Of a DNA stretch of 37,262 nt, positions 1 through 37,262 are shown in pieces. Numbering within the stretch: position 1 is the first letter of the stretch; the number at the start of each line of letters is the position of its first letter. A model generated the notes under the pieces. It was not told the origin of the DNA, did not search any database, and saw only the letters and a program-made list of their open reading frames with translations. The stretch lies in NCBI GenBank assembly GCA_014763705.1, contig JACXUW010000002.1:1-37262 (forward strand). Reading direction: 5' to 3'. The DNA is from Micrococcales bacterium (lineage in GTDB: Bacteria; Actinomycetota; Actinomycetes; Actinomycetales; Dermatophilaceae). Both the position numbers and the translations under genes were made by a program.

Positions 1-2
1 GT

Positions 3-803
3 TCATGCCATCGCCCCCGTGCCTCGTACGGCCAGCTGATCGCGGTTGGCCGCGACGCAGCCCCGGATGGCGGTCTGCGCGGCCGCGAGGCTGCGCACCA
101 GCCGCGACGAGCCGACCTTCCGCGGTGCCTTGGCGCCCTTGGCAAAGACATCGGCCGTGCCGGGGTCCCACGCCAGGGTCGCGGTCACCGGGAGCCGCAG
201 CACCTTCTGGACCTCGCGCGCCGAGTACGGCCGACCTTCGCCGACGAGCAGCATCCCGAGCGAGTCCGTGGCGCCGACAGCCTCGAACCCGGTCAGCAAC
301 GTCTCAGCCCAGGAGCGCGCGGCCGCGAGAGACACCAGGTCGCTACGCGTCACCAGGAGCGCGACGTCGGCGCCGTAGATGAGCGGCTCAGGGCCTCCGG
401 CGAGGCCGAGTCGGCCGGCGTCGACGATCACGTCCTGGCCGGTCGCCTCGAGCGCCTTGAGCTCCGTCCCGAGCGTGTCCCACAGCGGCAGCAGGCTGCG
501 GGCTTGCCCGTGCGAGCGGGTGCCAGGCAGCAGCGACACAGTCGCTGTGTCGGAGCCGGGCATCCGTACGGTCGCCTCGGCGATGGCGGTGGTGAGGTCG
601 CCGTGGTGGTCCGCGAGAGCCAGGTCTACGAGGGAGCTCGACGGAGCGGACTCGGCTCGCAGGTAGCCGGCGAAGATGGCGGAGCCCCCGGTGGGGTCGG
701 CGTCGACGAGGAGGACGGGCCTGGGCCACGTCAGGGCGAGCCCGACGGCCGTCGCAGTGACACCGGGTGACCCGGAGGCCGAGAACAACGCGATGAGGGC
801 CAC
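3..803 (-). CDS. ParA/MinD-like P-loop ATPase-like protein
   Basis: ORF starts MALIALFSASGSPGVTATAVGLALTWPRPVLLVDADPTGGS, a deviant Walker A/ParA-like N-terminus (SASGSPGVTATAVGLA, LVDADPTGG). Confidence 0.7.
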   Translation of the reverse strand: MALIALFSASGSPGVTATAVGLALTWPRPVLLVDADPTGGSAIFAGYLRAESAPSSSLVDLALADHHGDLTTAIAEATVRMPGSDTATVSLLPGTRSHGQARSLLPLWDTLGTELKALEATGQDVIVDAGRLGLAGGPEPLIYGADVALLVTRSDLVSLAAARSWAETLLTGFEAVGATDSLGMLLVGEGRPYSAREVQKVLRLPVTATLAWDPGTADVFAKGAKAPRKVGSSRLVRSLAAAQTAIRGCVAANRDQLAVRGTGAMA

Positions 804-806
804 GGG

Positions 807-1508
807 TCAGCGCTCCCGGCTGTCGAGGACGAGCGCCACGTTCCCGGTGGCGGCGCGAGCGGCCAGCTCGGCGGCCTGCGCTTCGGGGACCTCGAGCGAC
901 ACCACGGTCTGGCCGTTCTCGCCGTCCGGGGAGAGACCGACCACGGCGGCGGAGATGGTGGCCGGCGGGACCTGGCCGACCTCGCCCTGCTGCCCGGGGG
1001 TGGCCACGACCCGGACGTGGTCGCCAGCCAGCAGCTGTAGTCCGGGCATGAGGGAGGGGGGCAGCGCGACCCCGACGACGGACATCCCCTGCTCGGGCAG
1101 CACCGCGGTGCTGACGCTGTTCGGCGTGACGAGGCTGCCGGCCGCCATGTCTTTGACCGCTCGCTGCCCGACGAGGTCGGCCAGGTCGGCGCCGGGCACG
1201 CTCGTCAGGGCCGGGTCGACACCGACCTGGACAGTGATGAGGTCGGCCTGGGTGACGGTCTCACCCCGCGCGACGTCCTGCCGCAGCGCCACCACCTCAT
1301 GGGTGTTGCTCGTCGAGGACCACGTCCATACACCGAGGAGCGCGCCGAGGCACACGGCCGCGAACGACATGGCGACCAGGGCAGGACGCCGGCGTAGTCG
1401 CGGCGCGGGCACGACCGGCGCCGGCGATGAGACCGTGCTGTCCTCGGCCGTCCCGATGCGCAGTGTCTTCGCTGCTGTCGATGCGGTCGGTCGCGTCGTG
1501 GTCGACAT
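807..1508 (-). CDS. SAF-domain (CpaB-like) membrane-anchored protein
   Basis: Single N-terminal TM, then VVALRQDVARGETVTQADLITVQVGVDP...GQRAVKDMAAGSLVTPNSV, a SAF-domain pattern; 4-bp gap to the ParA-like gene. Confidence 0.7.
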   Translation of the reverse strand: MSTTTRPTASTAAKTLRIGTAEDSTVSSPAPVVPAPRLRRRPALVAMSFAAVCLGALLGVWTWSSTSNTHEVVALRQDVARGETVTQADLITVQVGVDPALTSVPGADLADLVGQRAVKDMAAGSLVTPNSVSTAVLPEQGMSVVGVALPPSLMPGLQLLAGDHVRVVATPGQQGEVGQVPPATISAAVVGLSPDGENGQTVVSLEVPEAQAAELAARAATGNVALVLDSRER

Positions 1509-1533
1509 CGTGTGTTCCCCTCGAAGAGTCGGC

Positions 1534-2481
1534 TCAGCTGCTGAGCACCTGGGCTTCGCCCATCTCGATCGTGCTCGTGCTGGTGAAGTCCAGTGGGATG
1601 GTCCCGGTCTGGCCGATCCCGGCCCAGGTGACGAGCCAGTAGGTTGTGGCCCGCACGGTGTAGGTGCCCTGGCGCGTGTACGTGTGACCGCACGTAGGCG
1701 AGGACCGCTTGCCGTAGGAGTTCGCGTACGGCGTCCCGGGCCCGTGGCAGGTCACAGTGGTGCCGTCGCCCATCGTCCAGACTGTCCGCTGCGCCTTCGC
1801 CGTCGCCGTGACCGTGAAGCCACCGGTCGAGACCGACCGCGTCTGCGGACCCCACGTCGTCGTCCCCGGGGCGGCTGCCCACATCCAGGTCGGCATCCCG
1901 ATGACCCCCACACTTCCGGCGCGAGGCTCGGGCACGATGCCGATGGTGATGGCCCGCAGGTTCATCTGGGCGACTGCCTGCTGCGCGAGCACCCTGGGGT
2001 TCGGTGGCGCTCCCCCGGGTGGGGTGGCCAGCCAGATCCAGAAGACCGCGCCGGCCACGGCGCCGACTCCGACCGGCCGGAAGCACTCGTAGACCTGACC
2101 GTCGGCGTGCCCCTCCCAGGCTGGGTCGGTCAGCGGTGGCTGCGGCTTCCGCGCCGTGCAGTAGGCGTTCTGGCTCTGCGCCCACCACCCTTTGTCGGAC
2201 GAGCAGGGCACCTCGGCCGGCGGCGTGACTAGGTTGTTGACGCACGCGCGGGCGGCGACCGGCTTGTCCCGGCCGACGTGCGAGTCGCCCGGACCTGTCT
2301 GGTCACCCGGTCCTCCGTTGTCGCCGGGCGGCGCGACGATGATGATGCAGACACCGGTCCGCGGGGACGGCACCTTTCCAGGCGGACAGGTGATGGGCGG
2401 GTCGGACGCCAGCGCCGGCGTTGAGCCACCCAGGAGGACCGCGATGGCGCCCAGCGCGGCGAGAGCGATCCTTGTCAGCAT
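1534..2481 (-). CDS. Secreted protein, possible PKD-like C-terminal fold
   Basis: Signal peptide MLTRIALAALGAIAVLLGGSTPALA; WTMGDGTTVTCHGPGTPY...CGHTYTRQGTYTVRATTYW resembles the PKD 'GDG...HtY...GtYtV' pattern. Confidence 0.55.
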   Translation of the reverse strand: MLTRIALAALGAIAVLLGGSTPALASDPPITCPPGKVPSPRTGVCIIIVAPPGDNGGPGDQTGPGDSHVGRDKPVAARACVNNLVTPPAEVPCSSDKGWWAQSQNAYCTARKPQPPLTDPAWEGHADGQVYECFRPVGVGAVAGAVFWIWLATPPGGAPPNPRVLAQQAVAQMNLRAITIGIVPEPRAGSVGVIGMPTWMWAAAPGTTTWGPQTRSVSTGGFTVTATAKAQRTVWTMGDGTTVTCHGPGTPYANSYGKRSSPTCGHTYTRQGTYTVRATTYWLVTWAGIGQTGTIPLDFTSTSTIEMGEAQVLSS

Positions 2482-3065
2482 GGCTCGCCCTTGAGGGTGT
2501 CGACCGTGACGAAGAAGCCGTTCGACGTCTTCACGACCGTGTACGTGTACTTCTGCCGGTCCGGACGTCCGGATCGCACGACGGACTTGCCTGCCTTGTC
2601 GACGATGTCGACTCTCGAGACGTCAACACACGCTGTGACGGTGAAGGTCTTGCCGTCCTTGGTCGTGGCCTGCGCAGACTCCACCGAGGAGCGACCGACC
2701 TGCGCCCAGCCCTGCGCCTGCAGCGAGCCGAGCTCGACGCGGGCCTGGTCCGCAGCCTGGTCGCGGGCGACGGTGGCGATCAGGCTCAGGCTCTTCGCCG
2801 GGTCAGTGGCCACGTCGTCGAGGACGCCCCAGTAGCGGGTCACCGTGTCTGCTGCGGCAATCCGATCCTTCTCGGCCGGTGTCGAGTTGGTCGGTGTGGG
2901 GGTCGCGCTGGTCGAGGGCTGCGGGCTGGATGGGGCAGGCGTCGCAGACGGCGCGACCGTCGACGACGAGGGCGACGGTTGCGCGTCGTTGCACGCCGAC
3001 GTCAGCAGGGTGGCGGCGAGCAGCACGACGAGGCCGCGGGCGCGGTGAGGGCTTCGGGTCGTCAT
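2475..3065 (-). CDS. Putative lipoprotein
   Basis: Lipobox-like LLTSAC, Ser/Thr/Pro-rich linker, overlaps the downstream CDS by 7 bp. Confidence 0.6.
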   Translation of the reverse strand: MTTRSPHRARGLVVLLAATLLTSACNDAQPSPSSSTVAPSATPAPSSPQPSTSATPTPTNSTPAEKDRIAAADTVTRYWGVLDDVATDPAKSLSLIATVARDQAADQARVELGSLQAQGWAQVGRSSVESAQATTKDGKTFTVTACVDVSRVDIVDKAGKSVVRSGRPDRQKYTYTVVKTSNGFFVTVDTLKGEPC

Positions 3066-3405
3066 GTGCGTCTCCTCGATCTCCGCGGGCCAATGCCGTT
3101 CGTGGCCAGCGCAGGGACACTATCGCCGTGACTTGATACATTAGCACTAGTGCAGTCGAGCGACTTGCCCCAGCGGGGGAGACGGTAAATCGGAGTGGCA
3201 ACGCTGAGGGAGCTGCCGACAGGAGACCCATGCGACACACGCCAGCCCCTGAGCGTCGGCTCCACCCATCGAGTCGACGCTCGCGCCCCGCGCCTGCTTC
3301 CCATCCTGCGAAGTTAGCCCTCTGAAGCTCACAATGCATCCTGAAGCGTCGTCAATATATCTATGGACATACTGATAGCAACTGCTAGCGACGTAGGATT
3401 GGCGG

Positions 3406-3822
3406 ATGGAGTCCGCCGGCATCCCCGACCTTGCCGACAAGCTGCAGCACCTCTTCAAGACCATCCCGCAGGACCAGGGCCGCGGTTGGTTCACCAACGA
3501 GGCAGTGGTGCGCGAACTGGCCGAGCGCGGCGTGACGGTGACGGTGCAGCACCTCAGCAACCTTCGCAATGGTCGTCGGAGCAATCCTTCGGCCCGTCTC
3601 CTGGGTTCGATCGCAGACGTCTTCGGCGTCCCCGTCGGCTACTTCTTCGACCAGGACGAACAGCGACGCGTGAACGAGGACCTCGAAACGCTCTCGCAAC
3701 TACGTCGCGTGGGCGGGCTCCGTCTGCGCGGCGGCGAGCTCAGCCCAGAGGGCATCGTGCAGCTCATTGCGGCCCTCCAGGAAGTGGCGCGGACCGAAGA
3801 AGGACGTCCCGGGGAGAAGTGA
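3406..3822 (+). CDS. XRE-family HTH transcriptional regulator
   Basis: TNEAVVRELAERGVTVTVQHLSNLRNGRRSNPSARLLGSIADVFGVPVGYFFDQDEQ, HTH_XRE pattern. Confidence 0.75.
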   Translation: MESAGIPDLADKLQHLFKTIPQDQGRGWFTNEAVVRELAERGVTVTVQHLSNLRNGRRSNPSARLLGSIADVFGVPVGYFFDQDEQRRVNEDLETLSQLRRVGGLRLRGGELSPEGIVQLIAALQEVARTEEGRPGEK

Positions 3823-3826
3823 CCAG

Positions 3827-4315
3827 ATGTCTTCGTGGCGACACCACAGAGCCGTGCGCACCGGCCGATCACTCATCTCGCCCGGTACGACCGCGGATGA
3901 ACTTGTCGCCGCGTTGTCGCGACACCGTCGGCGCGAAATGGTCATCCTGCCGGTGGCGTTGTCCGGCAACGCACCATCCGGCGCTTGGATCCCCACCGAC
4001 GACCGCGACTACCTGCTGGTGCCGGCGACCGCGTCGCCGACTCGTCGTCGCTCGATCCTCTGCCACGAGGTCGGCCACATCCTGCTGCACCACGACCCCG
4101 CCCTGCACGACGGCCTGACCACCGACCAGATGCGGTCACTCGCACCGAACCTGCCTCTCGACACCACCCGTCGGATGCTGCAGCGTACGGGCTACACCGA
4201 CATCGAAGAGGCTGACGCCGAGCACGTGGGCACAGCGCTGTCCGCTGCCCTCGAGGACGTCGCCCGGGCAGCCGAGTGGGAGTCGTCCTCCCGCCTTTCT
4301 TCGCGGCTGCGATGA
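3827..4315 (+). CDS. ImmA/IrrE-type metallopeptidase-like protein
   Basis: HEVGHILLHH zinc-protease motif, ATG at 3827 right after the XRE gene. Confidence 0.75.
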   Translation: MSSWRHHRAVRTGRSLISPGTTADELVAALSRHRRREMVILPVALSGNAPSGAWIPTDDRDYLLVPATASPTRRRSILCHEVGHILLHHDPALHDGLTTDQMRSLAPNLPLDTTRRMLQRTGYTDIEEADAEHVGTALSAALEDVARAAEWESSSRLSSRLR

Positions 4316-5427
4316 CGGTCGCCGCTCTGCTTGCGGTCGCCGCCCTGTGGGGCACGGCCGGTTACCGCGTCTACCTGGCGCGCCGCAGACCCGCAGCCTG
4401 GCGAAACGCGCTGGCGCTGAGCGTCACGTCCATCGCGGCAGCCGCGACTGGTCACCTTGTGCGGGCGCGCCTCGATGAGTGGCTCGGCTTGGCGAACGTC
4501 ACGAACCTGGGGAGCCGACTGGCCCTCTGCATCGCTGTCGCGTCGGCGCAGCTCTACTTGCTGGAGATCCGCGAGTCCGACGCGTCCCGACCCCGCCGGC
4601 GTCGAATCACGGTGGCCGCCGCGGCCATGGCTGCCCTGTCCGTCGCCGCATGGGCCCTGGCGCCGATCCACGACGCGGAACTGGTCGACCTTGCAGACGC
4701 CCCGCGCCACCCCGCCAGCGCGATCTACGCCGTGATGATCTATCTCTACGTGGCCTGGTTCCAGGTCGACCTCGCTCGCTTTTCACTCCACAACGTCAAG
4801 GCGGCTCGCACCAAAGACCCACCCGCAGCCGTGGCCGTTGCGCTGATCGGGGCATCCGCGTGCGCCGCGATCGCACTGCTCCTGGCTTGGACAGCTCACA
4901 ACCTGAGCGAGCAGCTCCTCGCCAGTCCGACTCCCGTCCTGGATCGGCTGGCCGCCGGCCTGTTCCCGGTTCCGATTGCGCTGCTGGCCACCGGACTGCT
5001 CGCTCTGCCCCTGCTACCGAGGGTCGCCCACAGGGTCGCGGCACGCCGTCTGGTGCTGCGCCTGGATCCGCTGTGGCACGCGCTCGTGAGCCGGCACCCG
5101 CACGTCTACCTGCCACCACGGCAGGACCGCTTCCGACAGTTGCTGGATCCGAGGCTAGCGGCGCAACGTCGGCTCATCGAGATCTCCGATGCGCTCGAGG
5201 AGCACGGAGTGGAGCCGCCTCGCACGCTCCACGAGCTCGCCAGGGCGGTCGACGCGCGGCCGGCGCAGAGTGACCTGACCGCGAAGGACGCCCTGGTTCG
5301 CTTGGACGACGCGCCATGGCCCCAACCGCTCATCGATCTCAGCAAGGCGCTGCAGGCCGACCGAAAGGATCGAGGAGGGAAGGATGCGTCCGAGCTCGGA
5401 CGACCACGATCTGGCACGGCTGGCTGA
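4312..5427 (+). CDS. MAB_1171c-like (DUF6545-type) multi-TM protein
   Basis: ATGA overlap with the ImmA-like gene; about 7 N-terminal TM segments followed by a soluble domain (ARRLVLRLDPLWHALVSRHP...RRLIEISDAL), the layout of MAB_1171c-type proteins; position after XRE+ImmA fits. Confidence 0.55.
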   Translation: MTVAALLAVAALWGTAGYRVYLARRRPAAWRNALALSVTSIAAAATGHLVRARLDEWLGLANVTNLGSRLALCIAVASAQLYLLEIRESDASRPRRRRITVAAAAMAALSVAAWALAPIHDAELVDLADAPRHPASAIYAVMIYLYVAWFQVDLARFSLHNVKAARTKDPPAAVAVALIGASACAAIALLLAWTAHNLSEQLLASPTPVLDRLAAGLFPVPIALLATGLLALPLLPRVAHRVAARRLVLRLDPLWHALVSRHPHVYLPPRQDRFRQLLDPRLAAQRRLIEISDALEEHGVEPPRTLHELARAVDARPAQSDLTAKDALVRLDDAPWPQPLIDLSKALQADRKDRGGKDASELGRPRSGTAG

Positions 5428-6010
5428 GGCACGGTCGACGCCGGTCGCGCGCTTGATCGCCGGTGTCCTGACTCCTGCGAACGTCGTTCTGGCCTTGACC
5501 GTTTACATCGCGTTCAAGTACGCACCGAGCGTGGTAGCGGCCATCTCATGGTGGCTCGTCGCCGTGTTCCTCGTGGTCGGCATCCCGTACCTCATCCTTC
5601 TCCGCGCACTACGACGCGGCTCGGCCAGCGACCGCCAGGTGGTCCGCCGTTCCCAGCGACCAGCTCTCATGGCCTCCGCCGCCGCGGCCGTCGTCCTGGC
5701 CCTGGTTGTCCTTTACTTTGGCGGCGCCCCACGGCCATTGGTTTGGCTGATCCTCGCGATGACCTGCGGGCTCGTCGCGATGGCGATAACGAGCACGGTG
5801 TGGAAGGCCTCGATGCACCTCGCCGTCGCCTCTGGCGCTGTCGCGGTTCTGGCGCTAGAGAACCGGCTCGCGGGAGCCTTCGCTGCGCTGTTCCTTCCTC
5901 TGATCGCGTGGGCGAGGTGGCGCGAGGGCCGACACAGCGTCAGCCAACTGCTGGGAGGCGCTCTGATCGGAGCCGCGGCTGCAGGTGTCGTCTACGGACT
6001 GCTCCGGTGA
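5384..6010 (+). CDS. PAP2-like integral membrane protein
   Basis: Multiple TMs; WKASMHLAVASGAVAVLA and ARWREGRHSVSQLLGGALIGAA resemble PAP2 motifs 2 and 3, with motif 3 Asp replaced. Confidence 0.45.
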   Translation: MRPSSDDHDLARLAEARSTPVARLIAGVLTPANVVLALTVYIAFKYAPSVVAAISWWLVAVFLVVGIPYLILLRALRRGSASDRQVVRRSQRPALMASAAAAVVLALVVLYFGGAPRPLVWLILAMTCGLVAMAITSTVWKASMHLAVASGAVAVLALENRLAGAFAALFLPLIAWARWREGRHSVSQLLGGALIGAAAAGVVYGLLR

Positions 6011-6023
6011 CGAAACGCACTCT

Positions 6024-6467
6024 TCATTCGTCGTCCCGGCCGTGCCGCGAGCTCGCGACTGCCACCGTGACCGCCTCGACGCTGACGTTCAGCGCAGACG
6101 CCAGTGCCTGCAACGAGGCGGATGACGGCAGCCGCTCGAAATTGCCCGCCTCCCACCGCGCATAGGTAGGGAGTGACACATGCGCCTGCTCGGCGACCTG
6201 CCGTGCGCTCAAACCGGCGAGGACTCGCAGCCGACGCAGGTCCGGGCGCCCCCACACGGGTAGAAGGAGTTCGGCGGGCTGCACCCCAAGGACAGCTGCG
6301 ATCCGATGCAGGATCTCGGGCCGCGGTTCCGACGCGCCCCGCTCCCAGCGCGAAACACGCTCTCCCCCAGCGACTCCGACTTGATAGGCCAAGTCGTGCT
6401 GCGTCAAGCCAGCCCTCTCACGCGCAGCACGCAGGGCAGCCCTGTCCACTACAGATCCCGTGAGCAT
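6024..6467 (-). CDS. Double-HTH XRE-type regulator
   Basis: Two tandem XRE HTH segments: LRAARERAGLTQHDLAYQVGVAGGERVSRWERGASEPRPE and LRVLAGLSARQVAEQAHVSLPTYARWEAGNFERLPS; internal ATG at 6467 preferred over the 6614 ORF start. Confidence 0.65.
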   Translation of the reverse strand: MLTGSVVDRAALRAARERAGLTQHDLAYQVGVAGGERVSRWERGASEPRPEILHRIAAVLGVQPAELLLPVWGRPDLRRLRVLAGLSARQVAEQAHVSLPTYARWEAGNFERLPSSASLQALASALNVSVEAVTVAVASSRHGRDDE

Positions 6468-6691
6468 TGCGAACACCCTAGTGCGGGCGTCGCCGCCGAG
6501 CCCATGCCCGTGCTGCGATACCCAATTTCGAAGATGCATCGGCACTACGCGACGACTGGCACCTGATTGTGCTGCAGTCCCATACCACCTGCCACCTGTA
6601 TAACGTCTGTTCACCGATCTCTCGCTTCATGCACCGCCGGATCGTGCACCCCTGCGCCTGCCACCGGCCGTCCCCGAAATCACCGATCTCC

Positions 6692-8095
6692 TCAGGGAAG
6701 GAGGGAGACGTCGACGACGGCCCAGAGAAGTCCGGCACCCAGACCCACGACGACCGAAATCGCCGCTCCCAGCTGCGCTGTCCGCGCGGACCACGGACGC
6801 GGGGCCGCCAGCCCCGCCGCGGGTTCCGCTCGAGCCAGGGCGGGTGCCACCCACCGGAGGTAGTAGAACAGCGACACCAGCGAGTTGCCGAGGACGACGA
6901 CCGTGAGCCACGGCATCCCGCCGTCCCACGCCGCGGTCGCGGTCGTCAGCTTGCCGACGAACACCGCCGTCGGGGGCGTGCCGACCAGGCCGAGAAGAGC
7001 GACGACGAGGGCGACGGCCAACCCCGGCCGACGACGGAGGAGTCCGGCGTAACCCGCGAGGTCGCGCACGTCCGGGAGCGCCGTCGTCACGGCGAAGGCG
7101 GCGATGTTGGTCACCGCGTAGGCGGCCAGGTACAGCAGCATCGACGGCAGCGCCAGGTCGCTCGTGCCCGCGACCGCGACGGGGACCAGGAGGTAGCCCG
7201 CCTGGCTCACGGTCGACCAGCCGAGGAGTCGTCGCGGGTCCTCCTGGCCGAACGCGGCGAGGTTGCCCAGGGTCATGCTCGCCGTGGCGATGACTGCGAC
7301 GAGCAGGCCCCAGGCGAGGGTGTCGGGGAGGGCGAGGAGCAGGCGGTACAACGCGATGACGGCACCGATCTTCGGCACTGTCGTGACGAAGGCCGCGGCG
7401 AGCCCGGTGGAGCCCTGCGCCGCGTCCGGGACCCAGAAGTGCGCCGGAACCGCTCCGGCTTCGAACGCCAGCCCGGCGACGACGAGGACGACCCCGGCGG
7501 CGACCGCGACGGTCGGCAGGCCCTCGAGGCGGGCGGCCAGGTCGGGGTAGCTGGTAGACCCGGCGAGCCCGTACACGAGCGTCACCCCGAGGAGCATGAG
7601 GATCCCGAAGATCGCCCCGACCAGGTAGGTCTTGAGCGCGGCCTCGGCGCCACGAGCAGTTCGGCGCAGCCCGACGAGGGCGTACACGGGCAGACTGGCG
7701 AGCAGGAACCCTACGGCAAGGACGAGGAGGTCACGTGCTCCCGTGAGCACCAGGGCGCCGGTGGCGGCGAACAGGACCAGGGCGTAGGTCTCGCTCTCGC
7801 GGTCGTTCCCGGCGACCTCGTCACCGGCCAGTAGCAGGACGAGCAGGGTCGCGACGGCGACGGTCACCCGTCCCGCGGTGGTCACGCCGTCGACGACGAA
7901 GGCACCCTCGAAGGCGGAGCCGGGCACGAGCGAGCCGAGGACGGCGGCGACGGCACACCCGAGGAGAGCGAGTGCGGCGACGGCCCGCAGGCGCCACTGG
8001 CGGCGACGTGCGGTGAACGAGCCGCCCAGCAGGCACACCAGTCCGCCCCCGAAGAGCAGCATCTCCGGCAGCATGGCCAGCGGTCGCATGTCCAT
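6692..8095 (-). CDS. nuoN: Complex I-like subunit N
   Basis: MDMRPLAMLPEMLLFGGG...; EAALKTYLVGAIFGILMLLGVTLVYGLAGS; WSTVSQAGYLL; LGLVGTPPTAVFVGK; FYYLRWV, NuoN pattern. ORF track extends spuriously to 9154. Confidence 0.85.
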   Translation of the reverse strand: MDMRPLAMLPEMLLFGGGLVCLLGGSFTARRRQWRLRAVAALALLGCAVAAVLGSLVPGSAFEGAFVVDGVTTAGRVTVAVATLLVLLLAGDEVAGNDRESETYALVLFAATGALVLTGARDLLVLAVGFLLASLPVYALVGLRRTARGAEAALKTYLVGAIFGILMLLGVTLVYGLAGSTSYPDLAARLEGLPTVAVAAGVVLVVAGLAFEAGAVPAHFWVPDAAQGSTGLAAAFVTTVPKIGAVIALYRLLLALPDTLAWGLLVAVIATASMTLGNLAAFGQEDPRRLLGWSTVSQAGYLLVPVAVAGTSDLALPSMLLYLAAYAVTNIAAFAVTTALPDVRDLAGYAGLLRRRPGLAVALVVALLGLVGTPPTAVFVGKLTTATAAWDGGMPWLTVVVLGNSLVSLFYYLRWVAPALARAEPAAGLAAPRPWSARTAQLGAAISVVVGLGAGLLWAVVDVSLLP

Positions 8096-8109
8096 CGACT
8101 CCACCGGCC

Positions 8110-9603
8110 TCACCCACCGAGAAGGCCGACGACCGACCTCGCGGCAGGCTCGACGACGTCCAGGAGGGGGCGCGGCGCGACACCGATGGCGAGCGAGAGC
8201 ACCAGCAGGGGTGCGATGGCCCACAGCTCGTGACCTGCGACATCCGTGAAGCCACGGGAGGACGGTCCGAGGTCGCCGGTGAAGACCCGTGCGAGGGTCC
8301 AGAGGAACACCCCGGACACGACGAGGATCCCGAGCAGGCCGACCGCGCTCCACGGGACGGCGGCGATGCTGCCGGTGAAGATCTGGAACTCGGCGACGAA
8401 CCCGGACAGCGCGGGCAGCCCGAGCGAGGCGAACGCGGCCACGGCGAACAGCCCCGTCGTGCGCGGCGCCGGCCCGGCCAGCCCTCCGAAGCGGTCGATC
8501 TCGTAGGTTCCCGAGCGGTCGAGGAACACACCGGCGATCAGGAACAGTGCTGCTGTGACGAGGCCGTGGCTCACCATCTGGGTCACCGCGCCGGACACGG
8601 CGATGCTCCGCGCCTCCGTCGTCCCCGACGACACGACCCCCGCCGCACCGACGGCGAGGACGACGTACCCCATGTGGTTGACCGACGTGTAGGCGATCAT
8701 CCGCTTGAGGTCCTTCTGGGCCAACGCGACCAGGGCTCCCCACAGCACCGACACCAGCCCGACGACGAGCACGACCCAGGCCCACGCCCGCCAGGCCTCG
8801 GGCAGCAGGACCATCCCCAACCGGACGAACCCGTAGGTCCCGAGCTTGAGCAGCACCCCGGCCAGGACCGCCGACCCGACGGCGGGAGCGTCGGTGTGCG
8901 CGGGCGGCAGCCAGGTGTGGAACGGGACCGTCGGCGTCTTCACGGCCAGCCCGAGGAGGATCGCACCCAGCACCGCGGCCGCCACGGTTCCGCCACCGGC
9001 GAACGGGTCCTGCCGGGCGAGCTCCAGCATGTCGAACGTGTGCGGGTCGGCGGCGAGGTACAGGCCGATGAACCCCGCCAGCAGCGCGAGGGAGCCGAGG
9101 AAGGTGTAGAGGAAGAACTGCAGGGCCGAGCGGGCGCGGTCGCCGTGGCCCCACCCTGCGATCACGACGTACATGCCGACGATGGACAGGTCGAAGAAGA
9201 CGAAGAAGAGGATGAGGTCCGCGGCGGCGAAGACGCCGAGACAGACCGTCTCCAGTGCGAGGAAGAGGGCGGCGCGGCTGCGTGGGCGGTCCGGGTCACG
9301 CACCGAGTACACGGCGCAGGCCAGGAAGACGACGGCGGTCATCGCGACGAGCGGGAGCGACAGCCCGTCGAGGCCGACGTGGTAGCTGGAGTCCACCCCG
9401 GGGATCCAGGGCACCTGCTCGTCGAAGGCCAGGGATCTGTCGGGCGGGGTCTCGTAGCGCCACCACAGGACCCCGACGAGCACGAGCTCGAGAGCCGACG
9501 CGAGCACCCACCCCCACCGGGCGGCGGTGGGACCGACACCGGGGACGAGCAGCAGCGACGCCGCCACGAGCGGAAGGAACACGGTCAGCGAGAGCACGGT
9601 CAC
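8110..9603 (-). CDS. nuoM: Complex I-like subunit M
   Basis: GTG at 9603 overlapping the nuoL stop; VKTPTVPFHTWLPPAHTDAPAVGSAVLAGVLLKLGTYGFVRLGM; QKDLKRMIAYTSVNHMGYVVLAVG; SLGLPALSGFVAEF. Confidence 0.88.
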   Translation of the reverse strand: MTVLSLTVFLPLVAASLLLVPGVGPTAARWGWVLASALELVLVGVLWWRYETPPDRSLAFDEQVPWIPGVDSSYHVGLDGLSLPLVAMTAVVFLACAVYSVRDPDRPRSRAALFLALETVCLGVFAAADLILFFVFFDLSIVGMYVVIAGWGHGDRARSALQFFLYTFLGSLALLAGFIGLYLAADPHTFDMLELARQDPFAGGGTVAAAVLGAILLGLAVKTPTVPFHTWLPPAHTDAPAVGSAVLAGVLLKLGTYGFVRLGMVLLPEAWRAWAWVVLVVGLVSVLWGALVALAQKDLKRMIAYTSVNHMGYVVLAVGAAGVVSSGTTEARSIAVSGAVTQMVSHGLVTAALFLIAGVFLDRSGTYEIDRFGGLAGPAPRTTGLFAVAAFASLGLPALSGFVAEFQIFTGSIAAVPWSAVGLLGILVVSGVFLWTLARVFTGDLGPSSRGFTDVAGHELWAIAPLLVLSLAIGVAPRPLLDVVEPAARSVVGLLGG

Positions 9604-11474
9604 CTCACGACGAGGAGCAGGACGACACCGAACGCGACGAGCGCGACGGCCTGGACGTAGTACTGGTGCAGCTGCCCGGTCTGCGGCCGCCGGGCCGCCC
9701 TCCCGGCCCGCCGGACGGCACCGGCGACCGCGAGGACCGTGCCGTGGATGCGCTGCTCGTCCACGGTCCCCGTGAACGACGCCACGCGGCGCGCTGCCGT
9801 GGCCACCCCGACGACGCCGGCCGAGATCCTCCGGTCGATGCCGTCCAGCGACTGCGCGAGCAGCACGGTCGGGCGGACCACGAAGTGGAGGACCGCATGC
9901 TCCACGCCACCCCAGGTCCGCACGAGGCCGACCCACCGGCCGTCGCGGCGGACGGGGCGCCACCAGAGCACGGCGATGACGAGCACCGAGAGCACACCGC
10001 TGCCGGCCATGCCCGACGCTCCGGGCTCGACGAGCGACCCCCCGACCACCTCTTCCACCCGCTGGGCGACCGCAGGGACGGCCAGAGCGCCCAGCAGCAC
10101 CGCGGCCGTCGCCAGGACGGCGATCGCCCCTGCCAGCGAGCGGGGCACCCCTCCCCGGGCCTTCTCCTCCGAGCCCCGTAGCTCCCGGGCCGGTTCGGCC
10201 TCGTCCGGTCCGACGGGTGCCCACAGGACCCGCAGGACGACCCCCGCGTACGCGGCCGACAGCCCGGCGCCGACCACGGCGACCAGCCCGAGCACGGTGG
10301 ACCGCTCGAAGGCCGCGGCCAGGACGAGGTCCTTGGTGGCCCACAGCGCCAGCGGCGGAACGCCCGCGAGCGAGAGCAACGCGACGGTCGCCGCGACCCG
10401 CACCAGCGGCCACTCCCCCACGGCGCCGCGCAACCCGTCCAGCGCCTTGGTGCCGAGGGCCGAGAGCCAGGCCCCGGCGGTGAGGAAGAGCGCGGCCTTC
10501 GTCGCGGCGTGGGCGACGAGGTGAGCCGTTCCCGCGGTCGTGGCACCGAGCCCGGCGGCGAGGACGACGAACCCCAGCTGGGCCGACGTCGAGGCCGCGA
10601 GGAGCTGCTTCAGGTCGCGCTGCCCCACCGAGACCAGCCCGAGGGCGACCGTCGTCAGGGCGCCCGACCACGCCGTGGCGGACCCGGCCCACGAGGTCGA
10701 CAGCAGCAGCGGGTCAAGGCGCAGCAGGAGGTACCCACCCATGGCGACCATGGCGGCCGAGTGCAACAGCGCACTGACCGGCGCCGGACCGTCCATCGCC
10801 CGGGACAGCCAGAAGGCGAGGACGAGCTGGGCGGCCTTCCCGAGCGCTGCGACGAGCACGCCGGCAGCCAGGACGTCCCGCCACCCGGGTGGTGCGGTGG
10901 AGAGGTCGGCCAGTCCCAGTCCGGCACCCCCTGCCAGGGCCGCTCCCGCCGCGACGTACAGGCCGAGGTCGGCGGCCCGCGTCGTGAGGAAGGCGGTGAG
11001 GCCGGAGGCCACCCGCCGCCGCTCTCGCCACTCGAAGCCGATGAGGGCGTACGAGGTCGCGCCCATGACCTCCCAGGCGAGAAGGAGGGTGGGCAGTGTC
11101 GTCGCCGTGACGGTCAGCAGGGCGGCCGCCGTGAAGACCAGCATCAGGCCGTGGAAGCGGCGGCGTGACTCGCGGACGTCCGCCGCCCCGCCGAGCAGCG
11201 CGAGGGTCGCCACGACCGACACGACGGGGGCGACCACCGCCGCGAGGCCGTCGACCTCCAGCGCGAGGTCGGACCCCGCGAGGAACGGCACCCCGACGGA
11301 CGGCCGCATCGTCGCGACGGCAACGGCCAGCAGGCTCGTCACCGCAGCAACGCCCACGCCCACCGCCGGCGCGGCGCGTCCGCGCACCGCCCAGGAAGGC
11401 GCCGTCACCAACGCGCCCCCCGCGACCGCGGGCAGCGCGACGAGAGCCCAGAGGGCGGTCTGCGCCAAGGTCAT
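9600..11474 (-). CDS. nuoL: Complex I-like subunit L
   Basis: LLLAWEVMGATSYALIGFEW; ALGKAAQLVLAFWLSRAMDGPAPVSALLHSAAMV; QRDLKQLLAASTSAQLGFVVLA; HLVAHAATKAALFLTAG; ATKDLVL. Confidence 0.88.
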   Translation of the reverse strand: MTLAQTALWALVALPAVAGGALVTAPSWAVRGRAAPAVGVGVAAVTSLLAVAVATMRPSVGVPFLAGSDLALEVDGLAAVVAPVVSVVATLALLGGAADVRESRRRFHGLMLVFTAAALLTVTATTLPTLLLAWEVMGATSYALIGFEWRERRRVASGLTAFLTTRAADLGLYVAAGAALAGGAGLGLADLSTAPPGWRDVLAAGVLVAALGKAAQLVLAFWLSRAMDGPAPVSALLHSAAMVAMGGYLLLRLDPLLLSTSWAGSATAWSGALTTVALGLVSVGQRDLKQLLAASTSAQLGFVVLAAGLGATTAGTAHLVAHAATKAALFLTAGAWLSALGTKALDGLRGAVGEWPLVRVAATVALLSLAGVPPLALWATKDLVLAAAFERSTVLGLVAVVGAGLSAAYAGVVLRVLWAPVGPDEAEPARELRGSEEKARGGVPRSLAGAIAVLATAAVLLGALAVPAVAQRVEEVVGGSLVEPGASGMAGSGVLSVLVIAVLWWRPVRRDGRWVGLVRTWGGVEHAVLHFVVRPTVLLAQSLDGIDRRISAGVVGVATAARRVASFTGTVDEQRIHGTVLAVAGAVRRAGRAARRPQTGQLHQYYVQAVALVAFGVVLLLVVR

Positions 11475-11487
11475 CCAGTCGAGCCCC

Positions 11488-11790
11488 TCATCCGGCCAGG
11501 TCCGTCGCGGAGTCGGTCATGTCGCTGCCGCGGTGGCGGTGGACGAGGGTGGCGACCGCGAACCCCATCGCCATCTCGACGGTCATCGCGGCCAGGACGA
11601 CGAGGAGGAGCACCTGGCCGGTGGGGTCCGGGGCGAGGAACCACCACATCGCGCCGGCGGCCAGGATCACGGCGTTGACCATGACCTCCAGGCCCATCAT
11701 CACCATGACGACGACCTGCTGGGAGATGGCGCCGCAGAGGCCGACCGCGAACAGGGCGGCCGCGACGAGCAGGACGGTCTGGAGGGTCAT
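11488..11790 (-). CDS. nuoK: Complex I-like subunit K
   Basis: 100 aa, GLEVMVNAVILAAGA and MTVEMAMGFAVATLVHR with both conserved TM Glu residues. Confidence 0.85.
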   Translation of the reverse strand: MTLQTVLLVAAALFAVGLCGAISQQVVVMVMMGLEVMVNAVILAAGAMWWFLAPDPTGQVLLLVVLAAMTVEMAMGFAVATLVHRHRGSDMTDSATDLAG

Positions 11791-12359
11791 CGGCCGACGC
11801 CTCCCCGCTCTGGGTCGCGCGGCGTTCGCACGTCGAGGTCGTCGCCGAACCGGTCGTAGCGGGTGCGACCGGAGGCCAGGACGATCCCCCCGACGATGGT
11901 CGCGACCATGACTGGGCTGACGACGACCATGACGAGCATCTGCTTCCCCATGAGGGACTCACCCAGCGCGGCCGTGACGTCGGGCGACGGGACCCCACGG
12001 CGCACCGGCCACGGCACGAGCAGCGCTCCGGCGCCGAGGACGACGAAGGCGGCGACGGACACGGCGAGGGCGGCCCGCTTGTCGTGGACCATCGACATCG
12101 GCATCAGAGCCGGGTTCATCCCCATGTACATCACCATGTAGACGGCCATGACGGCCATCTCCATCACCATCATCAGGACCGTCACCACGCCGACGTAGTT
12201 CTGCTGGAGCAGCAGGAGGGCGAGCCCCACCGCCACGAAGGACAGCGCCAGCGCGTACGTGGCGCGGGCCATGGAGTCGACGACGAAGACGACGACCGCG
12301 GAGGCGACGGCCAGGACCCCGAGGACCCAGAAGCCGATGTCGACGAGCACCCCGCTCAC
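11787..12359 (-). CDS. nuoJ: Complex I-like subunit J
   Basis: GTG at 12359; ARATYALALSFVAVGLALLLLQQNYVGVVTVLMMVMEMAVMAVYMVMYMG matches NuoJ layout; 4-bp overlaps with both neighbours. Confidence 0.75.
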   Translation of the reverse strand: MSGVLVDIGFWVLGVLAVASAVVVFVVDSMARATYALALSFVAVGLALLLLQQNYVGVVTVLMMVMEMAVMAVYMVMYMGMNPALMPMSMVHDKRAALAVSVAAFVVLGAGALLVPWPVRRGVPSPDVTAALGESLMGKQMLVMVVVSPVMVATIVGGIVLASGRTRYDRFGDDLDVRTPRDPERGGVGR

Positions 12360-13300
12360 CCCCGCACCGCGACGACGACGGCGACGACGAGGTCCTGCAC
12401 GAGGACGGCGGGCAGCAGGACGACCCAACCGACCTCCATCAGCCGCTCCGGACGCACCGACGGCAGGGCCCGCCGGGCGAGGACGAACAGCGCGAGGAGC
12501 ACACCGGCCTTCACGGGGACCCACAGCCACCCGGGGAGCACCGGTCCCGCACCGCCACCGAGGAACAGAGGGACGGCGAACAGGGCACCCGCCGCGAGCA
12601 GGGCGTACCGGCCCGCCTGCGCCAGGAGCCGGTCGACCCCGCTGAGCTCGGCGAACACCCCACCGGCCAGGTCGTGACCGGCCGGGACCGCGAACGGACC
12701 CCACACGGAGAAGGCGACGACGCCGAGACAGTAGACGGCGAACGCGACCGGCATCCAGACGACGAACCAGAGGCCGGACTGGGCCGCCGCCACGTCACCG
12801 AGCCGGAGACTGGCGGCTCCGACCCCCGGGGCGACAAGGGCGAACATCAGCGGCAGCTCGTAGGCCAACGCCAGGGCCAGGAAGCGGTACCCCCCGACGA
12901 GGGAGTGCGCCGAGTTGGCCCCCCAGCCGAGGAGCCAGACCAGGGCCCAGACGAGAACGTCCATGGTGTTGAACCACACGATGCCGACGTCGAGGTCGGA
13001 CACCACGTGGTCGCCGAAGGGGACGACGGCGACCATGAGGAGGGCGGCGACCACGAGCCCGCTGCTTCCTACGCGCCACACCAGGGTGTCGGCCGACAGC
13101 GGTGCGCGGCGCCGCTGACGGAGCAGACGGGCCGTCTCGTCGACCACACGGGTCAGGCTCGGCCGCAGAGGAGCTCCCTCCGACCTCGCCGCCAGGACGC
13201 CGTCGAGAACGACCGCCCCCACGGCCAACGCGAGCAGGGCTGCGGCCCACAGGAGAAGACCCGGCAGACCGACGGTCGTGAGCGACGACGCGTCAGACAT
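12356..13300 (-). CDS. nuoH: Complex I-like subunit H
   Basis: LLGWGANSAHSLVGGYRFLALALAYELPLMFALVAPGV resembles NuoH 'GWaSNskYsllGglRa.aq.isYE'; start ATG 13300. Confidence 0.8.
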   Translation of the reverse strand: MSDASSLTTVGLPGLLLWAAALLALAVGAVVLDGVLAARSEGAPLRPSLTRVVDETARLLRQRRRAPLSADTLVWRVGSSGLVVAALLMVAVVPFGDHVVSDLDVGIVWFNTMDVLVWALVWLLGWGANSAHSLVGGYRFLALALAYELPLMFALVAPGVGAASLRLGDVAAAQSGLWFVVWMPVAFAVYCLGVVAFSVWGPFAVPAGHDLAGGVFAELSGVDRLLAQAGRYALLAAGALFAVPLFLGGGAGPVLPGWLWVPVKAGVLLALFVLARRALPSVRPERLMEVGWVVLLPAVLVQDLVVAVVVAVRG

Positions 13301-14375
13301 CGACGACCTCCCGGACCGCTGTGGCGCCCAGACTGGCGACGACGAGCCGCGCCTCCCCCACGTCGAGCCCGGTGACGAGAGCCGCCACCGTCTCGGGCCC
13401 CACGAGCTCCGCGCTGGAGACGTCGGCGCCCTCGTTGGAGGTCGCGGCTCGAGCCCGGTCGACCAGGACGAGGAGCCGGTCGCGGCAGTCGCCGACGAGC
13501 CAGTCCGGCACGTCGAACCCCGGTGCGGACTCCGCCGAGACGGTGCCGGCTCCCGCCAGCGACCACCGCATCGTCCGGGACCTCTCGATCCGGCGGCGCA
13601 GGCCCGACAGGACCGTCGCCGCGACCTCGTCCCGGCCGTCGAGTGCCGCGTCCCTCGCCCGTCGGGCGCGGGCGGCACCGTCCGCCCACCCGGCCAGGTC
13701 GAGCATGGCAGCAAGGTCGTCACAGCGCCGGGCCCCCAGCAGGGCCGCCCCGGCCTCGGTGGAGGCCCCTGCGGGCACGAAGGACCCGGTCGCAGCCACC
13801 ACGAGATCCCCGTGCAAGACCAGGTCGAGGACCAGACCCGCCGGCCACGCGGGCAGAATCGGACCCAGCCGCAGCGGCAGCTCGTCCATCTCGAGCCCGT
13901 CACGGTCGTGCTCGGACGCGCCGGCGAGCGGGATCCCGTCCGGCGCCATGTCCATTTCGCCGTGGTCCATCCCGCCGTGGTCCATCTCGCCGTGGCCTGT
14001 GGAGTCGTCGGCGCGTGCCGGGTCGCCACTCGCCGACCCGGACCGTCCGTCGGCATCCGTGCGTTGTGTCCCGTCGTCCACGAGGTCCAGCACCGCGGCG
14101 TCGAGCACGTCCGCCACGGCGGCCGCGCTCTCGGCGCGGCCACGGGCACGAGGTCCCGGCATGGCATCCCAGTGTCGCTCGACGATCTCGGCCATCTCGC
14201 CGTCCGCACGGCCGGTGACGACGAGGACGTCGGCGGACGCCGGCGAGAGCGCCAGTCGCCACCCTCGGGCGCGCACGGCCCGTTCCACAGCGACCCGGAC
14301 CTCCCACGAGCCCGGGCACTCGACGACGAGGACACGCGCGGCGCGGACGGCCCGTCGTGCGAGCCAGGACCTCAC
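13293..14375 (-). CDS. Fused degenerate NuoB-like/NuoD-like protein with His/Met-rich linker
   Basis: GTG at 14375 overlapping the nuoA stop (GTGA). N-terminal SADVLVVTGRADGEMAEIVERHWDAMPGPR resembles NuoB 'aDvlivaGtvt.kMap.lrr.yeqMpePk'; C-terminal LPLRLGPILPAWPAGLVLDLVLHGDLVV resembles NuoD 'GPqHPaaHGvlrlvleldGe'. Sits between nuoA and nuoH where nuoB-C-D normally lie. Confidence 0.6.
   Translation of the reverse strand: MRSWLARRAVRAARVLVVECPGSWEVRVAVERAVRARGWRLALSPASADVLVVTGRADGEMAEIVERHWDAMPGPRARGRAESAAAVADVLDAAVLDLVDDGTQRTDADGRSGSASGDPARADDSTGHGEMDHGGMDHGEMDMAPDGIPLAGASEHDRDGLEMDELPLRLGPILPAWPAGLVLDLVLHGDLVVAATGSFVPAGASTEAGAALLGARRCDDLAAMLDLAGWADGAARARRARDAALDGRDEVAATVLSGLRRRIERSRTMRWSLAGAGTVSAESAPGFDVPDWLVGDCRDRLLVLVDRARAATSNEGADVSSAELVGPETVAALVTGLDVGEARLVVASLGATAVREVVDV
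13951..13995 (-). repeat. Three tandem 15-bp repeats (tccatNtcgccgtgg-like) encoding an HGxMD repeat
   Basis: tccatttcgccgtgg / tccatcccgccgtgg / tccatctcgccgtgg read directly at 13951-13995. Confidence 0.9.
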
Positions 14376-14713
14376 GCCCACCGCAGCGCCCCTTCCCGCC
14401 AGGCCCAGGCGACGGCCACGAGAAGCGCACCGAGGAAGACGAACATCTCGGTGACGGCGCTCGCGCCCAGGTCTGCGACGACGACCGCCCACGGGTACAT
14501 GAAGAGCATCTCGACGTCGAAGGCAAGGAACAAGAGCGTCGCGAGGTACCACCGCACGTGGAAGCGCGAGAGGGCATGGGCGTCCGGCTCCCAGCCGGAC
14601 TGGTACGGCAACGGGCGGAGCGCACCACGCCACGGCACGAGCAGCCAGTGGACGGCGTACACGACGGCGACCCCGCCGACGGCGAGGATCGCCATCGCGA
14701 GCAGGCCACTCAT
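14372..14713 (-). CDS. nuoA: Complex I-like subunit A
   Basis: LPYQSGWEPDAHALSRFHVRWYLATLLFLAFDVEMLFMYPWAVV matches NuoA 'pYEcG.....rf.vrFYl.A.lFliFDvEvvFlyPWa'. Confidence 0.88.
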   Translation of the reverse strand: MSGLLAMAILAVGGVAVVYAVHWLLVPWRGALRPLPYQSGWEPDAHALSRFHVRWYLATLLFLAFDVEMLFMYPWAVVVADLGASAVTEMFVFLGALLVAVAWAWREGALRWA

Positions 14714-15840
14714 GTCCGCACCGTCGCCCGGGTCGGCAGGCGCACCTCGAGGGTCGCCCCTCGACCCGGCCCACCGCTCTGCGCCGTGATGGATCCGCCG
14801 TGGGCGTCGACGATGGCGCGGCTGATGGTCAGCCCGATGCCCGAGCCCCGGTCGGTGCGGTCGCGGGCCGTGTCGCCCCGGTAGAACCGCTCGAACACGT
14901 GGGGCAGCTGGTCGTCACCGATGCCCTCACCGTCGTCCTGCACGGTGATGACGACCTCCTCGGCCTCGACCCTGCTGCCGATCCGCACGTGGCCCCCGCC
15001 CGGGGTGTGCCTCACCGCGTTGTCCAACAGATTCGTCAGCACCTGTCCGAAGCGCTGCGCGTCCACCCGCACGGTCGGCGCCGGACCCGTCCTGTCGACG
15101 CGTTCGAGCGAGACCGCCTTGTCCTCGAACCGGGGCCGGACGGTGGCGACGGCGGTGTCCACCAGCCTGGCCACCGGGACCTCGCGCAGGTCGAGGGAGA
15201 GCCGGCCCTCCTCCGCGCGGCTCACGTCCTCCAGGTCGGCCGCCAACCTGGACAGACGGATCACCTGCTGCGCCATGATCCCGCTCGTGTCCGGGCCCCA
15301 CGCGGCGACGCCGTCGTCGAGCGCCTCGAGGTAGGCCGAGCAGGTCGCCAGCGGCGTTCGCATCTCGTGGGCCAGGTCCGCCAACAGCCGGCGTCGGGTG
15401 TCCTCGGTGGTCTGGAGGCGCATCGCCATCTCGTTGAAGGACTCCGCGAACACGTCGAGCTCCGCACCCGCCCCGGTCGGTGCCACCCGCCGGTCGTAGC
15501 GGCCGCCGGCGATCGCGCGAGCCGCCGACGACAGGTCGTCCAGCGGGCGACGCAACCGCCGGGCCATGACCCAGGTGACCACCCCCGCACTGACGATCGC
15601 GATGAGGAAAGCGACCCCGAAGGCCAACAGGCTGGAGTCGAGGTAGGCCCGCTCGACGTGGTCGACCTGGCTGTCGTTCAGCGACCCACGGGCCCGCAGC
15701 AGGTGCGCGTGGAAGAGCGGGGGCCCGAGGACTGCCGCGACCACAGCAGCCGTGACCACACTGGCCACGAGCACCCCGAGCTGCGCGAGCATCAGCCGCG
15801 TCGCGAAGCCGTCCCACCGCCCCGCCCGAGGCGCGGTCAT
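14710..15840 (-). CDS. Sensor histidine kinase (HAMP-HisKA-HATPase)
   Basis: DLAHEMRTPLATCSAYLEAL, NLLDNAVRHTPGGGHVRIGS, DDGEGIGDDQLPHVFERFYRGD, GSGIGLTISRAIVDAHGG; ATGA overlaps at both ends. Confidence 0.92.
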   Translation of the reverse strand: MTAPRAGRWDGFATRLMLAQLGVLVASVVTAAVVAAVLGPPLFHAHLLRARGSLNDSQVDHVERAYLDSSLLAFGVAFLIAIVSAGVVTWVMARRLRRPLDDLSSAARAIAGGRYDRRVAPTGAGAELDVFAESFNEMAMRLQTTEDTRRRLLADLAHEMRTPLATCSAYLEALDDGVAAWGPDTSGIMAQQVIRLSRLAADLEDVSRAEEGRLSLDLREVPVARLVDTAVATVRPRFEDKAVSLERVDRTGPAPTVRVDAQRFGQVLTNLLDNAVRHTPGGGHVRIGSRVEAEEVVITVQDDGEGIGDDQLPHVFERFYRGDTARDRTDRGSGIGLTISRAIVDAHGGSITAQSGGPGRGATLEVRLPTRATVRT

Positions 15841-16529
15841 GACGGCAGCATCCGGTAGCCGACCCCGCGGACCGTCTCGACGAAACGTGCACCGCCCGCG
15901 TCGTCACCGAGCTTGCGCCGCAGATGCGCGACGTGGACGTCGACGATGTGCTCGTCCCCGACCCAGGCCGGGTCCCAGACCTCGTCGATCAGCTGCCGCC
16001 GCGCCCAGGCATACCGCGGTCTGCTGGACAGGACCTCGAGGAGGTCGAACTCGGTCCGGGTGAGGTCGACGAGGTGTCCGCCCAGGAACACCTGCCGCGC
16101 CCCCGGGTCGATCTCCAGGTCACCGAACACCCGGGTGTCGGCACCGTCCGGGACCGAACCGCTGCGGGGTCGACGGAGCAGCACGTGGACCCGGGCGACG
16201 AGCTCGCGCACACTGAACGGCTTGGTCATGTAGTCGTCGGCCCCCACCGAGAGCCCGACGATCCGGTCCGTCTCCTCCGACCGCGCCGTGAGCATGAGGA
16301 CGTAGCAGTCGCTGAAGGTCCGCACCTGGCGGCACACCTCGATCCCGTCCATTCCGGGCAGGCCGAGGTCGAGGACGATGACGTCCGGCGCCGCCTCCCG
16401 CGCCCTGCGGACCGCCTCCGGACCGGTCGTGACCCTCTGGGTGCGGTAGCCGGCACGCTCCAGGTAGGTGCACACCATCGCGGCCAGGGCCGTCTCGTCG
16501 TCGACGACGAGCACCGTGGCCGGTGGCAT
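15837..16529 (-). CDS. OmpR/PhoB-type response regulator
   Basis: VLVVDDETALAAMVCTYL...DVIVLDLGLPGMDGIEVCRQVR...GADDYMTKPFSVREL plus winged-helix GVGYRMLPS. Start ATG 16529 or GTG 16547; ORF-track extension to 17627 is spurious. Confidence 0.9.
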   Translation of the reverse strand: MPPATVLVVDDETALAAMVCTYLERAGYRTQRVTTGPEAVRRAREAAPDVIVLDLGLPGMDGIEVCRQVRTFSDCYVLMLTARSEETDRIVGLSVGADDYMTKPFSVRELVARVHVLLRRPRSGSVPDGADTRVFGDLEIDPGARQVFLGGHLVDLTRTEFDLLEVLSSRPRYAWARRQLIDEVWDPAWVGDEHIVDVHVAHLRRKLGDDAGGARFVETVRGVGYRMLPS

Positions 16530-16718
16530 CTCGTCCGGGGCAGGCACGTCGCCAGTCTGTCGGATCGGCCACCGGGACGACGAGGGCCCGGGGCCGCGCT
16601 CCACCATCCTTCGTCGATTCTTCATGGAACCTGAACCTGCGGCTGAGACGCTCGATGCCCGCCGACCGGGGCGGCCAGCCGCCCCCGATCTCGACCCCGA
16701 GCCCTGGAGACGCCACTC

Positions 16719-17585
16719 ATGCCTCGCCGGCCAGCCGCCGCTCGTCCTCACCGCATCGCCCTCAACCTCGCGACCACGGCCGTCGCAGCGCTGCTCCTCG
16801 CCTCGTGCGTCTCCCCCTCTCAGGATCCCGACCGCGGCGCGTCGAGCGCGGACGCACGTCCGATGGGACACATCCACGCCGTCGCGTCGGACCCCGGCAG
16901 CGGAGACGTCCTCCTGGCGACGCACGGCGGTCTGTTCCGGCTCGGTCCGTCCGGGACCACGCCGGTGGGGCCAGCCGTCGACCTCATGGGCTTCGCCGTC
17001 GCTCCCGACGGCGCCTACCTCGCGTCCGGCCACCCCGGCCCCGGCACCGACCTGGACCAGCCCGTCGGGCTCATCCGGTCCGAGGACGGCGGGCAGTCCT
17101 GGTCCGCGGTCTCCCGGGCCGGGAAGTCCGACTTCCACACCCTCACCGTGGGCCCCGGTGTCGTCGCGGGCTTCGACGGAGCCCTGCGAGTCGGCACCGA
17201 CGGCTCCTCCTGGCAGCAACGTCCGATCCCGGCGCCACCGCGCACGCTGTCGGCCTCGCCCAGCGGCGACCGGCTGCTCGCGACCACCGAGCAGGGTCTG
17301 CTCTCGTCCGAGGACCAGGGCCGGGCCTGGGCACCGGTCGCGACGCCGGACCTGCTCGTCACCGTCGCGTGGGCCGACGCCGACACCCTCGTCGGGGTGA
17401 GCGTCACCGGCACCCTGGTCATCAGCGAGGACGCCGGCGGCACCTGGACGGCCGGCGGGTCGGTCGGTCAGGCCTCCGCGGTGTCCGCCACGCGCACCGC
17501 CGACGGGCTGGACGTCCTCCTCGTCGTCGGCGAGACCGTGGTGCGCACGACCGACCGTGGAGAGACCCTCGAACGGGTCGCCTGA
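16719..17585 (+). CDS. Lipoprotein with BNR/sialidase-like propeller repeats
   Basis: Lipobox LLLASC; GHIHAVASDPGSGDVLLATHGGLFRL, SEDGGQSWSAV, SEDQGRAWAPV, SEDAGGTWTAG repeats. Confidence 0.7.
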   Translation: MPRRPAAARPHRIALNLATTAVAALLLASCVSPSQDPDRGASSADARPMGHIHAVASDPGSGDVLLATHGGLFRLGPSGTTPVGPAVDLMGFAVAPDGAYLASGHPGPGTDLDQPVGLIRSEDGGQSWSAVSRAGKSDFHTLTVGPGVVAGFDGALRVGTDGSSWQQRPIPAPPRTLSASPSGDRLLATTEQGLLSSEDQGRAWAPVATPDLLVTVAWADADTLVGVSVTGTLVISEDAGGTWTAGGSVGQASAVSATRTADGLDVLLVVGETVVRTTDRGETLERVA

Positions 17586-17623
17586 CCTCGCCCGTCGCCG
17601 GCGGACCGGCTCGGCCGACCCCT

Positions 17624-19903
17624 TCACGGCGTCGTCGATGCCCGGAAGCCTCGCAGCCGCAGGCTGTTGGTCACGACGAACACCGAGGAGAAGGCCATGG
17701 CCGCCCCGGCGATCAGGGGGTTGAGGAGGCCGAGCGCCGCCAGCGGGATCGCGGCCACGTTGTAGGCGAACGCCCAGAACAGGTTGCCCTTGATCGTCGC
17801 CAGGGTCCGCCGCGAGAGCCGGATGGCATCGACGGCGGCGGTCAGGTCGTCGCGCACGAGGGTGAGGTCGGAGGCCTCGATGGCCACGTCGGTTCCGGTC
17901 CCCATGCTGATCCCGAGGTCGGCCGTGGCCAGGGCAGCGGCGTCGTTGACGCCGTCACCGACCATGGCGACGACGCGGCCTTCCGCCTGGAGCGACCGCA
18001 CGACGTCGACCTTGTCCTGCGGCAGCACCTCGGCGTGCACCTCGTCGATCCCGACCGCCGCCGCCACGGACCGCGCGGCGCGGTCGTTGTCGCCGGTCAG
18101 GAGCACCGGACGCAGCCCGAGGCCGCGCAGGGCCCGCACCGCGTCGGGGCTCGTCGACCGCACCGTGTCGGCGACGACGAGGAGGCCGCGGGCGACGCCG
18201 TCCCATGCGGCGAGGACGACGGTCGCGCCCTCCGCCTCGGACTCGGCCGCGACGGCGAGGAGCGCGTCGTCGACGACGACGTCGTGCTCGTCCCGCACCC
18301 ATGAGGGGCGGCCGACCAGCACGGCCCGGCCGTCGACGACCCCCTGCACCCCGAGCCCGGCGGTCGACGAGAAGTCCTCGACCCCGGGCAGCCGGCCCCC
18401 GACGAGGTCGCGCCCCCCGTCCGCGACGGCCCGGGCGATCGGGTGCTCCGAGGCACTCTCGACCGCGCCGGCCAGGCGGGCGACGTCGTCGCGATCCTCC
18501 CCCGTGGCGGGCACGACCTCGACGAGCCGCATCCGTCCGCTCGTCACGGTGCCGGTCTTGTCCAGCACGACGGTGTCGACGACCCGGGTCGACTCCAGGA
18601 CCTCCGGACCCTTGATGAGGATGCCGAGCTGCGCCCCACGACCGGTCCCGACGAGCAGGGCGGTCGGCGTGGCGAGCCCCAGAGCACAGGGGCAGGCGAT
18701 GATGAGCACCGCGACAGCGGCCGTGAAGGCCGCCGCCGCCGGGTGTCCGAGGAGCAGCCAGACCGCGAGGGTCGCCAGGGCCAGGACGATGACAACCGGC
18801 ACGAACACGGCCGAGACCCGGTCGGCCAGCCGCTGGACCTCCGCCTTGCCGCTCTGCGCGTCCTCGACGAGCCGCGCCATCCGGGCGAGCTGGGTGTCGG
18901 ACCCGACCCGGGTGGCCCGCACGACGAGCCGACCGCCGGCGTTGACGGTGGCGCCGACAACGGCGTCCTCCGGACCCACCTCCACCGGGATCGACTCCCC
19001 CGTGAGCATGGACACGTCGACCGCCGACGTCCCGGACTCGACGACGCCGTCCGTGGCGACCTTCTCACCGGGCCGGACGACGAACCGGTCCCCCACCGCG
19101 AGCTCCGACACCGGGATCCGGACCTCCGCCTCCTCCGGGGCGGCGCCGCGGAGCACGGCGACGTCCTTGGCGCCGAGGTCGAGCAGCGCGCGCAGCGCCG
19201 CGCCCGAGTCCCGCTTGGCCCGCGCCTCGAAGTACCGCCCGGCGAGGATGAAGACCGTGACCGCCGCCGCGACCTCGAGGTACAGGTGCGGCTCGGCACC
19301 CGCCGCGCTCGGCAGCAGCGTGAACTCCATCCGCATCCCGAGCTCGCCCGCCATCGTGAAGAGCAGCGCCCACAGGGACCACAGGTAGGCCGCGGCCACC
19401 CCGACCGAGATGAGGGTGTCCATCGTCGCCGCCCCGTGCCGGGCGTTCGTGACCGCTGCGCGATGGAACGGCAACGCGCCCCACACGACGACCGGCGAGG
19501 CCAGGGTGAGCGTCATCCACTGCCAGCCGTCGAACTGGAGCCACGGCACCATGCTGAGGACGACGACCGGGGCCGCGAGGACCGCCGACACCACGAGCCG
19601 CTGCCGCCAGCCGGCCGCCTCGTCCGGTTCGCCGGCGGTCGCCGTGTCAGCGGGCGTCGCCGACGGCTCGGACGGCAGCTGTGCGGTGTAACCGGTGGCC
19701 TCGACCGTCGCGACGAGGTCGGCGGCGCTGATGCCGTCGACGAAGGTGACCCGCGCCTTCTCGGTGGCGTAGTTCACCGTCGCGGTGACGCCGTCCATCC
19801 GGTTGAGCTTCTTCTCCACCCGGGCAGCGCACGAGGCACAGGTCATGCCGCCGATCACGAGCTCGGTGTCGTGTGTCGCGGCGCCTGCGGTGACGTCGGT
19901 CAT
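17624..19903 (-). CDS. copA: Heavy-metal (Cu+) translocating P-type ATPase
   Basis: [89 protein letters not shown]. Confidence 0.93.
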
Positions 19904-19942
19904 GACTGGTCTTCCTTCCTGGTGCGGCCGCCAGCGTGTGGG

Positions 19943-20161
19943 TCAGGACGTGAGGTGGTAGTCGCCCGCCTCGTCCAGCGCGGCGACCACGTCCTCCTGG
20001 TCGAGGGGCTCCGCGCTCGTGACGGCGACGGCGGAGGCGTCCCCGGGCACGAGGTCGATCGTCACTCCGGTGACGCCATCGATCCCGGACAGCTCCTCGG
20101 TGACGGCGTGGACGCAGTGGTCGCAGGTGAGGCCGGTGACGCTGTAGGTCTGGGTGGGCAT
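19943..20161 (-). CDS. copZ: Heavy-metal-associated (HMA) copper chaperone
   Basis: 72 aa, VTGLTCDHCVHAVTEEL. Confidence 0.88.
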   Translation of the reverse strand: MPTQTYSVTGLTCDHCVHAVTEELSGIDGVTGVTIDLVPGDASAVAVTSAEPLDQEDVVAALDEAGDYHLTS

Positions 20162-20193
20162 GGTGGTGTTCCTCTCGATGGGTGGTGGTGCGG

Positions 20194-20487
20194 TCAGGAG
20201 CGGACGAGCCGGGCGATGGCGTCCGACGCCTCGGTCAGCTTGACCTCGGCCTCGTCACCTCCGGCCCGGACCGCGTCGGTGACGCAGTGCCGGAGGTGTT
20301 CGTCGAGCAGGCCGAGGGCCACGGTCTCGAGGGCCTTCGTGGCGGCTGCGACCTGCGTGAGGATGTCGATGCAGTACACGTCCTCGTCGACCATCCGCTG
20401 CAGACCGCGGACCTGGCCTTCGATACGCCGCAGCCGGTTCTGCACCGCCTGCTTCTCCCCGATGTAGCCCGGGACCGTGTGTGCCAT
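20194..20487 (-). CDS. csoR: CsoR-family metal-sensing repressor
   Basis: NRLRRIEGQVRGLQRMVDEDVYCIDILTQVAAATKALETVALGLLDEHLRHCV, with C...H...C ligand pattern. Confidence 0.9.
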   Translation of the reverse strand: MAHTVPGYIGEKQAVQNRLRRIEGQVRGLQRMVDEDVYCIDILTQVAAATKALETVALGLLDEHLRHCVTDAVRAGGDEAEVKLTEASDAIARLVRS

Positions 20488-20502
20488 CTCCGCCTCCTCG
20501 CC

Positions 20503-20517
20503 TACCCCATGGGGGTA
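20503..20517. promoter_or_regulatory. CsoR-like operator box 1
   Basis: TACCCCATGGGGGTA inverted repeat just upstream of csoR. Confidence 0.75.
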
Positions 20518-20534
20518 TCACGAAGAAAGGTTAT

Positions 20535-20549
20535 TACCCGTGGGGGGTA
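20535..20549. promoter_or_regulatory. CsoR-like operator box 2
   Basis: TACCCGTGGGGGGTA imperfect inverted repeat, 32 bp from box 1. Confidence 0.65.
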
Positions 20550-20566
20550 TGCGTCAAGTGGCTCCC

Positions 20567-21025
20567 TCAGGGGCCCATCAGCAGGTCGGCCCGCCCTTGT
20601 TGTCGCACCTCGAGCGCGACCACGGCGACGGCGACGCCCAGCCACAGCAGGCGGCGAGCCCCCGAGGAAGGCGACCAGACCCAGGCCGGCCACCTCGACG
20701 TGAGAGCGCCGCACCCCGCGCGCAGCACCATGAGTCCCGCGCCCATGACAGCGGCAATGCCGAGCGGGTTGTACGTCCACGCGAGGCCGAGCTCGCCGCG
20801 AACGGTGAACACCGCCGCCCGCGTCGCTCCACACGTGGGACCCATGACACCCCAGCGATGAAGCGGTCCGTGAGTGTCGAGCGACGGCAGTCCGACCACG
20901 GCGAGCACGACGGCCGCCACCATGCCCCCGGTCGCGACGAGGGTCACCCAACGGTGGCGGTCGTGGTCCTCGACCGCCACCGGCCACCCGGACGGTCGTG
21001 GGACGGGTCCCAGGCGCACTCCCAC
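20567..21025 (-). CDS. DUF2752-like membrane protein
   Basis: HRWGVMGPTCGATRAAVFTVRGELGLAWTYNPLGIAAV matches the DUF2752 'CP.CG.TRa...l..Gd...A...NP' pattern; GTG start at 21025. Confidence 0.65.
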   Translation of the reverse strand: MGVRLGPVPRPSGWPVAVEDHDRHRWVTLVATGGMVAAVVLAVVGLPSLDTHGPLHRWGVMGPTCGATRAAVFTVRGELGLAWTYNPLGIAAVMGAGLMVLRAGCGALTSRWPAWVWSPSSGARRLLWLGVAVAVVALEVRQQGRADLLMGP

Positions 21026-21164
21026 GGTCCATCTCCTCCACGACACGACGACCGTCCTACTGTGCTGGAGCAGCCTTCGGGAGGTCGAGCGGGACCCGCA
21101 GATCTTCATCGCTTCTTGACGGGCCGCAAGCCGCGTCTCCATCTGTCCGCGTGATGGTGGAGCC

Positions 21165-21326
21165 ATGGAGAAGAACGTGCTGAAGGCCATGCGACCGGAG
21201 GCGGCCCTCAGCGCCGCCTCGGCCGGGCCGGGAATCGGTGGCCTGCGCGGGTGGGGCGTTGCGGTCGCGCTCGTCGCTCTGGTGTCCCTCGCAGCCTGGT
21301 GGACCACCCGACGGCGGCGACGATGA
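21165..21326 (+). CDS. Small single-TM protein (53 aa), absent from the ORF track
   Basis: MEKNVLKAMRPEAALSAASAGPGIGGLRGWGVAVALVALVSLAAWWTTRRRRR; its TGA overlaps the ATG of the multicopper oxidase (ATGA at 21323-21326). Confidence 0.6.
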   Translation: MEKNVLKAMRPEAALSAASAGPGIGGLRGWGVAVALVALVSLAAWWTTRRRRR

Positions 21327-22780
21327 CGCCGGACCCGCGCCCCCCGGTGAGTCGGCGCGCCGTGGTCGCCGCGGGCGGCCTGGGCGCGGCCGCTGTCGCG
21401 CTCGGGGCCTGGGGCACCTGGCAGGCCGTGGGCAGATCCTCGACCGGCGGGGCCTCGTTCGCCGAGCCGCCGGTCAGTCGCAGCGCCGACGGACTGCTCG
21501 AGGTCGTGTTGGAAGCGGCGCCCGGCGTGACCCTGGCGGGGCGTTCCACCCACGCCCTGGGATACAACGGGCATTCGCCCGGACCCACACTCGTCGTCCG
21601 CCCGGGGGACCTGGTGCGGGTGACCCTGCGCAACCGGCTCGACCAGGCCACCAACCTCCACACGCACGGCCTGCACGTCTCCCCGGCCGGGAAGAGCGAC
21701 AACGTCTTCCGCGTCGTCGGCCCCGGCACGGACGCGGACTACGAGTACCGCATCCCCGACGACCACCCGTCGGGCACGTTCTGGTACCACCCGCACCACC
21801 ACGGAACCGTCACCGACCAGGTCTTCGGCGGCCTGCTCGGCGCCATCGTCGTCACCGGACCCGACGAGCCGGTCGTCGACCGCGACCGGGTTCTCGTCGT
21901 CAGCGACACCACCCTCACGAGCGACGGCACCGTCGCTGGGGCCGGCCACATGGACGCCATGCTCGGCCGTGAGGGAGACCTCGTCCTTGTCAACGGGCTC
22001 CGGGAGCCGCGCATCGAGGTGACCGCCGGGGCCACCGAGCGGTGGCGCGTCGTCAACACCTGTGTCTCCCGCTTCCTCGACCTCGAGCTCGAGGGTCGGC
22101 CGTGGCAGCTGCTCGGCTACGACGGCCAGGCTCTAAGCGCACCCCAGGAGCGGGACTCCTTGCTGCTCGCCCCGGGCAACCGCGTCGACGTCCTCGTCTC
22201 GCCCTCGGCCACCGGGTCGACGACACTCCGCAGCCGCAGCTACGACCGCGGGGACATGGGCATGGGTGGCGGCATGATGGGCGGCAAAGTCGACTCCTCC
22301 AAGGACGTCACGCTCGCGGCGGTCACCATCACTCCCGGGCCCGATGCCTCACGAGCCGTCTCATGGCGCGGCCCCGGGGTCCCCGCCCGCGACCTGCGCC
22401 GAACCTCGGTCGACCGGAGCCGCCGGCTGACGATGACCGGCGGCGGGATGGGCATGGGCATGACCGAGTTCGGCTTCGGCGGAAGGACCTTCGACCCCGA
22501 CCGGGTCGACCAAAAGCTCCGGCTCGGGACCGTCGAGGAGTGGACCATCACGAACACGACGACGATGGACCACCCCTTCCACCTGCACGTGTGGCCCATG
22601 CAGATCGTCGGTCCCGAGGAGTCTGCCGAGCCGGACTGGCGCGACGTCGTCATCGTGCCGGCGAACGGACAGGTCACCGTCCGCGTCGACGTGCGCGACC
22701 ACCCCGGGCGGACGGTCTACCACTGCCACATCCTCGACCACGAGGACCTCGGGATGATGGGCGTCGTCGAGGCGGTCTGA
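21323..22780 (+). CDS. Multicopper oxidase
   Basis: NLHTHGLHVSP, FWYHPHHHGTVTDQVFGGLLG, HPFHLHVWPMQI, YHCHILDHEDLGMMG; Met-rich DMGMGGGMMGG and GGGMGMGM. Confidence 0.92.
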   Translation: MTPDPRPPVSRRAVVAAGGLGAAAVALGAWGTWQAVGRSSTGGASFAEPPVSRSADGLLEVVLEAAPGVTLAGRSTHALGYNGHSPGPTLVVRPGDLVRVTLRNRLDQATNLHTHGLHVSPAGKSDNVFRVVGPGTDADYEYRIPDDHPSGTFWYHPHHHGTVTDQVFGGLLGAIVVTGPDEPVVDRDRVLVVSDTTLTSDGTVAGAGHMDAMLGREGDLVLVNGLREPRIEVTAGATERWRVVNTCVSRFLDLELEGRPWQLLGYDGQALSAPQERDSLLLAPGNRVDVLVSPSATGSTTLRSRSYDRGDMGMGGGMMGGKVDSSKDVTLAAVTITPGPDASRAVSWRGPGVPARDLRRTSVDRSRRLTMTGGGMGMGMTEFGFGGRTFDPDRVDQKLRLGTVEEWTITNTTTMDHPFHLHVWPMQIVGPEESAEPDWRDVVIVPANGQVTVRVDVRDHPGRTVYHCHILDHEDLGMMGVVEAV

Positions 22781-22791
22781 CGCCGTGGCCG

Positions 22792-23865
22792 CTACCCGAG
22801 GGTTCGGGTGGCGCGACGGGCGCGGGCCAGTCGGAGGATGCCGAAGCTCGTGGCCCAGACGAGGGCGAAAACGGCGACGAGGGCGAACCCGGCGAACTCC
22901 AGGTCAACCGACGTCGCCCAGGACAGCCCGGGAACATCGAGGCGCTGCGCGGTGAGCTGGAGCAGCAGCAGAACGCCGACGGCCAGCGCGACGACGACCG
23001 ACAGGAGCGTCACGGTGGCGTTGTACGCGATCTTGCGCCCGGGGTCGACGAACGCCCAGCTGTACGCGCGAGACATCACGATGCCGTCGAGGCTGTCGAA
23101 CAGCAGCATGCCGGCCGCGAACAACGTCGGCAGCACGAGGATCGCGTACCAGGGAAGGGTGTACGCGGCCGTCCCGCCTGCGAGGACCAGCAGGGCGACC
23201 TGTGTCGCGGTGTCGAAGCCCAGTCCCATGAGCAGGCCCACCGGATAGATGTGCCACGGCTTGTCGACCCGCTGGACGGCCCGGTGGAAGAGGCGTGCGA
23301 ACAGCCCTCGCTGGTGCAGGTGGTGCTCCAGCGCAGCCTCGTCGAACGAGCCGGCTCTCCAGTGGCGGTAGGCGTGGACGATGCCGAAGAAGGCACTCAG
23401 GTTCAGGAGCCCGATCGTGATGAGGAAGATTCCCGCCGCCAACGTCCCGACCAGACCGAGACTGCTCTGCAGGGTCGAGCTCTCGTCCTGGACGGGGCCC
23501 GCGAGGGCCCGCACGCCCACCGCGAGGAGGAAAGACAGCCCGAAGACGACACTGGAGTGGCCCAGCGCGAACCAGAACCCGGTGTCGAGAGCCCGCTTCC
23601 CCTCGCCCACGAGCTTGCGGGTGGTGTTGTCGATGACCGCGATGTGGTCGGCGTCGAAGGCGTGGCGTGCGCCCAGCAGGAACGCCGTGACTCCGAGCCC
23701 GACCCCGAACACGCCCGCGTCGCCGACCTCGTACCCGCGCGGCGCGATGACCAGGAGGAGAACTCCCCAGCCAACGGCGTTGACGAGGAGGACCGCCGAG
23801 ACGACTCGGACCAGGACCACCCGCTCGCTGGCCGTCCAGCGTCGTCGGTCGGTGGCGGTCGGCAC
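22792..23865 (-). CDS. NicO/NiCoT-type nickel/cobalt transporter
   Basis: GARHAFDADHIAVIDNTTRKL, ALGHSSVVFGLSF, MGLGFDTATQVALL signatures. Confidence 0.88.
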   Translation of the reverse strand: MPTATDRRRWTASERVVLVRVVSAVLLVNAVGWGVLLLVIAPRGYEVGDAGVFGVGLGVTAFLLGARHAFDADHIAVIDNTTRKLVGEGKRALDTGFWFALGHSSVVFGLSFLLAVGVRALAGPVQDESSTLQSSLGLVGTLAAGIFLITIGLLNLSAFFGIVHAYRHWRAGSFDEAALEHHLHQRGLFARLFHRAVQRVDKPWHIYPVGLLMGLGFDTATQVALLVLAGGTAAYTLPWYAILVLPTLFAAGMLLFDSLDGIVMSRAYSWAFVDPGRKIAYNATVTLLSVVVALAVGVLLLLQLTAQRLDVPGLSWATSVDLEFAGFALVAVFALVWATSFGILRLARARRATRTLG

Positions 23866-24019
23866 ACCCTCACCTTATTGCAGGGTGTTCGCAACAGGGC
23901 GGGAAGCTGTTGCACGACCCGGGCACCACCCACGGCCGGACCCCGGCCCCCACGACGACGGTGGAAGACCACGAGCTGTCCACGGGGGAAACATCAACGC
24001 GGTGCGAGCACCGCGGTCA

Positions 24020-24442
24020 TCACCCTCCGGCGTCATGCTCCACGCTGCGGCCACTGGCCTCCCAGGCGTCCATCCCGCCCTGGAGGTCCACGACGTTCGT
24101 ATACCCCAGACCCGCAAGAGTGCGCGCCGCGTCACTGCTCATCCGTCCGCTGCGGCAGTAGACGGCGATCAGGGTCGCCGTATCCGCGGGAAGCCGCTCG
24201 CGTTCGTCGCGGATCCGGTCGAAGGGGACAAAGACGTCGGTCCCGGGGATCTCACCCTCGTACGGCGTGTGGACGTTCACCGCCGTCACGCTCGGCTTCC
24301 TGATCATCTCGGCGAACGCAGCCGGCTGGAGCAGCCGAGCCGCCGGGGAGTCGGTGGTCGTCGGCGTCTGCGCGTCGGCCTCGCAGCCTGTCGCACCCAC
24401 CGCCGCGAGGGGCAGGACGAGCACCAGCGCTCGACGGGACAT
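24020..24442 (-). CDS. Rhodanese-domain lipoprotein
   Basis: Lipobox-like GATGC; VNVHTPYEGEIPGTDVFVPFDRI...AVYCRSGRMSSDAARTLAGLGYTNVVDLQGGMDAW. Confidence 0.85.
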   Translation of the reverse strand: MSRRALVLVLPLAAVGATGCEADAQTPTTTDSPAARLLQPAAFAEMIRKPSVTAVNVHTPYEGEIPGTDVFVPFDRIRDERERLPADTATLIAVYCRSGRMSSDAARTLAGLGYTNVVDLQGGMDAWEASGRSVEHDAGG

Positions 24443-24513
24443 CCTGTCACTCGTCCTCGCCTCGTCGATGGCTACCTCCTGCGTCTGCGCGTCGCGGTCC
24501 TGACCCTTGGCTT

Positions 24514-25107
24514 TCAGGAGCTGAGGAGCTTCTTCATCGTCGCGATCTCCGCAGTCTGCGCCTTCTCGATCTGTCCCGCCAGAGCGACGGCGTCGGCGTC
24601 GGCGCCGTCAGAGATCTCGGTACGTGCCATCTCGATGGCGCCCTCGTGATGAGCCACCATCATCGTGAGGAACCGGGTGTCGAAGTCCGCTCCGGAGGCC
24701 TTGGAAAGGGACGCCATGTCGGCGGTGCTCATCATCCCGGGCATCGAGCCCGACATGTCCATGCCGCTCATGTCGGCCGGTACCGGCCGACCCCACGCGG
24801 TCAGCCACGCGGACATCGTCTTGATCTCCGGGCCTTGAGCGTCCTTGATCTGCGCCGCCAACGCCTTGACCTCGGGACGCTTTGCCCGGGTGTCCGCGAG
24901 CTCCGCCATCTCGACGGCCTGACGGTGGTGGGAGATCATGTCGGTCGCGAAGCTGACGTCGGCGTCGTTGAACGTCGCTGACGTCGTCGCGGACGGCGAG
25001 GACGTCGACGCCGAAGATGACGCCGCACCGTCACTCACCGTGCCGCTGCACGCTGTCAACGCGACGGCCGCGAGCGTCAGCGAAACAGCCAGGGTCTTGA
25101 GTGCCAC
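24514..25107 (-). CDS. DUF305-domain lipoprotein
   Basis: Lipobox LTAC; DMISHHRQAVEMAELA... MSGMDMSGSMPGMMS ...MMVAHHEGAIEMARTE; GTG start 25107. Confidence 0.85.
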   Translation of the reverse strand: MALKTLAVSLTLAAVALTACSGTVSDGAASSSASTSSPSATTSATFNDADVSFATDMISHHRQAVEMAELADTRAKRPEVKALAAQIKDAQGPEIKTMSAWLTAWGRPVPADMSGMDMSGSMPGMMSTADMASLSKASGADFDTRFLTMMVAHHEGAIEMARTEISDGADADAVALAGQIEKAQTAEIATMKKLLSS

Positions 25108-25217
25108 GCGGGCTCCTTCGGGAAGAGGACCCGCGATCGCGAGCCAGGTTCGGTGGCGGTCCACCCGCCGGTGGTCCCAGTGTGCGGACCGTTCCCCGGC
25201 CGCCACCCCACCCGAAC

Positions 25218-25232
25218 CATGAAGACTTCATG
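25218..25232. promoter_or_regulatory. 15-bp palindrome in a divergent intergenic region
   Basis: CATGAAG-A-CTTCATG, perfect 7+1+7 inverted repeat between the DUF305 gene (-) and the TlpA cluster (+). Confidence 0.6.
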
Positions 25233-25283
25233 TAGATGCGGCTCCGAAAGTGCCATGGCCCGGCTTGACGGAATCTCAACACG

Positions 25284-25541
25284 ATGTCGTTGCTCTCTTC
25301 ACACGCGAACGCCACGGTGGAGCGCGTGTTCGAGGTCACGGGAAGTATCGGGTCGCTCCTCGCCGCCGGAGTGGCGCTCTCCCTCCTGTGGGGCGCTGTG
25401 GTCTACGCCGTGATCCGCTGCGTCGACACTCAGCCGAAGGCGGGAAGAGGATCGGCCGCCCCGTCGGTTGCCCCGTCCGTCGGCACTCATCGGCGCTTCC
25501 GTGCCCGGCCGTTCCAGCCCGGACGAGGCGGTCGGCAGTGA
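25284..25541 (+). CDS. Small single-TM protein coupled to tlpA-like gene
   Basis: 85 aa, TM segment SIGSLLAAGVALSLLWGAVVYAVIRCV; stop overlaps the GTG start of the next gene. Confidence 0.5.
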   Translation: MSLLSSHANATVERVFEVTGSIGSLLAAGVALSLLWGAVVYAVIRCVDTQPKAGRGSAAPSVAPSVGTHRRFRARPFQPGRGGRQ

Positions 25542-26149
25542 CCGGCCACGCAGCCGACATCGCTCGACGTGGGCTGTTGGGCCTGGCCGGGAGCACCGCC
25601 GTGGCGGCGCTGGCCGCATGCTCCTCGGATCCCGGCTCTGTCGCCGCGCAGGCGAAGGCCGGCGACCAGAAGGGCTACGTGTCCGGGGATGGTGCCGTGG
25701 AGACCGTCCGTGCGGTGGACCGGGCCGAGCCGGTGACGATGTCGGGCAAGCTGCTCGACGGCACGGCGTGGGACATCACCTCGACCCGCGGGACGGTGCT
25801 GGTCCTCAACGTCTGGGGGTCGTGGTGCCCGCCGTGCGTGGCGGAGGCGCCTGGGCTTCAGAAGGCCTGGGAGAGCGTTCAAAGGAAGTCGCTGCCCGTA
25901 CAGTTCATGGGCATCGACTTCCGCGAGGAGGCTGCACGCGGGGCGGCGTTCAACCAGAAGTACGGGATCACCTACCCGAGCTTGTCCGACGAGGCGGGGG
26001 TGCTGATCCTGCGGTTGCAAGGCAAGGCGCCGACAGTGCCGACCACACTGGTGCTGGACCCGAAAGGCCGGATCGCGGCCCGGGTCAACGGCACCGTCGA
26101 TGCGACCACGTTGACGGGCCTCGTCGACGACGTGGTCGCGGAGTCGTGA
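25538..26149 (+). CDS. TlpA/ResA-like thioredoxin-fold lipoprotein
   Basis: Lipobox-like ALAAC; VLVLNVWGSWCPPCVAEAPGLQKAWE. Confidence 0.88.
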   Translation: MTGHAADIARRGLLGLAGSTAVAALAACSSDPGSVAAQAKAGDQKGYVSGDGAVETVRAVDRAEPVTMSGKLLDGTAWDITSTRGTVLVLNVWGSWCPPCVAEAPGLQKAWESVQRKSLPVQFMGIDFREEAARGAAFNQKYGITYPSLSDEAGVLILRLQGKAPTVPTTLVLDPKGRIAARVNGTVDATTLTGLVDDVVAES

Positions 26150-26919
26150 CGCGGGTCCTGGCCGTCGCCCCCGGTGACGCGGTGGCGACCGGCGCGCTGC
26201 CGCTGGCCGTGGCCGTCGCCGCCTTGGCCGGGCTCGTCTCGTTCGCCAGCCCGTGCGTGCTGCCGTTGGTCCCGGGGTTCCTGGGTTACGTGACGGGGCT
26301 GACCGGTCAGGGCTCCGATGCGGAAGCGGTGAAGTCCGGGCGTGGCCGGGCGGTACTGGGCGCTCTGCTGTTCGTGGTGGGCTTCACGGTGGTGTTCGTC
26401 CTGGGTGCGGTGTTCGTCACCTCGGCCGGTCGGGTCCTGGTGGAGCACCGGGTGCTGCTGTCACGGGTCGGTGGCGGGGTCGTGGTCCTCATGGGTCTGG
26501 TCTTCCTCGGCGTGGGCAGCGGCCGGGAGGCGCGGATCCGCTGGCGACCACGGGCCGGGCTCGCGGGATCGCCCGTGCTCGGGGCGGTGTTCGCCCTGGG
26601 GTGGGCGCCGTGTACCGGTCCGACGTTGGCCGCGGTGCTGGTCATGGCCAGCACGTCCGTGGACCCACAGGTGGGCCGGGGCGCCACCCTGGCCGTCGCG
26701 TACGGCCTTGGACTCGGGCTGCCGTTCCTCCTCGTGGCCGCCGGACTGGACCGCGCCGGCCGGGCGTCCGCCTGGCTGCGACGTCACCACCGTCCCATCC
26801 AGATGTTCGGCGGGGCCATGCTCATCCTCGTCGGGCTACTCCTGGTCAGCGGCGTGTGGGAGACCCTCAACCGTTGGGTCCAGACCGAGCTCGTCGCCGG
26901 CTTCCAGGTCTCGCTGTGA
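26146..26919 (+). CDS. ccdA: CcdA-type thiol-disulfide membrane transporter
   Basis: SFASPCVLPLVPGFLGYVTGL and ALGWAPCTGPTLAAVL; 4-bp overlaps at both ends. Confidence 0.9.
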   Translation: MTRVLAVAPGDAVATGALPLAVAVAALAGLVSFASPCVLPLVPGFLGYVTGLTGQGSDAEAVKSGRGRAVLGALLFVVGFTVVFVLGAVFVTSAGRVLVEHRVLLSRVGGGVVVLMGLVFLGVGSGREARIRWRPRAGLAGSPVLGAVFALGWAPCTGPTLAAVLVMASTSVDPQVGRGATLAVAYGLGLGLPFLLVAAGLDRAGRASAWLRRHHRPIQMFGGAMLILVGLLLVSGVWETLNRWVQTELVAGFQVSL

Positions 26920-28517
26920 GCACCGACCAGCGCCCCACCGGGCCGGCGTCGGACGCCCACTGGCCCGCTTCCGGCGGTCCCGTGACGCAGCCTCGGCTCG
27001 GGCTCGTCGGGTGGCTGCGGTTCGTCTGGCGGCAGCTGACGTCGATGCGCACCGCGCTGCTGCTCCTGCTGCTCCTCACGGTCGCCGCGGTCCCGGGCGG
27101 TACCTTTCCCCAGCGCTCGATCGACGCCGCCCGTACCGCGCAGTGGATCACCGACCATCCGACCACCGGGCCCGTGCTCGACCGGCTCGGCTTCTTCGAG
27201 GTGTACGCCTCACCGTGGTTCGCCGCGATCTACCTCCTGCTTTTCGTCTCGCTCATCGGCTGCGTCGCCCCACGCTCACGGATCCACTGGCGGCAGGTAC
27301 GGGCCCGCCCACCGCGAGCGCCGCGGCGGCTCGACCGGCTGGGCGCCCATCGCGAGCTGGAGATCGACGGGCACCCCGACGAGGTCCGCGAGCGACTGCG
27401 GACCACCCTGCGGCGTCGGCGCTACCGGATCCACGCGTACGACGACGCGACGCTGTCGGCCGAGAAGGGTCACCTCAGGGAGACGGGCAACCTCGTCTTC
27501 CACCTCGCCCTCATCGGCGTCCTGGTCGGCGTTGCCTGGGGTCACCTCCTCGGCTGGAAGGGCGACGTCATCCTCCCCGTGGGCCAGACGTTCGCCAACA
27601 CCCTGTCGCGCTACGACACCTTCAGCCCCGGCCCAATGGTCGACGTCAACCACCTCGACCCGTTCACGCTCACCCTGGACGAGTTCGCCGTCTCCTTCGA
27701 GACCAAGGACCGCGGGCGGGGACAGTTCGGCGCCCCACGTGACTTCACCGCCACCACCCGCTTCACCCCCGCCTCCGGACCGGCCCGAGAGGTCGACATC
27801 AAGGTGAACCACCCGCTCGAGACCGGTGGCGGCACGGTCTTCCTCCTGGGGAACGGGTACGCCCCCCACGTCACCGTGAAGAGCGCCGACGGCAGGGTTC
27901 TCTACTCCGACGCCACCCCGTTCCTCGCCCAGGACAACAACTACACCTCCGTCGGGGCCATCAAGGTCCCCGGCGCCCAGCCCGACCAGCTGGGGTTCGC
28001 CGGCTTCTTCCTGCCCACCGGCGTCATCGACCAGCAACAGGGGCCGCACTCGGTCTTCCCCGACGCCCTCGACCCCCAGCTCGCCCTCACCGCTTTCTCG
28101 GGCACCCTGTTTCCCGGCGGGGCACCGCAGTCCGTGTACACGCTCGACACCGCACAGATGACCGCGCTCCCCGGCAAGGACGGCGCCGACCAGCTGCGCA
28201 TCCTCCTACACCCTGGTGACACCTACGACCTGCCCGGCGGTCGCGGGTCGATCACCTTCGACGGGGTCGAGCGCTTCGCCGGCCTGTCCATCCGCACCGA
28301 CCCCGGCAAGACCCTCACCCTCGTCTCGGCCCTGCTCGCGCTCGCCGGACTCGTCCTCAGCTTCGTCGTCCGACGTCGCCGGGTCTTCGTCCGGGTACGC
28401 CCCGCCGACGACCCTGCCCGAACGGTCGTGGCCGTGGGGGGTCTCGCCAAGGACGACGACACCGCCATGGACGACGAGGTCGCCGACATCATCCTCTCCG
28501 TGAAAGCAACGCCATGA
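26916..28517 (+). CDS. resB: ResB-family cytochrome c biogenesis protein
   Basis: WRQLTSMRTALLLLLLLTVAAVPGGTFPQRS...FEVYASPWFAAIYLLLFVSLIGCVAPRSR. Confidence 0.9.
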   Translation: MSTDQRPTGPASDAHWPASGGPVTQPRLGLVGWLRFVWRQLTSMRTALLLLLLLTVAAVPGGTFPQRSIDAARTAQWITDHPTTGPVLDRLGFFEVYASPWFAAIYLLLFVSLIGCVAPRSRIHWRQVRARPPRAPRRLDRLGAHRELEIDGHPDEVRERLRTTLRRRRYRIHAYDDATLSAEKGHLRETGNLVFHLALIGVLVGVAWGHLLGWKGDVILPVGQTFANTLSRYDTFSPGPMVDVNHLDPFTLTLDEFAVSFETKDRGRGQFGAPRDFTATTRFTPASGPAREVDIKVNHPLETGGGTVFLLGNGYAPHVTVKSADGRVLYSDATPFLAQDNNYTSVGAIKVPGAQPDQLGFAGFFLPTGVIDQQQGPHSVFPDALDPQLALTAFSGTLFPGGAPQSVYTLDTAQMTALPGKDGADQLRILLHPGDTYDLPGGRGSITFDGVERFAGLSIRTDPGKTLTLVSALLALAGLVLSFVVRRRRVFVRVRPADDPARTVVAVGGLAKDDDTAMDDEVADIILSVKATP

Positions 28518-29554
28518 CCGAATCGACCTGGGCCGCGCTCTCCGACTACTCCGTCTTCTCTGCCCTCCTCGTCCTGTCGGGCGCGCTCGTGGGATACGTC
28601 GTCCACCTCGCCCGAACCGTGCCTCGGGAGGACACCACATCGGACGGCGCCATGACCTCCGCTCCACGCGTGACGCAGCAACAGCTCGTGGATCCTGCCG
28701 GGGCGCCGACCCCCGACGGCGAGTGCTCGGGCCCCGCGCTCGTGGGGGTCGCGACGACGCACGGGCCCGACCACGAGACCGGACGTCCCGACCCCGGGCC
28801 TGCTCGACGGGCATCCGGCATCGCCTGGATGCTCACCCTGCTGGGTACCGCCCTCGTCGTCGCCGGGGTCGTGCTGCGCGCCCTGGACGTCCACCGGTGG
28901 CCGCTCGGCAACATGTACGAGTTCGCGCTCGCCGGCGCCATGTTCACCCTCCTGGCGTACATCGCCTGGTCGACCCGGCGGGACCTGCGGTGGCTGGGCG
29001 CCTTCGTCCTGGCGCCCGTCCTCGCCGTCCTCGGGTCGGCCGTCACGATCTGGTACACGGAGGCATCCCAGCTCATGCCGTCACTGCGGTCGTACTGGCT
29101 CGCCGTCCATGTCACCGTCGCGACCATGACGGTCGCCGTCTTCACCCTCGGCGCTGCCCTCGGGGCCCTGTACCTGATCCAGGACCGGATCGAGACCGGC
29201 GGCTCCGCGCGTGCCCGCCGCTCCTTCATGAGCCGGCTTCCGACGGCGCAGGCTCTCGAGCGGCTCGCCTACGCCGCGCACGTCGTCGCCTTCCCGATGT
29301 GGACCTTCACCGTCATCGCCGGCGCCATCTGGGCCCGGCAGGCCTGGGGCTCGTACTGGAACTGGGACCCCAAGGAGGTGTGGAGCTTCGTCATCTGGGT
29401 CGCCTACGCCGCCTACCTCCACGCCCGCGCCACGACCGGCTGGAGGCGCCAGAACGCCACCTGGATCGCCCTGGCCGGCTTCGGCGCCGTCATCTTCAAC
29501 TTTGCCGTCGTCAACGTCTTCATCGTCGGCATGCACTCCTACTCCGGCCTGTGA
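28514..29554 (+). CDS. ccsB: CcsB/CcsA (ResC) cytochrome c biogenesis protein
   Basis: WGSYWNWDPKEVWSFVIWVAYAAYLHARATTGWR...FNFAVVNVFIVGMHSYSGL, WWD-domain signature. Confidence 0.92.
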   Translation: MTESTWAALSDYSVFSALLVLSGALVGYVVHLARTVPREDTTSDGAMTSAPRVTQQQLVDPAGAPTPDGECSGPALVGVATTHGPDHETGRPDPGPARRASGIAWMLTLLGTALVVAGVVLRALDVHRWPLGNMYEFALAGAMFTLLAYIAWSTRRDLRWLGAFVLAPVLAVLGSAVTIWYTEASQLMPSLRSYWLAVHVTVATMTVAVFTLGAALGALYLIQDRIETGGSARARRSFMSRLPTAQALERLAYAAHVVAFPMWTFTVIAGAIWARQAWGSYWNWDPKEVWSFVIWVAYAAYLHARATTGWRRQNATWIALAGFGAVIFNFAVVNVFIVGMHSYSGL

Positions 29555-29588
29555 CCGGCATCGACCGGCCCGAGGGTGGGACCCGCTG

Positions 29589-30482
29589 ATGACGACGCTC
29601 GAGACCACGGCCGGGATCCTGCTCGTCGGGCTGGTGCTGCGGGACATCTTCCACACCCTCTTCCACCCGAGCGGCTTCGGGACCATCGCTCGGAGCACCT
29701 TCGTCTCCGTGTGGCGAGGGACACGGTTCGCCTGGCGCCGGGGTCGCGGGTCGGAGCTCGCCGGTCCGGCTGCCCTCGTTCTCGTCATCGCCCTCTGGGC
29801 CCTCGGCGTGGTCGGTGGCTTCGCGCTCGTCTACCACCCACGCCTGGAGTCGTTCACCGTCGGCCACGGGCACCGGGCCGCGACGACCTTCGGCACGGCC
29901 CTCTACGTCTCGACGGTCGCCGTCAGCACCCTCGGGCTCGGGGACGTCGTCCCGGTCGACGGACCCATGCGGACGGCCATCGTCCTCGAGGCGCTGATCG
30001 GGTTCCTCCTCCTGACCGCGGCGATCTCCTGGGTCCTGCAGCTCTACCCCGCCCTCACCCGACGCCGGGTCCTCGCCCGCAGCCTGCACACCCTCCACCG
30101 CACTCGCTATGCCGACCACCTACGAGCGGGGTCCGGCCCGAGCGACGCGGTCCTGTTGGACGGCCTGAGGCAGCAGCTCGCCACTGGCGCTGTCGACATG
30201 GAGCAGTACCGCGAGTCCTACTACTTCCGGGAGTCGAAGCGCGAGACCGCCCTGGCCGCCACCCTTCCCGTGGCCCGTGCCGTGGCCGACTGCGCCTGTG
30301 CCCCGTCGTCGCACGTCGAGTGCCGACGCGCAGGACGACGACTCCGGGCGGAGCTCGACACCTTCCAGCACCAGGTCGCCGACGTCATCGGTGCTTCGGC
30401 GGACGACGACCCGATCGGCGCGTACGCAGCCGATCACGAGCACAGACCGTTCATCGACCACGCCGCACTCGACGACGCGTGA
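29589..30482 (+). CDS. Potassium-channel-family-like two-TM protein
   Basis: ALYVSTVAVSTLGLGDVVPVDGPMRTAIVLEALIGFLLLTAAISWVLQLY, pore-loop pattern with filter TLGLGD. Confidence 0.7.
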   Translation: MTTLETTAGILLVGLVLRDIFHTLFHPSGFGTIARSTFVSVWRGTRFAWRRGRGSELAGPAALVLVIALWALGVVGGFALVYHPRLESFTVGHGHRAATTFGTALYVSTVAVSTLGLGDVVPVDGPMRTAIVLEALIGFLLLTAAISWVLQLYPALTRRRVLARSLHTLHRTRYADHLRAGSGPSDAVLLDGLRQQLATGAVDMEQYRESYYFRESKRETALAATLPVARAVADCACAPSSHVECRRAGRRLRAELDTFQHQVADVIGASADDDPIGAYAADHEHRPFIDHAALDDA

Positions 30483-30502
30483 CCCGGCGCGGTGCGAGTC
30501 CG

Positions 30503-30811
30503 TCAACGGTCGAGCCGACCCGCTTCCTGGTCCACCGTCGCCGACCACCACGGCGGCAGCTGCGCGATCCTCGTGCGGCTGGCGTGGGCCAGGGACACGA
30601 ACGCCGCCACGCTCAGAGCCGCCATCGCCGCGAGATCCCAACGATCCTCGGCGTAGTGAGCGATCCCGGCAGGAACCAGCAGAGCACCCGTCCCACCCGC
30701 AACGACGACCGGCCAACACACCGGCGGGAGCCGCTTGCGCAGACTGGCGACCACGAAGACCGTTGAGAGCAGCAGCGCAACAGCGGCAAAGAAACTGTGG
30801 CCAAGTATCAC
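30503..30811 (-). CDS. Small integral membrane protein
   Basis: 102 aa, 3 predicted TM segments; ATGA overlap with the upstream gene. Confidence 0.5.
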   Translation of the reverse strand: MILGHSFFAAVALLLSTVFVVASLRKRLPPVCWPVVVAGGTGALLVPAGIAHYAEDRWDLAAMAALSVAAFVSLAHASRTRIAQLPPWWSATVDQEAGRLDR

Positions 30812-31044
30812 CGACGGGTGCCCGGCTCAGCGCGGCCGGCCAGGACCGCCCCGACGACGAAGACCGCGCCGGCCGCCGGATAGCCGGCCACGAGGTCGAC
30901 GAGCCCCGAGGGACTGCTCGTCAGATGTGCCCCGACGTGGACGATCGCCACGACGGCGGCAACGCCCATGAGCACCTTGCCGGCCAGGACCAGTCGCCGG
31001 TGCCTCCGGTACTCCTGCACTGCCGATCCGTGCGCTTCTGGCAT
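30808..31044 (-). CDS. Small integral membrane protein
   Basis: 78 aa with two TM segments, overlaps the downstream gene by 4 bp. Confidence 0.5.
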   Translation of the reverse strand: MPEAHGSAVQEYRRHRRLVLAGKVLMGVAAVVAIVHVGAHLTSSPSGLVDLVAGYPAAGAVFVVGAVLAGRAEPGTRR

Positions 31045-31267
31045 GTGCCCGTCCTCCTGTTTGTGGTCGTTCGGTCCGCCGTCAGGCCCGCGGTGACGAG
31101 GGCGAGGAGAGCGGCGACGGGTCGAGCCTCACACTCCAACGTCACAGAGCGGTCACCGCAACGGTGCATCGCGGACTTCTTGACGCAACGTTCATGGTTC
31201 CTCAACGCCGCCCGCGGAACGGTCTGCGAGCGTCGGATCGTCCGACGCCCAGACAGGAGCCCGCGCC

Positions 31268-31657
31268 ATGTCCTACGCACTGTCCGTCACGACCGACGGC
31301 CCCTTCGACGAAACCCTGACACGGACCCGGTCCGCCCTCGAGGACCAGGGCTTCGGCGTCCTCACGGAGATCGACATCGCCCAGACCCTCGCGGCGAAGA
31401 CCGGCGAGACGATCCCGGACCAAGTGATCCTCGGGGCGTGCCGCCCGCCGCTGGCCCTCGACGCTCTTCGAGCGGAGCCCGGTATCGGCCTCCTCCTGCC
31501 CTGCAACGTCGTCGTCCGGGAGGCGGACGACCGGGTGCTCGTCGAGGCGATGGATCCGGAGGTCATGGTGCAGGTCACCGGCAACGAGGAGCTGCACGGC
31601 GTGGCAGACGACGCGCGGGCCCGTCTCGAGGCTGCGCTCACTTCGATCACCGCCTGA
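31268..31657 (+). CDS. DUF302-domain protein
   Basis: PFDETLTRTRSALEDQGFGVLTEIDIAQTLAAK...ILGACRPPLALDALRAEPGIGLLLPCNVVVRE. Confidence 0.85.
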   Translation: MSYALSVTTDGPFDETLTRTRSALEDQGFGVLTEIDIAQTLAAKTGETIPDQVILGACRPPLALDALRAEPGIGLLLPCNVVVREADDRVLVEAMDPEVMVQVTGNEELHGVADDARARLEAALTSITA

Positions 31658-31724
31658 CCGGGCCGCTCACACCCCCACGTCTCGACCAGGATCCGACCCC
31701 GGTCGAGTCCCGAATGCAAGGAGC

Positions 31725-32354
31725 TTGTCAGTGGCCCGCCCCGATCGCCCCTCCCGTGCCCGGCTCGAGGAGCTGAAGAACCAGCAGCGCGCCCGCGAAC
31801 GCCGCACTCGGTGGCTCTGGGTCGGCGGCACCTCCCTCGCCGTACTGGCCATCATCGCCGTCGTCGTGTTCACCGTGGCGCGCGACGTGGCGACCCGCCC
31901 CACGCTCGACGCTGTGAGCACCTACGAGCCGAGCAGGAACCACGTCACGACCCCCGTGACCTACAAACAGTCGCCGCCCGTCGGCGGAGACCACAACCCC
32001 GTCTGGCTCAACTGCGGCGTCTACGACAAGCCCGTCCCCAACGAGAACGCCGTGCACTCCCTCGAGCACGGCGCCGTATGGGTCACCTACTCCCCCGACC
32101 TGCCTGCCGGGCAGGTCGACAGCCTCGTCTCCAACCTTCCAGCGGACTACGTGATCGTCTCCCCCTACAAGGGGCTTCCATCACCCGTCGTCGCCTCCGC
32201 CTGGGGAACCCAGCTCGAGCTGGACGGCGTCGACGACCCGAGACTGGGCGACTTCGTCCGCGAGTACCGCCAAGGGCCACAGACCCCCGAGCCCGGTGCT
32301 GCGTGCAGCGGCGGCACCGATGGCACCGGCACCGGCGGCACCGGCATGGAATAG
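31725..32354 (+). CDS. DUF3105-domain membrane-anchored protein
   Basis: YKQSPPVGGDHNPVWLNCGVYDKPVPNENAVHSLEHGAVWVTYSP, DUF3105 signature. Start TTG 31725 or GTG 31731. Confidence 0.85.
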   Translation: MSVARPDRPSRARLEELKNQQRARERRTRWLWVGGTSLAVLAIIAVVVFTVARDVATRPTLDAVSTYEPSRNHVTTPVTYKQSPPVGGDHNPVWLNCGVYDKPVPNENAVHSLEHGAVWVTYSPDLPAGQVDSLVSNLPADYVIVSPYKGLPSPVVASAWGTQLELDGVDDPRLGDFVREYRQGPQTPEPGAACSGGTDGTGTGGTGME

Positions 32355-32359
32355 TCGCC

Positions 32360-33020
32360 GTGACCACCGAGACCTCGCGCCCGTCCGAGCCCACCGGCAG
32401 CGGCCGCCGCCCAGCCTGGACCGCGCTCGCCCTGGCGAGCCTCACGGCGCTGCTCCTCGGAGCGCTGAGATCCATTCTCGTCGTTCGCGCCGCGACCTCG
32501 ACCTCGGTGGCCGACACCGGCGCCGACGTCGGCTTCTCCCGCGACATGCAGACCCACCACCGGCAAGCTGTCGAGATGGCCCTCATCATCCGGGACCGCA
32601 CCGACGACGCGGCGGTCCGCACCCTCGCCTACGACATCGCCACAAGCCAGCAACAACAAGCCGGCCAGATGTACGGCTGGCTCGTGCAGTGGGGCCTGCC
32701 GCAGACCGCGCCCCGCAGACTCATGGCCTGGGCCGACCATGTGGACACGAGTCAGAGCAAGCGCTGATGGGATGCCGGCGATGATGCCCGGTATGGCCAC
32801 CGACCAGCAGCTCGACGAGCTCCGGACAGCCCGAGGCGTGGAGGCGGAACGGATCTTCCTGCGCCTGATGATCGACCACCACCGAGGCGGCGTCGCGATG
32901 GCCGAGGCCGGCCTCGCCGACGCGAAGACCCCTGAGGTCAGGACGCTCGCCGGCGCCATCGACCGAGCGCAGAGGGGCGAGATCGAGCTCATGTCGTCGA
33001 TGCTCGCCGACCGTACGTGA
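32360..33020 (+). pseudogene. DUF305-domain protein interrupted by an apparent frameshift
   Basis: First half in one frame (DMQTHHRQAVEMALIIRDR...GWLVQWGLPQ, stop 32767); second half in another frame (DGMPAMMPGMATDQQ...RLMIDHHRGGVAMAEAGL, stop 33020). Confidence 0.7.
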
Positions 33021-33063
33021 ACGCTCCGCGGACCGGGTCGGGACCAGGAAGAAGGTCGCCGCG

Positions 33064-34002
33064 TCACACTGGTTGCTCTCCGGCGCGGCGCGTGCGCACC
33101 GAATCCACGGACACGGTCGTCGACGCAGGATGGTCGACCTGCAGGGTGGTGTGCTCGATGTCGTGGTCGTCGCTCAGCATCTGCGCGATGGCCTTGCGGC
33201 GTTCGTGGCAGTCGTGCCGGTCTGCCACCAGGACGTGCGCGGACAGCGCGGGGAACCCGGAGGTGACCTCCCAGACGTGGAGGTCGTGGACCTCGACCAC
33301 GCCGTCGACCGCGCGGATGTCCCGCTCGATGGCGGCGACGTCGGTGCCCCGGGGTGCGGCCTCGAGGAAGATCCGCCCCGAGTCGCGCAACAGCCCCCAG
33401 CCCGCCTTGGCCATCAGCGCGGCCACGACGAGCGCGGCGACGGCGTCGGCGCGGGCCCAGCCGGTCAGGAGAACGACGAGCCCGGCGAGCGCGGTGGCGA
33501 TGAACGCGAAGAGGTCGTTGAGGATGTGCTGGAAGGCACCCTCGACGTTGAGCGAGCTGCGGTCGGCCCGGGCGATCAGCCAGCTCGCCCCGAGGTTGAC
33601 GACGATCCCCACGAGCGCGGTGACCAGGACCAGGCCGCCGGACACTTCCGGTGCATCGAGGAACCGCTGCACCGCTTCGTAGGCGAACCACGCCGTCAGG
33701 CCCCACAACGTGAGGCCGTTGAGCTGGGCGGAGAGGATCTCCACGCGCTTCCAGCCGAAGGTGAGGTTGCCCCGGGCCGGGCGCGCAGCCACCCGCCGGG
33801 CCGCCAGCGCGAGGGCGATCGCGGCTGCGTCGGTCAGCATGTGCCCCGCGTCGGAGATCAGCGCCAACGACGAGGCGATGACGCCGACGACGACCTCCAC
33901 CGCCATGAACACGAGGATCAGCGCCAGGGCGGCGCCCAGGTACCGCCCGTCCTGCCGCCCACCGTTGGCGCCTCCGCTCCCGCCGTGGCCGTGGCCCGTC
34001 AT
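33064..34002 (-). CDS. CDF-family cation efflux transporter (CzcD-like)
   Basis: MTGHGHGGSGG...SSLALISDAGHMLTDAAAIALALAARRVAARPARGNLTFGWKRVEILSAQLNG...LNVEGAFQHILNDLFAFI; VEVHDLHVWEVTSGFPALSAHV. Confidence 0.92.
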   Translation of the reverse strand: MTGHGHGGSGGANGGRQDGRYLGAALALILVFMAVEVVVGVIASSLALISDAGHMLTDAAAIALALAARRVAARPARGNLTFGWKRVEILSAQLNGLTLWGLTAWFAYEAVQRFLDAPEVSGGLVLVTALVGIVVNLGASWLIARADRSSLNVEGAFQHILNDLFAFIATALAGLVVLLTGWARADAVAALVVAALMAKAGWGLLRDSGRIFLEAAPRGTDVAAIERDIRAVDGVVEVHDLHVWEVTSGFPALSAHVLVADRHDCHERRKAIAQMLSDDHDIEHTTLQVDHPASTTVSVDSVRTRRAGEQPV

Positions 34003-34700
34003 CGCGCATCCTCCCTGCTCGTCCCACCCGATGAGCAGCACCCGGCGTTGACCTCGTCCCCGCCGCCGGACGTCGCGCAGCAACCCTCTCCCCGCCACGC
34101 CTCGCGGCCCTCGTTGGCTGCGACCCCGGCGATGGCCAGGCCGACGACCGGGTCGGCCCACCACCACCCGAGGGTCGCGTTGAGGACCAGCCCGAGGAGC
34201 AGAACGCCCGAGAGGTAGGTGCACAGCAGGGTCTGGGTCGAGTCGGCCACGACCGCCTGCGAGCCCAGCGCCCGTCCGGTGCGTCGCTGTGCCCGCGACA
34301 ACCACGGCATCACCAGCAGGGACGCCACGGCCAGCACCATGCCCACGGTCGAGGACTCGGGGGTGTGGCCCGCCACCAGCGCCCGGACGGACTCGACACC
34401 GACGTACCCGGCGAGCGCGAAGAACGCCACCGCCATCGCGCGCAGAGCTCGCCGCTCCCGTTTCTCCGGAAGGTGATGGGCGAACTGCCACAGGATGATC
34501 AGACCGCTAGAGACCTCGACGACGGAGTCCAGGCCGAAGCCTACGAGGGCCACCGACCCCGCGGCCACCCCGGCGCCGACGGCGATGACCGCCTCGACGG
34601 CGTTGTAGACCACGGTGGCGCCGGCGAGCAGCCTCGCCCGCCGGCCCAGCCGAGCCCGTTCGGTTGCGCTGAGCGGGACCGCACCCAGCGAAACGCTCAC
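33999..34700 (-). CDS. CDF-like transmembrane cation transporter with Cys-rich C-terminus
   Basis: VYNAVEAVIAVGAGVAAGSVALVGFGLDSVVEVSSGLIILWQF...VADSTQTLLCTYLSGVLLLGLVLNATLGWWWADPVVGLAIAG; tail GEGCCATSGGGDEVNAGCCSSGG. Confidence 0.8.
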   Translation of the reverse strand: MSVSLGAVPLSATERARLGRRARLLAGATVVYNAVEAVIAVGAGVAAGSVALVGFGLDSVVEVSSGLIILWQFAHHLPEKRERRALRAMAVAFFALAGYVGVESVRALVAGHTPESSTVGMVLAVASLLVMPWLSRAQRRTGRALGSQAVVADSTQTLLCTYLSGVLLLGLVLNATLGWWWADPVVGLAIAGVAANEGREAWRGEGCCATSGGGDEVNAGCCSSGGTSREDAR

Positions 34701-35104
34701 GCCCTGCTCACCTCCACCGTCGCAGCACCGTGCCGAGGGCACAGGACGACGGCGTCGCCGGTCAGGCCGAGCAGGCGCTCGGCGGCCGAGAGCAGATCGA
34801 GCGTCGCCTCCCGGTGGGCCAGGGAGTACACCGACGCTCTCCCCTGCGTCCGGACCGTGACGATGCCGCAGTCGAGCAGACACGCCAGGTGCTTCGACAC
34901 CGTCGACTGCGCCAACCTCAAGTGAGCGGTGAGGTCCACGACCCTGTGCTCCCCTTGGACCAGGTGCTGCACGATTGCGACGCGCGACCGATCCCCGAAG
35001 CCGTGGAACAGACACGCCGCCGCCGTCAAAGCCCCCACCTCGACAGAGGGCTCGACCGCAGACACGTGTGCAGTTGCATCGACGTTCGGCTTTGGCATCG
35101 ACAT
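34697..35104 (-). CDS. ArsR-family metalloregulator, CmtR-like
   Basis: HTH LRLAQSTVSKHLACLLDCGIVTVRTQGRASVYSL with C-x3-C in the recognition region and a later Cys (VVLCPRHG). Confidence 0.78.
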   Translation of the reverse strand: MSMPKPNVDATAHVSAVEPSVEVGALTAAACLFHGFGDRSRVAIVQHLVQGEHRVVDLTAHLRLAQSTVSKHLACLLDCGIVTVRTQGRASVYSLAHREATLDLLSAAERLLGLTGDAVVLCPRHGAATVEVSRA

Positions 35105-35363
35105 AATGCGATGCTACTGGCGGGTCCAACTCCGTTCAAGCCACCGACCGGCGCGGTCATGCACCAGCAGTTCGGCTGGCGAGCGATCTCCAGCACCCGA
35201 CACGTCACCGCTCCGAGGAGGGACTGCTGCACCAATCGGCGACGCAATCTCGGGACTTGTCGGCGGGGAGGCCAGCCGTTCAGTAGTCAAGAATTCTCGT
35301 CCATGACCCCGCCGGACCCACTGACCCGCGCCGCCGCTACGTGCGCACCACTACTCTCGACCC

Positions 35364-35684
35364 ATGAAGGCCGTGACCGACCAGAGCGCAGCTCTGCGCT
35401 TGGCCCTCACGCGCCACCGCGGTGATCTGCACCAGATCCTCGAACGCTACTCCGCGAGCAACGCACGACTCTTCGGCTCCGTGGCGCGCGGCGAGGCCGG
35501 TCCTGGAGGCGACATCGACCTGCTGGTAGACCTCCTTCCCAGCGGCGGCAACCCACTGCTGCGGGTCTCCGGAATCGCCGAAGAGCTGAGCGTCCTCCTC
35601 GATGCCAGGCTCGACGTCGTGGCGCCCTCATTGCTCCGGGATGACGTGTCGGCCAGCGCCCTGTCAGACGCGGTGGTCTTGTAA
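35364..35684 (+). CDS. MNT-type minimal nucleotidyltransferase (MntA-like antitoxin)
   Basis: ARLFGSVARGEAGPGGDIDLLVDL, GSx(n)DxD motif. Confidence 0.82.
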   Translation: MKAVTDQSAALRLALTRHRGDLHQILERYSASNARLFGSVARGEAGPGGDIDLLVDLLPSGGNPLLRVSGIAEELSVLLDARLDVVAPSLLRDDVSASALSDAVVL

Positions 35685-35992
35685 GCCGGTCGGACCAGCA
35701 ACGGTTCGACGACATCCTGCACGCTATCGAGCGTTGCCAGGACTGTGCACCGCACCTGAGCTCGGGTGACTTCACCGCCATGGCCTATGACGCGGTCCTG
35801 CGCAACCTCGCCGTCATCGGCGAGGCCGTACGGACCCTGCCCGAGGAGACACGAGCCTCGATGCCGGACGTGCCGTGGGCGTCGATCGCGGGCCTGCGCA
35901 AGGTCGTCGGACACGAGTACTTCCGAGTCGCACCTTCGCCCTGGACACCGTCGAGCATGATCTCGCCGACCTCGCCGGTCCTCCGCGCCTGA
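35684..35992 (+). pseudogene. Decayed HEPN/HepT-like toxin
   Basis: Frame encodes SRSDQQRFDDILHAIERCQ...AYDAVLRNLAVIGEAVRTLPEE...GLRKVVGHEYFRV (R-x4-H-x-Y) but has no start codon in place and its C-terminus (TVEHDLADLAG) lies in another frame. Confidence 0.65.
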
Positions 35993-36130
35993 GTGAGCCG
36001 CTCCTCGACAACCACGCGGTGCAATTGTGGTGCAGTTGCAGGCTGTCTCAATCTGTCTCACCAACGTAGGCTGGGAGCGAAAGCGCAGGTCGAGCGACCG
36101 GATGAGTCTTCCTGACACAGGGTGCCGTGA

Positions 36131-36173
36131 CCTTTTAATCCGTAGGTTGTGGGTTCGAGCCCCACGGGGCCCA
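36131..36173 (+). other. 3' fragment of tRNA-Lys(TTT), putative attachment site
   Basis: CCTTTTAATCCGTAGGTTGTGGGTTCGAGCCCCACGGGGCCCA: anticodon loop CTTTTAA, intact T-arm GTGGG-TTCGAGC-CCCAC and acceptor 3' strand, but no matching D-arm or 5' acceptor strand upstream. Confidence 0.7.
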
Positions 36174-36361
36174 CTCTCCGTGGCTCAGCCGACAGCATGC
36201 CGGTCGTCGAATCCACTCCCCCTCACCCACGATGGGCTTGACGGATTGCGGCGACTGCCTACTGCGCGGGTTGCCGTGGACTTACTCTGCGCGAGTGGAC
36301 GACTCCGAAGCACGCAGGACCCTGTCCAGCGGACGGCAGTTCCGCATTGAAGGGCGCGGAA

Positions 36362-37262
36362 GTGCCGGCTGACGTGTTCGATGCAGATGGGCTGCGGCGG
36401 CTCGCGCGATCGGCGGAGGCGTTCCGGGTGGCGGCCCTGGCGTGGCTGGAGGTTCACGAGACGCGCAGCGACATATCCCGCTCTGGGACGCGGCCGACCG
36501 TGCGTCAGTTCGTCGACGCGAATCCTGGCGAGGTATCTCGCCTGGCTGCGGAGGTCGAACGGTGGGCTCAGGACGCAGAGACCGCTATCGACTTGACCGG
36601 CCGCTTTGTGCCTCAGTCGGACGCGCCTGGCCGCAACGCGGCTCGCGAATGGTCCACCATGACCTCCAAGGGCACGGTGAACGCCAGTGAGTTGGACATA
36701 TACGGCACGGCAGGCGTCCTGGAGGAACTAGCTGGCCGGGGCGACCGGGGCATCTCGATCTTCCCAGTCCAAGACCCCCGGATCCTGCACCCCTACGTGT
36801 GGTGCCAGACGGTAGTGAGTCAGTGGATCAAAGAGGACTACTCCGCGATTCCCGCCAGCGCCGCCGAGGTGGTCTCCTCGAGTTGGGCGCACCGCATCGC
36901 CCTGGCACAGGCCGAGCAGCCTCGGCAACCGCAGTATCCGGACGGGGCCCGCTTTTGGCAGGGACTGTTCTCGGCGCAGGCCCCGGCCGAGCGGCAGCCT
37001 CGGCTGCGAGTGCCGGACTACGGCGACCCGGAGCGCACCGCCGCCCGCCAGCACGCATTGGGCGAGGCCCTCTCCGGGCTAGACGCACTGAGCGGGGGAT
37101 ATAGGCGCCTCTTCGGTCGCGAGGGCGGCACCCCGACGCTGCAGATGGACCAAGTCGCCGGCTGGCTGCACGCCTGGTCCACGCTGGCGTTCCTCCTCGA
37201 GGAGTGCACTCTCTTCCTGCCCGAGAGCCATGCCCCGGAACCGACGCCCGCCCCCGCCGTCC
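36362..37262 (+). CDS. Hypothetical protein, runs off the window end
   Basis: Uninterrupted frame from GTG 36362 (VPADVFDADGLRRLARSAEAFRVAALAWLEV...) to the last base; not in the ORF track. Confidence 0.5.
   Translation, partial: MPADVFDADGLRRLARSAEAFRVAALAWLEVHETRSDISRSGTRPTVRQFVDANPGEVSRLAAEVERWAQDAETAIDLTGRFVPQSDAPGRNAAREWSTMTSKGTVNASELDIYGTAGVLEELAGRGDRGISIFPVQDPRILHPYVWCQTVVSQWIKEDYSAIPASAAEVVSSSWAHRIALAQAEQPRQPQYPDGARFWQGLFSAQAPAERQPRLRVPDYGDPERTAARQHALGEALSGLDALSGGYRRLFGREGGTPTLQMDQVAGWLHAWSTLAFLLEECTLFLPESHAPEPTPAPAV

Follow-up and report, generated by a model that had tools for sequence, protein, structure and literature searches.

Analysis of the window, that is, the whole 37,262-nucleotide stretch of DNA presented here, indicates that it is very probably the right third of a tyrosine-recombinase ICE, complete or decayed, that occupies a tRNA-Lys(TTT) gene in the genome of an actinobacterium of the genus Nostocoides and ends in an attR at 36132-36174. 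The window is an entire contig (G000:C92), and both its edges are contig ends. The ICE would have been inserted into the 3′ end of tRNA-Lys(TTT) by its tyrosine recombinase. Recombination inside the segment between the anticodon loop and the acceptor end would have restored the tRNA on the left (attL, beyond the contig), and the native 3′ half of the gene, displaced in the process, would have stayed behind at 36132-36174. The element would then fill the contig from its left edge as far as 36131, with a Tad-type module (3-6464), nuo-copper cargo from 6690 to about 35.1 kb, the MntA/HepT-like pair and, last, a right arm with paired sites. By analogy with a complete element in genome G172, the intact tRNA, Xis and integrase are predicted to lie roughly 55 kb further left. 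We infer that attL and an integrase exist in the strain itself; any present mobility of the element is likewise presumed.

The tRNA-Lys 3′ fragment

The attR core (36132-36174, plus strand), a 43-bp 3′ part of tRNA-Lys(TTT), was assigned from its sequence, its uniqueness and its identity in congeners. Its letters, CTTTTAATCCGTAGGTTGTGGGTTCGAGCCCCACGGGGCCCAC, run from the anticodon loop (CTTTTAA, with a TTT anticodon) through an intact T-arm to the acceptor 3′ strand, without the 5′ half of the gene. A tRNA 3′-end duplicate, as expected of the attR of a tyrosine-recombinase ICE, is thus found at the far boundary of the element. The original prediction had described this fragment correctly but had placed it at 36131-36173. 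No tRNA was called by ARAGORN or Rfam anywhere in the window, which is consistent with the fragment being half a gene. An RNase MRP match at 36090-36187 was dismissed as chance (10.6 bits versus a curated threshold of 50). A pattern search revealed a single copy of the fragment in the strain's own assembly even when 3 mismatches were allowed (the reversed pattern, used as a control, gave 0 matches).

The same 43 bases are present, without any difference, inside intact tRNA-Lys(TTT) genes of six congeners (G001, G005, G007, G009, G010 and G011), which argues for an ICE. An intact gene with this 3′ end had also been expected in the strain's own genome, but none was found in the draft (708 contigs, 93.9% complete) with the 3′ pattern, the tRNA family, a looser T-arm pattern or two 5′-half patterns. 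The only lysine tRNA seen there was tRNA-Lys(CTT), on contig C634; anticodons were read at the loci of 30 of the 39 tRNA matches, the rest being mostly longer Leu/Ser-type genes. Since reading AAA codons needs tRNA-Lys(TTT), the strain's intact gene is most likely located in an assembly gap; as the assembly lacks it, we infer insertion at this gene in the strain itself. Contig C528 of the draft matches genes on the flank of the congeners' tRNA-Lys, but the similarity ends before the tRNA is reached, and the insertion site could therefore not be reassembled from the strain's own contigs. A search for Phage_integrase gave no match on contig C92.

The right arm and the sequence beyond the core

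The core is adjoined by the element's right arm (36016-36131, plus strand), which was delimited by alignments with G006 (Nostocoides sp. Soil756), G001 and G172. Right arm and core are found beside tRNA-Lys 3′ repeats at 84-95% identity in Soil756 and G001 and occur at 74% identity in G172; conservation of the arm together with the repeat supports the ICE reading. Two direct sites, GGTGCA(A/G)TT-N3-GGTGCAGTTGC, located at 36018-36039 on the plus strand, are putative integrase arm-type binding sites, as judged from pattern counts and the G172 left arm. Alignment of the right arms of the window, G172, two Soil756 modules and G001 revealed the conserved direct-site pair GGTGCAGTT, 12 bp apart and about 105-115 bp before the core. 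The pair has 1 match in the window, with 0.00 expected by chance, and recurs next to the integrase gene of G172, in the left arm. Its occurrence in both arms is a further argument for an ICE. In the Soil756 left arms the pair is replaced by one inverted site, which sets their left ends apart from the G172 type.

The sequence at 36175-37262 (plus strand) was assigned to the outside of the element, either chromosome or the next insertion, from an arm-site search, shuffles and a family search. No arm-type site was detected right of the core, and similarity of this sequence to left arms was no better than that of shuffles, both of which argue against attP. With no left arm following the core, the attP reading of the fragment was rejected. 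The ORF found in this flank had no family match in Pfam or NCBIfam. A search for its homologues produced one weak plasmid match (24.6%, TIGR02391 family), which was of no help in placing the flank.

A complete element in a related genome

A full conjugative element was found in a tRNA-Lys(TTT) gene of G172, a genome of another genus in the same family. It lies on G172:C8, measures about 89.7 kb repeat to repeat and is oriented as in the window. Its order is intact tRNA-Lys(TTT) (contig position 1007762-1007837), HTH_17 Xis-like gene, tyrosine integrase (about 0.5 kb from the tRNA), TrwC relaxase, TraG/D coupling protein, T2SSE/T2SSF Tad genes, TadZ-SAF module, cargo, right arm and attR. The TadZ-SAF-hypothetical-HTH module, also in the orientation of the window, is located about 30 kb left of the copy of right arm and repeat. 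This synteny, with tRNA and attR on one stretch, supports the ICE reading. It also supports the original prediction that the element lies to the left of the fragment with the intact tRNA past the left edge, which, the window being the whole contig, means past a contig end.

The left 6.4 kb and the right end of the window match the G172 element at 72-74% DNA identity. The ICE backbone module (3-6464) was identified by DNA matches, Pfam and NCBIfam and comprises TadZ-like and SAF/CpaB-like genes, two hypotheticals, an HTH gene, an ImmA/IrrE peptidase, a MAB_1171c family member, a membrane protein and a double HTH. It is 72% identical to the G172 ICE over 30-3154 and 6100-6437, and 71-74% identical to G130 over 30-6379. 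The window itself contains only the TadZ-SAF end of the conjugative backbone; the relaxase and coupling protein are known from G172, and homologues of them from G171. Relatives of the window's TadZ-like gene occur, at varying identity, in 78 of 188 genomes of the family.

Most of the same backbone is present beside tRNA-Arg(ACG) in G171 (locus G171:C1:3269992-3271756), which contains homologues of G172 TrwC and TraG/D and an integrase of its own, 43.5% identical to that of G172. Because this backbone stands at tRNA-Arg(ACG) in one genome and at tRNA-Lys in the other, the window's family seems to consist of ICEs with different integrases for different target tRNAs. On contig C64 of the strain itself (L154, 3-3620) a second TadA/TadZ/SAF set was observed, about 62% identical to that of the window. 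At about 5800-5864, 2.2 kb from this set, there is a tRNA 3′ fragment with anticodon loop CTCCTAA, probably of tRNA-Arg(CCT). Together they probably mark where another ICE of this genome ends.

The Soil756 array and occupancy of the site

In Soil756 four copies of the repeat were found on one contig (NZ_LMSE01000007.1, 251,071 bp), to which the cargo protein P0001 also led. They form an array in which an intact tRNA-Lys comes first and three modules, each with the repeat at its end, stand behind it (G006:C7:77619-117415). Module 2 contains window positions 6690-32608 (25.9 kb) at 97-98% DNA identity. Contigs of the strain that carry neighbouring core genes are 76% identical to Soil756 (weighted), and the block is therefore far more alike than the chromosomes. 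A block at 97% between tRNA-Lys 3′ repeats, against a backbone at about 76%, speaks for an ICE and supports the earlier view of the nuo-copper genes as cargo of an ICE or island.

No Phage_integrase match was obtained between the Soil756 repeats. By gene content module 2 is of the CIME kind, with att repeats kept and integration and transfer genes absent; with a tRNA-Lys 3′ repeat on either side and no tyrosine integrase, it is a putative cis-mobilizable derivative. ISL3 transposases are present in two of the three modules. One of them splits the tail of module 1, where the matches on its two sides have 8 window bases in common (36064-36071), which would represent an 8-bp target duplication.

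The same site is occupied differently in G005. G005 and Soil756 agree on the left as far as the tRNA (88%) and on the right from the repeat onwards (94%). Between these flanks lie different inserts, one of about 29.9 kb that includes an integrase (G005) and one of about 39.7 kb (Soil756). Both flanks in common and different inserts are what insertion at one site predicts, and thus argue for an ICE. The prediction had set two outcomes against itself, a lack of tRNA-Lys genes sharing the 3′ end and conserved synteny across the site; neither appeared, since the 3′ end is shared by congeners and synteny across the site is not conserved.

The nuo-copper cargo

The nuo-copper block (6690-32608) was delimited by identity with Soil756 and by Pfam. 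It includes nuoN to nuoA, a two-component system, CopA, CopZ, CsoR, a multicopper oxidase, NicO, DUF305 and CcdA/ResC, among others. Pfam analysis revealed NuoA, H, J and K, proton-antiporter subunits, CopA, CopZ, CsoR, multicopper oxidase, NicO, DUF305 and cytochrome c assembly genes. The complex I membrane-arm set, including NuoA, H, J, K, L, M and N, is located at 6692-14713, beside the copper genes. No NuoB, C, D, E, F, G or I was identified among the cargo proteins scanned, which were a subset of the ORFs. Protein P0001 (13293-14381) is NuoB/D-like: it aligns with positions 44-93 of a NuoB profile (2fug_6, E = 1.6e-5) and has a weak match to the 49-kDa subunit (E 0.02). In an alignment of four P0001 sequences from three genera, an MDHG-type Met/His motif is invariant and none of the cysteines is; a homologue from a fourth genus is encoded on an Ornithinimicrobium plasmid.

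Related nuo-copper sets were found in Arthrobacter, Ornithinimicrobium and Kocuria, including those on Arthrobacter sp. FB24 plasmid 1 and on pINDO-MA30-4. A membrane arm with a NuoB/D-like protein is found in four or more actinobacterial genera, both on plasmids and on islands. A search of plasmids with NuoL at E 1e-60 gave no matches, though plasmid homologues exist. Nuo subunits, usually in partial sets, have been reported on plasmids in 57 species (PMC12361115), and a text search of that survey found no mention of copper. The cargo is more interesting than the boundary, which is of a well-known kind, while the cargo is unusual. Tentatively, the island may spread a copper-linked derivative of complex I, in which the membrane arm (NuoA, H, J, K, L, M, N) is kept, NuoB and NuoD are replaced by one fused MDHG protein in which no cysteine is invariant, and copper binding or redox is possibly coupled to ion movement.

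Right of the block, an extension at 32609-35219 contains, according to Pfam, the end of a frameshifted DUF305 gene, a cation efflux (CDF) gene and an ArsR-type regulator; it is not part of the Soil756 block and had no match to that genome. The DUF305 gene (32360-33020) is split over two frames, its N- and C-terminal halves separately matching PF03713. A toxin-antitoxin pair of an MntA-like nucleotidyltransferase and a HepT-like protein (35364-35992, plus strand; Pfam PF01909 and PF01934) adjoins the right arm; the same pair is also found near the ends of the Soil756 modules and in G009. The HepT-like gene (35684-35992) is frameshifted near its C-terminus relative to Soil756.

Alternative explanations

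The ICE reading has to accommodate the absence of integrase, relaxase and attL from the window and the fact that TadZ/SAF genes are common on actinobacterial plasmids. The contig could accordingly be part of a plasmid, the fragment being a plasmid attP core or a captured island end and the nuo-copper genes being plasmid-borne here. TadZ/SAF homologues do occur on about 200 plasmids, and Ornithinimicrobium pINDO-MA30-4 has both the TadZ-SAF-hypothetical-HTH order and a nuo-copper cluster. The right flank, however, has neither the left arm nor the arm-type site that an attP of this family would need. Moreover, contigs of 1.1-5.2 Mb in G130, G171 and G172 are among the nearest relatives that the backbone module has (75-79% protein identity), and in the latter two genomes an integrase adjoins a tRNA. 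We consider a plasmid improbable. That the fragment is a chance match or degenerate tRNA remnant, with no mobile element involved, is hardly credible: tRNA pseudogenes exist and the assembly has no second copy, but the 43 bp are identical to functional genes, a conserved element arm stands directly upstream in four genomes, and the Soil756 and G172 loci already contradict this explanation.

A narrower version of the ICE reading has a greater, though still minor, share of probability. According to it, the element here is cis-mobilizable, with att sites kept and integration and transfer genes lost, as in Soil756, where three tandem modules lack a tyrosine integrase and one has the same cargo. 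The frameshifts in HepT and DUF305 fit decay. Unlike Soil756, the window retains the TadZ-SAF-HTH module of a full ICE. On the preferred reading of a tRNA-Lys ICE, whether complete or decayed, an isolated half-tRNA from a fragmented draft becomes a boundary that is mapped and can be assigned to an ICE family of these actinobacteria, and the mapping predicts the positions of the missing integrase and tRNA. A block of copper and partial complex I genes has moved between Nostocoides species at 97% identity. It poses a testable question, namely the role of a complex I membrane arm without the usual Fe-S module in copper-handling clusters.

Comparison with known systems

The ICE on G172:C8 is like the window's element in its tRNA-Lys(TTT) 3′ target, 43-bp repeat, right arm with paired sites, TadZ-SAF-HTH module and cargo between that module and the right arm. 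It differs in its cargo, by inspection rhodanese, cytochrome oxidase and others rather than nuo-copper genes, and the window covers the right part only. The term CIME is used for decayed elements in tandem arrays that have retained their att sites (PMC5704250; PMC3146451, Dehalococcoides ssrA islands). The Soil756 modules resemble CIMEs, being att-bounded, without tyrosine integrase and in tandem behind one tRNA, whereas the strain's own element keeps part of the ICE backbone.

AICEs in tRNA-Lys are known in Frankia (PMC3218068); these and the G005 and G010 elements have the same target gene and a tyrosine integrase. In the G005 and G010 elements the integrase is convergent with the tRNA, and G010 has a RepSA initiator; the window's family is set apart from AICEs by other arms and, in G172, by a TrwC relaxase and a TraG/D coupling protein, where an AICE would be expected to have a RepSA-type initiator and an FtsK-like transfer protein. 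The clusters on Arthrobacter sp. FB24 plasmid 1 and pINDO-MA30-4 combine NuoA, the NuoB/D-like protein, H, J, K, L, M and N with copper genes, at 36-74% protein identity. They differ in their plasmid location, in a comparison based on gene content and protein identity.
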